Assembly: GCF_013839425.1 (NCBI RefSeq)
Contig: NZ_JACDNP010000007.1
Coordinates: forward strand, 62,001-126,000
Direction of reading: 5' to 3'
Length of the DNA stretch: 64,000 nt
From: Halorhabdus salina
Lineage (GTDB): Archaea; Halobacteriota; Halobacteria; Halobacteriales; Haloarculaceae
Position 1 is the first letter of the stretch. The number at the start of each line of letters is the position of its first letter. A program made the position numbers and the translations under genes. This document shows, in pieces, positions 1 through 64,000 of this stretch. The notes beneath the pieces were generated by a model. That model was not told the origin of the DNA, ran no database searches, and saw only the letters and a list, made by a program, of their open reading frames with translations.

Positions 1-391
1 GGGCACCGTCATTGGGTGCGAGCACGTCGAGTGCGATCACGTCGACTCCCTCGTCGCCTAATGCCGTTTCTGCGGCGTCGAGCAATGTCGTGCCGATCCC
101 TTCGCGTCGACGATCAGGGACGACGTAGAGGTTCTCGATCAGCCCACGGGACACTGTCCGACGAAGCGAGCTCGAATCGACCGTGAACATAACGAACCCG
201 AGCAATCGATCGCTCTCGCGGACGACCCTGAGACGACCACTGATGGTGTGGCGGTTGATCGCCGAGCGGATCTGTCCGCGGTTGGTCTCGGCTTCTAGAT
301 GCGAGCCGTACGCCCGCTGATCGGCTGCGAGGGAGACCCACATGTCCGCGAGCTCGTCAGCGGCGTCCATTGTGGGCGATTCGACGTACAC
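1..391 (-). CDS. GNAT-family N-acetyltransferase (3' end outside window)
   Basis: The protein fits the Gcn5-related N-acetyltransferase fold, which moves an acetyl group from acetyl-CoA to an amine; the acceptor is unknown. About 130 residues are visible. An N-terminal helix (ELADMWVSLA) is followed by a central strand (LLGFVMFTV) and the acetyl-CoA-binding motif A, IENLYVVPDRRREGIGTTLL, where R/Q-x-x-G-x-G/A is R-R-E-G-I-G. The reading frame runs off the window start, so the C-terminus is missing. I prefer the GTG at 391 because it keeps the usual first strand; the ATG at 370 is possible and removes 7 residues. It is transcribed away from the CBS gene upstream. Confidence 0.8.
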   Translation of the reverse strand, partial: MYVESPTMDAADELADMWVSLAADQRAYGSHLEAETNRGQIRSAINRHTISGRLRVVRESDRLLGFVMFTVDSSSLRRTVSRGLIENLYVVPDRRREGIGTTLLDAAETALGDEGVDVIALDVLAPNDGA

Positions 392-432
392 GACCCGGGG
401 TTGGGGCCTCGCCAGTAAGGGGATTGCGCTCC

Positions 433-984
433 TCAGATATCCCGGCAGTCGCTACAAAGCAACTGCCCGTTGAACGAGGCGAGATCGCTGGTCAGTGCGC
501 CACACCGCTCACAGATCCCTTGGTTTGAATATCGCTCGTCAGTGTCGGGATTTTGGCCGGTCCGTGCCGGTTCAATGTTCTCGGTCCGTTGGTCGTCCGG
601 ATCGCGACCCAGTGCGACGGCTCTGACGAGATCCGCCTCGGTTACAACGCCGATGACGTCGTCGCGTTCGTCCGTGACGACAAGCACCGACTCGTCGCTG
701 GAGACGAGTCGATCCGCCGCTGTCGAGATAGGCTGTTCCGCCCCAACACGTTCGACCTCAGAAACCATCGCGTCACCGACTGTCTCGACGTCACCGTCTT
801 CGAGGACGTGATCGAGTACGCCGTCGACTTCGAGCATCCCGACAGGTTCGTTCCCCCGTAACACGACTGCCCCATCGACTCCTTCATCCCGAAGGAGTTG
901 GCCCGCGTCGAGGACATCGTCGGATTCGCTGACGCCGACGTAGTCCCGCGTCATCACCTCCCTGATCGTGCTCTCGACGCTCAT
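433..984 (-). CDS. CBS-domain pair protein with C-terminal zinc ribbon
   Basis: This 183-residue cytoplasmic protein has two tandem CBS motifs (about residues 8-60 and 68-125), which together form a Bateman module that usually binds adenine nucleotides or S-adenosyl ligands. A linker of about 30 polar residues leads to a C-terminal zinc ribbon with two CxxC knuckles (ICERCG near residue 158 and LLCSDC near 175). The target is unknown; such fusions are usually read as ligand-sensing regulators. The ATG at 984 places the first CBS helix (STIREVMT) at the very N-terminus, as in relatives. Function beyond ligand sensing is inference. Confidence 0.85.
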   Translation of the reverse strand: MSVESTIREVMTRDYVGVSESDDVLDAGQLLRDEGVDGAVVLRGNEPVGMLEVDGVLDHVLEDGDVETVGDAMVSEVERVGAEQPISTAADRLVSSDESVLVVTDERDDVIGVVTEADLVRAVALGRDPDDQRTENIEPARTGQNPDTDERYSNQGICERCGALTSDLASFNGQLLCSDCRDI

Positions 985-1062
985 ACATCTCCATTGGCTA
1001 CGTTCGCTCTAAAAGATACTCCCACCACGTTTATGCACGCGGACGTGTTATGTTCACGATTG

Positions 1063-1359
1063 TCACGCCGATTCACGTTCGAGCGGCCAGTAGCCCGCCT
1101 CGCGCATCGCATCGCCGACAGCGGTGTGAAATTCGGGGAACGTCTCGAAGCTGTCCGCCTCAACGTGTTCGAAGATGTCCGACACGCTGACGACGGTCTC
1201 CTCGTCGATACGAATCGGGTGGTCTCCGTACTCGTCACGGAACGCTGTCGCTGCGACCGGAAAATCGTCGGCGTCGAGTTTCTTCGCCAGGATCGCCTGT
1301 CCGTACTTGCGGCGACCCTCGCTCCCTTCCTCGCCGTCTGGGTCGTGGGGCCAGTCCAT
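1063..1359 (-). CDS. Conserved haloarchaeal protein (DUF5785-like)
   Basis: This 98-residue soluble protein begins MDWPHDPDGEEGSEG, an N-terminus I recognise as common to a small protein conserved across haloarchaea and labelled DUF5785. It is acidic and has no membrane segment or cysteine. The body includes EYGDHPIRIDEETVVSVSDI and ends in GYWPLERESA. The family's role is unknown. The frame stays open 60 codons upstream of the ATG at 1359, but that extension is basic and unlike haloarchaeal coding sequence, so I start at MDWPHDP. Family assignment is from memory of the N-terminal motif. Confidence 0.8.
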   Translation of the reverse strand: MDWPHDPDGEEGSEGRRKYGQAILAKKLDADDFPVAATAFRDEYGDHPIRIDEETVVSVSDIFEHVEADSFETFPEFHTAVGDAMREAGYWPLERESA

Positions 1360-1525
1360 ACCGTACCTGTGGCGCTCGCCGGCAAAAAGGTATCCCAGCC
1401 AGCAGCCCCGACTGGTTGCGGTCAATTTGCAGATCACACCAAGTATTAAATGTGAGTTGTGCCACCGTTTATACAGTTGCTCGAGCCGTTTTCCCGGCAT
1501 TGCCGGGCCGGTTCGAGGTGATACA

Positions 1526-3223
1526 ATGCCTGAGGACAACGGAAACGACGGCGACAGAACCGATCGCGGGGGCGACGGGTCTGCGGGTGGCGACCCGTCG
1601 AATTCCCCGGACGAGCACGGTCAACACGGTGGACAGCCCCGCGAACAACCCGATCCGAATGGGCACGGGCAGGGTCGGCCTGGAGAGCAACCGGGCCAGG
1701 GTCAGCCCCAGGGCCAACCGCCGCGTGACCAGCCCCAAGGCCAGCCTCGCCAGGGCCAACCGCCCCAGGAGTCTCACGGGCAGAGACAGCCACACCAGGG
1801 TCGGCCCCAGGGCCAGGGAGGCCAGCCACAGGGTGGTCGCAACCCACAGAACCAGCCGTCTCAGAGCCAGCCTGGACAAGGGCGGGATCCACGGAACCAG
1901 CCACAGGGCGGGAACCCACAGCAGGGTGGACAACCACGCCAGGGCGGCCAGCCGCAAGGCGGACGACAACCCCAGAGTGGACAACCACAACAAGGTGGCC
2001 AGCCACAGGGCGGGCGACAACCACAGCAGGGAGGCCAGCCACAGCAGGGAGGCCAACCGCGCCAGAATCAGCCCCAGGGCCAACGGCGAGGCCAGCCCCA
2101 GCAGGGGCAACGAGGGCCACCGCCTGGGCGGGGTGGCCAACCCGGGGGACCACCCCAGGGTGGCGGCGGGTCCTGGCTGCCGAGTGGCTTTCAATGGACT
2201 CCGCTGACGATTCTCGCCATCCTCGTCATCGTCGGTGGCGCGGCTGCGGCCGGCGTGTTCGTCGCGACTGGTGGCGACGTCCCGTTCCTCAGCGACGGCG
2301 CTGGGAGTGACGGGGCAGCCCTCGACACCGTTCCCGAGGACGTCGACATGGTGATGTACATGGATTCGGGCATCGTTGACGATCAGACGACGGAGACGAT
2401 GGTCGACGGGGCACTAGAGATGAGTGCCCAGAACCAGTTCTATGCTGGCCCGACCTCTTACAGTGACATGTTAGAGCAGGTCAGAAGTCAGTCACCGCTC
2501 GATATCGATGCCTTCGATTCGGCGACTGTGTTTGCCCGCTATCCCGGGACTGGCGGCAGTTCAGCGGAGTACGCCGGCGCTATCGTCAAGTCCGATTGGT
2601 CCGAGGCTGACCTCATCGAGACGATCGAAGATACCGCCGGCTCGGGCGCACTCGAAGAACGCAGCTACGCTGGCACGACCGTTTACGTCCAATCTCAGGG
2701 CTTCGGTCCCGACAGCTGGATCGCCGCGATGGGTGACGGGACGTTCGTGATCGGGTACGAACAGACGGTCAAAGACGTGATCGACGTCGAGAACGGCGAC
2801 GCCGAGGCCTTCAGCGGCGAACTCCGCCAGTCCTTCGAGAACTTGCGTGACGGGTACGTCAAGGTCTCCAGTACGATGCCGGATCAAGCGGCCCAGCAGG
2901 CCAATCAGATGCCCAACGGGGCCCAGATCGTCCAGAACGTCGAAACGATGTCGGGCGTCTACTACACGAGCGGGAGTGACGTCGGGATGGAAATGCAGGT
3001 CACGGCCACCGACCAGCGTAGCGCCGAGACTGTCAAAGAGTCCGTCGATGGCTTACTGTCCTTGGCGACAGTCGGCTCCCAGAGCAGTGCAGTGTCGGAT
3101 CTGATCGACGAACTGGAGGTCTCTCAAGATCAGCGTCGCGTGACGATGTCGTTCCAGTATCCTGCCAGCGATCTCGTCGACCTCATGCAGCGACTCTCTC
3201 AGAGTGGCAGCCTGATGGGCTGA
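1526..3223 (+). CDS. Membrane-anchored protein with long P/Q/G-rich N-terminal tail
   Basis: This 565-residue protein has three parts. Residues 1-220 are low complexity, built from short GQPQ/GGQP/RQPQ units and nearly free of acidic residues after residue 70. One transmembrane helix follows (about 226-248, TILAILVIVGG). A C-terminal domain of about 315 residues (from DTVPEDVDMVMYMDS) is predicted outside the cell. That domain resembles DUF3352-like proteins of unknown role; this is a weak impression. The ATG at 1526 has a GAGGTG ribosome-binding site 6 bases upstream, which decides the start, although the frame is open further up. The Q-rich tail recurs in an unrelated membrane protein at 53161. 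Confidence 0.8.
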   Translation: MPEDNGNDGDRTDRGGDGSAGGDPSNSPDEHGQHGGQPREQPDPNGHGQGRPGEQPGQGQPQGQPPRDQPQGQPRQGQPPQESHGQRQPHQGRPQGQGGQPQGGRNPQNQPSQSQPGQGRDPRNQPQGGNPQQGGQPRQGGQPQGGRQPQSGQPQQGGQPQGGRQPQQGGQPQQGGQPRQNQPQGQRRGQPQQGQRGPPPGRGGQPGGPPQGGGGSWLPSGFQWTPLTILAILVIVGGAAAAGVFVATGGDVPFLSDGAGSDGAALDTVPEDVDMVMYMDSGIVDDQTTETMVDGALEMSAQNQFYAGPTSYSDMLEQVRSQSPLDIDAFDSATVFARYPGTGGSSAEYAGAIVKSDWSEADLIETIEDTAGSGALEERSYAGTTVYVQSQGFGPDSWIAAMGDGTFVIGYEQTVKDVIDVENGDAEAFSGELRQSFENLRDGYVKVSSTMPDQAAQQANQMPNGAQIVQNVETMSGVYYTSGSDVGMEMQVTATDQRSAETVKESVDGLLSLATVGSQSSAVSDLIDELEVSQDQRRVTMSFQYPASDLVDLMQRLSQSGSLMG

Positions 3224-3275
3224 TCGACTCCGATAGCTTCATCGGTGGCTCCCTCGACGCACTCATTGCTTGCCT

Positions 3276-4349
3276 ATGCGTCTTCGTCCACTCCTCAGGA
3301 AGGAACTCGTCTGGAGTAAGCGCAATCTTGCGGCGTTGATCGTCTTGCTCGTCGTCGTGCCGGCGGTGTTCGCCGGCGCGAGTGTGGCGTTCCAGACGGT
3401 CGTGCCGACCGATATGCCCGTCGCTGTCGTCGGTGCCGGGGAGAACGTTTCGGATGCGGACCTCTCGGTGGTCGAGGGTGCGGTGACGTTCTTCTCCGAT
3501 CCCGTCAGATACGAGTCGACCGAACACGCACTCGAGGACCTCCGTCGGGAGTCGGTCTATGCCGTCATCGAGATTCCATCGGGCGTCGCTGCCCAATCAG
3601 ACGGTCGATTGGAGTTTGTCCTGCACGTCGACGGGAGTCTGGTCCCGTTCAGAGAGACCTCGAAAGCGATCACGAGCATCGCGAACGCCCGTCTGTCCGC
3701 GGCCCTTCCCGTCGACGTTCGGGTCACGCGGACCGTCCTTGAACCGACACACACACTTCCTGAGTTTCTCATGCCACTGTTGTTGTTCGGTGTGATCACG
3801 CTGTTCGCGTTCACTTACGTGCCGTACAACCTGGCAGCCGAACGGACCGCACTCGATCGGATCCGCACGGAATCGTCGCTCGAAGCCCTGGCCGTGAGCA
3901 AACTCCTCTTCTTTACGGCACTCATGTCGATTCCCGTCGGGATCTTTTGGGTGGTCGCCCGCCAGTTCGAGTATAGCCTCGCTGTCCTCACACCAGGAGC
4001 GATTGCAGCCTTGTTTGTGTCCTTTCTCCTCATGTCGATCGTGGCGATGACGATCATGTTCCTCTCGCGGTTCAGCACAACGGGGCGGTTTCTGAACGTC
4101 CTCGTCCTGTTTGGGCTGTTCGCACTCGGTGGGCTCATCTATCCTGTCGGCTTTTTCTCCCCGCTCCGGCGAGCCATTGCGCGGCTCGTCCCGGTCCACT
4201 ACGGGATGATCGTCGTCCGGAGCGCGATGCTCAAGGACCTGCCGCTGTCGCTGTTTACCGACTGGCTGGTCGGCCTGGTCATCGTGACTGTCCTGGCCGG
4301 CGCGGGACTGGAACTGTCGATTATCGCCTATAGGCGGTGGATTTCATGA
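3276..4349 (+). CDS. ABC transporter permease, ABC-2 type
   Basis: This membrane subunit of an ABC exporter has about 357 residues. A cytoplasmic N-terminus (MRLRPLLRKELVWSKRN) leads into the first membrane helix, then an extracellular domain of about 140 residues. Five further helices follow from residue 165 on (LLLFGVITLFAFTY, LLFFTALMSIP, GAIAALFVSFLLM, FLNVLVLFGLFALGGLIYP, LVGLVIVTVLAGAG). This matches ABC-2/NatB-type permeases. I chose the ATG at 3276 over the TTG 6 bases upstream. Its TGA overlaps the next gene's ATG as ATGA, so the two subunits are translationally coupled. The substrate is unknown. Confidence 0.88.
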   Translation: MRLRPLLRKELVWSKRNLAALIVLLVVVPAVFAGASVAFQTVVPTDMPVAVVGAGENVSDADLSVVEGAVTFFSDPVRYESTEHALEDLRRESVYAVIEIPSGVAAQSDGRLEFVLHVDGSLVPFRETSKAITSIANARLSAALPVDVRVTRTVLEPTHTLPEFLMPLLLFGVITLFAFTYVPYNLAAERTALDRIRTESSLEALAVSKLLFFTALMSIPVGIFWVVARQFEYSLAVLTPGAIAALFVSFLLMSIVAMTIMFLSRFSTTGRFLNVLVLFGLFALGGLIYPVGFFSPLRRAIARLVPVHYGMIVVRSAMLKDLPLSLFTDWLVGLVIVTVLAGAGLELSIIAYRRWIS

Positions 4350-5053
4350 TAGCAAACGCTCCGCAGACGCTGACTGTCAAGAACCTCCGGCGCGAGTACG
4401 GCCCGGTCGTCGCCCTCGACGGTGTCTCTCTCGCAGTTGAACCTGGTACGCTTCACTGTCTGGTCGGCCCAAACGGCTCAGGCAAGACGACGCTGTTCCG
4501 AATCTTGCTCGGGCTCACACAGCCGACCGGGGGCGTCATATCGCGGCCCGAGGCGACCGTTGGAGTCGGCTTTCAGCGGCCTAGTTGGTATCCTGACCTC
4601 ACGGTCGCGGAGAATCTGCACGTATTCGGCCGGCTGATGGACGTGCCGGCTGACGGGTGGCAGGAGTACGTCGTGGATGTGCTGGGCCTCGATCGCGTTC
4701 GTCACCGCCGCGCAGGTGCGCTGTCCGGTGGCTACGCAAAGAAACTCGATCTAGCTCTTGCCCTGCTGAAACGGCCACGATTTCTATTGCTCGACGAGCC
4801 GCTGGCTGACCTTGACGACGTCTCCGAATCACAGTTTCTCGATTTCCTGGCGTCGTATGCCGGGGCCGGCAACGCGGTGTTCGTCTCGACCCACCGGATT
4901 GCGGACTTTGCCACCGTCCTTGATCGAGTGACCGTCCTCGATCACGGCCGTGTGGTCTTCGATGAGACCAGCGAGGAACTCACAACAGACGACCGATCGA
5001 TGACCGAGATGTATACCGAGTTAGTTGGCCCGACCGACGCGAAATCGCCGTGA
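4346..5053 (+). CDS. ABC transporter ATP-binding protein
   Basis: This is the ATPase subunit paired with the permease immediately upstream. Walker A is GPNGSGKTT near residue 42. The Q-loop is GFQRPSWYPDLTVAENL, the signature is LSGGYAKKLDLALALL, Walker B is RFLLLDEPLADLD, and the switch histidine lies in FVSTHR. Length (about 235 residues) is standard for a single-domain exporter ATPase. The ATG at 4346 overlaps the permease stop. The signature LSGGYAKK differs from the usual LSGGQ but occurs in the NatA/CcmA-like branch. No transported substrate can be named. Confidence 0.9.
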   Translation: MIANAPQTLTVKNLRREYGPVVALDGVSLAVEPGTLHCLVGPNGSGKTTLFRILLGLTQPTGGVISRPEATVGVGFQRPSWYPDLTVAENLHVFGRLMDVPADGWQEYVVDVLGLDRVRHRRAGALSGGYAKKLDLALALLKRPRFLLLDEPLADLDDVSESQFLDFLASYAGAGNAVFVSTHRIADFATVLDRVTVLDHGRVVFDETSEELTTDDRSMTEMYTELVGPTDAKSP

Positions 5054-5191
5054 TCGACGCTCGTTCTCACCGGTCGAACAGCGACGTCACGGTTCGTTAA
5101 CAAGACGACAGCTTTTTTGCTATTCTGTTTGGATGGGTAAGATGTACCGCACAGTCACTGACTACATGTCACTACGAAAACAAAGACAGGA

Positions 5192-5341
5192 ATGGACTCA
5201 TCAGGCGGCGCGTCAGAACCGGACGGTCCCCGAATCGACGCGGAACACACCGGCGAGCAGTACTACATCATCTACGATCGAGCGAACTTCGACGCGTGGA
5301 TCCAATCGGATTATCACGTCGACCGCAAAGCGTGGCGTTGA
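5192..5341 (+). CDS. Small haloarchaeal protein, DUF7331-like (49 aa)
   Basis: This 49-residue ORF begins MDSSGGASEPDG and ends in QYYIIYDRANFDAWIQSDYH plus a short basic tail. The core pattern, (V/I)(L/I)YD...AWIQSD, is what I recognise from the small haloarchaeal DUF7331 proteins; their role is unknown. The N-terminal third is acidic and the frame has haloarchaeal codon use, while the overlapping frame reads a serine/threonine/arginine-rich peptide unlike a real product. There are no cysteines or membrane segments. It sits alone in the 325-base space between the ABC ATPase and the DUF420 gene. Confidence 0.7.
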   Translation: MDSSGGASEPDGPRIDAEHTGEQYYIIYDRANFDAWIQSDYHVDRKAWR

Positions 5342-5378
5342 TTTTCTGGAGCAGCGTTACTGACCGATCCAGAGCACA

Positions 5379-5975
5379 ATGGCCTTCTGGAAGCGGTCCG
5401 CATACACCGATATGCGATCGTCCGTTCGCGGACACGTCGGTGGATTAGCTGCGGTGCTGTCAGTTGTCTCGTTAGCGATTATCTTTGGGACCGTGGGTGG
5501 AGTTGTCCCGTCATCACTCCTCCCCCGGGCTCCCGAGACACTGATCACCGCGATACCACACCTCAATGCGGCGATGAGCGCGCTCGCGCTCGTGGCTATT
5601 GTCGGTGGCGTGCGGGCGATTCATCGCCAGAATGTGCACGCCCACCGCCAACGGATGGGGGCGGCATTCGTCCTCTTCGTCGCCTTCCTGTCGTTGTATC
5701 TGTATCGACTCACCCTCGAAGGGACGACTCACTTTGGTGGTCCCGCTGCTATCGAGCCCGTGTATCTACTCATTCTCGCGATCCACGTCTCGCTGGCCAT
5801 TCTCTGCGTGCCCCTGCTCTTTTACGTGCTATTGCTAGCGTATGCCTACGAGCCTGCGGAGCTTTCGACGACACCTCATCCACGGATCGGCCGGATCGCC
5901 GCCGCGCTGTGGGCAATTTCGTTTGCGCTCGGAATCGTCGTCTACCTGCTGCTGTACGTCGCATTTCCGGCTTGA
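5379..5975 (+). CDS. DUF420 family membrane protein
   Basis: This 198-residue integral membrane protein has about five helices: AAVLSVVSLAIIFGTVGG, LNAAMSALALVAIVGG, RMGAAFVLFVAFLSLYLY, VYLLILAIHVSLAILCVPLLFYVLLL and IAAALWAISFALGIVVYLLLY. Conserved histidines after helix 2 (RAIHRQNVHAHRQRM) and in helix 4 (AIHVS) are typical of DUF420/CtaM-like proteins, which are linked to haem-copper oxidase assembly in other organisms. No oxidase genes are adjacent, so that role is inferred from the family only. The ATG at 5379 is used; a second ATG at 5412 would remove 11 residues before the first helix. Confidence 0.85.
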   Translation: MAFWKRSAYTDMRSSVRGHVGGLAAVLSVVSLAIIFGTVGGVVPSSLLPRAPETLITAIPHLNAAMSALALVAIVGGVRAIHRQNVHAHRQRMGAAFVLFVAFLSLYLYRLTLEGTTHFGGPAAIEPVYLLILAIHVSLAILCVPLLFYVLLLAYAYEPAELSTTPHPRIGRIAAALWAISFALGIVVYLLLYVAFPA

Positions 5976-5997
5976 ACACAAATCAGAAAAGACCCGA

Positions 5998-7425
5998 TCA
6001 ATCGTCAGCAACGCCTGGTCCACCGACTTCCGACGGGACGATTTCCCGGTCGGTCGTCTCTCCGTCGATGTCGTAGGGATACGCACCGGTGACACAGCCC
6101 AGACAGAGATCGCGTCGGTCAGTGCCTAATGTCTCGGCGATGGCGTCGATCGAGAGGTACGAGAGACTGTCCGCGCCAATCTCCTCGCGGATGTCCTCGA
6201 CGTCGCGATCAGCAGCGATCAACTCATCGCGTGAAGCCATGTCGATACCCATGTAACAGGGCGCGACGATCGGTGGCGCTCCGATCCGCATGTGGATCTC
6301 CTCGGCTCCGGCGTCCCGGAGGAGTTCGATCAACTGGTTCGAGGTCGTCCCGCGGACGATCGAGTCGTCGATGAGTGTGACGCTTTTGCCCTCGATCGTG
6401 TTCTTGATCGGGTTGAGTTTCAGCCGGACAGCCTGTTCCCGCTTGTCTTGAGTGGGCATGATGAAGGTCCGCCCGACGTACCGGTTTTTCATCAGCCCCT
6501 CAGCGAACTCGACATCTTCGGCGGCCGCGGCGTACCCGGAAGCGAACGCTCGTCCCGAGTCCGGCACCGGCAGCACGACGTCGCTGTCGATGCCAGACTC
6601 CTCGTAGAGTCGCCGGCCGAGTTCCCGCCGGACGTCGTAGACGAGTTTGTCGTCGATGATCGAGTCTGGCCGGGCGAAGTAGACGTACTCGAAAAAGCAG
6701 TTCGCCGTCCGGTCGGTCTCGACGAGCTGGTAGGTGTCGTAGCCCTCGCCGTCCGGGTGCAAGACCACGAGTTCGCCCGGGCGGACGTCCCGAATTACTT
6801 CGCCGCCCAGTGTGTCGATGGCAACCGATTCCGAGGCGAGGATGTACCCACTGTCGAGTTCCCCGATACACAGCGGCCGGTTCCCTTGTGGGTCTCGCAG
6901 GCCCAGGACGGTATCGTCGTGGGTGATTGTCAGTGAATACGAGCCGTGAATCCGTTCGACCGTGCGCTTGACTGCCCGGACGAGATCTGATTCGAGCAGA
7001 TTCCGCGCCAGGTCGTGGGCAATAACCTCGGTATCACCGTCCGAGGTGAACGCGTGGCCGAGCTCGGCGAGTTCGTCCCGGACGGCCTCGGTGTTGACGA
7101 GGTTGCCGTTGTGACTCAGCCCCAGCGATCCACTCTTGAAGGAGACGGTAAACGGCTGGGCGCAGTCTTTATCGACGCTCCCGGCTGTCGGATACCGGAC
7201 GTGGCCGATCCCCACCGACCCAGCGAGTCCCGCCAGGTCCGCTTCGTCGAAGGCGTCGCCGACAAGCCCCATTTCCACGTGGCTGTGTTGCTGAAAGCCG
7301 TCGTGGGTGACGATTCCCGCGGATTCTTGGCCGCGGTGCTGAAGGGCGTACAGCGAATAGTAAAGGGGACGAGCGGCCTCACGGTCGGCGAGTGAAACGC
7401 CGACGACGCCGCACTTCTCGTCCAT
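5998..7425 (-). CDS. purF: Amidophosphoribosyltransferase
   Basis: PurF catalyses the first committed step of purine synthesis: PRPP plus glutamine gives phosphoribosylamine. The protein has 475 residues. The glutaminase nucleophile is Cys5 in MDEKCGVVGVSL; the short leader is normally removed to expose it. The N-terminal Ntn domain includes LQHRGQESAGIV and the C-terminal domain carries the PRPP loop TLIDDSIVRGTTSNQ. Cysteines late in the protein (DLCLGC) suggest the iron-sulfur-type PurF of the Bacillus class. The frame is open 25 codons upstream, but starting at 7425 gives the conserved N-terminus. It is 4 bases after rpl37e on the same strand. Confidence 0.96.
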   Translation of the reverse strand: MDEKCGVVGVSLADREAARPLYYSLYALQHRGQESAGIVTHDGFQQHSHVEMGLVGDAFDEADLAGLAGSVGIGHVRYPTAGSVDKDCAQPFTVSFKSGSLGLSHNGNLVNTEAVRDELAELGHAFTSDGDTEVIAHDLARNLLESDLVRAVKRTVERIHGSYSLTITHDDTVLGLRDPQGNRPLCIGELDSGYILASESVAIDTLGGEVIRDVRPGELVVLHPDGEGYDTYQLVETDRTANCFFEYVYFARPDSIIDDKLVYDVRRELGRRLYEESGIDSDVVLPVPDSGRAFASGYAAAAEDVEFAEGLMKNRYVGRTFIMPTQDKREQAVRLKLNPIKNTIEGKSVTLIDDSIVRGTTSNQLIELLRDAGAEEIHMRIGAPPIVAPCYMGIDMASRDELIAADRDVEDIREEIGADSLSYLSIDAIAETLGTDRRDLCLGCVTGAYPYDIDGETTDREIVPSEVGGPGVADD

Positions 7426-7429
7426 ACGC

Positions 7430-7603
7430 CTACTCGCCGGCCTTCTGTTGCCAGGCGTAGTCGCGTCGCTTGGCCGACTTGCCAAAGCCACACGAGGCAC
7501 AGACGCCTTTCCTGACGTGGTAGGACTTCTCGCCGCACCGTCGACAATTCACGTGAGTCGTCTTGTTCTTCTTCCCTTGGCTGGGGGTTCCTTTCCCGGT
7601 CAT
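7430..7603 (-). CDS. rpl37e: 50S ribosomal protein L37e
   Basis: This 57-residue basic zinc-binding protein of the large ribosomal subunit begins [20 protein letters not shown]. Four cysteines form two CxxC knuckles (NCRRCG and CASCG), followed by the conserved [12 protein letters not shown] tail that packs into rRNA. Its ATG overlaps the stop of the upstream LSm gene as ATGA, and purF follows 4 bases later. LSm and L37e are a well-known archaeal gene pair. All hallmark residues are present. Confidence 0.97.
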
Positions 7604-7785
7604 GGTTGTATCGTGACGACGTTGTCGCCGCGTATAATCGTTGTGTCTTCGCCCGCTTGCAAGACGAGATTCATGTGCTGGTCGTAGCCCGCGAGGTCAC
7701 CGACACGTTCGGTGCCGTCCTTGAGCGCGACGGTCACTTCGCTATCGAGTGCTGCCTCGAGGATGTCCAGCGGTCGATCACTCAT
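7600..7785 (-). CDS. LSm (Sm-like) RNA-binding protein
   Basis: This 61-residue archaeal Sm-like protein begins [21 protein letters not shown]. Members assemble into heptameric rings that bind U-rich RNA. The Sm1 motif includes [22 protein letters not shown], with the asparagine of the RNA-binding loop at HMN. Sm2 is [10 protein letters not shown], with the conserved RG dipeptide. Length is typical for haloarchaeal LSm, which is shorter than others. It is translationally coupled to rpl37e by an ATGA overlap, which fits a link to ribosome or RNA metabolism. Confidence 0.95.
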
Positions 7786-7869
7786 ACCGCAGGCAGGGAG
7801 CGACGGCGGGATAAACCTGACGGACCGTTGATCTTTCGACCGTCCGCCACCGACACTGTCCCGCCGACG

Positions 7870-8940
7870 CTACGTTTCGGCGTCGAGATCGACGGCGAAG
7901 GGCATGTATTCGTCCGCTTTGATCGCGAATGCACCGAGGGCCGCGGCCGCCGCGTCCAGATCGTCGGTGTCGATCACTTCGACCGGCGTGTGCATGTAGC
8001 GATTGGGGAGTCCGACGTTCAGCGACGGGATACCGCCACGCTGGGTGTAAAAGGCGTCGGCGTCGGTTCCCGTCCGGATGCCCGTCGCTTCCAGCTGGAC
8101 GTCGACATCCTCGGCGTCGGCGACATCCCGGACTGCCGCGACCAGTTGCGGGTGGTTGGCGCTCCCGCGAGCGACGACTGGCCCAGCACCTAATTCGACA
8201 CCAGTCGATCGCTTGCCGGGCACGTCCGGCGTGTCGGTGGCGTGCGTGACGTCCACCGCGATGATCGCGTCGGGATCCAGATCGAACCCGACCATCCGCG
8301 CCCCGCGGAGGCCGAGTTCTTCCTGGACGGTGCTGACGGCGTAGACGGTCGCGTCCGCGTCGGCTTCGCTCGCCCGGCGCAACGCTTCGGCGGCCGTCCA
8401 TATCCCGACCCGGTTGTCCATGCCGCGGGCCGCCAACCGCGTGCCAGCCAGCGATTGCAGGCCCGAGGAAAACGTGATCGGATCGCCGATCTCGACCAGT
8501 TCTTGCGCGCCTTCCTCGCTCTCGACGCCGATGTCAACGTACTGTTCCGGCACGTCGTCGACTTCGTCCTCACCGTCCCGCAAGTGGATCGCTACCTGTC
8601 CGACGACACCCTCGACCGGCCCGTTGTCAGCGTGGACGGTGACGTGCTGGCCGCGTGTGACTGTCCGGTCGGAGCCCCCAATCCGCGCGAGCCGAAGGAG
8701 ACCGTCGTCGGTGATCTCCCGGACCATAAATCCGATCTCGTCGCCGTGCCCGGCGATCGCGATCTCGGCGTCACCATCACCCTCGTGGACGGCGACGGCG
8801 TTCCCGTACTCGTCGGTGCGGACCTCGTCGGCGAACGCGGAGACGTACTCTACCCAGACCCGCTGGCCAGGCTGTTCGAATCCCGACGGACTCGACGTTT
8901 CGAGCAACGATTCGAGGAACTCTCGCTGTGGCTTGTCCAT
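7870..8940 (-). CDS. M42 family metallopeptidase
   Basis: This 356-residue M42 (TET-type) aminopeptidase probably acts on peptides in the cytosol as a dodecameric complex. Metal ligands fit the family: His and Asp in AGHGDEIGFMV, Asp in RGMDNRVGIW, the catalytic Glu pair in VQEELGLRGA, Asp in VDVTHATDTPD, and a C-terminal His in RYMHTPVEVI. The internal SH3-like insertion (residues about 90-150) is present. The frame is open 14 codons upstream of the ATG at 8940; I start at MDKPQREFLESLL, which matches the family. Older annotations call such proteins endoglucanase, which is a known misnomer. Confidence 0.92.
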   Translation of the reverse strand: MDKPQREFLESLLETSSPSGFEQPGQRVWVEYVSAFADEVRTDEYGNAVAVHEGDGDAEIAIAGHGDEIGFMVREITDDGLLRLARIGGSDRTVTRGQHVTVHADNGPVEGVVGQVAIHLRDGEDEVDDVPEQYVDIGVESEEGAQELVEIGDPITFSSGLQSLAGTRLAARGMDNRVGIWTAAEALRRASEADADATVYAVSTVQEELGLRGARMVGFDLDPDAIIAVDVTHATDTPDVPGKRSTGVELGAGPVVARGSANHPQLVAAVRDVADAEDVDVQLEATGIRTGTDADAFYTQRGGIPSLNVGLPNRYMHTPVEVIDTDDLDAAAAALGAFAIKADEYMPFAVDLDAET

Positions 8941-9079
8941 ACAGCTCCTGGGCACGGCACCGGCTTGAAGACCACGACTCACTTGTCAGGTGCACTTTCA
9001 GAGCCGCTTTCGAGCATCGCATGAACGACACGCTACTACAGGCGGAACTTCTATACGGTCGCTGCTCATCCTTTCAATC

Positions 9080-9343
9080 ATGGCACAGTTCACATTCATC
9101 GAACTCCACTTCGAGGAGGGGGCGATCCCCGGTATGGACGGTCTCGGCGGCACGAGAAGCGACGACACGACTGACCAATCGGTCGGTGACGAAGATGATG
9201 GCGGCCCCAGCATCTTGAAAATCGCAGGTGGGATACTTCTCGCCGTCGCGGCGATTGCAATCGTCCGGCAATTGCTTGGTGACGACGCCAGCCCGCTGGA
9301 GACCGACGACGTCCTCGACGAAGCAGACGAACTCGTCGAGTGA
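9080..9343 (+). CDS. Small single-helix membrane protein, haloarchaeal
   Basis: This 87-residue protein starts MAQFTFIELHFEEG. It has an acidic linker, one hydrophobic helix (ILKIAGGILLAVAAIAIV, about residues 44-61) and an acidic C-terminal tail. I do not recognise a named family, though small acidic one-helix proteins like this are frequent in haloarchaea. The ATG at 9080 is preferred over an open upstream extension that is basic. It lies head to head with the M42 peptidase and 47 bases before the zincin gene. Function unknown. Confidence 0.7.
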   Translation: MAQFTFIELHFEEGAIPGMDGLGGTRSDDTTDQSVGDEDDGGPSILKIAGGILLAVAAIAIVRQLLGDDASPLETDDVLDEADELVE

Positions 9344-9389
9344 CCACTCGAAAGCGAACGTCTAACCGCACGGAGTACCAGCCACTGGT

Positions 9390-10349
9390 ATGGACGCCTA
9401 TCGGAGCTTGCAAGCCGTTGCATCGGCCGACGGCGACGGCGTCGTCGACTGGAGTGCCGTCGTCGAGGCCGCTACGAACGGGACCGATTCTGGAGACTTG
9501 TCCCTTTCGTCGGCCGAGCGAGAGGCCTACGCCGAGGACGTCGGCGATGCCCGTGACGCGATCGCCGCAGCGATCGACCGCGACGTCACGCTTCCAGAGA
9601 CAGTCCAGATTTTCAACCGCCACCACTGGATCGACGCCAACGCCGACACGTTCCGGCTGATCACCACCCCATTAGCCGAGCGAACGGCTGCCACCCCGCG
9701 AGCGGCAACCGTCGTCAATACCGGGACCATGTCGGTTCTCCTGGGTTTTCTCGCCCGGAACGTCATTGGACAGTACGACCCGCTACTGCTCGCCGGTCCC
9801 GACGCTGACGAGCACGCGCTGTACTTCGTCCACCCGAACGTTACGCGGACGGCCGCTGATCTCGACGTGCCACTGGACCGTTTCCGCCGCTGGATCGCCT
9901 TTCACGAGGTTGCCCACGCGGCCGAGTTCGGCGCGGCACCGTGGCTCTCGACGTATCTGGAAACGCGGATCACGAGTGCGATCGAGGAACTCACCGAGGG
10001 CAGTGTCGATCGAGAGGCGTACACGGATCTCAACACCGCGATGACCGCCGTAGAGGGCTACGCCGAACTGGTGATGGATCGGGCCTTCGACGAACCGTCT
10101 GCCGAGCTACGCGCGAAACTCGACGAGCGTCGAGGGGGCGGCGGGCCGGTGAAGCGCCTGCTCAGGTACGTCTTCGGCCTCGGGATGAAGCGCCGCCAGT
10201 ACGAGCGTGGAAAGGAGTTCTTCGACGTCGTCGCCGACGAGCGTGGCCTGGCCGGCGCGAGTGCCGTCTGGGATCGCCAGGAAAACCTGCCGACGGATGC
10301 CGAACTCGATCACCCACAGCGGTGGCTGGCCCGGGTCGAGCCGTCCTAA
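9390..10349 (+). CDS. Zincin-like metalloprotease, F420-biosynthesis-associated type (DUF2342)
   Basis: This 319-residue protein contains the zinc-metalloprotease signature HEVAHAAEF (about residues 172-180), with a glutamate-containing helix downstream (EGYAELVMDRAF) that may supply the third ligand. The overall order resembles the DUF2342/zincin_2 proteins, some of which are labelled as coenzyme F420 biosynthesis-associated because of gene context in actinobacteria. No signal peptide is present, so it is probably cytosolic. There is no F420 biosynthesis gene adjacent, although an F420-dependent reductase homologue lies at 35860. The actual substrate is unknown. Confidence 0.8.
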   Translation: MDAYRSLQAVASADGDGVVDWSAVVEAATNGTDSGDLSLSSAEREAYAEDVGDARDAIAAAIDRDVTLPETVQIFNRHHWIDANADTFRLITTPLAERTAATPRAATVVNTGTMSVLLGFLARNVIGQYDPLLLAGPDADEHALYFVHPNVTRTAADLDVPLDRFRRWIAFHEVAHAAEFGAAPWLSTYLETRITSAIEELTEGSVDREAYTDLNTAMTAVEGYAELVMDRAFDEPSAELRAKLDERRGGGGPVKRLLRYVFGLGMKRRQYERGKEFFDVVADERGLAGASAVWDRQENLPTDAELDHPQRWLARVEPS

Positions 10350-10377
10350 TAGCGGTGTCCGAAGTCACGCAATCTCG

Positions 10378-10923
10378 TCAGTAAACGCCGCGATCGACGC
10401 TCTCGTCGATGAGGTCCTCGAGTTCGGCGTCGAGCAATTGTTCTGCCTCCTCGAAGGTGTCCGTCAGGTCGCCCATCGCGTCGGGTCGGTCCCTGGGTTC
10501 GAACTCCATCGGGCCGTAGGCTGGACTGTCCATGGCGTCCATCATGTCCTCGAACAGCGCGTCAGGCGTCGTCGGTGCTTCGGCGTGGGTCTTGAGGACT
10601 TCTTCCAGACGGTTGGCCGTCTGTTTGGCCTCGCTCTCGTCTTCGACCGGTGGCTGAACGCCGAACAGTCCCGAGCCGTCTTCGGGAAAGAGCGGCTCGA
10701 TCTCGTCGTCGAGTTTGCGGGCAACTTCCGCGCCGACACCCTGGACCTCGAAGGGGTTTTTCGCGTACGTTTTGAGCTGGTAGACCCCGACCGAGGGGTG
10801 CCCGAGATAGAGGTCCTCGCCGATGCCGTTGGCGCGGTCGCCTCCGACGGCGCGCCACCCGTCTGGGTCGGTGTCGTTCTCCACGACGTCCTCGAGGATG
10901 TCCTGCCAGTCGCGAACGCGCAT
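10378..10923 (-). CDS. Conserved haloarchaeal protein of unknown function
   Basis: I do not recognise a named domain in this 181-residue acidic soluble protein. It begins MRVRDWQDILEDVV, has a central segment (GEDLYLGHPSVGVYQLKTYA and NPFEVQGVGAEVARKLDDEI) that looks folded, and a C-terminal half rich in Asp/Glu. No cysteine, membrane helix or signal is visible. It is convergent with the zincin gene (28 bases apart) and divergent from tenA. The start at 10923 gives the only long reading with haloarchaeal codon usage. Confidence 0.75.
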   Translation of the reverse strand: MRVRDWQDILEDVVENDTDPDGWRAVGGDRANGIGEDLYLGHPSVGVYQLKTYAKNPFEVQGVGAEVARKLDDEIEPLFPEDGSGLFGVQPPVEDESEAKQTANRLEEVLKTHAEAPTTPDALFEDMMDAMDSPAYGPMEFEPRDRPDAMGDLTDTFEEAEQLLDAELEDLIDESVDRGVY

Positions 10924-10998
10924 GGGCGAACGTAGTCGATCGGTTAGAATGAACGTGACGGTCGATCGAAGCCAGATATAACAATGTAGTATTAGCCA

Positions 10999-11007
10999 AT
11001 TATAAGG
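10999..11007 (+). promoter_or_regulatory. TATA box for the tenA operon
   Basis: ATTATAAGG is centred 28 bases before the tenA ATG, the distance expected for a leaderless haloarchaeal transcript. It lies in an AT-rich patch (about 10974-11006) with further ATATAA and TAGTATTAG elements that could hold an operator. No TPP-riboswitch-like sequence was seen. Confidence 0.65.
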
Positions 11008-11030
11008 CGTTTCAGTCCCAGCAGTCAGCT

Positions 11031-11696
11031 ATGTCCTTCACCGACGATTTGGAACCGCTCGCCGACGACCACTGGACGGCGATCGTCGAGCATCCGATGG
11101 TCGCCCAATTGGGCGAGGGGACGCTCGACGAGGAACCGTTCAAACACTGGGTGCGCCAGGACTACGTCTACCTGATCGAGTACGGTCGCGTGTTCGCGTT
11201 GGGGGCCGCCAAGGCCCCATCGTTGGCTCGGATGGGCCGGTTCGCCGAGTTACTGGATGCGACGATCAATACCGAGATGGATCTCCACCGGGAGTACGCC
11301 GCCGAGTTCGGTATCAGCGAGGCCGAACTCGAAGCCACCGAGCCCTCGCCTACGACGCGCGGGTACACTGACTTCCTCGTGCGAACGGCCTCGATCGGGT
11401 CGTTCGGCGACACCGTCGCCGCGCTGTTGCCCTGTATGTGGGGGTTCAACGAGACGGCCAAACGCCTCGATGCCCAGGGCCGCCCCGCCGAGGAACGCTA
11501 CGCGGCCTGGATCGACACCTACGCCGGTGAGGAGTTCACGGAACTCGCGGAGTGGTGTCTCGATCTCATGGACGAGATTGCTGCCGAATCGACGGCTGAA
11601 GACCGCGAACGGTACCGCGAACTGTTCGAGACCTCCGCCCGCTACGAATACCGCTTCTGGGACGCTGCCTGGCGACAGGAGGGGTGGGAGATATGA
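11031..11696 (+). CDS. tenA: TenA family protein, Cys-type (thiaminase II / aminopyrimidine aminohydrolase)
   Basis: TenA_C enzymes hydrolyse aminopyrimidine breakdown products of thiamine to HMP for salvage. This all-helical 221-residue protein has the catalytic cysteine at position 135 in ALLPCMWGF, the same number as in Bacillus TenA. Other family residues are seen in FKHWVRQDYVYLIEYGRVFALGAAKA (substrate pocket) and EFTELAEWCLDLMD near the C-terminus. It is first in a coupled operon with a second TenA paralogue and a sodium symporter. The activity is inferred from family and motif. Confidence 0.88.
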   Translation: MSFTDDLEPLADDHWTAIVEHPMVAQLGEGTLDEEPFKHWVRQDYVYLIEYGRVFALGAAKAPSLARMGRFAELLDATINTEMDLHREYAAEFGISEAELEATEPSPTTRGYTDFLVRTASIGSFGDTVAALLPCMWGFNETAKRLDAQGRPAEERYAAWIDTYAGEEFTELAEWCLDLMDEIAAESTAEDRERYRELFETSARYEYRFWDAAWRQEGWEI

Positions 11697-12442
11697 CCGC
11701 TGGCACCACCGGTAGCGACGTGCCGGCCACCTATGAGGCGTACGCGAAAGACCGCTCGGACGCCCGGTTCACCGACTGGCTGCGCGCCAGGGCCGAACCT
11801 GACTGGTCGGCGGCCGTCGAGCACCGCTTTGTCGCCGAACTGGCGAGCGGCGAACTGGATGAGGCAGTCTTCGGTCGCTATCTTCAACAGGACTACGCAT
11901 TCCTTGACGAACTCGTGGGGACGTTCGGCCACGCGGTCGGCGAGGCACCCGGCATGGCGGCTCGCTCACGACTCGTGGCCTTTCTGGGGACGTTGACCGA
12001 CGACGAAAACGATTACTTCGAGCGGTCCTTCGAGGCGCTTTCCATCCCGCCCGAGACCTACACTGATCCGGAACTGACCCTGACCACACGGGCCTTCGAA
12101 GATCTGCTCGGTCGCGCCCGGGCGGAGGGTGGCTACGCGGAGACCTTGGCTGTACTGGTCCCCGCGGAGTGGATCTACCGCTCCTGGGCCACGGCGAGTA
12201 GCGATGCCGAACCCGGCGCGTTCTATCTTCGGGAGTGGATCGACCTTCACGCAAACGAGAACTTCCGGTCGTTCGTCGGCTGGCTTCGCGAGGAACTGGA
12301 CCGGGAGGGGGCAAAAGCGTCGCCTCGCCGCCGCGAGCGCCTCCAGCGGCTCTTTGCCCGCACGGTCAAACTTGAGGGCGCGTTTTTCGAGATGGCATAT
12401 GGGACTGACGAGGCCCCGTCGGGAGGTGACCACTCGTGGTGA
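11693..12442 (+). CDS. Second TenA-like protein, lacking the active-site cysteine
   Basis: This 249-residue TenA paralogue overlaps the preceding tenA stop as ATGA. The fold markers are present (FGRYLQQDYAFLDELVGTFGHAVGEAP and HANENFRSFVGWLREELD), but the segment equivalent to ALLPCMW reads VLVPAEWIY, so the catalytic Cys is replaced. TenA proteins are divided into a Cys class and a Glu class (TenA_E); this copy fits the latter and probably acts on a different thiamine-related compound. A 20-residue N-terminal extension is extra. GTG at 11684 is a less likely start. Confidence 0.8.
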   Translation: MTAGTTGSDVPATYEAYAKDRSDARFTDWLRARAEPDWSAAVEHRFVAELASGELDEAVFGRYLQQDYAFLDELVGTFGHAVGEAPGMAARSRLVAFLGTLTDDENDYFERSFEALSIPPETYTDPELTLTTRAFEDLLGRARAEGGYAETLAVLVPAEWIYRSWATASSDAEPGAFYLREWIDLHANENFRSFVGWLREELDREGAKASPRRRERLQRLFARTVKLEGAFFEMAYGTDEAPSGGDHSW

Positions 12443-13944
12443 GCACTGGGCTCGCGCTCGGCCTGACGGTCCTGACCCTCGTGGTCTTCTCCGGGCTCGG
12501 CCTGTGGCACTCCCGGGGACGCGTCGGGTCCGTCGAGGATCTAATCACGGCCAGGGATTCCGTCGGCGAGGGCCGGATGACGGCCACGTTGGTCGCCTCG
12601 GTGATGGGCGTCTGGATCCTGCTGTCGGCTCCCGAGGCCGGCGCGAGTTTCGGGATCGCGGCGGTCGTTGGCTATGCGATCGGTGAAGCCCTGCCAATGC
12701 TCGCCTACGCGAAGATCGGTCCCCGGCTCCGCGAAGTGGTCCCGGACGGACACTCCCTGACCGAGTACGCCCACGCCCGGTACGGCGCGGCGATGTACGC
12801 CTTCGTGCTCGTGGTGAGTGCGCTGTACATGTTCGTCTTCCTCGCCGCCGAGTTGACGGGTATCTCCCGGGCCCTCGCGCTGATCGCTGAGGTGCCCCAG
12901 TGGCAGACGGCCGTCCTCGTCGGTGGGTTCGTACTCGTTTACACGGGCTACGGCGGGCTCCGGGCGAGCATCTTCACCGACACGATCCAGGCGGTTGTCG
13001 TCCTACCGTTGCTCGTGCTCGCGGCCATCGGCGCGATCCTCTCGCTTGGCGGTCCCAGCGCGGTCTACGACGGGATCATGTCGACAAATCCCGCGTTGCT
13101 CGATCCGGGCTACTGGCCGGGACTGCAGTTCGGACTCGGACTCTCGTTTGCCATTCTCGGCGCGGAACTCATCAACCAGACATGGTGGCAGCGCATCTAC
13201 GCGGGGGCGGATAGCGAGACAGTGCGACGTGGGTTCCGTTCAGCCTCGCTCGCGAACGGCGCGATTATCCTGGTGGCCGCCCTGTTCGGAGTGGTCGCCG
13301 CCGGCCACGCAAACGTCGTGACTGCCGGTGCTGGCTACAACGCTGACGTCTCGTTCTTCCTTCTCCTTGGCGAAGCCTTCCCCGAGTGGCTCGTCTTGAT
13401 CGTGGTCCTGCTGGCGCTGTTGCTCGTGATGAGTTCCGTCGACACGCTGTTCAACGCGCTGTCGAGTCTCGTGACCGCCGACCTCCCGCGACTACTCGAC
13501 GATCCGACCGACCGGACGCTTACTCTCGGTGCCCGGGCGTTCACCGTTGCCGTCGCGCTGGCGGCGATCTACGTGAGTCTCCGCGCCCGGAGCGTCCTCC
13601 GGCTGTTTTTCCTCGCCGATCTGCTGGGTGCGGCCGTCGCGTTCCCACTCATTTATGGGCTGTACTCTCGGCGGCTCACGGGGCCTGGCGCATTGATCAG
13701 TAGTCTCGCGGGCCTGGCCTTCGGGCTGGCGTACTTCCCAGACTTGCGCGGCTACATCACCGCGATCCCGCTTGTCGGCGACGCCCTACCGGCGGCTGAT
13801 CCGCTCTATCTGACGTCCTTCGCCGGGGCATTCCTGCTTTCGACCGCCCTGACAGTGATCGCCGCTCGGCTCTCCAGTCCCACGTTCGATCACGACGGAC
13901 TCGGGAAAACCGTCCGTCGACTCGACGAGGAGACGGCTGACTAA
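12436..13944 (+). CDS. Sodium:solute symporter (SSS family)
   Basis: This 502-residue membrane protein has about 13 helices and the SSS fold. Family features include GASFGIAAVVGYAIGEALPMLAYAKIGPRLRE in the early helices, YTGYGGLRASIFTDTIQ, and ELINQTWWQRIYAG. It is coupled to the TenA paralogue by GTG/TGA overlap; GTG at 12436 or 12439 could initiate. The operon position suggests uptake of a thiamine-related pyrimidine, but SSS specificity cannot be read from sequence, so the substrate is inference only. Sodium coupling fits a halophile. Confidence 0.85.
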   Translation: MVSTGLALGLTVLTLVVFSGLGLWHSRGRVGSVEDLITARDSVGEGRMTATLVASVMGVWILLSAPEAGASFGIAAVVGYAIGEALPMLAYAKIGPRLREVVPDGHSLTEYAHARYGAAMYAFVLVVSALYMFVFLAAELTGISRALALIAEVPQWQTAVLVGGFVLVYTGYGGLRASIFTDTIQAVVVLPLLVLAAIGAILSLGGPSAVYDGIMSTNPALLDPGYWPGLQFGLGLSFAILGAELINQTWWQRIYAGADSETVRRGFRSASLANGAIILVAALFGVVAAGHANVVTAGAGYNADVSFFLLLGEAFPEWLVLIVVLLALLLVMSSVDTLFNALSSLVTADLPRLLDDPTDRTLTLGARAFTVAVALAAIYVSLRARSVLRLFFLADLLGAAVAFPLIYGLYSRRLTGPGALISSLAGLAFGLAYFPDLRGYITAIPLVGDALPAADPLYLTSFAGAFLLSTALTVIAARLSSPTFDHDGLGKTVRRLDEETAD

Positions 13945-13975
13945 CGTGGTACTCTGACGCGTACTCTGCAACGAC

Positions 13976-14251
13976 TCAGCTGTCTGTGGAAACAACGGCG
14001 GCGATCGTCTCCAGTTCCGCTTTTCTGAATGGGCTCTCCGCGTCACGGTTGTCGTCGAGCGTATCGATGCCTTGCTCGATCGCCTCGCGCATCGTGGCTT
14101 TCCCCGGCAAGCTCCCGTCCCCGACGTCGTGGCCGACAGCCCCCGAAATCGCGGCAAGGTCTTCCTTGGTAAATCCGGTCGAAATCTCGCGTTCGAACCG
14201 ACCGGTCGATTGGCGGATCTCGTTGCGGAGCTCGTCTACTGTCGGTGACAT
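13976..14251 (-). CDS. Small conserved haloarchaeal protein
   Basis: This 91-residue acidic soluble protein (MSPTVDELRNEIRQ) is predicted to be mostly helical, with a repeated pattern of a helix ending in a hydrophobic/acidic cap (FTKEDLAAISGAVGHDV and FRKAELETIAAVV). Similar short proteins occur widely in haloarchaea as far as I recall, but I know no function or formal family name. It is convergent with the symporter gene and has no cysteine or membrane helix. Confidence 0.7.
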   Translation of the reverse strand: MSPTVDELRNEIRQSTGRFEREISTGFTKEDLAAISGAVGHDVGDGSLPGKATMREAIEQGIDTLDDNRDAESPFRKAELETIAAVVSTDS

Positions 14252-14402
14252 ACCTCAGTGACGGAACCCGACAGCCTGAACGTTTCGGTCGTTGCGAATG
14301 CGTGGACCGTCCAGCATGAGTGCGTGGCGTCAATCGGGACAGTTCGGTTAGATTGTCACGATAGCCGGGCTTTTGAGTGACGGGATCATATCGTCCAGTG
14401 AT

Positions 14403-14876
14403 ATGGTTTCAGAAGGCGACACAGCACCGACGTTCACGGCAACGTACAAGGGAAGCGATCACGAGACGTTCGACCTCGAAGACCACCTTGGGGACGGTCC
14501 CGTCGTCCTCGCGTTCTTCCCGGGTGCATTTACGCCCCCGTGCTCGAACGAGATGGTTGCACTGCAAGAGCACCTCGCGGACTTCGAGGCCGCCGGTGCG
14601 ACGCTGCTGGGCGTCAGCGCCGACTCGTCGTTCTCGCTTGGCGCGTTCGCCGAGGAGTACGACCTCGGGTTCGACCTCGTCAGCGACATGGGTGGCGACG
14701 TCATCGACTCCTACGGCCTCTCGATCGACATCGCCGACCTCGGCCTGTACGGCATCGCAAACCGCGCGGTGTACGTCCTCGACGGGGCGGGCACGGTGAC
14801 CTACGCCTGGGAGGCCGAGGACCCGACCAACGAACCCGATTACGCGGAACTGATCGAGGCCGTCGAGGCGGTCTAA
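14403..14876 (+). CDS. Peroxiredoxin (AhpC/TSA, Bcp-like)
   Basis: This 157-residue thioredoxin-fold peroxidase reduces hydrogen peroxide or organic peroxides. The peroxidatic cysteine sits in PGAFTPPCSNEM (P-x3-T-x2-C; about residue 46), with the supporting threonine. No other cysteine is present, so it is a 1-Cys enzyme that must be recycled by an external thiol, possibly a thioredoxin such as the one at 36627. A TATA-like TTTTGAG lies about 29 bases before the ATG at 14403, supporting this start over one 10 codons upstream. Confidence 0.92.
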   Translation: MVSEGDTAPTFTATYKGSDHETFDLEDHLGDGPVVLAFFPGAFTPPCSNEMVALQEHLADFEAAGATLLGVSADSSFSLGAFAEEYDLGFDLVSDMGGDVIDSYGLSIDIADLGLYGIANRAVYVLDGAGTVTYAWEAEDPTNEPDYAELIEAVEAV

Positions 14877-14975
14877 GCGACGGGCGTGCGGCAATACCGA
14901 CAAGTCGCTGCAACGCACCCGCGGGACGACCCGGGCCATCGACAGCGTTTTTCCCGCTGCCCGCTTGCTCCCGTT

Positions 14976-17684
14976 GTGCATCTACGCGGCCCCGTCGTCG
15001 AGGTGAGCGAGACCAAGACCGTCAGTACACAGTACGGTGAGCGCGAACTCTGTGAGGTCGAGGTTCGCCCGGACGATGGCCGCGCTGAGGCTGTCACGGT
15101 CACGCTGTGGGGGAAGTGGACTGAAACGGCTGACGTCCTCGAACCCGGCATGGAACTGGCCGTCTACGACGCCGAGGAGCGGGAGTACCGCGGCGAGACG
15201 ACCTACCAGACCGGCGAGGACACGATGGTCGTCGTCGACCCGGAGTTCATCGTCGACGTGACCGACGTCCGCTCGTGGGTCCAGTGTCCTCGCATGTACT
15301 ACCTGAACAAACTCTCGGGGACGCCCCTGGCATTCCCGGTCGTCAAGGGGACGATCGTCCACGAGGTCTTCGGGGATCTCCTGCGCGGTCGTGACGTCGA
15401 GACCGCCGTTGCCGAGCGGGTCGAGGAAGTCGGACTCGAACTCGGCTTGCTGGGTCGGGATGCGGAAACCGTCTGCGAGGACGCGCTCGATCACGCCAGC
15501 GCGATCGAGGGCTGGCTCCAGCAGGGCCATCTTGCTGACGGCGGCCAGACGACGTTCGGCCCCGAGGCGGGCGAGTGGCGGTCCGAACAGACGCTCATCA
15601 GCGAGCGCTACGGGGTGAAAGGGCGGGCTGACGCCGTGCGGCGGGGGATGCCCGTCGAACTCAAGACGGGCAAAAACACCAACCGCGAACCCCGCTTCCA
15701 GGACAAGATCCAGGCAGCCGCCTACGCGCTGATCCTCGGTGAACACGGCGATGAGCCACCCAACACGGGCACGCTTCTTTATACGAAGAACGCGGCCGTC
15801 GACCGCAACGAGGAGGGCGGGGATCTCTCGCCGGCCAAGGAGTTTTCGATCGGGTCGGGCCTGCTGGAGTTTGTTCTCAGGACGCGTAACGACATCGCCG
15901 CGATGGAACACGGAATGGACGTGCCGACTGGCTACGAGGCCGATGCCAAGTGCGAGTACTGCTTCGAACAAGACACTTGCATGGCTGTCTCGGGACGCCT
16001 CGATCAGGAGTCGAAGGCCGGCCAGATCGGCAATGCAATCCCTGAGGCTGAACGTGCGTACTTCCGGCGGCAGTACCGGGCGATCGAGGCCGAACGCCGC
16101 GCTGCCCACCGAGAGTACGCCAAACTCTGGCGGCAGGACGCCGATGAACGAGCCGAGGCCGACCGCGCGCTGATCGACCTCGAACCCACCGGCCGGCGGG
16201 AACTTGACGGCGGTCGCTGGGAGTTACGCGCGAAAGCCACAGGTGCGACCTCGAAGATCCGGGAGGGCGATGTCGTGCTTGCCAACGACGGCGATCCGAT
16301 CCGTGGGGACGCGGAACTTGCGCGAGTGCAGCGGTTAACAGAGGAAATCGTCGTCACCGCCGACGAACCGGTCGAACTTCGCCGCCTCGACGTCTATCCG
16401 TCCGAATTGTCGACCGACCGGATGCTGACGGCCGTCCACGACGCACTCCTCCGACAGTCCGATGCGGAGAAGGCGGTCCTGTTCGGCCGGGAAGAACCCG
16501 CGTTCCGCGATGTCGACGAGACCTTCGTCGAGAACAATCCGGCCCAGGACCGGGCGGTCCGCCGCGCAATCGGTGCCGAGGACTTCGCGCTAATCCACGG
16601 CCCGCCGGGGACCGGCAAGACGTACACGCTCGCGACGCTCGTCGACGCGCTTCTCGACCGTGGCGAGCGAGTCCTCCTCTCAGCGTTTACGAATCGGGCC
16701 GTCGATAACGCCGTCGAGGCGCTGCTCGATCAGGGCGTCTCGGACGTGGTGCGGATGGGGACCGAAACTGGCGTGCGCGAGGACCTCGCTCACGTCAGGC
16801 TCGATCCGGCCGGTGATCCGGACGAGCGGGCAGCCACACTGACGGACGCGCCCGTCGTCGCCGCCACGACGGCGACCTGTGGCTCCCGAATCATGCGCGA
16901 GCAGGAGTTCGACGTGGCCGTCATCGACGAGGCGGGCCAGTTGACCGAACCCGGGGCGCTTGCGGCCGTCGCCCGCGCCGACCGGTTCGTCCTCGTCGGC
17001 GACCACCAGCAACTGCCGCCAGTCGTGCGTAGCGAGGGTGACGTCGCCGAAGACGCCGCCGACCTCTCGCGATCGCTGTTCGAGCGCCTGATCGACACCC
17101 ATCCCGAGGCCGGCGTCCTTCTCGATCGCCAGTACCGGATGGCCCAGCGCATCCAGGCCTACTCCTCGCGGGAGTTCTACGATGGTCAACTCCGCCCGGC
17201 CAGCGGAGAGATTGCGGGGCAGTCCCTCGCCGATCTCGATGGTGTCGATCCGTCCGCGCTGCCCGCCCAACTTCAGGACCGAGTGGCATTCATCGACCCG
17301 GACGGCCGCGCTGATGGGAATACCAACCCCACGGAAGCCCAAACCGTCGCCGAAACGGTCGACTCGTATCTGGCGGCCGGGCTCGATCCGACGGACGTGG
17401 GCGTCATCGCGCCCTACCGCGCGCAGGTGGCCGAGATCGGGCAGCGCGTACCCGAGGGGGCCACTGTCGATACCGTCGATCGCTTCCAGGGTTCCAGTAA
17501 GGAGGTGATCGTCGTCTCGTTCGTCGCGACGGGGAGTCTCGATGGACCCATCTTCGAGGACTATCGGCGGATCAACGTCGCCCTGACCCGGGCCAAGCGG
17601 GCGCTGGTGCTCGTCGGTGACGCTGACGCACTCTCGACGGACAAACGGTACGGTCGGATGGTCGAGTGGGCTCGCAGCGAGTGA
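14976..17684 (+). CDS. Dna2-like nuclease-helicase (OB-fold, Fe-S PD-(D/E)XK nuclease, SF1 helicase)
   Basis: This 902-residue enzyme probably processes DNA ends, flaps or stalled forks. Residues 1-85 look like an OB-fold. A RecB/Cas4-type nuclease follows, with a first cysteine in WVQCPRMYYL, the active-site histidine in KGTIVHEVFGDLL, GRADAVRRGMPVELKTGKN carrying the D...E-x-K core, and a C-terminal cysteine cluster (CEYCFEQDTC) that would bind a 4Fe-4S cluster. The C-terminal half is an SF1B helicase: GPPGTGKTYT Walker A, VAVIDEAGQL Walker B, VGDHQQLPP, DRQYRM, and VALTRAKRAL. The start is a GTG at 14976 with a T-rich TATA-like element about 26 bases upstream. Confidence 0.9.
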   Translation: MHLRGPVVEVSETKTVSTQYGERELCEVEVRPDDGRAEAVTVTLWGKWTETADVLEPGMELAVYDAEEREYRGETTYQTGEDTMVVVDPEFIVDVTDVRSWVQCPRMYYLNKLSGTPLAFPVVKGTIVHEVFGDLLRGRDVETAVAERVEEVGLELGLLGRDAETVCEDALDHASAIEGWLQQGHLADGGQTTFGPEAGEWRSEQTLISERYGVKGRADAVRRGMPVELKTGKNTNREPRFQDKIQAAAYALILGEHGDEPPNTGTLLYTKNAAVDRNEEGGDLSPAKEFSIGSGLLEFVLRTRNDIAAMEHGMDVPTGYEADAKCEYCFEQDTCMAVSGRLDQESKAGQIGNAIPEAERAYFRRQYRAIEAERRAAHREYAKLWRQDADERAEADRALIDLEPTGRRELDGGRWELRAKATGATSKIREGDVVLANDGDPIRGDAELARVQRLTEEIVVTADEPVELRRLDVYPSELSTDRMLTAVHDALLRQSDAEKAVLFGREEPAFRDVDETFVENNPAQDRAVRRAIGAEDFALIHGPPGTGKTYTLATLVDALLDRGERVLLSAFTNRAVDNAVEALLDQGVSDVVRMGTETGVREDLAHVRLDPAGDPDERAATLTDAPVVAATTATCGSRIMREQEFDVAVIDEAGQLTEPGALAAVARADRFVLVGDHQQLPPVVRSEGDVAEDAADLSRSLFERLIDTHPEAGVLLDRQYRMAQRIQAYSSREFYDGQLRPASGEIAGQSLADLDGVDPSALPAQLQDRVAFIDPDGRADGNTNPTEAQTVAETVDSYLAAGLDPTDVGVIAPYRAQVAEIGQRVPEGATVDTVDRFQGSSKEVIVVSFVATGSLDGPIFEDYRRINVALTRAKRALVLVGDADALSTDKRYGRMVEWARSE

Positions 17685-18364
17685 GGTTGGGTTTTGGCAC
17701 CCGACGTTCCGTCGGCAAGTGTGCGCCCGAACCGGCTGCGCTGTCAGCCGCGATCGACCGCGGCTTTGGCGCCGTCGAGCTGTATCTCGAACGCGCTCAT
17801 CTCGATGCCTTCGAGGAGACGGTGGCGGCCGTGCGGGAATCCCCGGTCAGTGCCGCTTCGGTCCACACACCGCACGTCCAACTCGACGAAACGGACTATT
17901 ACCAGTTGACCGATCGCCTCGCGGTCGAACTCGATGCTTCCCTCGTGTTGCATTGGAAGCGCGTCTTGCAGGTGTTTGGGCCGGCGGTCGAGGGGATCGG
18001 CTTCGAGGCCCCACACGGTCACGAGAACAACACCGGCGCGAGCACCCTGCACCTCGAAGAGATGATTCTCGGGCGCGGCAGCGAACTGGTACTCGATACG
18101 GCCCACCTCTATACAGCCGAACGCGAGTTTCAGCGTGCGCTCGATCGACTTCTCTCGACCTATCCCGAGCAGATCGGCCTGATTCACCTGACTGACGACA
18201 CGCGACGCCACGATGGACCCCCCTTTGGCGACAGTGAGATCGATCTGGGCGAGACGATCCAAACGATTCGAAGATCAGCCTTCGAGGGGCCGATCGTGCT
18301 CGAAGTGATGCCAGATGAGCAGGCGGCCGCAATGCGTGTCTTCGGGCGTCACTGGCAGGACTAA
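17681..18364 (+). CDS. Endonuclease IV/xylose isomerase-like TIM-barrel protein
   Basis: This 227-residue protein has the AP_endonuc_2/xylose isomerase TIM-barrel pattern. Likely metal ligands fall at strand ends: His in SVHTPHVQL, Glu in GIGFEAPHGH, Asp and His in LVLDTAHLY, His in GLIHLTDD, and Glu in IVLEVM. Sugar-phosphate isomerases, epimerases and endonuclease IV all share this layout, so the substrate is open. The GTG at 17681 overlaps the stop of the Dna2-like gene as GTGA, so the two proteins are made together, which makes a DNA-repair role worth considering (inference). Confidence 0.78.
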   Translation: MRLGFGTRRSVGKCAPEPAALSAAIDRGFGAVELYLERAHLDAFEETVAAVRESPVSAASVHTPHVQLDETDYYQLTDRLAVELDASLVLHWKRVLQVFGPAVEGIGFEAPHGHENNTGASTLHLEEMILGRGSELVLDTAHLYTAEREFQRALDRLLSTYPEQIGLIHLTDDTRRHDGPPFGDSEIDLGETIQTIRRSAFEGPIVLEVMPDEQAAAMRVFGRHWQD

Positions 18365-18450
18365 CAGGTCCGCTCCCGCGTTCACAGGGCCGATTCAGAC
18401 TGTCATGGGAGTGGGCAATTCCTTTGTGGTTCGCCCCCCTGTCCGTCGAC

Positions 18451-19674
18451 ATGGCATTCAAAGTTCCACGTGGGGACGGCTATGTGGACGTTGACCTTCC
18501 TGAGTGTGACGTGACGATCGCTGAGCTACCTGGCGGCGAACCAGTCGACGTCCGCGAGGCAGCCCAGGCCGCTGTCGGCGATCCACACGGGCCACCACTC
18601 GCCGAACGCGCGAACGCCGACGACGAGGTGGCGATCGTCGTCACGGACGTGACCCGCGACGCACCGGACGGCGTCATGGTCGACGTCCTCTTCGAAGAAC
18701 TCGAAGCGGCCGGTATCGACCGCGAGCAAGTGCGGATCGTGCTCGGCCTGGGCCTCCATCGACCAATGGACGATGACGAAATCGAAGCCGAACTCGGCGA
18801 ATACGCCGCCCTCGCGGAGAATCACGACCCGGACGACACCGTGACTGTCGGCGAGGTAAACGACGTGCCGATCGAGATCTATCGGCCAGTCGCCGAGGCC
18901 GACCTCGTCCTCACGACGGGCCAGAGCGAACCCCACCAGTACGCGGGCTTCTCGGGGGGCGCAAAGACGGTCGTCATCGGTGCCGGCGGCGAATCGTTCA
19001 TCAAGTACACCCACGGCCCGGAGATGCTCAGCCAGGAATCGGTCAAGTTGGGCAAGATCGACGGCAACCCCTTCCGGGAGGCCGTCGAGGAGGCGGGCGA
19101 AATGCTCGGGCTCGATTTTTGTCTGAATGTTACGCCCGGCCCCAATGGCTTTCTGGACGCTGCAGCGGGTGACTCGGGTGCGGTCGTCCGCGACCTGGCC
19201 GAGACGGCCCGTGAAGCACTGGCTTTCGAGGTTGACGGGAAATACGACGCCGTCATCTCGGGTGTCGGTGCGCCAAAGGACGCCCAACTCTACCAGACGA
19301 CGCGCGGCATCACGTACGTCGTCCTCTCGGATGGTGCCCCTGTCAAAGAGGGGGGTCGCGTCGTCGTGCCCGCGGTGCTCGACGAGGGCTACGGTGCGGG
19401 TCGTGGCGAAGAACGCTTCTACGAATGGCTCTCAGGGGCCGAGGACGCCGAATCGTGCTACCAGGCGATGCTGCAGGGCTACGAGCCTGGTGCCCAGCGC
19501 GGGTTCGTGACGGTGCGGTCACTCCGGCACGCCGACGCCTACATCACGAACAGCGAGGACCCTGAACTCGTCGAGGAGTGCCTGATGCACGCCGAGGGGA
19601 CGGTCGAGGAAGCGATCGAACCCGGGAGTGAGGTGCTGGTCGTGCCGAAAGCGCCCAAAACCTTGCTAGTGTAA
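18451..19674 (+). CDS. LarA family protein (nickel-dependent lactate racemase-like)
   Basis: This 407-residue cytoplasmic protein belongs to the LarA/DUF2088 family, whose best-studied member racemises lactate with a nickel-pincer cofactor. Typical segments are IVVTDVTRDAPD near residue 70, the histidine-containing GLGLHRPM near 105, TTGQSEPHQYAGFSGGAKTV near 160 and KYTHGPEMLS. The wider family includes racemases for malate and other 2-hydroxyacids, so the substrate is not settled. larB, larC and larE are not in the window. The ATG at 18451 has a weak TATA-like element 28 bases upstream. Confidence 0.82.
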   Translation: MAFKVPRGDGYVDVDLPECDVTIAELPGGEPVDVREAAQAAVGDPHGPPLAERANADDEVAIVVTDVTRDAPDGVMVDVLFEELEAAGIDREQVRIVLGLGLHRPMDDDEIEAELGEYAALAENHDPDDTVTVGEVNDVPIEIYRPVAEADLVLTTGQSEPHQYAGFSGGAKTVVIGAGGESFIKYTHGPEMLSQESVKLGKIDGNPFREAVEEAGEMLGLDFCLNVTPGPNGFLDAAAGDSGAVVRDLAETAREALAFEVDGKYDAVISGVGAPKDAQLYQTTRGITYVVLSDGAPVKEGGRVVVPAVLDEGYGAGRGEERFYEWLSGAEDAESCYQAMLQGYEPGAQRGFVTVRSLRHADAYITNSEDPELVEECLMHAEGTVEEAIEPGSEVLVVPKAPKTLLV

Positions 19675-19746
19675 CTGCCGGTTCGAGCTATGGGCTGTCT
19701 CCGGACAACAAACGATGTCGGTCGCCGAGAAGAAAAGACTCGACAG

Positions 19747-20016
19747 TCAGTCTGAGACGGCCTGGTCCTGTTGTTCGGTACCGTCCTCGGTCGTGAGTTC
19801 GTAGAGGTTCTGTCGAGCGTCCGCGAAGTAGACGTCTTCGGAAACGACATCGACCTCTTCGAGTCGTTCGAGGGCGTAGCGGACTGTACGGGCCGAGAGC
19901 ATCGACTCCTCGACGATACCCTTCTGGGTTAGTGGCCCTTTGTATTCGAGGACCTTGTAGACGAGTTTTGCGCTCGGCGGGAGGTCTTCGATCCCCTCTC
20001 CGTCGGATTCTGCCAT
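19747..20016 (-). CDS. Small winged-helix transcription regulator (MarR/TrmB-like)
   Basis: This 89-residue DNA-binding protein contains a winged-helix core: LVYKVLEYKGPLTQKGIVEE, recognition helix LSARTVRYALERLEEV, and a wing ending in FADARQNLYEL. Acidic tails flank it. A TATA box at 20041-20048 (GTATAAAG on the plus strand) is 28 bases from the ATG, so the mRNA is leaderless. It is convergent with the LarA-type gene and divergent from the EMC6-like gene. Target genes are unknown. Confidence 0.85.
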   Translation of the reverse strand: MAESDGEGIEDLPPSAKLVYKVLEYKGPLTQKGIVEESMLSARTVRYALERLEEVDVVSEDVYFADARQNLYELTTEDGTEQQDQAVSD

Positions 20017-20156
20017 TGAAATCTATTCGGGACGCCGGCCGTATAAAGATTGAGGAGTTCGATCGATAGTCCATCGGAATGATCAGTCAGGATCGGGACC
20101 TCAGGCCCGGACCGGGGAACGAACGCCTTTTTAGCCCGGGTGGCCCACCTTGGGGT

Positions 20157-20456
20157 ATGGCTACCGAACAGACGCGACAACTGACCGGTCACGTAAAGAG
20201 TGTGACTGTGACGGCCCTGACCGCCGTGATGGGAGTGCTGTCCGGGCTGGGGTCGGAGGTGATGGGGCTTGCCGCAACAGACAATACGGCACTTGGACTG
20301 CTCGCTGGCGCGATTATCGTCCAGCTACCGGTCTTGCAAGTTGCCGGGGTCGACATCGGAGACTTCTCGACGAAAGATTATCTCTACATCGCCTTCATGA
20401 CGTTCTCGATGTGGTTCGTGACCTGGTCGATCCTATTGACGACTGCATCCGCGTGA
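20157..20456 (+). CDS. EMC6-like membrane protein
   Basis: This 99-residue protein has three predicted helices: SVTVTALTAVMGVLSGLGSEV, ALGLLAGAIIVQLPVL and YIAFMTFSMWFVTWSILLT. The signature GVDIGDFSTKDYLYIAFMTF is that of the haloarchaeal proteins related to EMC6, a subunit of the eukaryotic ER membrane insertase. A role in membrane protein biogenesis is therefore possible but unproven in archaea. It lies 19 bases before RLI and the two are probably co-transcribed. A TTTTTAG element 26 bases before the ATG supports a leaderless start. Confidence 0.85.
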   Translation: MATEQTRQLTGHVKSVTVTALTAVMGVLSGLGSEVMGLAATDNTALGLLAGAIIVQLPVLQVAGVDIGDFSTKDYLYIAFMTFSMWFVTWSILLTTASA

Positions 20457-20475
20457 TTTCTAGAGGATTTGATAC

Positions 20476-22308
20476 ATGGCTGATGATTCTATCGCCGTTG
20501 TCGATCTCGATCGGTGCCAACCCGACCGCTGTAACTACGAGTGTGCCAACTTCTGTCCGCCAAATCGGACGGGCAAAGAGTGCATCACCACGCGTGAAGA
20601 ACGATTTGAAGAGGGCGAACCCCACGGCGGGGGGGCCGACCAAGTCTGGATAAGCGAAGAGATCTGTCTCGGCGAATCCTGTGGGATCTGCGTCGAGAAG
20701 TGCCCCTTCGACGCTATCGAGATCATCAACCTGCCACAGGAACTTGATGATGATCCAGTCCACCGCTACGGGGAGAACGCCTTTGCGCTCTATGGCCTTC
20801 CGGCCCCCGAAGAAGGGCGCGTGACGGGAATTCTCGGGCCGAATGGGATCGGGAAAACGACCGCGGTACGCATGCTTGCCGACGAACTGACGCCGAATCT
20901 CGGCCAATTCCAGGAGTCCCCGGAGTGGGAGGCAGTGCTTGACGCCTACCGTGGGACGGCCCTGCAGGATTACCTCGAATCCCTGTTGGGTGGTGACGTC
21001 ACGGTCGCCCGGAAACCACAGTACGTCGACCAGATCCCCGACCAGTTCGACGGGACGACCCGACAGTTGCTCGAACGGACTGACGAACGCGGTGTGCTTG
21101 ACGACCTGATCGAGCGCGTCGGAATCGGTCCTGTCGTCGATCAGGACATTGACACGCTCTCGGGCGGGGAACTCCAGCGTGTCGCCCTCGTGGCGGCTGT
21201 TGCCCGGGATGCCGACTTCTACTTCTTAGACGAAGTCTCACCGTATCTGGACATCGGCCAGCGGATGACCGCCGCCCGATTGATCCAGGAACTCGCCGAG
21301 GAACAGAACCGGTCAGTGCTGGTGGTCGAACACGACCTCGCTATTCTGGACCTTCTTGCTGACGCCATCCACGTCGGCTACGGGCGGCCGGGTGCCTTCG
21401 GTGTGATCACTGATCCCAAGTCGGTTAAAAGCGGGATCAACGAGTATCTCGCAGGCTATCTGGAAAACGAGAACATGCGCATCCGCGAGGAGGCCATCGA
21501 GTTCGAGGAACATGCCCCGCGCTCGATCAGCACCGGCGACACGGTCATCGAGTATCCGGCCTTAGAGAAGAGTTATGGCGAGGACGAGTTCTCCCTGGCC
21601 GTCGAATCGGGTCAGATCCGCGAGAGTGAGGTGCTGGGTGTCGTCGGGCCGAACGGGATCGGGAAGTCTACCTTCGCGAAGTTGCTGGCCGGCCGCCTCG
21701 ACGCTGACGCGGGCGATATCGACGCGAGTCTCGATATTTCTTACAAGCCTCAGTACGTCGAGGTTGACCAGCCGATGCGCGTCGACGCCTTTTTGGGCTC
21801 GATCGCCGATGACTTCGGCAGTTCGTACTGGAACACGGAGATCGCTCAGCCCCTCCAACTCGAGGAGATCATGGAACAGCAACTCACTGACCTCTCGGGT
21901 GGAGAGCGCCAGCGCGTTGCGATCGCGGCGTGCCTCTCGCGGGACGCCGACCTCTACCTGCTGGACGAGCCAAGCGCCCACCTCGACGTCGAGCAGCGAG
22001 TGCTTGCGACCAGTGCGATCCGTCGCTACGCCGAGAACCACGACGCGACGGCGATGGTCATCGACCACGACATCTACATGATCGACCTGTTGGCCGACCG
22101 CCTGCTGGTCTTCGACGGCGAACCGGCTGTTTCGGGTCACGCGAGCACGCCCCAATCGATGCGCGACGGCATGAACGACTTCCTGAGCAATCTGGACATC
22201 ACGTTCCGTCGGGACGAACGCACCTCCCGGCCACGGATCAACAAACCGGAGAGTCAGCTCGATCGCGAGCAAAAGCAGGCTGGCGAGTACTACTACGCCC
22301 CCGAGTAA
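20476..22308 (+). CDS. Ribosome recycling ATPase RLI/ABCE1
   Basis: ABCE1 splits post-termination ribosomes into subunits. This 610-residue protein has two N-terminal ferredoxin-like 4Fe-4S clusters (CNYECANFC, and GESCGICVEKCPFDAIEI) and two ABC ATPase domains. Walker A motifs are GPNGIGKTT and GPNGIGKST; signatures are LSGGELQRVA and LSGGERQRVA; Walker B segments end in FLDEVSPYLD and LLDEPSAHLD. A hinge region and the C-terminal R-rich segment are present. All catalytic elements are intact. The upstream EMC6-like gene is 19 bases away. Confidence 0.96.
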   Translation: MADDSIAVVDLDRCQPDRCNYECANFCPPNRTGKECITTREERFEEGEPHGGGADQVWISEEICLGESCGICVEKCPFDAIEIINLPQELDDDPVHRYGENAFALYGLPAPEEGRVTGILGPNGIGKTTAVRMLADELTPNLGQFQESPEWEAVLDAYRGTALQDYLESLLGGDVTVARKPQYVDQIPDQFDGTTRQLLERTDERGVLDDLIERVGIGPVVDQDIDTLSGGELQRVALVAAVARDADFYFLDEVSPYLDIGQRMTAARLIQELAEEQNRSVLVVEHDLAILDLLADAIHVGYGRPGAFGVITDPKSVKSGINEYLAGYLENENMRIREEAIEFEEHAPRSISTGDTVIEYPALEKSYGEDEFSLAVESGQIRESEVLGVVGPNGIGKSTFAKLLAGRLDADAGDIDASLDISYKPQYVEVDQPMRVDAFLGSIADDFGSSYWNTEIAQPLQLEEIMEQQLTDLSGGERQRVAIAACLSRDADLYLLDEPSAHLDVEQRVLATSAIRRYAENHDATAMVIDHDIYMIDLLADRLLVFDGEPAVSGHASTPQSMRDGMNDFLSNLDITFRRDERTSRPRINKPESQLDREQKQAGEYYYAPE

Positions 22309-22353
22309 CCGGGAGCGAAACCCGCAAGTCTGTCCTCACCAAACGAGTTACTG

Positions 22354-23124
22354 ATGCACGACTATCACGTGCACACCACCTACTCCGACGGGTCGCTGTT
22401 GCCCCGGATGGTCGCCGCCGCTGAGGAGGCGGGTCTGGACGGGCTCGGGTTCGCCGACCACTGCAACGTCTTCGGGACCGAGGGTGCTCGCGCCTACCGG
22501 AATGCGTTCGGGTTCAACCTGGATCTCACGCACGAGCGCCGGCGCCGGGCGATCGAGCGGTCTCGCGACCGAACCGACCTCCGGCTGTACGACGGCGTCG
22601 AGATGGACTACCACCCCGATCACGAGGGAGCCATCGAAGACTTCCTCGCCGACGCGGAGTTCGACTACGCCATCGGCAGCGTTCACCAAATCGACGGGGC
22701 GAACGTCCACGATCGAGAGCACTTCGCCGCGCTCTCGCCTGCCGAACGGGAGCACGCGGTCGAGACGTACGTCGAGCGCGTCTGTGCGCTGCTCGATTCC
22801 GAACTGGTCGACATCGCGGCCCACATCGATATCGTCGAACGTAATCCGGCGCTCCGGGGACTGTTAGACGAGGGCCACTATCACCGGATCGCCGACGCGC
22901 TAGCCGACTCGCAGACAGTCCCCGAGATCAATGCCGGGCGCGTCACCCGGGAGTATGGTGATTTCCATCCAAGCGAGCAGTTTCTGGAGACGCTCCTCGC
23001 TGAGGGTGTCGCGTTCACGATTGGCTCGGACGCGCATGAACCCGACGAGTTACTCGCCTGCCAGGACCGACTGGCAGCGGTCGTCAGGAACGAGGACCTG
23101 CCAATAGTCGAGCTGGACGTGTAA
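22354..23124 (+). CDS. PHP-domain phosphoesterase (histidinol-phosphatase-like)
   Basis: This 256-residue PHP-fold metal phosphoesterase has metal-binding histidines in DYHVHTTYSDGS at the N-terminus, FADHCNVF near 32, Glu in GVEMDYHPDH near 88, and a C-terminal SDAHEPDEL. The arrangement is closest to HisK-type histidinol-phosphate phosphatases, which act in histidine synthesis, but the same fold serves other phosphoesters. It follows RLI by 45 bases on the same strand. No other his gene is nearby, so the substrate is uncertain. Confidence 0.82.
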   Translation: MHDYHVHTTYSDGSLLPRMVAAAEEAGLDGLGFADHCNVFGTEGARAYRNAFGFNLDLTHERRRRAIERSRDRTDLRLYDGVEMDYHPDHEGAIEDFLADAEFDYAIGSVHQIDGANVHDREHFAALSPAEREHAVETYVERVCALLDSELVDIAAHIDIVERNPALRGLLDEGHYHRIADALADSQTVPEINAGRVTREYGDFHPSEQFLETLLAEGVAFTIGSDAHEPDELLACQDRLAAVVRNEDLPIVELDV

Positions 23125-23271
23125 GTTTCCCATCAGGACGAGGGATCCAGATTCGGGGAGTTGGGGCAGGTCCGAAATTGGCGGTTCGATGCCTGACGAT
23201 GACGATCGATCGTGGCAAATAGCGACTGGAACCGTGTGACTATTGTCGCGGGACCTGTCACGGTCGAATAC

Positions 23272-24966
23272 ATGACGAGTACCGGGCTCTTGGCGCTGGC
23301 GGCGAGCCTCCCGATTGTCGTTTCGTTCGTGCTGCTGGCCGGGCTGCGCTGGTCGGCCGCACGATCGATGACTGTCGGCTGGGTCATCGCCGCGGCACTC
23401 GGACTGGGTGTGTGGGGCATGGAAGGGGCATGGTTCGCGGCGGCCGCGCTCAAAGGCGTGCTTGGCGCGGTCGACATCATCCTGATCGTCTTCGGGGCCA
23501 TCTTGCTGATGAACTATCTCGAAGTCGGCGGCTCGATCAGCACGATTCGGTGGTTCTTCCGGCGCATCGAGAGCGACCGTCGCGTCCAGTTGCTGTTGAT
23601 CGGCTTGGGATTCGAGACCATCATCGAAGGCGTTGCCGGGTTCGGGACGCCGGGAGCGTTGGCTGCGCCGCTGTTCATCGGGCTGGGATTCCCGCCCCTG
23701 GCCGCGGCGGTATTCGGGCTGTTCTTCAACGCGCCCAATCCACAGTTTGGGGCCGCTGGGACGCCGATCATCGGCGGCGTCGATCAGGGAATGAGTGCCG
23801 AGTTGATCGACGGCATGGGCACAGAAGCGTTCAAGATGCTCGTCGGTCAGTGGACGGGCGTGATGACCGGGCTAACCTTCGTCTTTTGGGGTGTGCTCGG
23901 CGTCTTTCTGCTCATTTACTGGTTCGGTGACGACGACGAACGGTCGTTGAGCGGGGCGGCCCGGTCGACGCTTCCGGTCCTCCCGTTCGCGCTTGTGCTG
24001 GGAGTGATCACCGGCCTCGTCCAGTGGGCCGTCGCGTGGTTCGTCGGCTACTCGTTGCCGGACATCGCGGCCGGCTTCGTCGTGATCGGCGTCGGGATCG
24101 TTATGGCGAACGCGAACGTACTCGTTCCCGAGCACAAGTGGTCGTTTCCCGACCGCGGTCGGTGGTCTGACACCTGGCTTGGCGGCCTCGATCTCGATTC
24201 GATCAGTGACGACGAGCCAACCAAGGAAATGCCGGTCTGGCTTGCCTGGACACCGTACCTCCTCGTCGCCGGTTTCCTGCTGGTGACTCGCTGGCCTGGC
24301 CTGGGCATCGAGAGCCAGCTTCAGGAGTTCACTATTGGGGTCACGGGTCTGCTGGGTACGGAACTCGGGTGGGACTTACAGTACCTCTATCTACCCGGAA
24401 CGATGCCATTTATCCCCATCGCAATCGGCACCGGCTTGCTGTACCGGTTGGACTTCGAAGGGACGGTCGAGGCCTGGCGGGAGTCGATTCGACAGGTTGC
24501 CCCGGCGGCGATCACACTGGTTGTCGTCGTCTCGCTCACCCAGATCATGCGCCGATCGGCCGAAAACCCAGAGAACGTCGCCGGCATGATGCAGGTCCTC
24601 TCAGAAGTGTTGGCGAATGCGGCCGGCGGTGCCCTCCCGATGGTCGTCCCCTGGATCGGTGCCCTGGGGACGTTCGTCACCGGCTCGAACACAGTCTCTG
24701 ATATTCTGTTCAACGCCTTGCAGTACAATGCCGCAGAGAACGTTGGCCTCTCGAAAGGGCTGATCGTGGCGATTCAGAACGTCGGCGGCGGGGTCGGCAA
24801 CATGATTTCCGTCCAGAACATCGCGGCGATCTGTGGCGTCGTCGGGATCGCCGGCCGTGAGGGGGATATTCTCCGGAAAGTGATCGTCCCGACGGTCCTG
24901 TTCGCGATCTTTGCCGGCTCGATCGGCACGCTGCTGGTGTACGTGGTTGCACCAGGGGTGTTCTGA
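23272..24966 (+). CDS. L-lactate permease (LctP family)
   Basis: This 564-residue membrane protein has about 13-14 helices. The LctP signature region FETIIEGVAGFGTPGALAAPL is at about residue 120, with LFFNAPNPQFGAAGTPI following. The C-terminal half holds VTGSNTVSDILFNALQ and NVGGGVGNMISVQNIAA, both typical of the family, which imports lactate or glycolate with protons or sodium. The ATG at 23272 is preferred over an upstream in-frame start. A LarA-type racemase homologue lies 3.6 kb away, which would fit use of both lactate isomers (inference). Confidence 0.9.
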   Translation: MTSTGLLALAASLPIVVSFVLLAGLRWSAARSMTVGWVIAAALGLGVWGMEGAWFAAAALKGVLGAVDIILIVFGAILLMNYLEVGGSISTIRWFFRRIESDRRVQLLLIGLGFETIIEGVAGFGTPGALAAPLFIGLGFPPLAAAVFGLFFNAPNPQFGAAGTPIIGGVDQGMSAELIDGMGTEAFKMLVGQWTGVMTGLTFVFWGVLGVFLLIYWFGDDDERSLSGAARSTLPVLPFALVLGVITGLVQWAVAWFVGYSLPDIAAGFVVIGVGIVMANANVLVPEHKWSFPDRGRWSDTWLGGLDLDSISDDEPTKEMPVWLAWTPYLLVAGFLLVTRWPGLGIESQLQEFTIGVTGLLGTELGWDLQYLYLPGTMPFIPIAIGTGLLYRLDFEGTVEAWRESIRQVAPAAITLVVVVSLTQIMRRSAENPENVAGMMQVLSEVLANAAGGALPMVVPWIGALGTFVTGSNTVSDILFNALQYNAAENVGLSKGLIVAIQNVGGGVGNMISVQNIAAICGVVGIAGREGDILRKVIVPTVLFAIFAGSIGTLLVYVVAPGVF

Positions 24967-25079
24967 GACGAATCGAAGTCCGCTCGAGTACGGTCCGGGC
25001 GGGACATGCCGTCGGCGTCTGCTCGACATCGGTATGTCTTGTCCGGGGCAAGCCGATACCGTTCGACGAGACAAGGTGA

Positions 25080-25460
25080 AGTACCCCGCGCTCGGTGGCG
25101 CGGGGCGTCCGGGTTTCGGACCGCACTGCACCAGCACCGAACTTTAATTCCCTCCGCACTCGCCTGACGGCTCGTGCCCGGCGCGGGTAAACACCCGAAC
25201 ACTCGCCAACGGCGAGTGTCCGTGGAGGTCGGTCGCTCCACCACGACCCGACAACTCCCGTCTCATCTCGGTTCTAAGAGACCGTTTGAGAGGAGTCGCA
25301 TTTTCATTTCAGCGCCGACGACCAGCAAAGGAATTGAGGTCTTCAATTCCCTACTTTGAGGTTGTGTTCTGGTCGTTACCCGCTAATTTATAGCGCAGTT
25401 TATTACCGATTTCGACGCGCTTCACCCACGGGCACGGTGGCCCGTGGTTCTCGCGCTATA
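25080..25460. other. Gene-free hairpin-rich segment, possible decayed IS605-type element or structured RNA
   Basis: The 534 bases between the lactate permease and the next gene hold no convincing ORF. Four perfect stems are visible: CCCCGCGC/GCGCGGGG (25084-25105), ACACTCGCC/GGCGAGTGT (25199-25219), GGAATTGA/TCAATTCC (25330-25350), and CCACGGGC/GCCCGTGG (25426-25447). The last is enclosed by TATAGCGC/GCGCTATA (25389-25460). The right half is clearly more AT-rich than its neighbours. Subterminal hairpins of this kind mark IS200/IS605 elements and their omega RNAs, but no TnpB remnant could be identified. Bases 24967-25079 show nothing notable. Confidence 0.4.
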
Positions 25461-25500
25461 TCTCTTATAGATCAGTGAACTTACGCTACGGATTGTCAGC

Positions 25501-25782
25501 ATGTCGCCCTTGAACGCCAGCGAAGGGACAGACTCGGCTTCGACGTGGTCGATCCTGGGGATCGGCGGGGTCGCAAGTCTCTGCTGTATTTTCCTCGCTC
25601 CGGCGACGGCGGCAGCCACTGGGAGTGCGCTCTCGGGCAGTGCGACGGCAGCCGTCGGTGGGACGTTCATCCAGGTCGTCGTGACAGCACTGGCAGTCGG
25701 GGTCGTCGCGGCGGGCGTCAGCGCCGGGCGACGGGTGCGTGGGAGTACTGGAGCAACCGACGGCTGCCACTGTGAGCAGTAA
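25501..25782 (+). CDS. Small two-helix membrane protein with Cys-Cys motif
   Basis: This 93-residue protein has two hydrophobic helices: WSILGIGGVASLCCIFLAPA (about 16-36, containing a Cys-Cys pair followed by a proline) and FIQVVVTALAVGVVAAGVS (about 57-76). It ends in a C-terminal CHC. Vicinal cysteines in the first helix recall MerT-type mercury or other metal-thiol transport proteins, but the similarity is only to the motif. It is tail to tail with torD, 3 bases apart. An AT-rich stretch (TATATCTCTTATAG) 37-50 bases upstream may be its promoter. Function unknown. Confidence 0.68.
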   Translation: MSPLNASEGTDSASTWSILGIGGVASLCCIFLAPATAAATGSALSGSATAAVGGTFIQVVVTALAVGVVAAGVSAGRRVRGSTGATDGCHCEQ

Positions 25783-25785
25783 GAG

Positions 25786-26526
25786 TCAGTTCGTCACCAG
25801 CCCGTCGTTGCGGTCCCAGGCGACGAACTGGGGGGCGAAGACGGCAAGTTCGGCGAACAAGCCCTCGACAGCATCTTCTCGGGCGACCGCCTCCTGAAAC
25901 GATTCGAGCCAGTCGAGTCGATCGAGGGCTTCACGCTGGCTGGCACGGATCGCCGATAGCTCTTCGGAAGTTGCGCCGTCTTGGTCGCCAGCCAACAGTT
26001 CGGCTTCCCGATCACAGAGCGCCCCCATGAACTCGAAGGCGACCGCGAGATGGTCGGGGACACCGTCGCCACGCTCCGGTTCGAATCCCGTGGCTGCATG
26101 GGCTTTCGCCGCCGCGGCGGCGGGATCGCCGAGGAACTCGCCGGCCTCGCCTTCCTCGTGATACGGCGAGTCCGACTCGAAGGACTCGCTTGGCTCGTCT
26201 GCGTGGGCCGACGCGAACGGCGGGACGTAGTGTGGCCCCGGGACAGCGAAGAGATTGTCGTAACCGATCCGGAGTCCCTCGCAGTCGAGGTCAGTGCGAT
26301 CGAGTGCGTCAGTCTCGACGTTTGCCGCGAGGGCGTCCGCAAGACGGACGAACGCACCGTCCTCGATCGCGGCGGCGAGCGTCTCCACGTCGCCGTCGAA
26401 GACCGCCGCCAGAAGCCCGTAGACCTCGGCCCTGGCACGGGCCACGGCGACCGCTTCGGACTGCTCGTCCGGATCTAATTCTGAGGCCTCCGTGTCGTGA
26501 GGGGTAGTTTCCGTCACGGCAATCAC
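25786..26526 (-). CDS. TorD/DmsD family molybdoenzyme chaperone
   Basis: This 246-residue all-helical protein is of the TorD type, a cytoplasmic chaperone that holds the catalytic subunit during cofactor insertion and checks its Tat signal. The hallmark is the P-x-x-x-x-Y-P-P region, GPHYVPPFASAH, followed by EFMGALCDREAELLAG. The GTG at 26526 overlaps the stop of the molybdopterin subunit gene as GTGA, fixing the start and showing translational coupling. It is the last gene of the four-gene respiratory operon. The assignment is reinforced by context. Confidence 0.88.
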   Translation of the reverse strand: MIAVTETTPHDTEASELDPDEQSEAVAVARARAEVYGLLAAVFDGDVETLAAAIEDGAFVRLADALAANVETDALDRTDLDCEGLRIGYDNLFAVPGPHYVPPFASAHADEPSESFESDSPYHEEGEAGEFLGDPAAAAAKAHAATGFEPERGDGVPDHLAVAFEFMGALCDREAELLAGDQDGATSEELSAIRASQREALDRLDWLESFQEAVAREDAVEGLFAELAVFAPQFVAWDRNDGLVTN

Positions 26527-29500
26527 CGTCGCCGGACCTCGACGAAGGCGTCGTACTGGGCGTTGCTGCCGCCGACGAGATCCGAGAGGCCGGTGTCCTC
26601 GAGGGTGTCGTCCAGCGGCTGGATGTGATTGATCGCGAAGCCGGCGTCCCGCCCCTTCGCCAGCCCTGCCTCCTCGGTCATCGGCTCGTCGAACTGGTAG
26701 GGCGTATGTCCGTCCTCGTCGACCGGCCCGCGGGTTTCGTCGTCGATCGTTTCGGCACTCGCGCCGTCGCCGGTTCGGCCCCAGCCCCACATCGCGCCGA
26801 CCACGCCCGGACGGATGCCGCTCGTGACCATCGCGATTCCCTCGACGGTCCGGCGACCGGCGTCGATTTCAATCGGATCGCCGTTCTCGACGTCGCGTTC
26901 CTCGGCGTCCTGCGGGTTGAGCCACAGCGGGTTCTCCGGCCGGGTCTCTCTGAGCCACGGGCTGTTCTGGGTCCGGTGCATCCCCTGGGTTCGTGGCTTC
27001 CAGTTGATGAGCCGAAGGGGGCGCTCGCGGTCGTCCTCGCTCGCGACGGCGGCCTGGACCTCGCCGTTGTAGTGTTCGACGTCGGCGACCTTCGGCAGTG
27101 GATCGAAGCGGTCGCCGGTGTAGGAGTGCTTCCCGTTCGGGACTACCTCGCTGTAGAAGTCCACGCGCGAGCCGAGTTTGTAGCGCATGTGCTCGCCGTC
27201 GTAGGCGTTGCTGTCGTCGAAGCGCTCGGCGTAATCGTACTCGTGGCCGTGCTCGGCGAAGCGATCGGAATAGTCCTCGACGGGTTCCTCGAAGCGCCCG
27301 CCACGATTGAGGACGGTGACGACCTTCCGCCACTCCTCGTCCGTGACGGCACCTTTCCAGTCCGTCACGTCGAACGCGTCGCCGAGTCCCTTCTCGTGGC
27401 TCGCCCGGAAGGCTGCGAGTTCGTCGTCGTCCGCGTCGGGGACAGGATCGCGGTCGTAGGCGATGTTCGCGGCGAGTTTCAGGTAGAAGTCCTCAGCCTG
27501 GTCGAGTTCCCAGAGATCGCCGTCGGCGTCCGGGATCGCGTCCGCGCCGACGCCGGGGAGGTCCATGCGCTTCCACATGTCGATGAGGACGTCCTCGAAC
27601 GGTCGGGCCTGGGGCACGACGTTGACGGCGGGCTGGCTGATCTTCTCGTCGGCCAGACGCTTGTTCGGGTAGGTACCGAAGTTCTCCCACCGCTCAAGAT
27701 AGGTCGGCTCGGGCAGGATGTAATCGGCATACTTGCTGGTCTCGCCGATCACCGTGTCGGAGGCGACGATCAGCGGAATCGTCTCCTCGTCCTGGAGGAT
27801 CGGCGGGATCTGATCGCCGCCTGCGACTGTCATAACGTGATTGTTCGAGTATGGCCGGATGAACAGCGCCTCGATCCCGTAGGGATATTCCTCAGCCGCG
27901 CTGCCGTACAGTTCCTGGGTCGCCTGTGGCGGCGCGACCGGGAACCAGGGCCGTTTCGCGGGGTACCCGCCGTCGCGTTCGAACAGCGAGGTATCCTCGT
28001 AGTTGACGCCCCCTCGGAGCAGCGGAATCCCCCACGGCGAGTTCCCGTCGGGGACTGTCCCGAGTTCGTAGCGGCCGGACATCGTGCTGTAGCCGGCGTA
28101 GGGCGTGATCTGGCCGCCTTTCCAGTCGTAATTGCCGATGAGGTGCTGGAGCGTAGCGATCGCACGCGTATTGTGGAAGCCGTTGCCGTGTTTCGCCGGG
28201 CCGCGGTAGGACATGATCGCCGCGCGCTTGCCGTGACTGGTAAACTCGTCGGCGATCTCCGCGATGGTCTCGGCGTCGACGCCGGCCATCTCGGCGTACT
28301 CCTCGAGTGTGTACTCGAAGACCCGATCGCGGTACTGGCTCCAGACGCTCTCGACGCGCGTTCCCCCGATCGTTTCCTCGACGTCCAGGACGGCCGTCTC
28401 GACCTCGCTCGCGGGACGGGGTTCGCCGGTCTCGGCGTCGATGACGACAAAATCGTCGGCTGTCTCGGCGTCCGCCTCGACGAGTTCGAGGTCTGCCGCG
28501 CGGGCCTTCGGTCCCGCGTCCTCCTCGACCATGACGAGGTGGGTCGCGTCGCTCCAGGTCGGTTCGTCGTCGGCGTGGGCGGCGTCCTGAGCGGGGTTCT
28601 GGAGATACTGCAGATCGTAGCGGTCGTGGTCGATGATCCAGCGCGCCATGCCGAGCGCGAGGGCCCCGTCCGCGCCAGGTTCGACCGGGACCCACGTCTC
28701 GGCCTTCTCGGCGGTCTTCGAGAGCCGGGGGTCGACCACGTCCATGCGCATGCCGTCTGCGATGGCGTTGGTCAACTTCGGGGCGAGCCAGGTCGGGCCC
28801 TTGTTGGCGACCATCGGGTTGGTCCCCCAGACGAGGAGGTACTCGGTGTTCTCGATGTCGGGGTACTGTCGTTTCTTCTTGGCGTCGTGGGAGCGGACGT
28901 TCCCCATGACGCTCGAAAACCCGCAGGTTCCGGCGTGGTGGGTGCTGTTGATCGATCCCAGGCCTTGCTGCCAGAGGCGCGCGCGGATGAAGTTCCGCCG
29001 GAACCCGCCAACGTCGACGATCTGGTTGGCCTTCGGCCCGAGGTCGGGGTGATCAGTGTCGATAAGGGCCTCGCCCCACTTCTCGTCGAAGGTGGCTTTG
29101 TCCATCTCGTCGGACTGGACGGCCTCCCAGTCGTTCATCACCTCGCCCTGGGGGGCATATCCCCACATCTCCCGAAGTCCGGGATGGTCGAGTTCGTCGT
29201 CACCCTCGACTATCTCCTCGATCGCCTGCTCCCAGGAGATCGTCTTCCACTGCTCGGAACCTCGCGGGCCGACGCGCTTCATCGGCTGGCGAACGCGATA
29301 GCTGTCGAAGGCCGTCTGGATACCGGCCTGGCCCTTCAGACAGATCCGACCGCCGGACAGCGACCATCGGTCGGTGTCGACGTCGCCGCTGCCGGCGACG
29401 TCACCCATCGCGACGTCGTTCGGGTCGCTGTCGTAGGGGACCTGGGCGAACGGCTGGGTGTTCAGGAACGAGTAGGGGTTGCCGGCGAGTTTGCGGACGA

Positions 29501-29825
29501 GCGAACTGTATCCGCCCGTCCCGCTCTCGTCGGCGAGTCTGACCTTGATCGGACAGAAGGTGTTGCACTGCCCGCAGGTCGTGTGGATCACGTCCTCGGC
29601 ACCGTACTCACCATAATCGTCGCCGACGTAGTGCTGCTGGCTGTCGGTCCAGAGGTCTTCAGTGTCGACGTCGACCGTGGCGGCACTCGCCGCGCCGATG
29701 AGGCCGATACTGCCGACTGCTTTCACGAGATCGCGTCGCGTCAGCGACGGTCCACCCCCAGACGCTGTGCCGTCGCTGTCTGTGTCCGATACGTCCGTCT
29801 CTGTGCTATCGCTGTCTGTAGACAT
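26523..29825 (-). CDS. Molybdopterin oxidoreductase catalytic subunit (DMSO reductase superfamily, TtrA/PsrA-like), Tat-exported
   Basis: This 1100-residue catalytic subunit of an anaerobic respiratory reductase has a twin-arginine signal, SLTRRDLVKAVGSIGLIGAA, near residue 30. A 4Fe-4S site follows (CGQCNTFCP, with the fourth Cys in GGRICLKGQ near 160). The molybdenum ligand is probably the cysteine in HHAGTCGFSS near 300. Further molybdopterin-binding stretches include LVWGTNPMVANKGP and MSYRGPAKHGNGFHNTRA, and the C-terminal domain contains WLNPQDAEERDVENGDPIEI. Size and cysteine ligand resemble tetrathionate, polysulfide or arsenate reductases. The substrate is unresolved. It is one base into the stop of the NrfD gene (TGATG). 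Confidence 0.88.
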   Translation of the reverse strand: MSTDSDSTETDVSDTDSDGTASGGGPSLTRRDLVKAVGSIGLIGAASAATVDVDTEDLWTDSQQHYVGDDYGEYGAEDVIHTTCGQCNTFCPIKVRLADESGTGGYSSLVRKLAGNPYSFLNTQPFAQVPYDSDPNDVAMGDVAGSGDVDTDRWSLSGGRICLKGQAGIQTAFDSYRVRQPMKRVGPRGSEQWKTISWEQAIEEIVEGDDELDHPGLREMWGYAPQGEVMNDWEAVQSDEMDKATFDEKWGEALIDTDHPDLGPKANQIVDVGGFRRNFIRARLWQQGLGSINSTHHAGTCGFSSVMGNVRSHDAKKKRQYPDIENTEYLLVWGTNPMVANKGPTWLAPKLTNAIADGMRMDVVDPRLSKTAEKAETWVPVEPGADGALALGMARWIIDHDRYDLQYLQNPAQDAAHADDEPTWSDATHLVMVEEDAGPKARAADLELVEADAETADDFVVIDAETGEPRPASEVETAVLDVEETIGGTRVESVWSQYRDRVFEYTLEEYAEMAGVDAETIAEIADEFTSHGKRAAIMSYRGPAKHGNGFHNTRAIATLQHLIGNYDWKGGQITPYAGYSTMSGRYELGTVPDGNSPWGIPLLRGGVNYEDTSLFERDGGYPAKRPWFPVAPPQATQELYGSAAEEYPYGIEALFIRPYSNNHVMTVAGGDQIPPILQDEETIPLIVASDTVIGETSKYADYILPEPTYLERWENFGTYPNKRLADEKISQPAVNVVPQARPFEDVLIDMWKRMDLPGVGADAIPDADGDLWELDQAEDFYLKLAANIAYDRDPVPDADDDELAAFRASHEKGLGDAFDVTDWKGAVTDEEWRKVVTVLNRGGRFEEPVEDYSDRFAEHGHEYDYAERFDDSNAYDGEHMRYKLGSRVDFYSEVVPNGKHSYTGDRFDPLPKVADVEHYNGEVQAAVASEDDRERPLRLINWKPRTQGMHRTQNSPWLRETRPENPLWLNPQDAEERDVENGDPIEIDAGRRTVEGIAMVTSGIRPGVVGAMWGWGRTGDGASAETIDDETRGPVDEDGHTPYQFDEPMTEEAGLAKGRDAGFAINHIQPLDDTLEDTGLSDLVGGSNAQYDAFVEVRRR

Positions 29826-31093
29826 CAGTGATCACCTCGATCGAGTGGCGTCAGGGGAAGCAGTTCCGCGCCGATCGTGTACAACAGGAGGCCGACCGCG
29901 ATCATGCCGATACTCGTCGCCCACTCCACGGCGGAGGGGAAGTACGAGCCGTGGGGAAGCCCCTTCATGACGGGAAGGATCTGTGGCGGGACGACGATGT
30001 TGAACCGGACGGCGATGATTCCAATGACGACGCTCAGGCCCGCAAGGACCATCAGCCACGGCGTCTCTCGCCACTCGCGTTTCGAGAGCATCACGAGCGG
30101 GAACAGCCACCCCATCCCGACCATGAACCACCAGAACGACCAGGACATCTCCCCGAAGAGAATGACTGCCCAGGTCTCGACCTCGTGGGGGTGGAGACTG
30201 GCAATGGCGATCAGCATCTCGATGCCCGTCAGCGCCGCGTCGACGACAATGAAGGCGGCCAGCAGGACGGCGAGTCGATTCAGCAAGTTCCGATCGACCG
30301 GCTCGTCGTCGAAGAGTTTCGTCCGGAGGACGTACAGCATCATGACCAGCGCCGTCCCCGAGAGGACTGCCGAGACGATGAAGATCACGGGGAAGAGGCC
30401 GCTGTTCCAGTACGGCCGGGCTTTCGAGACGGCAAAGAGAATGCCGGTCCCGCCGTGGACGAGGAAGATCGCCAGCGGGATGCCGAGAATGCCAGCCCGT
30501 GTGAGCCACTTGCGGTCGGTAGTGCGGGAGGCTTCGCTGGTCGAACGGCGGCCGAGCGTCAGCAGGCCGCTCAGACGGGCCCGGAGACCGGAACCACGTT
30601 CGGCGACGCGAGCGAGGTCGATCCGCATCGAGAAGTACAGTTCAGTGACGAGTACGGCGATGTAGGCAACGTAGGCGTGGACCTCCCAGGAAAGCGCGGA
30701 GGTGAGTTGTCGCCAGATGAAGGGGAAGAACATCCGGTCCATCCGGCCGAGGTCGACCCAGACGAACATGAGCGCGACCACCATGCTGATGATCGCCGCG
30801 AAGAGGGCGTCGCGGTCGACCCGGTGCATCCCGGAGACGCCGAAGACGTTCGCGAGCGTGCTCACCAGGAACGCCCCGGCCGAGAGGCCGACGAAGTAGA
30901 TGTAAAAGGCGACCCACGCGCCCCAGGGGGTCGTGCTCGTGAGGTTCGTACTCGCCATGCCGTCGGTGATCCGGAGGATCATCGCGGCCCCGCCAACGAT
31001 CAGGAGGACGGCGAGAGCGGCGTACCAGGCGACTCGCAAGCGGTTGTCGGTGAACCCCGGATCGAACTCGAAGTGTGAGGTATCTGTCGCCAT
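29825..31093 (-). CDS. NrfD/PsrC family quinone-interacting membrane subunit
   Basis: This 422-residue protein has about nine to ten membrane helices, of the NrfD/PsrC type, which takes electrons from menaquinol and passes them to the iron-sulfur subunit. Visible family features are WGAWVAFYIYFVGLSAGAFLVST in an early helix and an acidic pair near WVDLGRMDRMFFPF. It is in the middle of the operon, 3 bases after the iron-sulfur gene, and its TGA shares a base with the catalytic subunit ATG. No haem ligands are evident, as expected for NrfD-like anchors. Confidence 0.9.
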   Translation of the reverse strand: MATDTSHFEFDPGFTDNRLRVAWYAALAVLLIVGGAAMILRITDGMASTNLTSTTPWGAWVAFYIYFVGLSAGAFLVSTLANVFGVSGMHRVDRDALFAAIISMVVALMFVWVDLGRMDRMFFPFIWRQLTSALSWEVHAYVAYIAVLVTELYFSMRIDLARVAERGSGLRARLSGLLTLGRRSTSEASRTTDRKWLTRAGILGIPLAIFLVHGGTGILFAVSKARPYWNSGLFPVIFIVSAVLSGTALVMMLYVLRTKLFDDEPVDRNLLNRLAVLLAAFIVVDAALTGIEMLIAIASLHPHEVETWAVILFGEMSWSFWWFMVGMGWLFPLVMLSKREWRETPWLMVLAGLSVVIGIIAVRFNIVVPPQILPVMKGLPHGSYFPSAVEWATSIGMIAVGLLLYTIGAELLPLTPLDRGDH

Positions 31094-31096
31094 GGG

Positions 31097-32128
31097 TTAT
31101 TTGAGGTAGTAGACGTTCGGATCGGTTCCCTCGCTCTCCTTGAGCTGGAACGATCGCGTCGAGTCGGCCATCTCGGCGACGTCACTGTCGGGATCGTTCA
31201 GATCGCCCATGTTGCGGGCGTCGCCGACGCAGGTCTCGACACAGGCCGGTTCCTCGCCGCGCTCGAGCCGGTGGGTGCAGAAACTGCACTTTCGGACGTT
31301 GCCGATCGGTGACTTACCATCCTCTCGCTTCCCGCGATCGACGCCGTACTCGGGGCTGGTAATCTCGCCGGCTTCCTCGACCTCGTCGTCGTAGTTCTCG
31401 CCGAAGTCGAAGTACCGCGCGCCGTACGGACACGCGATCATACAGTACCGGCATCCAATACAGCGGTCGTAGTCGATGTTGACCACGCCGTTGTCCATCT
31501 TGTAGGTCGCGCTGACGGGACAGACCTGGACGCATGGTGGTTCCTCGCATTGCATGCACGGCCGCGGGACGTTTGTTCGGGTAACGTTCGGGAATTCGCC
31601 GTGTTCCTCTTCCATGACGACGTTGTAGGAGACGCCCGGTGGGGTGCGGTTCTCGGCCTTGCAGGCGACCGTACAGGAGTCACACCCGACACACTTCTGG
31701 AGGTCGATAACCATCCCCCAGCGCGCTTTTCGGTCCTCCGGAGCGGCTCCTCCCTCGACGCTCTCGGCGGCGTCGATCTCGCAGGCGACTGACTCCATCG
31801 AGCCGATGGTACAGGACAGCGAGTCGGCCGTCCCGGCGTCGATCGTCTGGTCGGTGCTCTCGATAGACGGGTTGGGGGTTTCGCGATAGGCGTCGCCGAA
31901 CTCCTGTTCGGCGGCCGCGTCGTATTTCTCCCAGTAGGCCTCGGCCGAAATTTCGCCCTGGGAGACGCGCTTTGCGTCCTCGGCCATCGCGATCCCCAAT
32001 TCGGTGTCGTGATCCGTCTTCGCGAGTTCCTCGCGTGGATCGGCCCGTTCCGTCTCGACCATCGCGTCCATCGACGCCGTCTCGACTGCAGGGACGCCCG
32101 GCTGAACGTCGTCGTTGGAGCTACTCAT
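31097..32128 (-). CDS. Four-cluster 4Fe-4S ferredoxin subunit (TtrB/PsrB-like)
   Basis: This 343-residue electron-transfer subunit has four cysteine clusters: CVGCDSCTVAC, CMQCEEPPCVQVCP, CIGCRYCMIACP, and CSFCTHRLERGEEPACVETC. Each CxxCxxxC or equivalent is complete, so four 4Fe-4S clusters are expected. Residues 1-135 precede the first cluster, much longer than in DmsB/PsrB; they are acidic with a helical segment (GEISAEAYWEKYDAAAEQEFG). There is no Tat signal, so export would rely on the signal of the catalytic subunit. First gene of the operon; GGGTGA sits about 7 bases before the ATG, consistent with a leadered mRNA. Confidence 0.9.
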   Translation of the reverse strand: MSSSNDDVQPGVPAVETASMDAMVETERADPREELAKTDHDTELGIAMAEDAKRVSQGEISAEAYWEKYDAAAEQEFGDAYRETPNPSIESTDQTIDAGTADSLSCTIGSMESVACEIDAAESVEGGAAPEDRKARWGMVIDLQKCVGCDSCTVACKAENRTPPGVSYNVVMEEEHGEFPNVTRTNVPRPCMQCEEPPCVQVCPVSATYKMDNGVVNIDYDRCIGCRYCMIACPYGARYFDFGENYDDEVEEAGEITSPEYGVDRGKREDGKSPIGNVRKCSFCTHRLERGEEPACVETCVGDARNMGDLNDPDSDVAEMADSTRSFQLKESEGTDPNVYYLK

Positions 32129-32224
32129 CGCGGGTCACCCTTCTGGTTGCTCGGACAGCCGCTCGCTCCGACAGTGGCTCGGATCATCACGTAGACGTAC
32201 GAAAGACACCCCTGAGAGCGTCGT

Positions 32225-32294
32225 CCCAATACTGTTTGCCTCCGCACCCCGGACCGAATACCCGGTATAACCACCCACCCAATACTCTTTGGCC
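32225..32294. repeat. Direct repeat pair between divergent operon and Bat-type regulator (putative operators)
   Basis: Two related 16-17-base sequences, CCCAATACTGTTTGCC (32225-32240) and CCCAATACTCTTTGGCC (32278-32294), lie 53 bases apart, five helical turns. Both follow CC-CAATACT-x-TTTG, and the second is preceded by an A to give ACC-N11-GGC, close in form to the ACC-N10-GG(T/G) boxes of the rhodopsin locus. They lie in the only shared regulatory space of the reductase operon and the divergent HTH_10 regulator, so they are good candidates for its binding sites (inference). Confidence 0.55.
32263..32271 (-). promoter_or_regulatory. TATA box of the reductase operon
   Basis: On the minus strand GGTTATACC is centred near 32267, about 20 bases downstream of the centre of the second CCCAATACT repeat. 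Transcription would start near 32240, giving a leader of about 110 bases before the iron-sulfur gene; its ribosome-binding site fits a leadered mRNA. The first repeat would then cover the start site. Confidence 0.5.
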
Positions 32295-32357
32295 GGCTCG
32301 ATTGCGGTCCCGTTCAAGGTTCGTTCGAGCGCGGCTCAGCGGTCGGAGACATCCTTG

Positions 32358-32368
32358 TGATATATACG
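32358..32368 (+). promoter_or_regulatory. TATA box of the Bat-type regulator gene
   Basis: TGATATATACG contains TATATA centred 27-28 bases before the ATG at 32391, a standard leaderless haloarchaeal promoter. It decides the start codon of the regulator gene. Confidence 0.7.
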
Positions 32369-32390
32369 CCGTGACGCCCGAATACGTGCC

Positions 32391-34208
32391 ATGAATCTCG
32401 TCATTCTCGCCTCTATCGTCCTGCGGGTTCTCGGCGTGGGGTACTCGCTGGTGTTGCTCTACCGGTCCAACGACCGGCGATTCGCGTTTCTGACGGTCAT
32501 GCTCTCGTTGATGGCGACACGACAGATCCTTTCCGCACAAGGGTCGACCGACCCGATCGAGGAACTCCCCGGGCTGGCCGTGAGTATCCTTGCGGTGCTC
32601 ACCGTCTACTACCTCTCGAGTTACGTCGTCGAGGAACAGCGCATCACCGAGCGCTTGCGAGGATTTCAGAAGGCGATCGAACACGCCGGTCACGCCATCT
32701 TCCTGACGGACACGGACGGCACGATCGAGTACGCCAATCCGGCCGTCAAAGCGGTGACGGGTCACGACCCGGACGAAGTCGTCGGGGAGAACCCGCGGCT
32801 GTGGAAGTCCGGCGAGCACGACGAGGACTTCTACACCGAGATGTGGGAGACAATCGCCGCGGGATCGATCTGGGAGGGAGAGATCATCAACCGCCGGAAG
32901 TCCGGCGACCTCTGCTGGGTCGACATGACGATCGCACCGATCACCGGCGAGGACGGCGAGGTCGAACGGTATGTCGCCGTCGAGCGCGACGTAACCGAGC
33001 GTAAGGAACGCGAGGTCCGCATCGCCGACCAGAACGACCGGCTCGAACGGCTAAACAACACGAACGAGGTATTGCGCGACGTCAACCGCGAACTCGTCGC
33101 GGCCACGTCCCGACAGGAAATCGAGCGCTCGCTGTGTGATCGGTTCGCCCGCTCACCACTGTTCGCGGCAGCGTGGGTCGGTGACCCTCGACTCGTCGAC
33201 GACAACGTCAACGTCCGAACTCGTGCCGGGATCGACGAGAGCACACTCGATACCCGGATCGACGCGACGGCCAACTATCGGCGCGTGATCGATAATGTCC
33301 TTGACAGTGACGAGCCGGCATTCGTCGACGCTGACGCGACGCGACTCGACAATCCGCTGAACGCGACGGCGGTCGTGATTCCGTTGTCGTATCAGGACGC
33401 CGATTACGGCGTGCTCGTCGTCGAATCCGCGACCGAGGACGCCTTTGCGGCGATCGACCGCGGGGTGTTCACCGAACTCGGCTCGACCGTGGGTGATGCG
33501 GTCAATGCCGCGGAGAGTCGACGCACGCTTGCGGCAGCGGAGGTCACGGAACTGGAGTTCCTCGTCGACGGCGCTACGGATCCACTGGTCGATCTCTCTG
33601 CGTCTCTCGGATGCTCGGTCGATCTCGAACATGTGGCTGGTGATCAGGGGGACCCCATCGCGTACGTGTCTGTCACGGGAGCCGATCAAGCGTCCGTTTC
33701 GTCGTATTTTGACGATGTCGAATCCCGTGACGGACGACCGCTGTGTGAGTACGACGAGCGGTGTCTCGTCCGTCTCGTCGTCGACGAGTCGGCGATCGTC
33801 CCGACGCTCGCCAGATACGGCGCGACGGTGACCGGACTTTCAGTCACCGATGGGCACGGCCGGATCCGTGCCGAGGTTTCCCGGTCAAACGATATCCGAT
33901 CGGTCGTCGAGGCCGTCCAGGCGGCCCATTCCGAACTCGAATTGCTCGCCCAGCGAGAGCAAGAGCGTGAGGCCGAGCCGGGGACGGCGTTCCAGTCATC
34001 CTTCGAGGAGTCACTCACCGATCGGCAGTTGGAGGCCGCCCGGACGGCGTTCTTCGCGGGCTTCTTCGAATGGCCCCGGGAGACCAGCGGGGAAGATGTC
34101 GCTGCGATCATGGACATTACCCAGTCGACGTTCACTCAGCACCTGCGGACGGCCCAGCGAAAACTGTTCGCGGCCCTGTTCGAGGACAATGCGGTCTCTA
34201 ACACTTGA
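32391..34208 (+). CDS. Membrane-linked PAS/GAF/HTH_10 regulator (Bat/DmsR-like)
   Basis: This 605-residue regulator has three N-terminal membrane helices (about residues 3-23, 30-48 and 58-77). A PAS domain follows (about 85-215; AIEHAGHAIFLTDTDGTIEYAN through VAVERDVTERKE), then a GAF-like domain (about 240-385), a Bat-type middle domain, and a C-terminal HTH_10 (LTDRQLEAARTAFFAGFFEWP...STFTQHLRTAQRKL). The PAS lacks the LOV cysteine. Bat-like DmsR controls DMSO reductase genes in other haloarchaea, so this divergent gene is the likely regulator of the adjacent operon. Membrane anchoring of a DNA-binding protein is unusual. A leaderless promoter supports the start. Confidence 0.85.
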   Translation: MNLVILASIVLRVLGVGYSLVLLYRSNDRRFAFLTVMLSLMATRQILSAQGSTDPIEELPGLAVSILAVLTVYYLSSYVVEEQRITERLRGFQKAIEHAGHAIFLTDTDGTIEYANPAVKAVTGHDPDEVVGENPRLWKSGEHDEDFYTEMWETIAAGSIWEGEIINRRKSGDLCWVDMTIAPITGEDGEVERYVAVERDVTERKEREVRIADQNDRLERLNNTNEVLRDVNRELVAATSRQEIERSLCDRFARSPLFAAAWVGDPRLVDDNVNVRTRAGIDESTLDTRIDATANYRRVIDNVLDSDEPAFVDADATRLDNPLNATAVVIPLSYQDADYGVLVVESATEDAFAAIDRGVFTELGSTVGDAVNAAESRRTLAAAEVTELEFLVDGATDPLVDLSASLGCSVDLEHVAGDQGDPIAYVSVTGADQASVSSYFDDVESRDGRPLCEYDERCLVRLVVDESAIVPTLARYGATVTGLSVTDGHGRIRAEVSRSNDIRSVVEAVQAAHSELELLAQREQEREAEPGTAFQSSFEESLTDRQLEAARTAFFAGFFEWPRETSGEDVAAIMDITQSTFTQHLRTAQRKLFAALFEDNAVSNT

Positions 34209-34236
34209 GCGGCGGGCGGGAAACGATCGAACGCAG

Positions 34237-34758
34237 TCAGAGAACGCGCCGCTGGCAACTCCCACAGAGGGTCTGTTCCTTGACATCTACTTGACGGACG
34301 CGGGGCGAGAAACTCATGACACAGCGCTTGTTGTCACAGTGTTCGAGGCCCAGTGTATGGCCGATCTCGTGGACGACCTCCTTGCGGACACGTTCGGCGA
34401 ACACCTCCGAGGAAGACTTATTCGAGAGGCCGCCATCCGAGGACGTCTGGAGTCGGTGTGTCGAGATGACGCTGCCGCTGCCGTCCAAATACGCGAGCCC
34501 GAACACATAGTTGCGGTTTCGATAGAACAGGTCTCTGGCTGTAATTGCGACGTTCTTCTCGCCCACACCCACCCGCTTTGCAAGGTCGATGAACTCCTCG
34601 GCACGGTACTGCTCACGATCGGGGTCGTGCGCGCCGGCGGGGACTGATCGGGCATCGTGGACGCTGACGTCACACTCGAAAACAGAACGCAACCCGGCGG
34701 AAGCTTCCCGCTTGACGACCGCGGGGAGGTCACCAACCGGCACGATGTCCACGTGCAT
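34237..34758 (-). CDS. amzA: Archaemetzincin
   Basis: This 173-residue zinc peptidase of the archaemetzincin family has the extended zinc site [14 protein letters not shown] (about residues 128-141), followed by a second part, CVM, and a C-terminal zinc-binding knuckle (TLCGSCQRR). The four cysteines downstream of the HExxH motif are diagnostic. Substrates of archaeal members are not known. A TTTTTAAGC element on the minus strand (34782-34790) is centred 28 bases before the ATG, so the start is leaderless. It is divergent from the HAD phosphatase. Confidence 0.94.
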
Positions 34759-34911
34759 GGATCAGTATATGATCGGAGGATGCTTAAAAACCTCGCCCTC
34801 GGAGACGCCCGCCAGTGCAGTGGTTTCGATCGGCCGCGCCCCCTCACTGACGACTGTGTTGCTAAGCAGTCGGAACACCCTTTGGGAGTGAGTTCGTTCC
34901 GTCAAGCACGA

Positions 34912-35787
34912 ATGGAAACTGATGCGGTGGTCCTCGACGTCGACGGGGTCCTCGTCGACGTGGCGGATTCGTACCGCCGGGCAGTCGTCGAGACGGTGGC
35001 CCGGGTTCACGGCGAGCGGATCGCTCGTTCGGCGCTCCAGCCGTTCAAAGACGCCGGTGGCTTCAACAACGACTGGGTGCTGACTGATGCCCTTGCCCTG
35101 TACGTGTTGGCTCGCGAGGAGGGGTTCGAACTGAGCGTCGAGACGTTCACCGACTGCATTGCGGCCTCCGGGGGCGGATTCAGTGGGGCACGGTCAGTCA
35201 TCGACGACGAGCTTGCCGCCGACGCCCGCGAGCGCATCAACGCGGCACTCGACCGAGAGTACAACCGCGAGATTTTTCAGCAACTGTACCTCGGGAGCGA
35301 CCTGTACCGCGACATCGAGGGCGCGGAACCGGTACTCGACGAAGCGGGCTACATTCACGACGAGCCAGTACTTCTCAACCGCGAGACCGTCGACGCCTTG
35401 CAGACTCGCTTCGACGTCGGCATCCTGACGGGCCGGCCAGCAGCGGAAGCAGACATCGCCCTCGATCGTGCCGGCCTCTCGATCCCGGAGCCACACCGGT
35501 TCACCATGGACGACTGGGAGGCGGGAAAACCCGATCCCGCCGCCTTGCAGACGCTCGCCGAGCGGTTCGACGCCGAGACTGTCGCCTTTGCGGGCGACAC
35601 CTTAGACGACATCCGAACGGCTGTCAACGCCGAGACGGCCGATCCCGACCGGACCTACCACGGGATCGGCGTGCTCACGGGGGGGCTGACCGGCGACAGC
35701 GGGCGTGGAGCCTTCGACGATGCTGGTGCCGAGGCAGTTGTCGAAACGGTCAACGAGCTTCCTGAATTGTTGGAATCGCGTGCGTGA
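34912..35787 (+). CDS. HAD superfamily hydrolase (TIGR01548-like)
   Basis: This 291-residue HAD phosphatase has motif [18 protein letters not shown], with nucleophile Asp and acid/base Asp at about residues 8 and 10. Motif II is [12 protein letters not shown], motif III is the lysine in EAGKPDPAA, and motif IV is [12 protein letters not shown] large helical cap (residues 20-160, with GGFNNDW) fits TIGR01548, a family sometimes associated with histidinol-phosphate aminotransferase. That link is from family knowledge and no his gene is adjacent. The ATG at 34912 avoids a long cysteine-containing upstream extension. Confidence 0.85.
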
Positions 35788-35859
35788 GTGATCTCCTTGC
35801 GGGGCCGTGGAGTTGCCAATACCGTAGCAGGCTTAACCGCCCTCGACTCATGGTTTCAC

Positions 35860-36528
35860 ATGCGAGTTGCGATTCTCGGCGGCACCGGTGACGTTGGGGA
35901 AGGTTTAGCCCTCCGTTGGGCGTTTCACGCCGACCACCAGCTTGTCATCGGGTCCCGCGATGCCGAACGTGCCAGAAGCGCTGCAGACGAATACGAGACG
36001 GCCGTATCAAACCGCGGTCAGGACGTGACCATCGAGGGGATGGCCAACGAAGCGGCTGTCATCGACGCAGATGTGGTCGTCGCCGCGGTCCCGGCCTACC
36101 ACCTCGTCGAGACGATCGAGGCTGTCAGGGGCAATCTATCGGCCGGTACGGTGCTCGTGAGTCCGGCGGTGGGGATGAAGCGAGACGAGGCGGGGATTCA
36201 CTACAACCAGCCGGGGGCTGGCAGCGTCACGGCGCTTGCGGCCGACGCTGTGCCGGCGGACGTTCCCGTCGTGGGGGCGTTCCACAACCTGGCTGCCGGT
36301 CGACTGGCGAATCTGGACGCCGACCTCTCGATGGACGTCTTGCTGGTCGGTGACGACGATCAGGCTCTCAAGACAGTCACGTCGTTCACCGAGGATGTCG
36401 ATGGACTGCGAGCGTTACACGCCGGCCCGATCGACAACGCGGCCGAGGTCGAATCGGTGACGCCGCTGTTGATCAATCTGGCCCAGTACAACGACGCCCT
36501 CCACGACGTGGGCGTTCGCTTCGAGTGA
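35860..36528 (+). CDS. npdG: NADPH-dependent F420 reductase homologue
   Basis: This 222-residue Rossmann protein moves hydride between reduced F420 and NADP in known members. The NADP loop is ILGGTGDVGEGLALRWA at the N-terminus, with VIGSRDAERARSAA next, where the Ser-Arg pair favours NADP. AAVPAYHLVETIE and GAFHNLAA are further family segments. Length and order match haloarchaeal F420 oxidoreductases. A TTAACC element about 27 bases before the ATG at 35860 supports this start rather than one 24 codons upstream. Genes for F420 synthesis are not in the window. Confidence 0.88.
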   Translation: MRVAILGGTGDVGEGLALRWAFHADHQLVIGSRDAERARSAADEYETAVSNRGQDVTIEGMANEAAVIDADVVVAAVPAYHLVETIEAVRGNLSAGTVLVSPAVGMKRDEAGIHYNQPGAGSVTALAADAVPADVPVVGAFHNLAAGRLANLDADLSMDVLLVGDDDQALKTVTSFTEDVDGLRALHAGPIDNAAEVESVTPLLINLAQYNDALHDVGVRFE

Positions 36529-36626
36529 GCACCCGATCCTGTTACGACTATTTCCGGATAGTCTACAGGCAACGCTGCGGACGTGCGTGATCGGCGTCGT
36601 AAGCGGCGAAGATGGCGGCGACGTCG

Positions 36627-36893
36627 TTATACGGACGCTTCTTCGAGCGCCGATTCGATGTCGTCGGCCTGAGTGACCCCGATAAACCGCTCGACGATAC
36701 CGTCGTCGTCTTCGATAATCAGCGTCGGCAGCGACCGCACCTGATACTCGTTGGCGACGTCCTGGTTCTCGTCGACGTCGATCTTCTCGAATTCGACGTC
36801 CGGCCAGTCGTCCATGAGGTCTTCCAGGATCGGGTCCTGGGTCTTACACGGGCCACACCAGTCTGCTTGAAAGTCCTTGAGGGTGACGGACAT
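36627..36893 (-). CDS. Thioredoxin
   Basis: This 88-residue thioredoxin with the active site WCGPC (residues 11-15, in DFQADWCGPCK) acts as a thiol-disulfide exchange protein of the cytosol. The cis-proline follows in VRSLPTLII. It is shorter than canonical thioredoxin (about 105 residues), lacking most of the first strand and helix, as common in haloarchaeal minimal thioredoxins. The frame is open 15 codons upstream of 36893 but MSVTLKDFQADWC is the natural N-terminus. It could recycle the 1-Cys peroxiredoxin at 14403 (inference). Confidence 0.93.
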   Translation of the reverse strand: MSVTLKDFQADWCGPCKTQDPILEDLMDDWPDVEFEKIDVDENQDVANEYQVRSLPTLIIEDDDGIVERFIGVTQADDIESALEEASV

Positions 36894-37028
36894 GATGCCT
36901 ACTGTGGTTAGCCGAGGCGGCAAAATAAGGGTTTCCACTGTCCGACTTTCGACGAATCAGACTGTCCCTCGCTTCACCGGGGCTGTCGTGTCGTAAGCCT
37001 TAGGCCGATCGATGACGTTCACTCCGGT

Positions 37029-37187
37029 ATGAGCAGCAACGACGGTGGCGGACTGATGTCGAGTGCCGGTCTCGTCCGGTATTTTGACGCAGAAGACCGT
37101 AACGCAATCACGATCGATCCCAAGACGATTGTCGCCTTTGGCGCACTGTTTGGCGTCCTCGTTCTCGTGTTGAACATCGTCGCCTGA
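37029..37187 (+). CDS. secG: Preprotein translocase subunit Sec61 beta
   Basis: This 52-residue tail-anchored component of the SecYE-beta channel begins [20 protein letters not shown], the conserved cytoplasmic segment of archaeal Sec61 beta. [13 protein letters not shown] follows, then a single C-terminal membrane helix ([18 protein letters not shown]). Every element of the family is present, and the length is typical. A TATA-like element about 28 bases before the ATG suggests a leaderless mRNA. It lies divergently from the thioredoxin gene. Confidence 0.95.
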
Positions 37188-37254
37188 GCGGCTAGCGATC
37201 ACTATTCGCGGTGGACCGCGACGTTTTCAAACGCGCCCTGCCAACCGCGAGCAC

Positions 37255-37632
37255 ATGCACTTCGATCCGCGAACCCAGCACGCACTCAGAGAGGTTGGCC
37301 TCTCCGCCGAGGACATCGAGGCGGCGGCCGAGATCGCCGTCGAGGCCGCGCGCGAGGAGGCTGAGGCCATCGAATTGTTTTTCGACACCCAGCGCGAGGT
37401 CGTCTCCGACATGGAGATGGCCCACAGTGACACCGACCACCAGACCCATGTTGTCGAGTATATCGATCTCTACACCCACGCCGACGACATCAGGGGCTAT
37501 CTCCGGTTTGACGGCTGGGGCGTTCCCATCGAGGGCGGTCGCGTCCTCGAAGACGGCAAATGCGTCGAACTCTCCCTCGGCTCGACCATCGACGACCGGG
37601 TGCGGTTCGGCCGCGATGCTGAGGCGCTATGA
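37255..37632 (+). CDS. Conserved haloarchaeal protein coupled to FAU-1
   Basis: I do not recognise a named domain in this 125-residue acidic soluble protein. It has a long N-terminal helix (SAEDIEAAAEIAVEAAREEAEAIELFFDTQREVVSD), which could be coiled coil, and a C-terminal beta-rich half (HADDIRGYLRFDGWGVP to STIDDRVRFG). Its TGA overlaps the ATG of the FAU-1 gene as ATGA, so the two are made together, and a role in RNA metabolism is possible but only by association. Confidence 0.75.
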   Translation: MHFDPRTQHALREVGLSAEDIEAAAEIAVEAAREEAEAIELFFDTQREVVSDMEMAHSDTDHQTHVVEYIDLYTHADDIRGYLRFDGWGVPIEGGRVLEDGKCVELSLGSTIDDRVRFGRDAEAL

Positions 37633-39020
37633 CGACGAGTCCCCCATTCAGTGTCCAGTGTCGCGGGATCTACGCGACGGCACTCACTGACTTGCTCGTC
37701 GCGGATGATCGATTTGCGGTCGTGTGGCCGTCCGGCCCGATCGAACGCCGATTCGACGGCGACTTCGAGACGGCACCGCCGGATGCGTCGATCGTGCCCG
37801 ACGGCGATCGACTCGGTGTCGGCGTGATCGGTGCCGAGGCGGCCGTCTCGGCGGTCGTCGATCGGCTCAGGGTCGCCAGAGACACACTGTCCTGGGCGGA
37901 TTCGACGCCACGCGGGGCTGTCTTCGATGGTGTCGTCACGGAAACGCTTGGCAGTGGCGCGCTTGTCGATCTTGGCGACGATGAGGCGTTTCTCCCGTTC
38001 GGCGCGACCGAGGCCCACGTCGAGACTGACGATCGGCTTCGCGTGCAGGTCGACAGGTCCGTTGCCCCCTGGAGTGACGAGCGTCCCGAGGTGACGACAC
38101 AACTCTCGATCCCGAGGGAACTCGCGTCGCTAGTGCGCGAAGAATCGACTGGCACGAGCGGGCCCGATTTGCTCGATGTACTCTCCGTCGAGATTCCTGA
38201 CGGCTGGCGCGTCTCATGGGAGCGTGCTGCCGACGACGCGGACTTCGAGGTGCTCGAAGCCGCTCTCGAGCCGTTGATCGACCGCGCCGACGATCTCGAT
38301 CGAGCGCTCACCGAAGCTGACGATCGGACCCGGACGGGACAGGTGTTCGGGGGCCAGTCGACGGCGTGGGTCCTGTTCGGTCGTGAATCCCGGTTCGAAC
38401 TCGACGAGCGCCGCCGGTCCGTCACGGCGACGATGCCCGGCCATCACCGGATCAAGGCTGGTGCGGAACAGGCCAGTGCCGCCGTCGACTTCGTCGAAGC
38501 GCTTGCACCCGACTTTGCGGGCTCGTTCCCCTTCGACGTCGTCACTCGACAGTTCGGACCGACCGAAGGCGATCGAGTTTCCATCGCCCACGGCAAGCCC
38601 GACGGCCGGACGATCAGCCTCGGTCGGGGCGAGGTCACCGAGCGCGATCCCGACGGGACCGTCCGGGTCGAACGCGAGATGTCACCGGGCGGGACTTACG
38701 ACGGGCTGGGGATCGAACGCCAGGCTGGTGACGTCGCCGTCACGAAACTCACCGAGGGCAAGTGGTGGTATCCGACGGTCTACCGGAGTAATGAGGGCGA
38801 AAAGCGCGGCACGTACGTCAACGTCTGTACGCCGGTCGAGGTGTTTCCCACCGAAGTGCGATACGTCGATCTGCACGTCGACGTCGTCAAGCAAAAAGAC
38901 GGGACCGTCGAGCGCGTCGACGACGACGAACTCGATGCGGCGGTCGAAGCCGGTCACGTGCCCGAGGCGCTGGCCGAAAAGGCCCGGGATGTGGCGAGCG
39001 CGGTCGAGAGCGCACTCTGA
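37629..39020 (+). CDS. Probable ribonuclease FAU-1 (RNA-binding AU-1, DUF402)
   Basis: This 463-residue protein of the FAU-1/RNase E-G-related family has an N-terminal S1-like RNA-binding part (TPRGAVFDGVVTETLGSGALVDLG near residue 98) and a C-terminal DUF402 domain (KWWYPTVYRSNEGEKRGTYVNVCTPVEVFP near 380, then DLHVDVVKQKDGTVERVDD). Known members bind AU-rich RNA and are implicated in 5S rRNA processing. It acts in the cytosol. Its ATG overlaps the preceding gene. Length agrees with archaeal homologues. Confidence 0.92.
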   Translation: MTTSPPFSVQCRGIYATALTDLLVADDRFAVVWPSGPIERRFDGDFETAPPDASIVPDGDRLGVGVIGAEAAVSAVVDRLRVARDTLSWADSTPRGAVFDGVVTETLGSGALVDLGDDEAFLPFGATEAHVETDDRLRVQVDRSVAPWSDERPEVTTQLSIPRELASLVREESTGTSGPDLLDVLSVEIPDGWRVSWERAADDADFEVLEAALEPLIDRADDLDRALTEADDRTRTGQVFGGQSTAWVLFGRESRFELDERRRSVTATMPGHHRIKAGAEQASAAVDFVEALAPDFAGSFPFDVVTRQFGPTEGDRVSIAHGKPDGRTISLGRGEVTERDPDGTVRVEREMSPGGTYDGLGIERQAGDVAVTKLTEGKWWYPTVYRSNEGEKRGTYVNVCTPVEVFPTEVRYVDLHVDVVKQKDGTVERVDDDELDAAVEAGHVPEALAEKARDVASAVESAL

Positions 39021-39062
39021 GTGTGATTTCGGTCACTGACAGGGCTGTGGCTGGCCCCCTGT

Positions 39063-39385
39063 TCAGAAGTTTACGCTGAACCCGCTGTCGAGGTCCCCGC
39101 CACCGCCATCGCTCGGCAGGTTGGGGATCAGCCACGAGAGGAAGGCGTCGGTGCTGCGAGTCTGGAGCCAGACCGAACCCTGGCTCTCGAACACACAGAC
39201 CAGTTCCTCGCCGCCGAAGGCTTGCGTTTCAGCGAACCGACGATTTCAACCTGTGCGCCGGTCTCGATTTCGACGCTGTCTGTGTGGCTGACCATCGCGC
39301 CGGCTTCGGCCTGGATCCCCTCGCTCTGGTCGAGTTCGACGGACAGGAGGGTGTAGGATGGTCGGTTCTCGATTTCGTGGACCAT
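39063..39385 (-). pseudogene. AIM24/TIGR00266-family pseudogene: internal deletion and frameshift
   Basis: The N-terminal part (MVHEIENRPSYTLLSVELDQ to AGAMVSHTDSVEIETGAQ) is a normal start of an AIM24-type protein. It then jumps straight to VEIVGSLK, which belongs near the C-terminus, so about 100-130 central residues are missing. Just after, near 39235-39240, the frame slips: reading with a 2-base skip restores QAFGGEELVCVFESQGSVWL and the expected C-terminal tail to the TGA at 39063-39065. Neither frame gives a full product. The family's function is unclear. Sequencing error could explain the slip but not the deletion. Confidence 0.78.
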
Positions 39386-39460
39386 ACGCTTGCCTCGTCC
39401 TATTCAGTTGAAACTGACTCTGACGACACCGTTATACTTCGTCACATAGTAACATATGGC

Positions 39461-39856
39461 ATGTCGGGAGATCGTACTGCATCGACGCCGGAAGCGACTG
39501 AACGGGAGGCGTTGCATCGGATCGAACTCGGGATCGAGTGGCTCCATCGAGCCCACGGCCACCTGGTCGCGTTCCATCACAACACCGGCCACGCGATGGA
39601 CCACTTTGCGGTGGCTGAACAGGAGTTGCGCGAGGCCGGACAGACGGAACTGGCAGACACGCTCAGAGACGAGATACTTCCGCGGGGAGTCATCGACGAG
39701 GATCGGTGGTCGTACGACGTCCTGGAGGACTTCGAATCGGGCGTCTACGCCGACTTACAGGCGTTCGATCGCCACGTCCACGAGGAGTTGGCGAACGGCC
39801 GTCGCCACGTCGCCGAGCGACTCCAGGAGCAGGCCTGGGCTGAACGCTCGGAGTGA
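39461..39856 (+). CDS. Conserved helical haloarchaeal protein, histidine-rich
   Basis: This 131-residue acidic protein is predicted to be almost entirely helical. It contains a histidine-rich stretch (LHRAHGHLVAFHHNTGHAMDHF, about residues 28-49) and a second cluster near the end (FDRHVHEELANGRRHVAERL). The spacing of histidines along helices could form a four-helix metal site like hemerythrin-type proteins, but I cannot assign a family. The ATG at 39461 is chosen since the upstream open frame overlaps the pseudogene. It is divergent from the pseudogene and convergent with the zinc-ribbon gene. Confidence 0.72.
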   Translation: MSGDRTASTPEATEREALHRIELGIEWLHRAHGHLVAFHHNTGHAMDHFAVAEQELREAGQTELADTLRDEILPRGVIDEDRWSYDVLEDFESGVYADLQAFDRHVHEELANGRRHVAERLQEQAWAERSE

Positions 39857-39865
39857 TTCCCGTAC

Positions 39866-40048
39866 TCAGAATTCGAAGGTGACGTACAGTCGGTGGTCGT
39901 TCGGGCAGGCGTTCTCCCGGACCTTTACGCGCTCGTCGTCGGGTTCGTCCCGCGGTTGGGCGGCGATTGACCGCACTGTCGAGTTCCGGGGGAGCCCCAT
40001 CGTAACCTCGGCATCGCAGTCCGGACACGCGAGCGTTTCAATGGCCAT
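39866..40048 (-). CDS. Small zinc-ribbon protein
   Basis: This 60-residue protein starts MAIETLACPDCDAEVTMGLP and has a second knuckle near its C-terminus (ENACPNDHRLYVTFEF). The ligands would be CPDC plus Cys/His in ACPNDH, a plausible zinc site though only three cysteines are present. The middle is polar and acidic. Small zinc proteins of this size are frequent in haloarchaea and some act as regulators. This one is immediately upstream of, and divergent from, brp, so a regulatory link to the photosystem is possible but unproven. Confidence 0.75.
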   Translation of the reverse strand: MAIETLACPDCDAEVTMGLPRNSTVRSIAAQPRDEPDDERVKVRENACPNDHRLYVTFEF

Positions 40049-40106
40049 CGATCGAGGAGTTCGCTTGCGTCCCTGATAAATCTCCGGCGAGCCGTGGATC
40101 GAACCT

Positions 40107-40122
40107 ACCCAATCAGTTGGGT
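40107..40122 (+). promoter_or_regulatory. Bat-box-like palindrome upstream of brp
   Basis: ACCCAATCAGTTGGGT is an imperfect palindrome centred 44 bases before the brp ATG. It fits the Halobacterium bop upstream activator form ACC-N2-ACTAGTT-N-GG in length and flanks. Related boxes occur at 45468, 45588 and 48787. A TATA box after it is weak. Binding by Bat is inference. Confidence 0.6.
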
Positions 40123-40158
40123 TGCCGATTGAGGCCGGTTCCGTCCCACTATTGGCCC

Positions 40159-41235
40159 ATGGGACAGACCGCTCACGGGCGATTCGCGTCTGCGTCTCGA
40201 CTGCGAGTGGACGAACCGATTGCGGTGACCGTCTCGCGGGTCGCACTCGCTTCGATCGCCGCCGCCTTCGCGGTGGCTGCCGCTGTCGGGATTCGGCTGG
40301 GAATGGAGGCTCAGGCCGCGATCTATCTTTTCGGGATGGTCGCGCTAAACCTTCCCCACGGCGGGTACGAACACTTCAACAACATCCGCCAGCGCGGCCT
40401 GACCTTTCAGTGGCGGTACGTCGCCGGGTACCTGGCGCTGATCGGGGCGTTCATCGGCCTGTTTATGGTTGCGCCGGTGGCGGGACTGACACTGGCAATC
40501 GTCGTCGCGGTCCTGAAAGGCGGCTACGGTGGCCTCCACGTCATGGACGCTGTGACTGGCAGTGGTCACCTCCGGTCGGCATCACAGCGACACCTCGCCG
40601 CACTGGTCCGTGGCGGCACGGTCATGGCGGTCCCGATCGTCTTCTGGCCGGGCACGTTCGAGACGTTCAGTGCGTACATGGTCAGCATCTTCGATCCGGG
40701 CGCACTCGCGCAGTTCAGTCACCTCTTCGGGGTGACGCGCCCGCTGATCGCCGTCGGGTTCGGGACGCTCGCTGTCGCTCACTTGTCCTGGGGATACCTG
40801 GGGCGGGACGGCAGCGGAGCCTGGCTCCTCGACGCCGCCGAGACGCTCCTGTTGGTCGGGTACTTCGCGGTCGTCCCGGTGGTCGTGGCGGTCGGGCTGT
40901 ACTTTCCCTTGTGGTACTCGCTTCGACAGACCGGGAGGCACGTGGCCGTCGAAGACGACATCCCGGCCGAGGGCGGAATCCTCGCTGGATTGCTCGACAA
41001 CGACGATCCCCGCGTCGTGGCGATGACAGCCTGGGGCGTGTTGATCGTCGGGGCCGTCGCGACCGCGACGGTCGTCGGCGCGATCTATCTGGCTGCGACC
41101 CGACCACTGGCCGGCGCACCGCTGCTTGCGGGCGGTGTGGCGTTCTGGAGTATCGCGATCAGCATCATCGCGCTGCCACACGTACTCGTCGGATCGTTTT
41201 TAGACCAGGGCCGCGGTATCTGGTATGTGCCTTAA
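40159..41235 (+). CDS. brp: Beta-carotene 15,15'-dioxygenase, Brp/Blh family
   Basis: Brp/Blh cleaves beta-carotene to two retinals, supplying the rhodopsin chromophore. The 358-residue membrane protein has about eight to ten helices. Family histidines are in NLPHGGYEHFNN (near residue 75), GGLHVMDAV (near 130), WYSLRQTGRHVA (near 255) and ALPHVLVGSFLDQ at the C-terminus; four such His positions coordinate the iron in this family. crtI follows directly, and a Bat-box-like palindrome lies upstream. The start at 40159 (MGQTAHG) is preferred to an open upstream extension. Confidence 0.92.
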   Translation: MGQTAHGRFASASRLRVDEPIAVTVSRVALASIAAAFAVAAAVGIRLGMEAQAAIYLFGMVALNLPHGGYEHFNNIRQRGLTFQWRYVAGYLALIGAFIGLFMVAPVAGLTLAIVVAVLKGGYGGLHVMDAVTGSGHLRSASQRHLAALVRGGTVMAVPIVFWPGTFETFSAYMVSIFDPGALAQFSHLFGVTRPLIAVGFGTLAVAHLSWGYLGRDGSGAWLLDAAETLLLVGYFAVVPVVVAVGLYFPLWYSLRQTGRHVAVEDDIPAEGGILAGLLDNDDPRVVAMTAWGVLIVGAVATATVVGAIYLAATRPLAGAPLLAGGVAFWSIAISIIALPHVLVGSFLDQGRGIWYVP

Positions 41236-41236
41236 C

Positions 41237-42820
41237 ATGCGCAAGGAATCTCCGCTTGCGGGCGAGACGATCGACGTGATCGGCGGCGGCTTTGGCGGCC
41301 TCACCACGGCCTGTTACCTGGCTGACGCCGGTGCTGACGTGACCGTCCTCGAACGCCAGGACCGCCTCGGTGGCGCGGCAAACGTACTCGAAACCGACGG
41401 GTTTCGCTTCGATACCGGTCCCTCTTGGTATCTGATGCCGGATGTGTTCGAACGGTTTTTCGACCATTTCGGCCACGACCCAGAGGACTTCTACACCCTT
41501 CACCAACTGGATCCGCAGTATCGGGTGTTCTACCGCGATAGCGATCCAGTGCCGGGTGCCGGGACGCCCTCCGACGACGATATCGATCCTCCCTGTGACT
41601 GGGTGACGATCACCTCCGACCTCGGGCGGACGCGCCGAACCTTCGCAGCCTACGAGGCCGGCGGCGGCGAGGCCTTCGACGCCTATCTCGCGGAGGCCGA
41701 ACACACGTACGACGTGGGGATGGAGCACTTCGTCTACGAGGATCGGTCTCGCTTCCGGGACCTCATCGACCTCGACGTCGTTCGGCTCGGTCCGGGGCTG
41801 AAAATGCTCGGATCGATGCAGGATCACGTCGCCTCCCACGTCGAGAACCCGAAACTCCAGCAACTCCTGCAGTACACGCTCGTGTTCCTGGGGGGCGCGC
41901 CACACAACACGCCGGCGCTGTACAACCTCATGGCCCATGTCGATTTCAATCTCGGCGTCTACTATCCCGAGGGCGGGATGTACAGCGTCGTGGAGGGGCT
42001 GGCCGACCTCGGCGAGGAGCTCGGCGTCACGTACCGAACGAACGCCGAAGTGACCGATCTCCAGTCGACGACGACCGGCTTTGCACTCCAGACCAGCGAG
42101 GGGCGGCGTCGGGCTGACAGGGTTGTGTCCAACGCTCCACAGGCTCACGTCGAACGCGAGTTGCTCTCGCCGGGCAACAGGGATCACGCCCTCGATCACT
42201 GGGACGACCAGACCTACGCGCCCTCCGCGCTCCTGCTGTATCTCGGCGTCGAGGGCGACGTCGGGCCGCTGGCCCATCATTCGCTGGTGTTCCCCGACGA
42301 TTGGGACCCCCATTTCGAAGCGATTTTCGAAGACCCAGCTTGGCCGGACGATCCCGCCTACTACCTCGCGGTGCCGTCCCTGACCGACGACGGGGTCGCG
42401 CCCGACGGCCACCATGCGGTGGTGGCGCTCCTGCCGATCGCTCCGGGACTAGACGACACGCCAGAGCGTCGCCAGGAGTACCGTGATCTGGTTCTAGACG
42501 ACTTGGCCGACAACGTCGGCGTCGACATCCGCGATCGGATCGTCTACGAGTCTTCGATGTGCGTCAGTGACTTCGCCGAGCGGTTGAACTACCCGCAAGG
42601 GACGGCACTGGGCCTTGCCCACACGCTATTCCAGACTGGCCCGATGCGACCGTCCCACCGAGCCAAATCCGTCGATGGGCTGTACTACGTCGGCGGGTTC
42701 ACGTCGCCGGGGATCGGCGTGCCGATGGCGTTTATCAGTGGCCAGCACGCCGCCGATGCCGTTCTCGAAGATGCGCGGGGGAAGCGTGACCTGCTGTCGA
42801 GACTTGGGATTGCGCGCTGA
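41237..42820 (+). CDS. crtI: Phytoene desaturase (CrtI family)
   Basis: CrtI introduces double bases of conjugation into phytoene to make lycopene, upstream of lycopene cyclase. The roughly 527-residue flavoprotein has the dinucleotide fold IDVIGGGFGGLTTACYLADAG and VLERQDRLGGAANV at the N-terminus, the substrate-binding GFRFDTGPSWYLMPDVFERF, and the C-terminal FAD segment GLYYVGGFTSPGIGVPMAFISG. The start is either ATG at 41237, just after the brp stop, or ATG at 41225, which overlaps brp by 11 bases; both give the same fold. It is co-transcribed with brp. Confidence 0.92.
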   Translation: MRKESPLAGETIDVIGGGFGGLTTACYLADAGADVTVLERQDRLGGAANVLETDGFRFDTGPSWYLMPDVFERFFDHFGHDPEDFYTLHQLDPQYRVFYRDSDPVPGAGTPSDDDIDPPCDWVTITSDLGRTRRTFAAYEAGGGEAFDAYLAEAEHTYDVGMEHFVYEDRSRFRDLIDLDVVRLGPGLKMLGSMQDHVASHVENPKLQQLLQYTLVFLGGAPHNTPALYNLMAHVDFNLGVYYPEGGMYSVVEGLADLGEELGVTYRTNAEVTDLQSTTTGFALQTSEGRRRADRVVSNAPQAHVERELLSPGNRDHALDHWDDQTYAPSALLLYLGVEGDVGPLAHHSLVFPDDWDPHFEAIFEDPAWPDDPAYYLAVPSLTDDGVAPDGHHAVVALLPIAPGLDDTPERRQEYRDLVLDDLADNVGVDIRDRIVYESSMCVSDFAERLNYPQGTALGLAHTLFQTGPMRPSHRAKSVDGLYYVGGFTSPGIGVPMAFISGQHAADAVLEDARGKRDLLSRLGIAR

Positions 42821-42868
42821 GATCGACAGCCCTGACCTTTAGGGCGATCGTCCGTGTACGTCCGTCTC

Positions 42869-44881
42869 ATGAGCGAGTCAGCCGAGGGTCGTCATCTCCT
42901 CCGGGTCGGGGACAATCCGGATGGTCCCCCGCTGCCGGCCGACGCGCTACGATCCCGGGCAGGGACCGTAGCGGTGGACACTGAACGTGATTTCCAAGCC
43001 GCCCGCTCGCAGGTCGAATCCGGGGCCGTCGACTGCGTGATCGCCGACCACTCCGCGGATGGATTCGACGGGTTGTCGCTGCTTGAAGCGATTCGACAGA
43101 CGCGCCCGAACTTTCCGGTGTTCTTGCTCCCGACGAGTGACGACGGCGACGTCGCACGGCGCGCCGTCAGGGCCGACGTGACGGCATTCGTCCCGCAGTC
43201 CTCGCCGGATCTTGCGACGCAGGTTCTCGAGGAACTCGACGACGCCGTGCCCGCCACCCACGAAGATCGGATCAGGATGCCGATCCACGACCGGACGGCA
43301 ACCGAGGAGCAACGTCTCAAAGAGCGCGCCTTAGACGAGGCCCCGGTCGGGATCACGATCGGCGATGCGACCGAGCCGGACGAGCCCCTGATCTACGTCA
43401 ACGACTCCTTCGAGGCAATCACCGGCTACGACAAGGAGGAGGCGATCGGCGTCAACTGTCGATTCCTGCAGGGCGAAGACACCGACGCCGAGACGACCGT
43501 CGAGATCCGCGAGGCCGTCGAAAATGAAGCGCCAGTGTCGGCCGAACTATTGAACTACCGAAAAGACGGTTCGACGTTCTGGAACAACCTGGCTATCTCG
43601 CCGATCCGCGACGACGACGGCGACGTGACCAACTTCGTCGCCTTCCAGCAGGACGTGACCGAGCGCAAGGAAGCCGAAGCCGCGATCCGGGAGGAACGAG
43701 AGACGCTCCGTCGGTTGCTCGATCGCGTCGAGGGGCTCGTTGGTGACCTCTCTGAAATCCTGGTCCGGGCGAACAATCGGACCGAGATCCACCAGATGAC
43801 GGTCGATCGAATCGGCTCCGGTGAGGAGTTCGACCGGGCCTGGATCGGCACGTACGATCCGACCGCCCACACCGTCTCAATCGCGGAGTATAGCGAGGAC
43901 GGTCCCGAGGCCGTGAGGATTGCTCTCGACGAGGGTCGACCGGGCGCTGATCGTATCGCGGCGGCCCTCGAAACGGATTCGATTCAGCGACTCGGTGACG
44001 CGACGACACTCGACCCACCAGTCGGCTTCGACTCGGGGCAGGCTGGGTCGGGCGTGCTCATTCCGCTCTCCTATCGCCGGACGACCTACGGCGTCCTTTC
44101 GGTTTTCGACGCCGACCCGGCGGCCTTTGACGAGACTGAACGGGCGATTCTGGGCGCGCTCGGTCGGGTGATCGGCGCGGCGATCAACGACGTCCTCAGC
44201 AAGCGGACGGTCACGACTGACGTCACGATTACGATTGAAGTCGATCTCCAGGACCCGTCGCTGTTCCTCGTTAACCTCGCGAATACGGCGACCGACCCGA
44301 TCGTCTATCGTGGTACCCAGGTCCACGATGACGGGCGCGTCGCGTTCCTGTTTGCCGTCTCCGAAGCCGACGAAGCCGCAGTCCTCGGGGCCGAGGACCG
44401 CTACGAGGCCGTCACGGACGTGTCAGTCCTCTCGACGGCCGACGGGGAGTGTGTCGTCGAGATCGTCACCGCTGGCGCAGAGTTCGTCGACGCACTCGCG
44501 AGCTACGGGGCAGATGTCGAGACGATCTCGATCGACAACGAGAGCGTTCGCGTCCGCTTTACCGTCGCTACCGAGCAAAATGGCCGGGCGATCGTCGAGG
44601 AACTCGAAACGGCCTACGACGTTGTCGAACTGATCGCGTATCACGAGTCCGAGGACGCCGACGAGACTCCGCGATCGTTCGCGGCAGCTGTCGAGGCCGA
44701 GCTGACCGATCGGCAACTGACGGCACTGAAAAAGGCCTACACGAGTGGATTCTTCGAGTGGCCCCGCCAGTGTGAGGGTGAGGATCTCGCCGAATCGATG
44801 GATGTGGTTCCCTCGACGTACTATCAGCACCTCCGGACGGCCGAGAAGAAACTCATGCGAGCGTTCTTCGAAGACGACTAA
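42869..44881 (+). CDS. bat: Bacterioopsin transcriptional activator Bat with LOV domain
   Basis: Bat activates bop and the retinal genes in Halobacterium. This 670-residue homologue has a degenerate receiver-like N-terminus (residues 10-125) and a PAS domain (about 145-270) of LOV type: GVNCRFLQG with Cys197, the position that bonds flavin, plus LLNYRKDG, FWNNLAISP and FQQDVTE. It continues with a short coiled coil, a GAF domain (about 295-445), a Bat middle domain and a C-terminal HTH_10 (LTDRQLTALKKAYTSGFFEWP...STYYQHLRTAEKKL). It follows crtI by 48 bases. ATG at 42869 is preferred to GTG at 42854. Blue-light sensing is inferred from motif. Confidence 0.92.
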   Translation: MSESAEGRHLLRVGDNPDGPPLPADALRSRAGTVAVDTERDFQAARSQVESGAVDCVIADHSADGFDGLSLLEAIRQTRPNFPVFLLPTSDDGDVARRAVRADVTAFVPQSSPDLATQVLEELDDAVPATHEDRIRMPIHDRTATEEQRLKERALDEAPVGITIGDATEPDEPLIYVNDSFEAITGYDKEEAIGVNCRFLQGEDTDAETTVEIREAVENEAPVSAELLNYRKDGSTFWNNLAISPIRDDDGDVTNFVAFQQDVTERKEAEAAIREERETLRRLLDRVEGLVGDLSEILVRANNRTEIHQMTVDRIGSGEEFDRAWIGTYDPTAHTVSIAEYSEDGPEAVRIALDEGRPGADRIAAALETDSIQRLGDATTLDPPVGFDSGQAGSGVLIPLSYRRTTYGVLSVFDADPAAFDETERAILGALGRVIGAAINDVLSKRTVTTDVTITIEVDLQDPSLFLVNLANTATDPIVYRGTQVHDDGRVAFLFAVSEADEAAVLGAEDRYEAVTDVSVLSTADGECVVEIVTAGAEFVDALASYGADVETISIDNESVRVRFTVATEQNGRAIVEELETAYDVVELIAYHESEDADETPRSFAAAVEAELTDRQLTALKKAYTSGFFEWPRQCEGEDLAESMDVVPSTYYQHLRTAEKKLMRAFFEDD

Positions 44882-44934
44882 CCCACTCTCTGTGAGCGAT
44901 GACTTCCCCGACTGCCACCGCCTTCCGGTGGTTA

Positions 44935-45357
44935 TTATTCAAGATAGGACCGGAGCGTCTGCAGTGTCGCCGTCACCGCTTGCTCGATTCTCGTTTCGAT
45001 GACACTCGTCGGGATGGCATCGAGGACGGCCGCCGGCAGCCGGACCGCCATCGAGCAGGTTACCCGCGTCCCGTTGTCAGTGGCGGCAAGCCGATACCGG
45101 ACCGTTCCATCAAGTGCACCGGACAGCGAGCGGACGAGCCGGGTCGGTGGGCGACGGAGGCTGTCGGTCAGCTGGCCCGAAAGCGTGACGCCGGCGAGTT
45201 CGTATTCATACCGGGTCGTAAACCCTTCCTCTGGCGGCGTCGCGCTGACGGTGATCAGGCCGGGCGTAATCTTCACCTGGTTTCGGGGGTCAGCCAGGAA
45301 TTGGAAGCCCGTCCTGGGGGGCACGCCGACCGTGATCGAAGCTTCGTGTGTGAACAC
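44935..45357 (-). CDS. SRPBCC (START/polyketide cyclase-like) protein
   Basis: This 140-residue protein has the helix-grip fold of the SRPBCC superfamily: ASITVGVPPRTGFQFLADPRNQVKI at the start, a curved sheet (TRYEYELAGVTLSGQLTD, GTVRYRLAATDNGTRVTCSMAVRL) and a long C-terminal helix. Such proteins hold hydrophobic ligands, so carotenoid or retinal handling is conceivable given the neighbours, but that is inference. GTG at 45357 has GGTGAT five bases upstream; a TTG at 45363 is less likely. It is convergent with bat, and its upstream region contains a Bat-box-like palindrome. Confidence 0.82.
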   Translation of the reverse strand: MFTHEASITVGVPPRTGFQFLADPRNQVKITPGLITVSATPPEEGFTTRYEYELAGVTLSGQLTDSLRRPPTRLVRSLSGALDGTVRYRLAATDNGTRVTCSMAVRLPAAVLDAIPTSVIETRIEQAVTATLQTLRSYLE

Positions 45358-45467
45358 TTCCAATCACCACTCCGAGGTGGATACACGCGGCGAGCGGTCG
45401 GTGTCCCGTAACGACACCTGGCTCGACCGCTATACGCTGGTTCGTTCGTCACCAAGTTGTAGCTTGT

Positions 45468-45483
45468 ACCGAACTGATTTGGT
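45468..45483 (-). promoter_or_regulatory. Bat-box-like palindrome between SRPBCC gene and crtY transcript
   Basis: The plus strand reads ACCGAACTGATTTGGT, one base different from the box of the rhodopsin gene. On the minus strand the centre reads ATCAGTT, as in the brp box, with an AT-rich TACAAGCTACAAC about 16 bases further on, which points toward the SRPBCC gene. It is 163 bases from the plus-strand ORF at 45646, so that gene is a less likely target. Confidence 0.55.
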
Positions 45484-45587
45484 CGCGTGTCAATCGGTAC
45501 TGACCACAGTTGCAGTGGCAGTGCATCGTCAGCAGCGGATTCAGAACGCGCCCACACACTTTGGCGTCGAAGCGGCTGCGTTACCGA

Positions 45588-45615
45588 CCCCAATTGAGTG
45601 GGTGGACTTTTGAGG
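45588..45615 (+). promoter_or_regulatory. Degenerate Bat-box-like element and TATA for the crtY transcript
   Basis: CCCCAATTGAGTGGGT (45588-45603) matches 12 of 16 positions of the rhodopsin-gene box. It is followed by GACTTTTGAGG (45605-45615), a TATA-like element. The spacing box-TATA-ATG (about 14 and 36 bases to the ATG at 45646) is almost the same as at the rhodopsin gene (13 and 36). This supports transcription starting just before the small ORF. Confidence 0.42.
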
Positions 45616-45645
45616 CGTGATGCGGACGTAGCTGTACTATCAGCC

Positions 45646-45768
45646 ATGGAAAACCGAGCGACCGTCGCGATAGGGACAGATGACTGGGTCTGCCTGACAG
45701 TGCTGAGCGTTCCAGGGGACGACGCTCGGACTGTCCTGTCGGTCCCGGTGGGGGCGATATGGTCCTGA
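45646..45768 (+). CDS. Candidate 40-residue leader protein overlapping crtY
   Basis: This ORF starts MENRATVAIGTDDWVCLTVL and ends in VGAIWS, with a stop inside the crtY start region (10-base overlap: the crtY ATG at 45759 lies within its last codons). Codon third positions are mostly G or C. A TATA-like element lies 36 bases upstream and no other start is closer, so a ribosome on this mRNA would meet this ATG first; it could couple or attenuate crtY translation. It has one cysteine and no recognised domain, and does not look like Brz or Brb. It may still be a chance ORF. Confidence 0.45.
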   Translation: MENRATVAIGTDDWVCLTVLSVPGDDARTVLSVPVGAIWS

Positions 45769-46517
45769 CCTACCTGCAATTCACGCTGCTGTTCGTCGGC
45801 GTGCCGATTGTCGCCCTCGCCACAGCCCTGTTCGTCACTCATCGGTTTCATCCGGCACAGCTTGCAGGCACGGGGCTGTTACTCGGCGTCGCCCTCGTCT
45901 ATACGCTCCCGTGGGATGCTTATCTTATCCGGACGGGCGTCTGGGAATACGGCTCGATCGTCGTCGGGCACGTCGGAGCCGTCCCCTACGAGGAAGTGCT
46001 GTTCATCGGGGGCCAGACCGTGTTGACCGGGCTGTGGACGGCGATGGTGGTCCGGCCAGACGGGGCGGGATCGTCCGTCACGCCACGGCAGCGAGCAGCT
46101 GGCGTCGTGGGTGGGCTACTCGTCGGTGCGCTGGGCCTGCTCGCTCTGACCGCGACGACGTTCCGGTATCTCGGTGCAATCTTGGCGTGGGCAGGGCCAG
46201 TGCTTGCCCTTCAGTGGGGGTTTGGCTGGCCCGTCCTGCTGGCAAGAGGGCGTGGCGTATTGGGCGCGCTGGCAGTGCCCACGGCGTATCTCTGGGTGGC
46301 CGATCGGCTGGCAATCGGCCTCGGGCTGTGGACGTTCTCGCCGACGTACACGACCGGCGTGACGTTGCTCGGCCTCCCGATCGAGGAAGCGATGTTCTTC
46401 CTGATGACGAATCTCTTCCTCGTCCAGGGACTGGTCCTGTTCGGCTGGGTCGTCGAACGCGGCGCGCTTCCGTCACTCTCGGCGCTCCTTGGAACCGTTC
46501 CGGAGCGAACGAAGTGA
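45759..46517 (+). CDS. crtY: Lycopene beta-cyclase, CrtYcd membrane type
   Basis: The enzyme cyclises lycopene to beta-carotene, the substrate of Brp. This 252-residue membrane protein carries two tandem lycopene cyclase domains. In the first, YTLPWDAYLIRTGVWEYG and GAVPYEEVLFIGGQTVL contain the family's paired acidic residues. In the second, VADRLAIGLGLWTFSPTYTTG and LPIEEAMFFLMTNLFLVQG repeat the pattern. About six to seven helices are present. The ATG at 45759 overlaps a 40-codon ORF. It is convergent with the MFS gene, 61 bases apart. Confidence 0.93.
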   Translation: MVLTYLQFTLLFVGVPIVALATALFVTHRFHPAQLAGTGLLLGVALVYTLPWDAYLIRTGVWEYGSIVVGHVGAVPYEEVLFIGGQTVLTGLWTAMVVRPDGAGSSVTPRQRAAGVVGGLLVGALGLLALTATTFRYLGAILAWAGPVLALQWGFGWPVLLARGRGVLGALAVPTAYLWVADRLAIGLGLWTFSPTYTTGVTLLGLPIEEAMFFLMTNLFLVQGLVLFGWVVERGALPSLSALLGTVPERTK

Positions 46518-46578
46518 ATCGGTCGGCCCCGCGTGCCCGACCGCCCGGCGTATGAGACGATCGGCGTCCACCGAGCAG

Positions 46579-47874
46579 TCAATCGTCGGCTGGCGTCGGC
46601 TCGACGGGCGGTTCCTGCAAATATGCCTGTCGCGCCGTGAGCACGTAGGCCGTCGTCGCGACGGCGATGAATCCGGCAGCCAGGACGAACCCGGCTTCCG
46701 TCGAGACGAAATCCATCGTCGTCCCGACGAGGACCGGGCCCGCGACCTGGCCGACTTTCCAGGAGATCGATCGCAGCGACATCGCACTGGCCACCGAGTC
46801 GTACCGTTCGCCCTCGTCGACGAACAGCGACATGCTGGCCGGCAGGCGGATCGAGTCGGCCACGCCCAAAAGCGAGTACGCGAAAAACAGCGTGACGAAG
46901 GCACCACCGAGGACCTGTGTGTCGCCGAGGAGCCCGATCCGTATTGGCTCGATCCGCCCCTCGAAGAACGCGGCCAGCGGGATGATTGCCGTCCCAACAC
47001 CATACAGGAACGCACCGAGGGCGACGAAGCGATACTCGTGGCCGAACCGATCCGTGAGCGTCCCGACGTAGCCCTGCATGAGTGCCTTCGTGAGCTTGCC
47101 GCCGGCCATGATCCACCCGATCGCGAACGCGGAGATGCCGAACGTCGTCCGTGCGTAGATCGGGAGGAAAATGATGACGGCCATCTTCCCGAAACTGAAC
47201 GCGAACCGAAAGCCGACCAGTGCCCGGAGCGTCGGCAAGCCGAGCAGCGACCGGAACGCGTCGAGACCGCCAGCCTCGTCCGGACTTGTCTGCCCGCCGG
47301 GATCGTCACGCAGGAACGCCCAGACGAGCAGGAACGAGGCGAGGGTGATCGCCGTCAGTACCAGGTACGGCACGGTGAAGCCGTAGGCAAACAGGAGGTA
47401 GCCGCCGACCAGATCGCCCAGCAGCGACGAGAACGAGGCGACCTGGTTGTACGAGCCAAGCCACAGTCCCTGGCTCGCGTTCGGACTGATCTCCCCGACG
47501 ATCGTTGCCCCCGTGATCCAGAGGACGCTGGCTCCCAGGCCCTGTAGCATTCGGATCAGGATGACGTGGACGGCACTGTCGGCGAAGATGAACCCGACGA
47601 AGACGGCGACGTTTATCAGAAATCCGGCGAGTAGGTACCGCTTGGCGTTGCCCGTATCGACGGACCGCCCCAGCGGCAGGACGACCAGCAACTGCACGAT
47701 TGCAAAGGAGGTACCGAACAGCCCCTCGACGAAACCGGTCGTCTCGAAGAGGTCGGCGTACAGCGCCAGCGCGATGAGAATCGTCGAATACGCTTGACTG
47801 CGCGCAAACGCCGTGCCCGCCAACGCGGCAAACTCCCGGTCGCCCAAGAGCGCGACCGATCGAAACCGTGTCAC
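46579..47874 (-). CDS. Major facilitator superfamily transporter
   Basis: This 431-residue transporter has 12 predicted helices. The MFS loop 2-3 motif appears as LPLGRSVDTGNAKRYLLAG, and the equivalent in the second half as GYVGTLTDRFGHEYR. Substrate is unknown; multidrug-type MFS proteins look similar. It starts with GTG at 47874, 100 bases after the stop of the rhodopsin gene on the same strand, so it may be transcribed by readthrough from that strong promoter. Its place between crtY and the rhodopsin gene is unusual, and a role in moving a carotenoid-related or toxic compound is speculation. Confidence 0.85.
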   Translation of the reverse strand: MTRFRSVALLGDREFAALAGTAFARSQAYSTILIALALYADLFETTGFVEGLFGTSFAIVQLLVVLPLGRSVDTGNAKRYLLAGFLINVAVFVGFIFADSAVHVILIRMLQGLGASVLWITGATIVGEISPNASQGLWLGSYNQVASFSSLLGDLVGGYLLFAYGFTVPYLVLTAITLASFLLVWAFLRDDPGGQTSPDEAGGLDAFRSLLGLPTLRALVGFRFAFSFGKMAVIIFLPIYARTTFGISAFAIGWIMAGGKLTKALMQGYVGTLTDRFGHEYRFVALGAFLYGVGTAIIPLAAFFEGRIEPIRIGLLGDTQVLGGAFVTLFFAYSLLGVADSIRLPASMSLFVDEGERYDSVASAMSLRSISWKVGQVAGPVLVGTTMDFVSTEAGFVLAAGFIAVATTAYVLTARQAYLQEPPVEPTPADD

Positions 47875-47974
47875 GAGAGACCGTTTTTGTGGGTTGTTTA
47901 CGTGGGAAGAAAAATCTCTCGAACTCTCTTCTCGGCGACGTGGCGCGAAAAATGGATTCGGGGTGGAGCCGCGT

Positions 47975-48745
47975 TCAGTCGGCTGCGTGTGCGGATCCGC
48001 TGGACGCCGGCGCGGCGTCGTCCAGCACGTTGTGACTACGCAGCAGGATGATCCCGAAGATCACCTTCGCGGTCACGTCCAGCACGGCGAAGCCGGCCGT
48101 CTCGGGGCCGATCCCGATGACGCCGACACCTTCGGTTCCGATGATCCACCAGATCGGGTAAACCAGCCAGAGGATTCCGATCATGTTCCGGAGCAGTTTG
48201 AACGTACTCCGCGTGTCCGGCGACAACTCGTTGGCTTTGGCCGTCAGGGTCGAGAACAGGAAGTACAGCAACACCAGCAGGAAACCAGTGGAGACGCCCC
48301 ACCAGACGATGCGGAGCGCCTCGGCCTCAAGTCCGGCCGCGCCGGTGAACTGCAGTGTTGCGACGACACCCGTGAGGATCATCAACACGTCCAGGCCGAC
48401 GAGCGTCGAGGTGGTGTTCCGATCAGCACCCGCGAGCAACGCGATGTCGTACAACAACAGCGGCGTCGTCAGGATCCAGTCGGTGTACCGGGCCCAGTAG
48501 ATGGTTTCAGGCTCCTCGAAACTGGTCCCGATGATGTCGTTGACGATTTCGATCGGCAACCGGCCGAACCCTGTCGCCATCGCCAGGTAGTTCACGAACG
48601 CGATCGCCGCGATGAACGTTGTGACGATGTAAAACTTCTTTCGCCGGGAATCCTGTACGTTCCAGCCTGTCGCGATGAAGTACAGCATCCCCAGGAACAT
48701 TCCTGCCGTGCCTGCCCACAGTGATATGTTTGTCAGGTCTGCCAT
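47975..48745 (-). CDS. bop: Bacteriorhodopsin-type light-driven proton pump
   Basis: This 256-residue seven-helix opsin binds retinal at Lys227 ([11 protein letters not shown]). The proton path is intact: Arg86 and Asp89 (acceptor) in [16 protein letters not shown], Asp100 (donor, equivalent to D96), Glu205 and Glu215 (release group, in GTEG and GPET), and Asp223. All spacings equal those of Halobacterium bacteriorhodopsin, so outward proton pumping is expected. The Trp pair in IVWWGVST argues against a xanthorhodopsin-like carotenoid antenna. ATG at 48745 fits the activator-box geometry; ATG at 48760 would add MGSCS. The long cleavable leader of bacteriorhodopsin is absent. Confidence 0.95.
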
Positions 48746-48786
48746 GCTACAACTACCCATTGTTGCCGGTTCTGGGTAACTATCGT

Positions 48787-48802
48787 ACCAAATCAATTCG
48801 GT
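48787..48802 (-). promoter_or_regulatory. Bat-box-like activator site of the rhodopsin gene
   Basis: On the minus strand ACCGAATTGATTTGGT is centred 49-50 bases before the ATG at 48745 and is followed by GATAGTTA (48778-48785), a TATA-like element. This agrees with the Halobacterium bop promoter, where the activator box sits directly upstream of TATA. Expected transcription start is near 48756, leaving a very short leader. Confidence 0.65.
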
Positions 48803-48876
48803 ATCTGACCGGTCACTCACGCGAGACAGGCCTGTACCGACAGGGTTTCACGGATCCGGGCCGTGGCATACTCCGA

Positions 48877-51855
48877 ATGAGCAAGGACGTCATCGAGGTC
48901 CGCGGGGCCGAACAGCACAACCTCAAGGACGTCGATTGTGAGATTCCGCGCGAGGAACTGACGGTCGTCACCGGCCTTTCCGGGTCGGGCAAGTCCTCGC
49001 TGGCCTTCGAAACGATCTACGCTGAGGGGCAGCGTCGATACATCGAATCGCTGTCCGCCTATGCCCGTAATTTTCTCGGCCAGATGGACAAACCACAGGT
49101 CGAATCGGTCGAGGGACTCTCGCCTGCGATCTCCATCGACCAGAAGAACGCCGCCAACAATCCCCGCTCGACGGTCGGGACCGTCACGGAACTGCACGAC
49201 TATCTCCGCCTCCTCTATGCCCGCGTCGGGACGCCACACTGTCCCGAATGTGGCCGTGAGGTTGGCGAACAGAGCGCCGAGAACATGGTCTCGCGGATCC
49301 TCGACCTCCCCGAGGGGACGAAACTCAAGATCGCCGCGCCGATCGTCCGGGATCAGAAGGGTGCCTTCGAGGACCGCTTTGACGATCTCGTGAGCGAGGG
49401 ATACAGTCGCGTCGAGGTCGACGGCGAAGAATACGATCTGACGCTCGACCGGCCCGACCTCGACGAGAACTTCGATCACACGATCGACGTCATCGTCGAC
49501 CGCGTCCAGGTCGCCCCCGAGGCCCGCTCGCGGATCACCGACTCAGTCGAGACAGCCCTGACCGAAGCCGACGGCGTGCTCAAAGTGATCGTCCCCGATC
49601 CGCCCGAAGGAGCCCAACTGGGCGGTGCGAGTGCCCGTTCGACTGGAGACCTCGCTGACGAGGCCGAGGACGGCGAGGGCGGCGGGTCGGGAGCGGACCG
49701 ACTCGTCGTTGAGTTCTCCGAAGAACTCGCCTGCACGCATTGTGGCATCGATATCAGCGAGATCGAGACCCGGAGCTTCTCGTTTAACTCCCCGCACGGT
49801 GCCTGTCCGGAGTGTGAAGGGCTCGGGGAAACCAAAGAAGTCAGCGAGGATCTGGTGATTACCGACCCCGCCAAGCCACTGAAGCACGTCTTCGAACCCT
49901 GGAGTTACAACCGGACGTACTACTCCCGACAGCTTGACAACGTCGCCGAGCACTTCGGCGTCAGCCTGGAAACGCCCTTCGAGGACCTCGATCCGGCGAT
50001 TCAGCGCCAGTTCCTCTACGGCACGGACGACCAAGTGCACTTCCAGTGGCAGACCAAGAACGGCACCCGCGAGAAGACCGAACGCTTCGAGGGCGTCATC
50101 CCGAACCTCGAACGTCGCCACGTCGAGACGGACTCCGATCGGGCGCGTGAACACATCGAGGAGTTCATGGCCACGACGACGTGCCCCAACTGTGAGGGAA
50201 CGCGGCTGAAAGCCGAATCGCGGGCCGTCCTCGTCGAGGGAACCTCGATCACCGCAGTCAACGAACTGTCGATCGGGGACGCCCTGGCACACTTCGAGGG
50301 GATGGAAGACGGAATGAGCGAGCGTGACGCCACGATCGCCACGGAGATTCTCAAGGAGATCCGCGCCAGGCTTGGATTCATGGAAGAGGTCGGCCTGGAG
50401 TACCTCACGCTCGATCGAGAGGCATCGACACTGTCAGGGGGCGAAAGTCAGCGAATCCGCTTGGCCACCCAGATCGGCTCGGGACTCGTGGGCGTGCTGT
50501 ACGTCCTCGACGAGCCCTCGATCGGGCTCCACCAGCGGGACAACGATCGCCTCCTGAACACCCTGGCGGAGCTTCGCGACCTCGGGAACACTCTCCTCGT
50601 CGTCGAGCACGACACCGAGACGATGCGGCGGGCGGACAACATCGTCGATATGGGGCCGGGCCCAGGCAAACGGGGCGGCGAGATCGTCGTCAATGGACCC
50701 TTCGAGGAGGTTCTCGACAGTGAGGCGTCGATTACCGGCGACTACCTGGCCGGCGAACGCACGATCCCGGTGCCCGACGACCGTCGGGACCCCGAGGGCT
50801 CGTTGAGGATCCAGGGCGCCCGCCAGCACAACCTCACAGACCTGGACGTCGAGATTCCGCTCGGGACGTTCACCGCGATCACCGGCGTCTCGGGGTCTGG
50901 CAAGTCGACGCTGATGCACGACGTGCTTTATAAGGGGCTTGCTCGCGAGATGAACGACAACACGAGTGTCGATCCAGGCGAGCACGACGCGATCGACGGG
51001 ATCGAACAGATCGAGACGGTCCGACTCATCGACCAGTCACCGATCGGTCGGACGCCACGTTCGAACCCGGCGACCTACACCGACGTCTTCGATCACATCC
51101 GCGAACTGTTCGCCGAGACCAACCTCGCCCAGCAGCGCGGCTACGACAAAGGTCGCTTCTCGTTCAACGTCAAGGGCGGGCGGTGTGAAGCCTGTGGCGG
51201 GCAGGGCACGGTCACCATCGACATGAACTTCCTGAGCGACGTGGAGGTCCCCTGTGAGGAGTGTGGCGGCGACCGGTACAACGCCGAGACCCTGGACGTG
51301 ACCTACAAGGACGCAACCATCGCAGACGTTTTGGAGATGACCGTCGCCGAAGCCTCCGAGTTCTTCGAGAGCCACCCCGGGATCCGACGCCGCCTCGAAC
51401 TGCTGGCAGATGTGGGTCTTGGCTACATGAAACTCGGCCAACCGTCGACGACGCTGTCGGGCGGGGAGGCCCAGCGCGTCAAACTTGCAGAGGAACTGGG
51501 CAAGCAAGACAGCGGTGAGACGCTGTACCTGCTGGACGAGCCGACCACTGGGCTTCACCCCGAGGACGAGCGAAAGCTGATCGACGTGCTTCATCGTCTG
51601 ACGGCTGATGGGAACACGGTCGTTGTCATCGAACACGAACTCGACCTTGTGAAGAACGCCGACCGGATCATCGATCTCGGACCCGAGGGCGGGGAAAACG
51701 GAGGGACTGTCGTCGCCCATGGCACACCTGAGGACGTGGCACGGACTGAGGACTCCTACACCGGGCAGTACCTCCGGGATCTCCTGCCGGCCATCGACAT
51801 GGAGGGCCCGCGTGCCGATCGGGAACTCGCCGCCCCGCCAGCGGCCGACGACTAG
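48877..51855 (+). CDS. uvrA: Excinuclease ABC subunit A
   Basis: UvrA is the damage-recognition ATPase of nucleotide excision repair, working with UvrB and UvrC. The 992-residue protein has two ABC modules: Walker A in [20 protein letters not shown] and in [18 protein letters not shown]; signatures are [16 protein letters not shown] and [17 protein letters not shown]. Zinc modules are at [17 protein letters not shown]...CPECEGLG and CEACGGQGT...CEECGGDRY. The ATG at 48877 ([17 protein letters not shown]) is the conserved start. It is divergent from the rhodopsin gene; light damage repair next to a light-driven pump may be coincidence. Confidence 0.97.
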
Positions 51856-51990
51856 CCGCCGGGCTGTTTTCTTCGCGGAACTGAAACGTTGGCCCCCTGG
51901 GTCCGTCATGGACACCAGGTCGGTCGAACTGGACGATCGACTCGTCGTCGTGACCGGTGACCGGTGGTCACGGCAGTGTCGACCGTGAAG

Positions 51991-52000
51991 ACCTATACTT
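51991..52000 (+). promoter_or_regulatory. TATA box of the geranylgeranyl-reductase-like gene
   Basis: ACCTATACTT is centred 28 bases before the ATG at 52024, indicating a leaderless transcript separate from uvrA. The 168 bases between the genes hold only a 26-codon ORF (51909-51989) with no support. Confidence 0.6.
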
Positions 52001-52023
52001 CTCGACCCCGTGGCCAAGAACAC

Positions 52024-53106
52024 ATGCGTGACGTGATCGTCGTCGGCGCGGGCCCAGCGGGGAGTCGCTACGCCCGCCGAGCGGCCGAGGACGGCCTGGA
52101 CGTGCTCGTCTTCGAGCAGGGGACAATCGGCGAGCCCCTGGCCTGTTCGGGCCATGTCAGTACCGATGTCCTCAAGTACGTCCCCGAGGCCGACCGCGAT
52201 GACTTGCTTCAAAACGAGATTCGCGGCGCGCGCTTCCATCTCGGCGGCCCGGACAGCCGCGCCTATCCGTTCTACAAGGACGACGTCATCTCCCAGGTGA
52301 TCGATCGCGTCGGCCTCGATCGGGCCCTTGCTGACGCTGCGAGCGACGCCGGGGCGACGGTCCAGGACGGCCACACTGTCACCGACGTCGAAGAGTGCGA
52401 CGACCACGTCGCGGTGACTGTCAAAGGCGGGGACGGCACCGAAACTCACCGGGCACAGCTGGTCGCTGGGTGTGATGGCCCACAGTCCCGCGTCAGAGAC
52501 ACCGTCGGACTTCCGGAGCCAGATGAACTCTTACACGGCGTGTTGGGGTTCGACCCTGATCCCGACGACGGGGACTTCGTCGACGTTCACCTGAACGTCC
52601 CGCGGTTTTTCGCCTGGCGGATTCCGCGTGGGGCGGCCGGCGTCGAGTACGGCCTCGCGACGCCGCCGGGCGAATCCGTCGGCGACCGCTTCGACGTGCT
52701 CACTGACGCCTACGGCGTCGAGACAGAGCGCCGCTGCTCGGGACTCATCCCGATCGGCCCGCCCGATTCGATCACGAGCGACCGGGTTTTCCTGATTGGT
52801 GACGCTGCCGCCCAAACGAAGCCCTTCACCGGCGGTGGCATCCGCTACGGCATGACAGCGGCCGATCATGCCGCCGAAACGATCGATCCCGACCGGCCGG
52901 CGACGCTTGCCGACTACGAGGACGCCTGGCGGGCGGACCTGGGGCGGGAAATTCGATTGGGAGCGTGGGTCCGTCGGGGGTACTCCGTCCCGGAACCGAT
53001 CCAGCGGGCTGGACTCCGGCTGTTCTCGGGAAAGATCGGGGTCCATATGGACGAACCGTCGTCGCTGTTCTCACGGGAGCAATTGCGGGCGCTGTTTGCG
53101 CGGTAA
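52024..53106 (+). CDS. Geranylgeranyl reductase family flavoprotein
   Basis: This 360-residue FAD enzyme is of the family that saturates isoprenoid chains of archaeal lipids, menaquinone or carotenoid tails. The N-terminal FAD fold is VIVVGAGPAGSRYARRAAEDG; the signature CSGHVS follows near residue 40 (the family's redox-active CxG region); and the second FAD motif is RVFLIGDAAAQTKPFTGGGIRYGM near 255. It could equally be another group of flavin monooxygenase-like reductase, so the lipid role is inferred. A leaderless promoter supports the start. Confidence 0.85.
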   Translation: MRDVIVVGAGPAGSRYARRAAEDGLDVLVFEQGTIGEPLACSGHVSTDVLKYVPEADRDDLLQNEIRGARFHLGGPDSRAYPFYKDDVISQVIDRVGLDRALADAASDAGATVQDGHTVTDVEECDDHVAVTVKGGDGTETHRAQLVAGCDGPQSRVRDTVGLPEPDELLHGVLGFDPDPDDGDFVDVHLNVPRFFAWRIPRGAAGVEYGLATPPGESVGDRFDVLTDAYGVETERRCSGLIPIGPPDSITSDRVFLIGDAAAQTKPFTGGGIRYGMTAADHAAETIDPDRPATLADYEDAWRADLGREIRLGAWVRRGYSVPEPIQRAGLRLFSGKIGVHMDEPSSLFSREQLRALFAR

Positions 53107-53160
53107 CGCCGGACCCAGGCTGGGGATTTATGACACGCCCGACTCTCAACCGAGCCAACG

Positions 53161-54537
53161 ATGCCATATTGCCCAAACTGTGGGTCGGAAGTCGATCCGA
53201 CAGTCACACAGTGCCCTTCCTGCCAGGCGTCGCTTCGAGGAACTGGCCTGGAGGGCCAACAGGCCGCCGGTGGCCGAGCAGACAGCGGCCCCCCGAGTGC
53301 AGATTCAGTCCCACCACAGGAAAACCAGCAGCCGGCGTCCCAACGCGACCGCCAGGACCGATCGAACCGACAACGCCGTGATGACGGCAGCGGGCAAGGC
53401 ACTCGACAGCAACCCAGTCGACGACAGACCGGTGGGCAACAACCTAAGCAGCAACAGGCCAATCAGCGACAACAAACTGGTCACCAGCAGGCCGGCCGGC
53501 AACGGACCAATCAACGACAGCAAACTGGTCAGCAGCAGGCTGGGTCCCAATCCCATCGGCAAGCCTCGCCCCAGGGTGGCGATGGTGGGCGACCGCCAGG
53601 TGGCCAGGGGGGCACGAGTCCAGGTGGCGGGACCAGTCGCCGTCGATTGCTCGGACTCGGTGCCGGATTGCTGGCCCTCGCTGGTGGTGGCGTGTTTGCC
53701 TACGATCAGTTCCTCTCGGGTGGCCAGGGACCGACAGCCGCAGCCAAATCGTTCATCCAGGCCCTCGACGACGGCGACGCGGTCGAGGTACGATCGCTTG
53801 CTGCCACTGACTCGCCGATTCAGGACGTCTCTGAGAGCGATCTAGCGCCGTTCGACACTGCCGAGTTAGAAGTACAGCGCACCGCAGTCCAAGCCCAAAC
53901 TGAGACAAGCGCTCGGATCGAGGCCGATGTCTCAACCGCGGGCGACGCCGCATCCTCGACCCTTTCGATCCACCTGCAGAAATCGGATGGTGAGTGGCTC
54001 GTCGAGCGAATCATGAATCTCAACGCGGGCGGCTTCCTCCAGAGCAGTGCAGAAGAGAGCGGAGAGCAGGCGGCCGAGCAGGTCACGAATCGGCTCGTCG
54101 AGGTGAATACAGTCGGCACAGTCGGCATGGACGCCTCCGGAGCACCAGCCGTGACGACAGTCGAGATGACTGTTCGACTCGCCCCCGGATCGGGTGACGT
54201 CACTCTCGACGAAATAGTGGTACAACTGGTTCAGTCAAACGGCTCGTTCACCCTTGCAGCTGCCGATGCCAGTGGAGTCGACGAGGTTGATGGGGGGTTC
54301 GTCGTGACGCCGTTACGCGATAACGACAGCTCGATCGAGAGCAACGCTGCTTTGAACGATCCGGTCGATCGGGCGACGCTCGAAATCGGACTCGACGGCG
54401 AGGGATTCAATATCGAGAGCTATCTATCCGCTGGCAGTACGGCAGAAGTACAGCTCCAAACTTCGAGTGGTGGACACACGACGATCACGCTGGTCGTCCC
54501 TGAGGCCTTGGACGGAAAAGACACTGTCTCACTCTGA
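53161..54537 (+). CDS. Composite membrane protein: zinc ribbon, Q-rich linker, one helix, NTF2-like domain, archaellin-like body
   Basis: The layout of this 458-residue protein has five parts. First is an N-terminal zinc ribbon (CPNC and CPSC, residues 4-21). Second is a Q/R-rich linker (about 55-150), then one membrane helix (about 161-182, LLGLGAGLLALAGGG). A DUF4878/NTF2-like segment follows (188-284). The C-terminal part (about 288-458) closely follows archaellins from just after their signal helix: NAGGFLQSSAEESGEQAAEQ, TNRLVEV, TVRLAPGSGDVTLDEIVVQL, LTTSSG-like strand QLQTSSGGHTTITL and the ending VPEALDGKDTVSL. The archaellin helix itself is absent, so it cannot assemble as a normal filament subunit. 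Role unknown. Confidence 0.8.
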   Translation: MPYCPNCGSEVDPTVTQCPSCQASLRGTGLEGQQAAGGRADSGPPSADSVPPQENQQPASQRDRQDRSNRQRRDDGSGQGTRQQPSRRQTGGQQPKQQQANQRQQTGHQQAGRQRTNQRQQTGQQQAGSQSHRQASPQGGDGGRPPGGQGGTSPGGGTSRRRLLGLGAGLLALAGGGVFAYDQFLSGGQGPTAAAKSFIQALDDGDAVEVRSLAATDSPIQDVSESDLAPFDTAELEVQRTAVQAQTETSARIEADVSTAGDAASSTLSIHLQKSDGEWLVERIMNLNAGGFLQSSAEESGEQAAEQVTNRLVEVNTVGTVGMDASGAPAVTTVEMTVRLAPGSGDVTLDEIVVQLVQSNGSFTLAAADASGVDEVDGGFVVTPLRDNDSSIESNAALNDPVDRATLEIGLDGEGFNIESYLSAGSTAEVQLQTSSGGHTTITLVVPEALDGKDTVSL

Positions 54538-54577
54538 CTGCCGCATTGTTCGTCCCAGCCGACTCCGTCGGGACGAT

Positions 54578-55588
54578 TCACTCCTCCAGCAACCGGGCTG
54601 ACCGGTCGGACCCCTGGACGAACGGGGGTGACGAGATCGTCGCCGCGAGTCGCTCGTCGCCGATAGCGACGGTTTCCTCGTCTGTCTCGACCATCGCAAA
54701 CCCGACCGCCCCCTCGTCTTTGGGCTGCTCCCGGGCGCGTGTTACCTCGCCGACCGCCCGGCCCCCTGCGTAGACTGTTGTGCCATCTACGGGCGCTGTG
54801 GCTGCCGTAAACGCTCGAAGGCGGTGGTCTCCTTGCGACGGATCCTCGGCCGGCGGAAAGGCGTTCGAGATACCAATGGCGGCCGGGTCGGTATCGCGCA
54901 GCTCCGTCTCGAACAATGGTGTCCCCGCCTCCAGGGTGAGCGTCTCCCACGTTTCGTAGCCAAACGGCGCGGCACTGAGCCCCCGATTGACCAGTGCGTC
55001 GAAGACCTCGGCGGCGTCCGCACTCGCTGCAATGAGGAGATACCCCTCCTCGCCGGTGACGCCGTCATCCCGGATGACAGTGACGCCGCTGTCTTGGATC
55101 GCACCGCGATCGATCGACAGTGCTGAATCCGGTGTCGTCGCCGAACAGACGCTGGCGACTTTCTCGGTCGCTTCCGGGCCATACACCCCGAAACCAGCGA
55201 ATGCGTCAGAGTTGTCCTGCACGACAACTCCATCGCCGCTCCAGGCCTCGACGACGGCATCGGTTCGATCAGGGGGAACGAATGCCAGAATTCGATCCTC
55301 GACGGTGAAGACGTACGCGTCGGCCACAATCGATCCGTCTGTCAGGACAAATCCGTACTGTCCGGCGTCGACGTCCGGGAGGCGGTTCGAGAAATTTTCC
55401 TCGACGAGCTGCTCACGCCAGGCCCCTTTAACGACGATTACCCCGAGGCCGTGTTCGATGACGCCGGCTACGTTGCGGACGGCACGATACGTTCGCTCTG
55501 GACGACCGTAGTGCGCGACGATTCGGGTGCCAGCCCGCGCCGTGATGATGCCGCCGTACTGTTCGTGTCGCGCCGGAAGTCCCGTCAT
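54578..55588 (-). CDS. GcvT/YgfZ-like folate-binding protein
   Basis: This 336-residue protein of the aminomethyltransferase/YgfZ fold matches by overall order: RTYRAVRNVAGVIEHGLGVIVV near the start, EENFSNRLPDVDAGQYGFVLTDGSIVADAYVF, GVYGPEATEKVASV, GEEGYLLIAAS, and FGYETWETLTLEAGTPLFETEL. It is not adjacent to other glycine cleavage genes, so a stand-alone folate-dependent role, as for YgfZ in iron-sulfur enzyme maintenance or a demethylase, is possible. The conserved YgfZ cysteine motif is not evident. The start at 55588 (MTGLPARHEQYGG) is chosen over one 10 codons upstream. Confidence 0.8.
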   Translation of the reverse strand: MTGLPARHEQYGGIITARAGTRIVAHYGRPERTYRAVRNVAGVIEHGLGVIVVKGAWREQLVEENFSNRLPDVDAGQYGFVLTDGSIVADAYVFTVEDRILAFVPPDRTDAVVEAWSGDGVVVQDNSDAFAGFGVYGPEATEKVASVCSATTPDSALSIDRGAIQDSGVTVIRDDGVTGEEGYLLIAASADAAEVFDALVNRGLSAAPFGYETWETLTLEAGTPLFETELRDTDPAAIGISNAFPPAEDPSQGDHRLRAFTAATAPVDGTTVYAGGRAVGEVTRAREQPKDEGAVGFAMVETDEETVAIGDERLAATISSPPFVQGSDRSARLLEE

Positions 55589-55650
55589 TGATCGGCTAGC
55601 GCTACCGGGCCGACGCATAAAACTCGCGCGTCGTCAGTGCGGGCAATCCG

Positions 55651-56931
55651 TTATTCTCGGCGACCCAGGAGGGCGACGGAAAGCAATGTCACGAGCGTGA
55701 CCCCGATGCCAAAGCCAGGCCCGCTCGTTGTCGTCGCGGTCGTCGATTCGGGCGTATCTGTCTCGCTGGTAGTCATCGTGGTCTCAGTTGCCGTTGTTGT
55801 CTCGGTTTGGGTGTCGGTTTCGGTCACCGTTGCCGTCTCCTCGGCTGCGGGTTCGACGCCCTCGACGGTGGCTTCGGCTCGGAGTCCGTCGGTCGTCGCA
55901 ACGACTGCCAACTCGCCGGCGGTCTCGATCGGTACCGTTAGTGCCCCGTTGCTGTCCGTCGTGCCGACGGTGTCGCCCTCGACGCTGACGGTCGTGCCCG
56001 AGACGGTCTGGCCGTACTCGTCGGTGACGACCACTCGGACGCTCTCACCGACGACAACCCGGTCGTTTGCGGATTGCAGTTGCAAATCCGGCGTGCGCGA
56101 GATCGTCACATTGTGCTCGATCGACGACTCGTTGACCGTGACCGTCGTTGTATTGGTGGTGTATCCGTCTTTGTGAACGGTAATGGCCTGTTGAGTGTTG
56201 ACTGGGACGCGCAACGTTGCTTCGCCGTTCGAAAGGGTTGTCACCGAGCCGAGGTCCGCCACCTCGACGGTGGCCTGTTCGACCGCTTGGGGCGGATCGA
56301 AGTGATCATCCCGAACGTCAAAGGTAACAGACACAGATGCTTCTTCGAGGGTGATCGCTTGTGAAATGTCACCAGTCACCTGATAGCGCTCGGTGTAGTT
56401 CAGGTGGCCTGGCTTCGTGACTGTGATCTCGTAGGGGCCACGCTCGATTGATCCGGTCTGCAACTGTCCGTTCGCGTTTGTCTCTCCCGTGAGGACCGTC
56501 TGTCCGTTCTGTTTGAGGCGGACTGTTGCGTTCGCCACGGACCCTCCAGAACGGTCCACCTGCAGATCCATCGACCCCTTTCTGGCGACGTCAATGGAGA
56601 CGGTCTCCGCACTTGCATCAGTTATCTCAATGGGGACGTTCCGGACGTAGTCTCCGGGCTCTACGGCAATCGTCGCGTTCGATCCTCGTGGCACGTCGAC
56701 CAAGGCTTGTCCGTTCGCTCTGGTCGTGACGGTCTCGTTGCCATCTGTCCAGGAGACAGTGAGTGTTACATCGCCGACATCGCTCCCGTAGCGATCCTCG
56801 ACGGCGAGGGTGAGTGTCACGTTGTCTTGGCCCTGGGCGAGGCCAACTCCCCCAAAGGGAACGACGGTCATCGCCCCAGCGAGGACGACCACCCAGATGA
56901 CGACGGCCACACGGCTGCGGAGTACTGACAT
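55651..56931 (-). CDS. PGF-CTERM surface protein with carboxypeptidase-like repeats
   Basis: This 426-residue secreted protein has a Sec signal peptide (about 1-32, VAVVIWVVVLAGAMTVVPFG, ending near AQG). About four beta-sandwich modules of carboxypeptidase-regulatory or Ig-like type follow (for example TVRLKQNGQTVLTGETNANGQ, TVEVADLGSVTTLSNGEATL and TTVSVEGDTVGTTDSNGALT). A Thr/Glu-rich stalk follows, and the C-terminal sorting signal PGFGIGVTLVTLLSVALLGRRE. PGF-CTERM proteins are processed by archaeosortase ArtA and attached to lipid at the cell surface. Partner and ligand are unknown. The ATG at 56931 gives the cleanest signal peptide. Confidence 0.9.
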   Translation of the reverse strand: MSVLRSRVAVVIWVVVLAGAMTVVPFGGVGLAQGQDNVTLTLAVEDRYGSDVGDVTLTVSWTDGNETVTTRANGQALVDVPRGSNATIAVEPGDYVRNVPIEITDASAETVSIDVARKGSMDLQVDRSGGSVANATVRLKQNGQTVLTGETNANGQLQTGSIERGPYEITVTKPGHLNYTERYQVTGDISQAITLEEASVSVTFDVRDDHFDPPQAVEQATVEVADLGSVTTLSNGEATLRVPVNTQQAITVHKDGYTTNTTTVTVNESSIEHNVTISRTPDLQLQSANDRVVVGESVRVVVTDEYGQTVSGTTVSVEGDTVGTTDSNGALTVPIETAGELAVVATTDGLRAEATVEGVEPAAEETATVTETDTQTETTTATETTMTTSETDTPESTTATTTSGPGFGIGVTLVTLLSVALLGRRE

Positions 56932-57005
56932 ACGCGACACCACGACGAGTGGTCATAAATCTTTAACGACACCGAAAGGGTACGGAAGGGGAGCAAGCCG
57001 TTGTG

Positions 57006-57941
57006 TTATAATTCCTCGCTGACGCGATCGACGTCCGATCGGTCGATCGCCGGAATCGGTCCAGGGATGGTCCGACAGACTGCCGCTGCGGCGACGCCAT
57101 ACGAGAGTGCCTCGTCCGGCGGAGCGTCAGTCAGGAGCTGCTGGATAAACGCCCCGGCGAAAGCATCGTGTTGACCAGCCGGGTCGACCGTCTCCGTCTC
57201 GACCGATTCACACTCGTGGAAAACGCTATCCTGTATGGCGATCGCGCCGTACTCGCCTCTCGTCATCGCCAGGAGATCGAAGTCCCACTCCGAGGCGACG
57301 CCGTGGGCAATTTCCCGATACTCCCCGCTCCGCTCGAAGACCGTTTCAAGCTGGTCTTCGTTAGCGATCAGGACGTCAACCTCGGGTAATAGTTTCGCTA
57401 AAGCCTGACGCGCGTCCTCCGGCGACCACAACCGGGGCCTGAAGTCGAGTTCGAACACTGACAGGCCGCCGTTGGCCCGACCGGCCCGTAACGCCGTTTC
57501 GATCGTCTCGACGGCCGTCTCCGAGAGGGCGGCAGTACTGCCCGCCGCAAAGACAGCGTCGGCTGCCTGGACGCGATCCATCGACAACTCGCCCGGCGTC
57601 ATCGAGGCGGCGGCCGCACCGTCACGGTCGTGAACGATCACAGCCTCTCGCGGTGCACTGGCCCGTTGATAGAACTCGATGCCAAGTCGGCCGGTCTCAC
57701 TCCAGGTAACATCCGTCTTTGCGCCATATCGGTGTAACTCACTGATCACTCGCTTCCCGAGCTGTGTCGCCGGCACCTTCGACAGCCAGCGGGCGTTGGT
57801 CCCGAGATTTGCGGCGGCGATGGCGACGTTACTCTCGGTCCCGACGGCCGACATCGAGACTTCGTCACTACCGACGAACTGTTTTGAACCAGGTGGTGTG
57901 AACCGGAGCGGCGTCTCACCCACGGTGAGGAGGGAACCCAT
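57006..57941 (-). CDS. PfkB family sugar kinase (KdgK-like)
   Basis: This 311-residue ribokinase-fold kinase starts MGSLLTVGETPLRFTPPG, as in 2-keto-3-deoxygluconate kinases of haloarchaea. The first PfkB signature lies around AVGTESNVAIAAANLG. In the second signature the usual DTTGAGDAF is DPAGQHDAFAGAF: the catalytic Asp is kept but the anion-hole GAGD is GQHD. The ATP-binding region contains VDVLIANEDQLETVF and LLAMTRGEYGAIAI. KDG phosphorylation in the semi-phosphorylative Entner-Doudoroff route is a reasonable guess, not proven. The upstream open frame adds 14 residues and was rejected. Confidence 0.82.
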   Translation of the reverse strand: MGSLLTVGETPLRFTPPGSKQFVGSDEVSMSAVGTESNVAIAAANLGTNARWLSKVPATQLGKRVISELHRYGAKTDVTWSETGRLGIEFYQRASAPREAVIVHDRDGAAAASMTPGELSMDRVQAADAVFAAGSTAALSETAVETIETALRAGRANGGLSVFELDFRPRLWSPEDARQALAKLLPEVDVLIANEDQLETVFERSGEYREIAHGVASEWDFDLLAMTRGEYGAIAIQDSVFHECESVETETVDPAGQHDAFAGAFIQQLLTDAPPDEALSYGVAAAAVCRTIPGPIPAIDRSDVDRVSEEL

Positions 57942-58028
57942 GACCACCACATCACACCCGCCCCCAATAATGTACACGGTCAACTACAGAATATGAAACG
58001 ACCTCGCTGGGACACAGCGGACCAGCCG

Positions 58029-60083
58029 TCACTCGAATCGACGCGTCGTGTGGCCGGGATAATCCCGCTCGAATCGGTCGGCAAGTTCGTCGGCGTCGAT
58101 TTCGATGACGACCGGCCGGCCGTGCGGACAGGCATAGGGGTTCTCGCAGCTCTCAAGCCGTTCCAACACGTCGACGATGGATCCTTCCGTCAACGACGTA
58201 TTCCCGGTAATCGACGGGTAGCAGGCCAGGTCAGCGAGTAATTCGTCTGCGGCCGCCTCGACAGTCCCATCGAGATCCGTCTCGCTTGTGACAAACGACG
58301 CCAACGCTTCCCTGAGGAGTTCGGGATCGGCTGTCTCGGCCAGGACAGTCGGGACAGTTCTGACGGCGACAGTCCGCTCGTCGCTTCGGTCGGTGGTGAA
58401 GCCGATCCGTTCGAGTGCCGGCTTGAACTGCTCGAACAGTTCGGCCTCCCGGGCGGTCAGCGATAGCTCGACCGGTTCTGCCAGTACTTGTGTCGTCGAG
58501 TCGTCGTCGAACGCGTCCTGGAGGCGCTCGTAATTGATCCGCTCGTCAGCAGCGTGCTGGTCGATCAGCACCAGTCCCGTATCCGTCTCGGCGACGACAT
58601 ACGTGTCTCTGAACTGCCCGAGCACTCGCATCGACGGCAGTGAGTCGAACGCGCGGTCGAGTGGGGCCTCACCGTCCCCGAGGGTGGTCTGTGCCCCGGG
58701 TTCTCGAATACGGGTGGGTGCTATCTCTGATTCGTCGCTGTTGGCCGGACCTTCGCCGTCCTCCGCTGACTCGCCGTGCTGACTGTCCGGGGTCCGGCTG
58801 GACCGCGCGCGATCTGGCGTCGACTGTGGAGCAGATTCCTGGGGCGCTGTCACAGCGTCTGGGTGACTAGCCCGATTGTCGTCTCGCCCATCGGTTGCAT
58901 CACTGCTGTCGGGGGCTGGTTCCGGGGATGTCTCGCCAGCCACGCGTGAGGTGTCGTCGTCTTGAGTCGGGCGATTCCCTTCGACACTCGCTGCTGTTTC
59001 GCGTTCGCCCTGGTCAATTGTCGTTTGGTTGGGGGATGAGGCTCCGCGTGGGGCGCTCGACCGGACCAAGCCTTCCCGCAGGAGGGCATTCTCGACGGCA
59101 GTCCGGACCTGCTCGCGGAGGCCGGCCTCGTCGGCGAATCTGACTTCCATCTTCCGGGGGTGGACGTTGACGTCAACCACGTCGGCCGGCAGAGAGAGAT
59201 TTAGCACGGCGAAGGGGTAACGATCGGGCGCCAGTTGCGTATCGTAGGCCTCGATGACGGCGTCCCGGGCGGCGTTTGACCGGACGAAGCGACCGTTGAC
59301 GAACGTCGAGAGGTACGCCCGGCCGGCACGTGTCGTCTCCGGCTCGCTGACCAGTCCGGAGACGTCGGTTAGCGGGCCCTCGGGGAGGTCCGCGGCCCGA
59401 ACCTCGATCATCGACTCGGCGATTTCGCGGCCGTAGACCGCCATGATCGTCTCCTGAAGCGAGCCCTGTCCGCTCGTGGCGAAGGTCTCCCGGCCGTCGT
59501 GTTCGAGTTCCACGGCGACGGCTGGGTTCGCCAGTGCGTAGTTGGTGACGATCGAATTGACGTGATCGAACTCCGTGGCGTCCTGACTCAGGTACTTCCG
59601 GCGTGCAGGGACGTTGTAGAACAGATTCTCGACGGTTACCGTGGTCCCTTCCGGACAGCCTGCCGGTTCGACACTCGTCACCTCACCGCCCTCGACTCGC
59701 AAGCGCGTGCCGCGATCGCCGCCTCGTGGGCGCGTCGTGATCGTCAACCGGGAGACGGCCCCGATGGCGTGGAGTGCCTCGCCGCGGAATCCGAGCGTCC
59801 CGACGCCGCCCTCCAGGTCCGCGATGTTCCGGATCTTGCTCGTGGTATGTTCCCGGACCGCGGTCCGGACCTGGGATTCCGTCATGCCGACGCCGTCGTC
59901 GCTGACGCTGATGGCGTCTTTCCCGCCCGACTCGACCGCGACGTGGACCCGGGAGGCGTCGGCGTCGAGGGCGTTTTCGAGTAGTTCCTTGACGGCCGAG
60001 GCCGGGCGCTCGACGACCTCGCCGGCGGCGATCCGCTCGACGGTGGTCTCGTCGAGTTCCTTGATCTCCTCGTGTTCGCTCAT
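58029..60083 (-). CDS. mutL: DNA mismatch repair protein MutL
   Basis: MutL links mismatch recognition by MutS to strand incision. The 684-residue protein has the N-terminal GHKL ATPase: ERIAAGEVVERPASAVKELLENALDA, SDDGVGM, TSKI and GTLGFRGEAL. A charged flexible linker (about 350-490) leads to the C-terminal endonuclease domain with DQHAADERINYE (metal-binding DQHAx2Ex4E type) and CPHGRPVVIEI, so nicking activity is expected. The ATG at 60083 (MSEHEEIKELDE) is preferred to a long upstream extension that overlaps another gene. mutS is 2.3 kb away on the same strand. Confidence 0.96.
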   Translation of the reverse strand: MSEHEEIKELDETTVERIAAGEVVERPASAVKELLENALDADASRVHVAVESGGKDAISVSDDGVGMTESQVRTAVREHTTSKIRNIADLEGGVGTLGFRGEALHAIGAVSRLTITTRPRGGDRGTRLRVEGGEVTSVEPAGCPEGTTVTVENLFYNVPARRKYLSQDATEFDHVNSIVTNYALANPAVAVELEHDGRETFATSGQGSLQETIMAVYGREIAESMIEVRAADLPEGPLTDVSGLVSEPETTRAGRAYLSTFVNGRFVRSNAARDAVIEAYDTQLAPDRYPFAVLNLSLPADVVDVNVHPRKMEVRFADEAGLREQVRTAVENALLREGLVRSSAPRGASSPNQTTIDQGERETAASVEGNRPTQDDDTSRVAGETSPEPAPDSSDATDGRDDNRASHPDAVTAPQESAPQSTPDRARSSRTPDSQHGESAEDGEGPANSDESEIAPTRIREPGAQTTLGDGEAPLDRAFDSLPSMRVLGQFRDTYVVAETDTGLVLIDQHAADERINYERLQDAFDDDSTTQVLAEPVELSLTAREAELFEQFKPALERIGFTTDRSDERTVAVRTVPTVLAETADPELLREALASFVTSETDLDGTVEAAADELLADLACYPSITGNTSLTEGSIVDVLERLESCENPYACPHGRPVVIEIDADELADRFERDYPGHTTRRFE

Positions 60084-60173
60084 GTGGGCGCGTTGGCGTC
60101 TCGTTTGCAGGCCGCGGCCTTGAGTGTGCGGTCTCGCCAAACAGTTACGGCACGTGCCGTTGTAGGCACACCC

Positions 60174-60680
60174 ATGGACTTGACAGACGTCTTCGAGGAC
60201 CTTCCCGACCCGAGTGCGTACTCGTTTCCCGACTACGCGATCCCGCAGGGTGACCCCGTGATGCCAGTCGCACTGACCGATGACGAACTCCACGCGATGT
60301 TGGATCTCTACGAAACCTTCGCCGATGTCGATCCGACAGGCATCGAGTCGAACCCATTCCTGGCGAACACGACCAAATTCTTTCAGCAGACGTTCGGTAC
60401 CCCATCTTATCGCCCGGACGAGCAACTCAACGAAGACGTCGCGACGATGCTCAACGACTTCTCTGAGGACCTGGGTGGGGCCGACATGGGCGTCGTCGAT
60501 GCAACGCCGAAACATCACCAGACCTTGTACTTCTTCCTGGTCAGTGCGAAGGGGTATCACATGGCCCCACATATCCAGTTCGACCCCGATCCGACCGCGG
60601 TCGAAACGCTCTATCGCATCTACGAGCGGGTTACCGACCAGGACTATTATCTCAAGCGCCCCTCGACGGTGCTTGAGTAA
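60174..60680 (+). CDS. Conserved haloarchaeal protein of unknown function
   Basis: I do not recognise a domain in this 168-residue acidic soluble protein. It begins MDLTDVFEDLPDPSAYSFPDY and has a mixed alpha/beta pattern with aromatic stretches (HHQTLYFFLVSAKGYHMAPHIQFDP near residue 117). A possible cupin-like or barrel core is not evident. It lies divergent from mutL, 90 bases apart, and 63 bases before the aldo-keto reductase. The start at 60174 removes an open but unlikely upstream extension overlapping mutL. Confidence 0.72.
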   Translation: MDLTDVFEDLPDPSAYSFPDYAIPQGDPVMPVALTDDELHAMLDLYETFADVDPTGIESNPFLANTTKFFQQTFGTPSYRPDEQLNEDVATMLNDFSEDLGGADMGVVDATPKHHQTLYFFLVSAKGYHMAPHIQFDPDPTAVETLYRIYERVTDQDYYLKRPSTVLE

Positions 60681-60743
60681 CCGATCGAATCCAGGGGCGT
60701 CCCGGGATGGAGACTTATTGTGCCCCAGGAGGTAGTTAGTCGT

Positions 60744-61628
60744 ATGCAAACCCGCGACCTGGGCGCGACCGGACAAACGAGTTCGGTCGTCACCTTCGGC
60801 ACGATCGCACTGAACTGGCTCGAACAGGAGGGCGCAAACCAGCTGGTCGAACTCGTGCTCGACCACGGCGTCAACCACTTCGACGTCGCGCCAACCTACG
60901 GCGACGCCGAACTCAAACTCGGGCCGAAACTCCGCCAGTACCGCGAAGACATTTTCCTGGGCTGTAAGACCCAGGAACGCTCCTACGAGGGTGCCTGGCA
61001 GAAACTCGAACGCTCACTCGATCGGCTCGGCGTCGAGACGATCGACCTCTATCAGGTCCACGGGCTGGAGTATGAGGATGAACTGGCGACGATCACAGCT
61101 GAGGACGGCGCGCTGGCGGCCTTTCGCGAAGCCAAAGAACAGGGCCTGATCGACCACATCGGACTGACGAGCCACGGCAATCCGGGACTGATCCGCGACG
61201 CGATTGACGAGATCGACGATTTGGAAACGCTGATGTTCCCGCTGAATCCCGTTGTCGACGCCAAGGATAGCGAGGAGTACGATTACGACGCCGTCCTCCA
61301 ACGAGCCGACGAGGAGAACATCGGCACGCTCGCGATCAAGGGCTTCGCGAAAGGGTCCTGGCCCGACACAGCGGAATTGCCGGAACACGAGCGATCGTAC
61401 GCCAACTGGTACGAACCGGTCGACGAACCAGACGTGATCCGTGACCGTCTGAACTACGTGCTCTCGCGTGGGGTCGACACCGTGGTCACGCCCGGGGACC
61501 CGAAACTCGTCAAGATGGTCCTCTCGGCAGGTGATCGCTACGAAGCACTCGATGAGGCGGCACAGCGTGCGATCGTCGAGGACGCCCGTCACGCCGAGAG
61601 TCCGGTCCCCGAACAACTGCATCACTGA
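60744..61628 (+). CDS. Aldo/keto reductase
   Basis: This 294-residue AKR TIM barrel is an NAD(P)H-dependent carbonyl reductase. The catalytic set is Asp in HFDVAPTYGDAE (with the Tyr four residues on), Lys in FLGCKTQ and His in LYQVHGLEY. Cofactor-side residues lie in VLSRGVDTVVTPGDPKLV near the C-terminus. The spacing of Asp-Tyr-Lys-His is that of the superfamily, so it should be active; the substrate is unknown. GGAGG is visible upstream, but the TATA-like TTATTG near 60716 also suggests a leaderless start at 60744. The methyltransferase follows after 2 bases. Confidence 0.9.
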   Translation: MQTRDLGATGQTSSVVTFGTIALNWLEQEGANQLVELVLDHGVNHFDVAPTYGDAELKLGPKLRQYREDIFLGCKTQERSYEGAWQKLERSLDRLGVETIDLYQVHGLEYEDELATITAEDGALAAFREAKEQGLIDHIGLTSHGNPGLIRDAIDEIDDLETLMFPLNPVVDAKDSEEYDYDAVLQRADEENIGTLAIKGFAKGSWPDTAELPEHERSYANWYEPVDEPDVIRDRLNYVLSRGVDTVVTPGDPKLVKMVLSAGDRYEALDEAAQRAIVEDARHAESPVPEQLHH

Positions 61629-61630
61629 CG

Positions 61631-62344
61631 ATGGCGGTTCCGGAGACGGTCGCGACGGCATTGGATGATCGAGCCGTGGCTGGCAAGCGCTGTCTGGAGG
61701 CCGGTGCTGGCGCGGGGAGCGCGACGCTCGGGCTTCTGAGTGAGGGTGCTCGCGAGGTTTTCGCCGTGACGAACGATCGCGAGCACGCCGAGACAGTCCG
61801 CGAGCGCGTCGGCGGGGATGGGCGAGTCTGCACGCTCGAGGCCGACCTCAGAGAGGTTCCGCTACCGGACGATACTTTCGAGGTCGTCACGGCTCACGCG
61901 CTGTTCAACGTGGTCACGACGGCGGAATTGCCGGCTATCGCGGACGAACTCACGCGGGTCGCCGCGCCGGGGGCACAACTGGTGGTCGACGACTACGCGC
62001 CACTGCCCGAGTCGGCGGCGATGGCTGACCTGTTCGCCCTCGAAAACGCGGCTGGTGAACTCGCTACAGGTCGCCAGCCGCTGACGTTCTATCCTGCCTC
62101 GCTACTCCGGAGCGTCTTCGAGTCCCATGGCTGGACGTTCGAGCGCCGGCGAACGCTGCTCGATCCAGTGCCGTGGACTGACTCCCACGTCCAGACCCAC
62201 GCCGACGTAGCCAGAGAGGCAGCAGCGTCCCTCGACGGCGATCTCGGTGACGCTCTCACGGCCGAGGCCGATCGACTGGTCGAGACGATCGGCTCGGAAT
62301 CGGCCGGGGAGATGTACAGCCTGGCGTTCCGATTCGACAGCTGA
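61631..62344 (+). CDS. Class I SAM-dependent methyltransferase
   Basis: This 237-residue Rossmann-fold methyltransferase has motif I RCLEAGAGAGSATLGLLS and motif II VFAVTNDREHAETV. Motif III is CTLEADLREVPLPDDTFEVV, resembling UbiE/Methyltransf_11 proteins. The acceptor is unknown. It begins 2 bases after the aldo-keto reductase and the two are surely co-transcribed. The C-terminal third (TFYPASLLRSVFESHGWTFE and onward) is typical of small-molecule methyltransferases. It is convergent with mutS, 25 bases apart. Confidence 0.86.
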   Translation: MAVPETVATALDDRAVAGKRCLEAGAGAGSATLGLLSEGAREVFAVTNDREHAETVRERVGGDGRVCTLEADLREVPLPDDTFEVVTAHALFNVVTTAELPAIADELTRVAAPGAQLVVDDYAPLPESAAMADLFALENAAGELATGRQPLTFYPASLLRSVFESHGWTFERRRTLLDPVPWTDSHVQTHADVAREAAASLDGDLGDALTAEADRLVETIGSESAGEMYSLAFRFDS

Positions 62345-62369
62345 GACACGCAACGATCGCCGTGGGTCC

Positions 62370-64000
62370 TCAATTCCGCTCCAGTTCGTCCTGCCACGCC
62401 TGGATCTGTGTGAGGAGTTCCACGGGTGGCGTCTCGTTGACGTCCAGCTCTGTCAACTCTTCGAGGACGTCTTCAGCCGGTTGTCCGAAGCGGTCGGCGA
62501 TCCGATCGCGTTCGTCGGGGTTTCCGCCGTCGGCACTCGCCGCAGTTCCGGCCCCAAACTCCCCGGCGGAGAGATCGAAGACGGCCTGGGTCGTGCCGCC
62601 GGACCCGCCCTTGGCCTCGATCGCTTTCTCCTCGCGCAGGCGGTCGAGCACGTCCCGGGAGCGATCGACGACGGGACCGGGCACGCCGGCCAGATCGGCG
62701 ACGTGGATACCATACGAACGGTCTGTTGGGCCGTCCCGGACCGTCCGGAGGAAGGTCACGTCGCCGTCGCTCTCGTCCGCGGCGACGTGGACATTTTGGA
62801 CGCGGGGGAGGTGTTCGGCGAGGCTCGTCAACTCGTGGTAGTGTGTCGCAAAGAGGGTCTTGGCGCGCACTTCGTTGTGGAGGTACTCGGTGGCCGCCCA
62901 CGCGATCGAGATGCCGTCGAACGTCGCCGTGCCTCGTCCCACCTCGTCTAAGATCACCAGTGACTCGTCGGTCGCCGAGTGGAGGATGTTCGAGAGTTCC
63001 TGCATCTCGACCATGAACGTCGAACGCCCCTGGGCGAGTTCGTCCAGTGCGCCGACGCGGGTGTAGATCCCGTCGACGAGGCCGATCTGTGCCGAACGGG
63101 CCGGGACGAACGACCCGATCTGGGCCAGCAGGACGATCAGCGCCGCCTGACGCATGTACGTCGATTTACCGCTCATGTTCGGCCCAGTGACGATCAGAAA
63201 CTGGCGATCGTCGTCCATCCAGAGGTCGTTGGGAACGAACTCCGTCGTCTGTTCGACCACGGGGTGACGGCCCGCCTCGATGTCCAGGGCGCGCGAGTCG
63301 ACCAATTCCGGGCGCGTCCAGTCGTTGCGGACGGCGTGAGTCGCTAGGGCCCCGAGGACGTCGACCTCGGCCAGCGCGGCACCGACATCCTGGAGGAGTT
63401 CCGCCCGTGTCGCCACGCGGTCACGCAACTGCTCGAACAGATCCCGCTCCAGCTCGTGGCGCTGTTCCTCTAGTCGGAGAATCTCGCGCTCGCGTTCTTC
63501 GAGTTCGTCAGTAGTGTAGCGCGTGGCGTTTTTCAGCGACTTGACGCTCTCGTAGTGGTCGGGAACCTTCCCGGTCTCGCTGTTGCCGACCTGGATGTAG
63601 TAGCCGTCGGTCTTGTTGCGATCGACTGAGAGGTGCGTGATGCTGTGTTCACTGCTCTCGCGGTCGGGAAGCGTCTCGATCCACTCCAGAGCAGCCTCGT
63701 GGTTCTCGATAATCTCGTCCAGCTCGTCGTCGAATCCTTCTCGGATGATCCCCCCCTCGGTGATCGTCCCCGGCGGGTCCTCGACGATGGCCGCGTCCAG
63801 CTCCGCCTGGAGTTCGCGTACAGCCGCTTGATCAACCCCATCGAGATGATCAGCAAGCGGCGAGTCGGCCAAGTCGGGCGTTTCGGCGACGATCCGCTGG
63901 ACGGATTCGGAAAGCGCGAGTGTCTCGGCGGCCGCCCTGAGATCTCGGGCATCGGCGCTGCCGGAGGCGGCCTTGCTGGCCAGGCGCTGGAGGTCGTAGG
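62370..64000 (-). CDS. mutS: DNA mismatch repair protein MutS (5' end outside window)
   Basis: MutS recognises mispairs and small loops. The C-terminal 543 residues are present; the frame is open to the window edge, so the N-terminal mismatch-binding domain is not seen. Visible parts are the lever/clamp region (YYIQVGNSETGKVPDHYESVKSL and long helices) and the ATPase: Walker A GPNMSGKSTYMRQ, ALDELAQGRSTFMVEM, Walker B LVILDEVGRGTATFDG, and LFATHYHELTSL. The C-terminal helix-turn-helix dimerisation part follows a low-complexity Gly/Ala linker (about 440). It is a MutS1-type protein, matching the mutL nearby. Confidence 0.96.
   Translation of the reverse strand, partial: YDLQRLASKAASGSADARDLRAAAETLALSESVQRIVAETPDLADSPLADHLDGVDQAAVRELQAELDAAIVEDPPGTITEGGIIREGFDDELDEIIENHEAALEWIETLPDRESSEHSITHLSVDRNKTDGYYIQVGNSETGKVPDHYESVKSLKNATRYTTDELEEREREILRLEEQRHELERDLFEQLRDRVATRAELLQDVGAALAEVDVLGALATHAVRNDWTRPELVDSRALDIEAGRHPVVEQTTEFVPNDLWMDDDRQFLIVTGPNMSGKSTYMRQAALIVLLAQIGSFVPARSAQIGLVDGIYTRVGALDELAQGRSTFMVEMQELSNILHSATDESLVILDEVGRGTATFDGISIAWAATEYLHNEVRAKTLFATHYHELTSLAEHLPRVQNVHVAADESDGDVTFLRTVRDGPTDRSYGIHVADLAGVPGPVVDRSRDVLDRLREEKAIEAKGGSGGTTQAVFDLSAGEFGAGTAASADGGNPDERDRIADRFGQPAEDVLEELTELDVNETPPVELLTQIQAWQDELERN

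Follow-up and report, generated by a model that had tools for sequence, protein, structure and literature searches.

A putative membrane-tethered Bat-like regulator with paired candidate operators at a Ttr-like molybdoenzyme operon in Halorhabdus salina

Introduction

Membrane-bound one-component regulators, in which the DNA-binding domain is tethered to the membrane, are represented by ToxR and CadC. Among HTH_10 proteins, a mapped operator was found for Bat only, the bop UAS of Halobacterium, in the literature searched (subscription journals lay mostly outside the search); the regulator treated here and its operators were not described in that literature. Bat proper carries an N-terminal REC-like domain, which other domains replace in some Bat-like proteins, as stated in the section consulted of PMC5847659. 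DmsR is described as a positive regulator of dms (PMC1447603), and both DmsR and NarO are presented without PAS and GAF domains in the accessible part of PMC11218638. At the level of translation, the consulted part of Huber et al. (PMC6728339) reports that haloarchaea seldom initiate de novo via Shine–Dalgarno sequences and amply use them for reinitiation, and that 72% of transcripts in H. volcanii are leaderless.

Compared with the Bat/bop system, the locus in H. salina has a regulator with the same PAS-GAF-BAT-HTH_10 core, boxes with the same CC-N10-GG frame, and a similar box-to-start geometry and promoter signature. However, the regulator has a hydrophobic domain where Bat has REC, two in-phase boxes with the interior AATACTGTTT stand in place of one, the target is a reductase operon, and a small ORF precedes the first enzyme gene. 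Replacement of REC in Bat-like proteins is already known, and the regulator with paired operators is a variation on it. DmsR and NarO are likewise HTH_10 proteins linked to a molybdoenzyme respiration operon, whereas the regulator here possesses a complete sensor half in addition to its hydrophobic N-terminus. Haloarchaeal histidine kinases can begin with the same membrane-type N-terminal domain followed by PAS, but with a kinase output instead of BAT-HTH_10. The likeness to ToxR and CadC, a DNA-binding domain predicted to be tethered to the membrane, is one of working only; the present regulator differs in its unrelated domains and their order, its three putative helices, its presumably cytoplasmic PAS and GAF domains and its archaeal promoter. 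The ATGA overlap and the Shine–Dalgarno-like sequence before the second gene recall described termination–reinitiation coupling (PMC6728339, consulted in part), but the first ORF here has 13–25 codons, lies at the predicted transcription start and gives no sign of a conserved peptide.

In this study, the regulator, its candidate operators and the divergent reductase operon were analysed in a window of 64,000 nucleotides (assembly GCF_013839425.1, contig NZ_JACDNP010000007.1, positions 62,001 to 126,000, forward strand) and compared with related loci. All positions refer to the window.

Materials and methods

The Fe–S subunit of the reductase was matched in 40 of 392 genomes of the order, its own genome included (E <= 1e-60). 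Thirty-eight of the 39 other loci were taken, and G185, on a short contig, was omitted. Hereafter, the 38 loci are the 37 fetched loci with a regulator plus the window; counts over them are not independent because several loci are close relatives (many cases, e.g. L047/L048, L054/L055, L058/L062, L065/L067 and L066/L068). The hydropathy threshold was 1.6 for control proteins and 1.4 for orthologues. For the comparison with bop boxes, gaps of 8–12 were scanned upstream of 31 rhodopsin genes (the 30 loci L075–L104 and the window); rhodopsins were present in 83 of 146 genomes, and the comparison covers 30 of those loci. The bop matrix leaves out four genes in which another gap fitted best and 10 genes without a box at the position.

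Results

Reductase operon and divergent regulator

Three minus-strand reductase genes stand divergent from the regulator ORF (Table 1). Their order, Fe–S, NrfD-type and molybdopterin subunit, is that of ttrBCA, the gene order of Ttr systems. Among curated models, the catalytic subunit came closest to TtrA, at a score that does not pass the equivalog cut-off, and the Fe–S subunit to DsrO (198.3 against a cut-off of 200), followed by ArrB and TtrB. Within the Ttr family, a haloarchaeal branch is reported from sulfur-respiring haloarchaea, and Halodesulfurarchaeum strains with such an enzyme showed no growth on tetrathionate plus formate, according to the part consulted of PMC5437934.

No match to the Fe–S subunit was found in five further Halorhabdus genomes (G075, G119, G143, G195 and G316) at E <= 1e-60. 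The divergent regulator was present in 37 of the 38 fetched loci, nearly full length and 46–86% identical. The remaining locus, L070, encodes the most distant Fe–S protein and has neither the regulator nor the boxes described below.

Table 1 Features of the regulator–reductase locus and the basis of their assignment
Feature	Position	Strand	Description and basis
Regulator gene	32391..34208	+	605 aa, hydrophobic N-terminus-PAS-GAF-BAT-HTH_10; ORF, Pfam, divergent orthologues
N-terminal hydrophobic domain	32400..32627	+	Residues 4-22, 31-49 (weak), 61-79; family-mean hydropathy, per-orthologue counts, low-confidence AlphaFold helices
PAS domain	32691..32999	+	Residues 101-203; Pfam PAS_9 E 1e-19; nearest PDB chains 3ewk, 2gj3
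GAF domain, borderline	33105..33503	+	Residues 239-371; GAF_2 28.3 bits vs cut-off 28.6, GAF_3 27.2 vs 27
BAT domain	33540..33995	+	Residues 384-535; Pfam PF15915 E 4e-32, 111.6 bits, above cut-off
HTH_10 DNA-binding domain	34014..34169	+	Residues 542-593; Pfam PF04967 E 8e-19, 67.6 bits, above cut-off
TATA-like GATATATAC, presumed regulator promoter	32359..32367	+	24 nt before regulator ATG; sequence reading
Box 2, distal, CCCAATACTCTTTGG	32278..32292	+	Direct repeat of box 1, 53 bp off
TATA-like GGTATAACC between boxes	32264..32272	.	A/T at position 10 after box 2 in 38/38 loci
Box 1, operon-proximal, CCCAATACTGTTTGC	32225..32239	+	Taken as UAS-position operator; promoter signature anchored on it
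Predicted TA element	32198..32199	-	Positions 26-27 after box 1; promoter alignments
Predicted transcription start, G	32188	-	Position 37 after box 1; G37 in 38/38 loci, 16/17 of bop set
Launch ORF	32125..32187	-	20 codons + stop; TGA stop overlaps Fe-S gene ATG
Reductase Fe-S subunit	31097..32128	-	Pfam Fer4 + Ferredoxin_N; NCBIfam DsrO, ArrB and TtrB all below cut-off
NrfD-type membrane subunit	29825..31093	-	Pfam PF03916 E 2.5e-37
Molybdopterin catalytic subunit, nearest TtrA	26523..29825	-	Pfam; TtrA model 405 bits vs cut-off 1750

Domains of the regulator

A first-pass annotation of the window had assigned PAS, GAF-like and HTH_10 domains to the regulator, and Pfam recovered all of them, the GAF domain at the cut-off. 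The BAT domain was absent from that annotation. No REC domain was matched by Pfam in the regulator at E <= 1e-3, and the hydrophobic domain occupies its place. The PDB chains nearest to the PAS domain were 3ewk, with a match that spans two PAS stretches (E 2.5e-38), and 2gj3 (E 5.6e-20); we take these to be MmoS and NifL, presumably FAD-binding redox sensors. This nearness is consistent with the redox or oxygen sensing suggested earlier; nothing was found in favour of quinone, the other input suggested.

The N-terminus had been described as three membrane helices. In the family-mean hydropathy of the 38 orthologues, the best three 19-residue segments were 4–22 (1.92), 31–49 (1.36) and 61–79 (1.60), with the next best at 0.98. 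Two strong hydrophobic segments agree with the description, but the middle one is weak: three N-terminal segments passed the Kyte–Doolittle threshold of 1.4 in 12 of the 38 orthologues (the window's included), two in 24 and one in 2, and 10 of the 38 also had a hydrophobic segment elsewhere in the protein. The controls at 1.6 gave 8 segments in NrfD, 0 in the Fe–S protein, 0 in the window's Bat and 1 in the molybdopterin subunit. An AlphaFold model made with three sequences placed helices at 2–26, 29–49 and 55–97 with low confidence (pLDDT 55, pTM 0.31). The domain is probably three-helix, and by the positive-inside rule for membrane topology its RSNDRR loop would face the cytoplasm, placing PAS, GAF and HTH inside.

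The weak helix 2 and the conserved charged residues within or beside the segments (R12, D28, R30, R44 and E58) would also suit a soluble regulator whose hydrophobic helices form a buried dimerisation bundle instead of a membrane anchor. We consider this improbable, given that segments 1 and 3 match several NrfD control segments in hydrophobicity and that the domain also heads PAS histidine kinases, in which membrane input domains are common. The N-terminal domain matched no Pfam family above cut-off (best E 0.045), is present as a single copy in its own genome (E <= 1), and was found at E <= 1e-4 in 45 of 392 genomes, comprising 39 of the 40 with the Fe–S subunit and 6 of the 352 others. In five of these 6 genomes, the domain stands at the head of PAS proteins that look like histidine kinases by sequence, and the same holds for a second copy in G352; in G011, the sixth genome, the contig breaks off inside the PAS behind it. 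Because of this occurrence, the N-terminal domain looks like a membrane input that feeds either a kinase or a DNA-binding output.

Two in-phase candidate operators

The repeats CCCAATACTGTTTG (32225–32238) and CCCAATACTCTTTG (32278–32291), both on the plus strand, start 53 bp apart, as had been noted from the sequence at first pass. Across the 2.86-Mb genome, CCCAATACTNTTTG is matched exactly at these two places only; base composition predicts about 0.03 matches by chance, and a reversed-pattern control gave 0. Relatives with the same gene pair retain the repeats throughout: both boxes occur as direct repeats with the consensus ACCRATACTGTTTGG in 38 of 38 loci.

Pattern searches placed the boxes mainly at this locus, although strict patterns undercount them because variant boxes are missed. 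In the 40 genomes, the strict one-box pattern had 43 matches (reversed control 0), 34 of them at the locus; two of the nine others lie in a copied cassette (G213 and G236), and the remaining seven are in G101, G039, G282, G252 (two), G350 and G145. The strict pair pattern had 24 matches in 392 genomes (reversed control 0), namely 20 at the locus, 3 in copied cassettes and 1, in G084 (L167), that was set aside, as it appears by eye to run into a tRNA gene. With up to 3 mismatches, ACCAATACTGTTTGG had 40 sites in its own genome against 12 for the reversed control. The only off-locus site with 2 mismatches, C3:49399, was set aside, as by eye it reads as signal-peptide codons of a lipoprotein gene.

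The boxes start 51–53 bp apart in 31 of the 38 loci and 42 bp apart in the other 7, with nothing between. This spacing is five or four helical turns, which would keep the boxes in helical phase, and cooperative binding on one helix face would require such whole-turn spacing. The 42-bp class comprises five loci of the genus g7, one of g67 and one of g70, and because it spans these groups the one-turn change seems to have occurred more than once; the g70 locus, L043, carries three boxes, spaced 42 + 42. Of the two boxes, the distal one agrees better with the consensus, with CC..GG intact in 36 of 38 loci versus 21 of 38 for box 1, and a mean of 1.58 mismatches versus 2.21. From this difference we infer that a strong distal site may help a weak proximal one.

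Relation to bop boxes

The boxes read CC-AATACTGTTT-GG. They had been likened to bop boxes with one extra base, and paralogous Bat proteins had been supposed to split their operators by spacer length. A box was found 39–44 nt before the script-chosen ATG in 21 of the 31 rhodopsin genes, and CC-N10-GG fitted best in 17 of these 21, with another gap best in L091, L094, L102 and L103. The two kinds of box therefore have one frame and no extra base separates them. Bop interiors often contain ACTAG or ACTGG, in contrast to AATACTGTTT here, and because the CC-N10-GG frame is common to both, the box classes differ by interior and not by length; splitting by spacer length is not supported. The window's own bop box is TACCGAATTGATTTGGTA (48786–48803, minus strand).

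The recognition helix differs in step with the operator interior. It reads Q-S/T-T-F-x-Q-H-L-R in the orthologues alignable by script (30 of 38), and the Bat protein of the window has PSTYYQHLR there; S/T-T is preceded by Q in 30 of 30 orthologues and by P in this Bat. This difference, together with the co-occurrence of boxes and regulator and the lack of both at L070 despite its related Fe–S gene, argues against binding of the boxes by another HTH_10 paralogue such as Bat, in place of or in addition to the neighbouring regulator. The genome does contain 15 HTH_10 domains, STxxQHLR is common to the recognition helices of Bat and the regulator, and the operator frame is that of bop boxes, which together leave such binding a slight chance in our estimation.

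Promoter and predicted transcription start

Seventeen bop-type promoters (about 10 effective sequences, chosen for box and distance) were aligned on their boxes and had C7 in 12, T8 in 13, A/T10 in 17, mostly A/T at 11–13, A/T26 in 17, A27 in 16, T36 in 15 and G37 in 16, with an ATG soon after. The 38 reductase promoters aligned on the proximal box had C7 in 38, T8 in 36, A/T10 in 38, T26 in 36, A27 in 25, T36 in 30 and G37 in 38. On box 1, the bop matrix scored +1.5 at register 0 and −12 to −29 at 24 other registers, and 0 of 5000 joint position permutations equalled the score. In silico, the operon thus shows the bop-type layout, a CC-N10-GG box that precedes a predicted leaderless start by about 40 nt. 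We take it to have a bop-type promoter anchored on the proximal box as UAS, with a predicted start at G 32188. Positions 11–13 after box 1 are C/G-rich, within a conserved ACGCTCW-like stretch, unlike the A/T-rich bop promoters, and the better TATA-like element is the one beside box 2.

These last features would fit a different arrangement, in which the true promoter is the TATA-like element next to box 2, the activator works from box 2, the transcript begins inside box 1, and regulator bound to box 1 forms a roadblock for repression or feedback. Position 10 after box 2 is A/T in 38 of 38 loci, positions 8–11 are A/T-rich where bop promoters have their TATA, and box 2 is the one nearer to the consensus. 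However, no TA at 26–27 and no TG at 36–37 follow box 2, its bop-matrix score is −16.3 versus +1.5 for box 1 (equalled by 112 of 5000 permutations, and so somewhat above them), and the ATG stays 38–40 nt from box 1 even where box 2 shifts by one turn. We judge this arrangement unlikely on balance. The repeats had been said to flank the TATA box of the operon; a TATA-like element does lie between them, but it is probably not the main start, the promoter signature being anchored on the proximal box.

A probable launch ORF before the Fe–S gene

A small ORF begins just after the predicted transcription start, with its ATG 38–40 nt from the proximal box in 38 of 38 loci (39 nt in 34). This launch ORF has 13–25 codons, and its stop overlaps the Fe–S start in 35 of the 38 loci (ATGA in 32, GTGA in 3), while in L033, L038 and L043 it ends just inside the Fe–S gene. 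GGTGG or a similar sequence, a possible Shine–Dalgarno, occurs in its last codons at many loci. Rfam gave no RNA element at gathering score in 31900–32500. A functional peptide was considered and rejected: eight same-length launch ORFs of the f4 family had 161, 227 and 152 pairwise differences at codon positions 1, 2 and 3 (last five codons excluded), and because third positions show no excess, a conserved launch peptide is unlikely. Probably, the leaderless launch ORF serves reinitiation at the Fe–S gene.

A copied cassette

A second box pair, 51–52 bp apart, was found in three relatives. In G213 and G236, it lies about 3.6 kb away from the boxes of the operon itself; the third relative, G132, has no Fe–S subunit match at E <= 1e-60. 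Behind the second pair follow the start signature described above, shortened by one base in G132, then 12–15 codons of open reading frame and a 73-aa remnant of the Fe–S N-terminus. The G213 remnant is still recognised as Ferredoxin_N (E 7.6e-8); it is followed by a gene that matches Oxidored_molyb (E 5e-12) and then by a MobA-like one (60-aa piece, 20.5 bits, below cut-off). The cassette ORFs of G236 are near-identical to those of G213. In G132, the remnant and the downstream ORF have diverged, and the predicted cassette promoter has there outlived the coding fragment.

Discussion

With fair though by no means firm confidence, we propose that a membrane-tethered one-component redox activator drives the Ttr-like molybdoenzyme operon through two cooperatively bound operators. 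The PAS domain would hold FAD and, together with the membrane domain, read the redox state. The active regulator dimer would bind the stronger distal box and, cooperatively and on the same helix face, the weaker proximal box at the bop-UAS position, and would recruit TBP/TFB to a promoter whose TATA is poor. Transcription would then begin at G 32188, and ribosomes would enter at the leaderless launch ORF before reinitiating at the Fe–S gene through the Shine–Dalgarno-like sequence and the ATGA overlap.

Several lines of evidence support this proposal. The gene pair and the boxes are conserved together (37 of 38 fetched loci and the window), and the hydrophobic domain follows the Fe–S subunit (39 of 40 genomes versus 6 of 352 others). 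Box spacings of 51–53 or 42 bp with none between are those that cooperative binding would require, the bop matrix fits box 1 at register 0 only, and the PAS domain is nearest to 3ewk and 2gj3. The constant distance to the launch ATG (38 of 38 loci) and the stop overlap (35 of 38) argue for the translational part, and reinitiation with Shine–Dalgarno sequences is reported as usual in haloarchaea (PMC6728339, consulted in part). DmsR, a related HTH_10 protein, is described as regulating dms positively in the part consulted of PMC1447603. The proposal is weakened by the C/G-rich positions 11–13 and the better TATA beside box 2, by the weak second helix and the AlphaFold pLDDT of 55, and by the small bop set (about 10 effective sequences) and the many close relatives among the loci.

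The second box pairs suggest, more tentatively, that the intergenic region is a portable cassette copied as a unit. We regard it as possible, if rather doubtful, that this unit joins two in-phase operators, to which a membrane-tethered HTH_10 activator binds, with a bop-type promoter in which the conserved ACGCTCW replaces the TATA (an alternative TBP/TFB pair may serve it) and with a leaderless launch ORF that solely brings ribosomes to the first enzyme gene by reinitiation.

Haloarchaea carry many HTH_10 paralogues, and with the regulator, its operators at 38 loci and a predicted start to hand, specificity among Bat paralogues could be tested by a few base or residue swaps. If the proposal is true, the locus would exemplify DNA binding from the membrane in archaea, and a tiny leaderless ORF would start a Shine–Dalgarno-dependent gene in organisms whose first initiation seldom uses Shine–Dalgarno sequences.

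Predicted promoter sequence and its copies

A conserved C/G-rich stretch resembling ACGCTCW lies at positions 4-12 after box 1, the proximal operator box of the reductase operon, and occupies the equivalent place in relatives; position 7 is C in all 38 loci (the window and 37 fetched relatives). In bop promoters, by contrast, this site is occupied by TATA.

Three loci carry a second copy of the operator pair, together with the start signature, a small ORF and what is left of an Fe-S gene. An Oxidored_molyb gene stands behind the second copy in G213 (L165), the ORF downstream of that in G236 (L169) is near-identical to the one in G213, and the coding remnant in G132 (L166) has diverged. In G275 (L043), three boxes spaced 42 + 42 bp precede the reductase operon, and both gaps hold TATA-like stretches.

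Genomic surroundings and wider occurrence

The regulator locus shares its genome with a retinal/carotenoid region, and a protease gene lies directly downstream of the regulator.

Coordinates of the ACGCTCW-like stretch and of other features in the window
Feature	Position	Strand
ACGCTCW-like stretch	32213-32221	
Archaemetzincin-family protease gene	34237-34758	opposite to regulator
Retinal/carotenoid region	40117-48820	
brp/blh-type dioxygenase	within 40117-48820	
CrtI-type desaturase	within 40117-48820	
Bat-like gene	42854-44881	
Rhodopsin gene with bop box	bop box 48786-48803	

The N-terminal hydrophobic domain of the regulator matched no Pfam family over the cut-off. It also heads PAS proteins at L224, L225, L227, L228, L229 and L230, which are read from their sequences as putative histidine kinases. 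Single ACCGATACTGTTCGG sites were located away from the reductase locus in three genomes, all of family f7 (G252:C1:2973, G252:C1:3457390, G350:C15:759350 and G145:C1:4033857); these are possibly further targets, or possibly chance occurrences.

Follow-up and report, generated by a model that had tools for sequence, protein, structure and literature searches.

The open reading frame at positions 53161-54537 (forward strand; ATG start, 458 aa, no internal stop) of the window, that is, the whole 64,000-nucleotide stretch of Halorhabdus salina DNA analyzed here, encodes a protein with an archaellin head at the C-terminus of a membrane-anchored zinc ribbon/NTF2-like protein. The order of its parts is zinc ribbon, basic Q-rich linker, twin-arginine membrane anchor, NTF2-like domain and archaellin C-terminus. 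Both the anchored family and the filament head were already known; what is new is their combination in this order and its independent recurrence. A literature search found no description of archaellin-head fusions, in agreement with an earlier note, made from the sequence of the window, that knew of no described protein with this domain order.

Domain architecture of the fusion protein

All features of the protein are encoded on the forward strand. The zinc ribbon (CPNC...CPSC, residues 3-26; 53167..53238) is predicted to be cytoplasmic. It is matched by PF13240 with an E-value of 3.8e-5 and 23.8 bits, slightly below the Pfam cut-off of 25, and the CxxC...CxxC pattern at the N-terminus is found family-wide among the paralogs. 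The ribbon is followed by a disordered basic linker (residues 29-160; 53245..53640) that consists of 25% Q and carries a net charge of +9. The twin-arginine type membrane anchor TSRRRLLGLGAGLLALAGGGVFAYDQF (53638..53718) aligns with the lipobox-bearing SRRRLLASGVGLLAIAASGC of a relative from another species of the genus (G006) and with the RRRNLLKYGGG anchors of the paralogs; TAT_signal matches are also present on relatives of the family. The NTF2-like domain (DUF4878/DUF3828/SnoaL-like; residues 187-285; 53719..54015) is identified by homology to the paralogs and is predicted to lie outside the cell; it matches NCBIfam Rv0361_Cterm with an E-value of 2.2e-5, below the cut-off. The net charge of the ectodomain that follows the membrane segment is -34, so that, with the positive linker inside and the acidic ectodomain outside, the protein likely has its N-terminus in the cytoplasm and its C-terminus on the exterior. 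The earlier note proposed display of the archaellin-like domain at the membrane, and from this charge pattern the domain is predicted to lie on the outside; the domain order given there is real as judged from the Pfam matches, the homology to paralogs and the intact frame.

The archaellin part is clearly identifiable. PF01917 (Arch_flagellin) matches residues 287-443 over profile positions 26-161 of 162 (E 1.8e-11; 45.1 bits, compared to the curated cut-off of 29.5), a phmmer search of solved structures retrieved archaellins over the same C-terminal stretch (9eq7, E 5.5e-6), and an archaellin of the same genome is 55% identical to this region (E 3e-38). The match, which was recognized in the earlier note as an archaellin-like body, is far beyond chance. 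The archaellin of Halobacterium salinarum consists of a 45-residue N-terminal helix, a 3-aa linker and a β-sandwich (PMC11239922). The window protein has no class III signal, and the hydrophobic portion of the helix, about 25 residues, is missing as well, with the profile match starting at position 26, and the sequence upstream of residue 287 is NTF2-like rather than a class III signal or assembly helix. Alignment with the archaellins of the genus indicates that the remaining, polar distal half of the tail helix, about 18 residues (GGFLQSSAEESGEQAAEQ, residues 290-307; 54028..54081), the hinge VTN (54082..54090; compare PMC11239922) and the whole head (residues 311-458; 54091..54537, including the stop codon) are retained. 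The earlier note placed the start of the similarity just after the assembly helix and considered the helix to be wholly lost, which is incorrect given that residues 290-307 are part of it; its other statements, namely that the class III signal is missing and that normal archaellin processing and assembly are ruled out, stand because both the signal and the hydrophobic segment are absent. The eight-stranded beta-sandwich of the head is predicted from sequence homology, the single-sequence AlphaFold2 models (pLDDT 36-42) being unusable.

The helix stub and hinge show 97% mean identity to 11 archaellins of the genus, compared to 95% among the archaellins themselves, and the respective values for the head are 47% and 53%. 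In terms of sequence, this portion resembles any other archaellin of the genus, and 31 of the 35 archaellin-invariant positions of the head are kept (28-31 across the fusions described below). The conservation of the stub may reflect either selection or a fairly recent capture. Among the 24-31 identical residues in this region, the codon is shared at just 10-17, so that recent gene conversion by the sampled archaellins is unsupported; this comparison excludes conversion from the sampled archaellins only, and capture from an unsampled archaellin would mimic selection on the stub.

A recent single-gene insertion

The gene resides in an inserted stretch (53107..54577) between a gene for a FAD protein and a convergent gene of the GCV_T type. 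The insert contains this one gene and is absent in another member of the genus, G002, where the junction is empty and the two flanking genes are about 45 bp apart, as well as in the other members, none of which carries a fusion at this junction. No target-site duplication and no mobile-element ends were found at the borders. The gene is a recent, clean one-gene insert. A TATA-like box, ATTTATGA (53126..53133, forward strand), identified by inspection of the sequence within the insert approximately 30 nt upstream of the ATG, is a putative promoter element from which the gene could be expressed. In the same genome (G000), the arl locus is on contig C1 and the fusion gene on contig C23, that is, outside the arl locus.

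A full-length relative is encoded in G006. It is 41% identical to the window protein over the NTF2-like domain and the head, and contains a Tat signal with a lipobox but no zinc ribbon. This relative, together with the intact reading frames and the clean insert that leaves an empty junction in related genomes, excludes an assembly error or a frameshift joining two genes, the case in which the earlier note would have withdrawn its proposal.

Two other genes of the window may be mentioned here. A PEGA/CarboxypepD_reg surface protein with a PGF-CTERM sorting signal is encoded near the fusion gene (55651-56943, reverse strand), and a microbial rhodopsin-like gene, recognized by eye only, lies beside uvrA (47975-48820, reverse strand).

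The zinc ribbon/NTF2-like parent family

As judged by homology, the front half of the protein belongs to a pre-existing family, with the head appended at its natural C-terminus. An unfused paralog in the same genome (L046, with a counterpart, L045, in G002) starts in the same manner as the window protein (MPYCQECG...), continues through a Q-rich linker, an RRRNLLKYGGG anchor and the NTF2-like domain, and ends there. When the 293 genomes of the order were searched with a profile of the front part, 50 contained matching proteins, which include many Tat lipoproteins (e.g., L066, MQRRQYLGA...LAGC). These relatives match models of the NTF2 superfamily, namely DUF4878, DUF3828, SnoaL and MecA_N, mostly below the cut-offs, the sole match above being that of L074 to DUF3828 (28.1 vs 26). 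The earlier note did not recognize that the front half belongs to a family that also exists in unfused form. Zinc ribbon-TM-NTF2-like architectures have been described and interpreted as ligand-sensing (PMC3924330). From that work only, we infer that the window protein could bind a ligand and signal, and the role of a sensor or adaptor suggested in the earlier note fits the architecture.

The same design of a linker and an RR anchor occurs with other cytoplasmic or outer domains in the proteins encoded at L090:1072-2370 and L075:964-1866 (both forward strand), with a zinc ribbon or Mrr-like N-terminus. The composition of these proteins suggests a modular family of haloarchaeal envelope proteins.

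Independent captures of archaellin heads

The genome encodes a second archaellin-head fusion of 810 aa (L039:5837-8269, contig C21, reverse strand) that belongs to a different parent family and consists of an N-terminal domain, a P/Q-rich linker, a TM segment, a DUF3352-like ectodomain and the archaellin head. Its counterpart in G002 (L044, about 6884-9300, reverse strand) contains a frameshift in the P/Q-rich linker that may reflect either genuine decay or erroneous sequencing of the repeats. Unfused members of the DUF3352-like family are common; one of them, with a PQ-rich linker, a TM segment and a DUF3352-like ectodomain but no filament head, is encoded in the window itself (1175..3223 as listed, forward strand; the true start is probably downstream). 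A profile built from the four fusion heads of the genus and run on 392 genomes ranked those four first and led to a fifth fusion in another genus (G106), a 539-aa Tat lipoprotein with a DUF3352-like ectodomain and an archaellin head that includes the helix part (L135:1782-3401, reverse strand; PF01917 E 8.6e-17). Except for this protein, archaellin matches in long frames elsewhere are ordinary archaellins with an upstream open frame or inserts, and tblastn searches of a wider set of named genomes retrieved no relative. Full-length fusions with the DUF were detected by the respective profile in only three of the 392 genomes (G000, G002 and G106), and the NTF2-like fusion was seen in G000 and G006 only; given the sampling of genomes and the loose first filter, these counts are lower bounds. 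In three of the five fusions, those of G006 and G002 and the second one of G000, the helix stub is eroded in the alignment.

A tree built from 60 heads places the head of the G106 fusion with the archaellins of the same genome (93/94), the window head and the other heads from G000 and G002 inside the archaellin clade of their own genus (100/100), and the G006 head near the archaellins of G003, G006 and G027 (98/85). According to AU tests, neither the heads of the three DUF-type fusions (p 0.008) nor the five heads taken together (p 0.0007) form a single clade, whereas one is not rejected for the pair of the window and G006 heads (p 0.068). In the tree of the parent DUF family, the G106 fusion is separate from the G000 and G002 fusions and clusters with unfused proteins from other genera (99/94). 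Both trees contain long branches, so that the exact placements are tentative. Nevertheless, the AU tests rule out a single origin for all fusions and, together with the position of the G106 fusion in the DUF tree, indicate at least three independent captures, of which the DUF family accounts for two and the NTF2-like family for one. The trees further indicate that each head was captured from the archaellins of the respective lineage.

Type IV pilin-like heads (PF07790) occur on both parent families in other genera, also at the C-terminus of Tat lipoproteins. The assignment is firm for the DUF lipoprotein of G007, the only one to pass the PF07790 cut-off (E 2.7e-6), and moderate, as judged from sequence similarity, for the other four. 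These are the DUF lipoproteins of G106 and G017, with matches below the cut-off, and the NTF2-like lipoproteins of G058 (E 0.0015) and G062 (E 0.13, with an E-value of 1.9e-17 to a profile of three pilin-like tails). Genes for Tat lipoproteins of the parent families that end in a pilin-like head are located at L127:1087-2763 and L072:1300-2265 (both forward strand) and at L125:1096-2475 and L121:1081-1923 (both reverse strand). The G062 protein (L085:838-2037, reverse strand) combines the NTF2-like domain and the pilin-like head with a C-terminal cupredoxin domain. The other independent fusions and the pilin-headed versions had escaped the earlier note.

Possible functions of the grafted heads

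A plausible scenario is that an archaellin gene donated a copy of its head, which was added to the end of a protein of the zinc ribbon/NTF2-like family. The zinc ribbon and the basic Q-rich linker would then stay in the cytoplasm, the hydrophobic segment derived from the twin-arginine signal would anchor the protein in the membrane, and the NTF2-like domain and the terminal head would face outward. Having neither a class III signal nor a hydrophobic tail, the protein cannot be processed and incorporated into the filament like an archaellin. Instead, the head could serve for docking, with a filament-type surface that touches the archaellin heads in the archaellum of the same cell, or in its pre-assembly pool or base, and so places a ligand-sensing envelope protein beside the filament. 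We favor docking, either to the filament of the same cell or to the subunits of this filament, with a probability of roughly 0.45, because of the precedent of ArlF and ArlG, archaellin duplicates that serve as a static stator, with ArlG keeping a subset of the archaellin head-head contacts (PMC8667602, PMC12024892). The co-occurrence with arl genes raised in the earlier note is observed, with archaellins encoded in all four fusion-bearing genomes, but is uninformative because they are also found in about 70% of the family genomes (81 of 116). Several observations are at odds with docking, namely the erosion of the stub in most of the fusions, the distance of the gene from the arl locus, and the presence of a pilin-like head in the cupredoxin lipoprotein of G062.

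The last of these observations, along with the fact that the head alone is common to all fusions whereas the helix is often lost, is also what would be expected if the head were a generic, stable, secreted and salt-adapted beta-sandwich that serves as a spacer or an adhesin and has no role in the archaellum. We rank this possibility below docking and consider it a serious contender nevertheless. Capture from the archaellins of the same lineage cannot separate the two because recombination within a genome is equally expected to yield it, and it is no proof that the head binds that archaellum. Two features speak against a generic domain. Although haloarchaea have a wide choice of other secreted beta-domains, it was type IV filament heads that were acquired repeatedly, in the same place, by two parent families, and the window protein has kept the polar part of the helix and the hinge. 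The conservation of the stub and hinge to the same extent as in archaellins (97% vs 95%) would also suit a regulator of assembly or of the subunit pool, in which the head and stub bind membrane-held archaellin precursors or the base of the filament and limit or prime growth. This is improbable considering the degraded stubs in the fusions of G006 and G002 and in the second fusion of G000, and a fairly recent capture could account for the conserved stub as well. Surface display of an archaellin head and the patchy, single-gene nature of the insert would permit a decoy for archaellum-binding viruses, as proposed in the earlier note, or another recognition decoy, or else a viral origin of the gene. 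The parent families, however, are ordinary envelope proteins, and no viral or defense genes were recognized beside the gene. Moreover, tblastn searches of phage records with the whole sequence detected no relative, and neither did searches of viral contigs with patterns from the NTF2-like part, and we regard such an origin or role as very improbable. A recent non-functional fusion, an incipient pseudogene or an assembly artifact seems just as improbable: the window gene is indeed a recent insert and the linker of the DUF-type fusion in G002 contains a frameshift, but the frames in G000, G006 and G106 are intact, the fusions recur independently, and 28-31 of the 35 archaellin-invariant head positions have been kept.

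To return to docking, the common denominator of all these proteins appears to be an outward-facing, Tat- or lipid-anchored protein with a distal filament-subunit head and none of the assembly machinery. The recurrent, independent grafts suggest that envelope proteins are connected to surface filaments through these heads. A more general and rather doubtful extension is that these proteins represent an undescribed class of Tat-anchored envelope proteins in which an archaellin or pilin head is a plug-in that physically tethers sensors or redox proteins of the cell surface to the archaella or pili of the same cell. If the heads do bind filaments, the fusions would reveal which envelope proteins are partners of archaella and pili, and would allow a direct test of archaellin-head recognition outside the filament. 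Even without such binding, filament heads are shuffled as ordinary extracellular domains, so that a match to PF01917 or PF07790 alone is no proof of an archaellin or pilin gene.

Comparison with known systems

The fusion is homologous to the archaellins ArlA and ArlB (PF01917; Halobacterium salinarum, 9eq7) in the head, the hinge and the distal part of the tail helix. It differs from them in having neither a class III signal nor a hydrophobic tail helix, with the head placed on the C-terminus of another anchored protein and the gene located outside the arl locus. Similarly to the zinc ribbon-TM-NTF2-like proteins (PMC3924330), it is predicted to comprise an intracellular zinc ribbon, a membrane segment and an extracellular NTF2-like domain; the unfused members stop after this domain whereas the window protein continues into the archaellin head. 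The pilin-headed Tat lipoproteins (PF07790) share the parent families and the C-terminal site of the filament-subunit head, which in their case is pilin-like and in the window protein is an archaellin head. ArlF and ArlG are archaellin-derived, membrane-anchored proteins that statically display an archaellin-type head on the outside, an arrangement that is also predicted for the head of the fusion from its sequence and charge. They are encoded in the arl cluster and possess their own N-terminal helix, neither of which applies to the fusion, and separate PF01917-positive candidates for ArlF and ArlG are present in the same genome beside an ArlH-like gene; the fusion, in turn, has the zinc ribbon, the linker, the NTF2-like domain and a patchy distribution. 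ArlF and ArlG exemplify the re-use of archaellins as static motor parts; the fusions would represent a second, recurrent route in which the head only is moved, to anchored proteins that are unrelated to archaellins.
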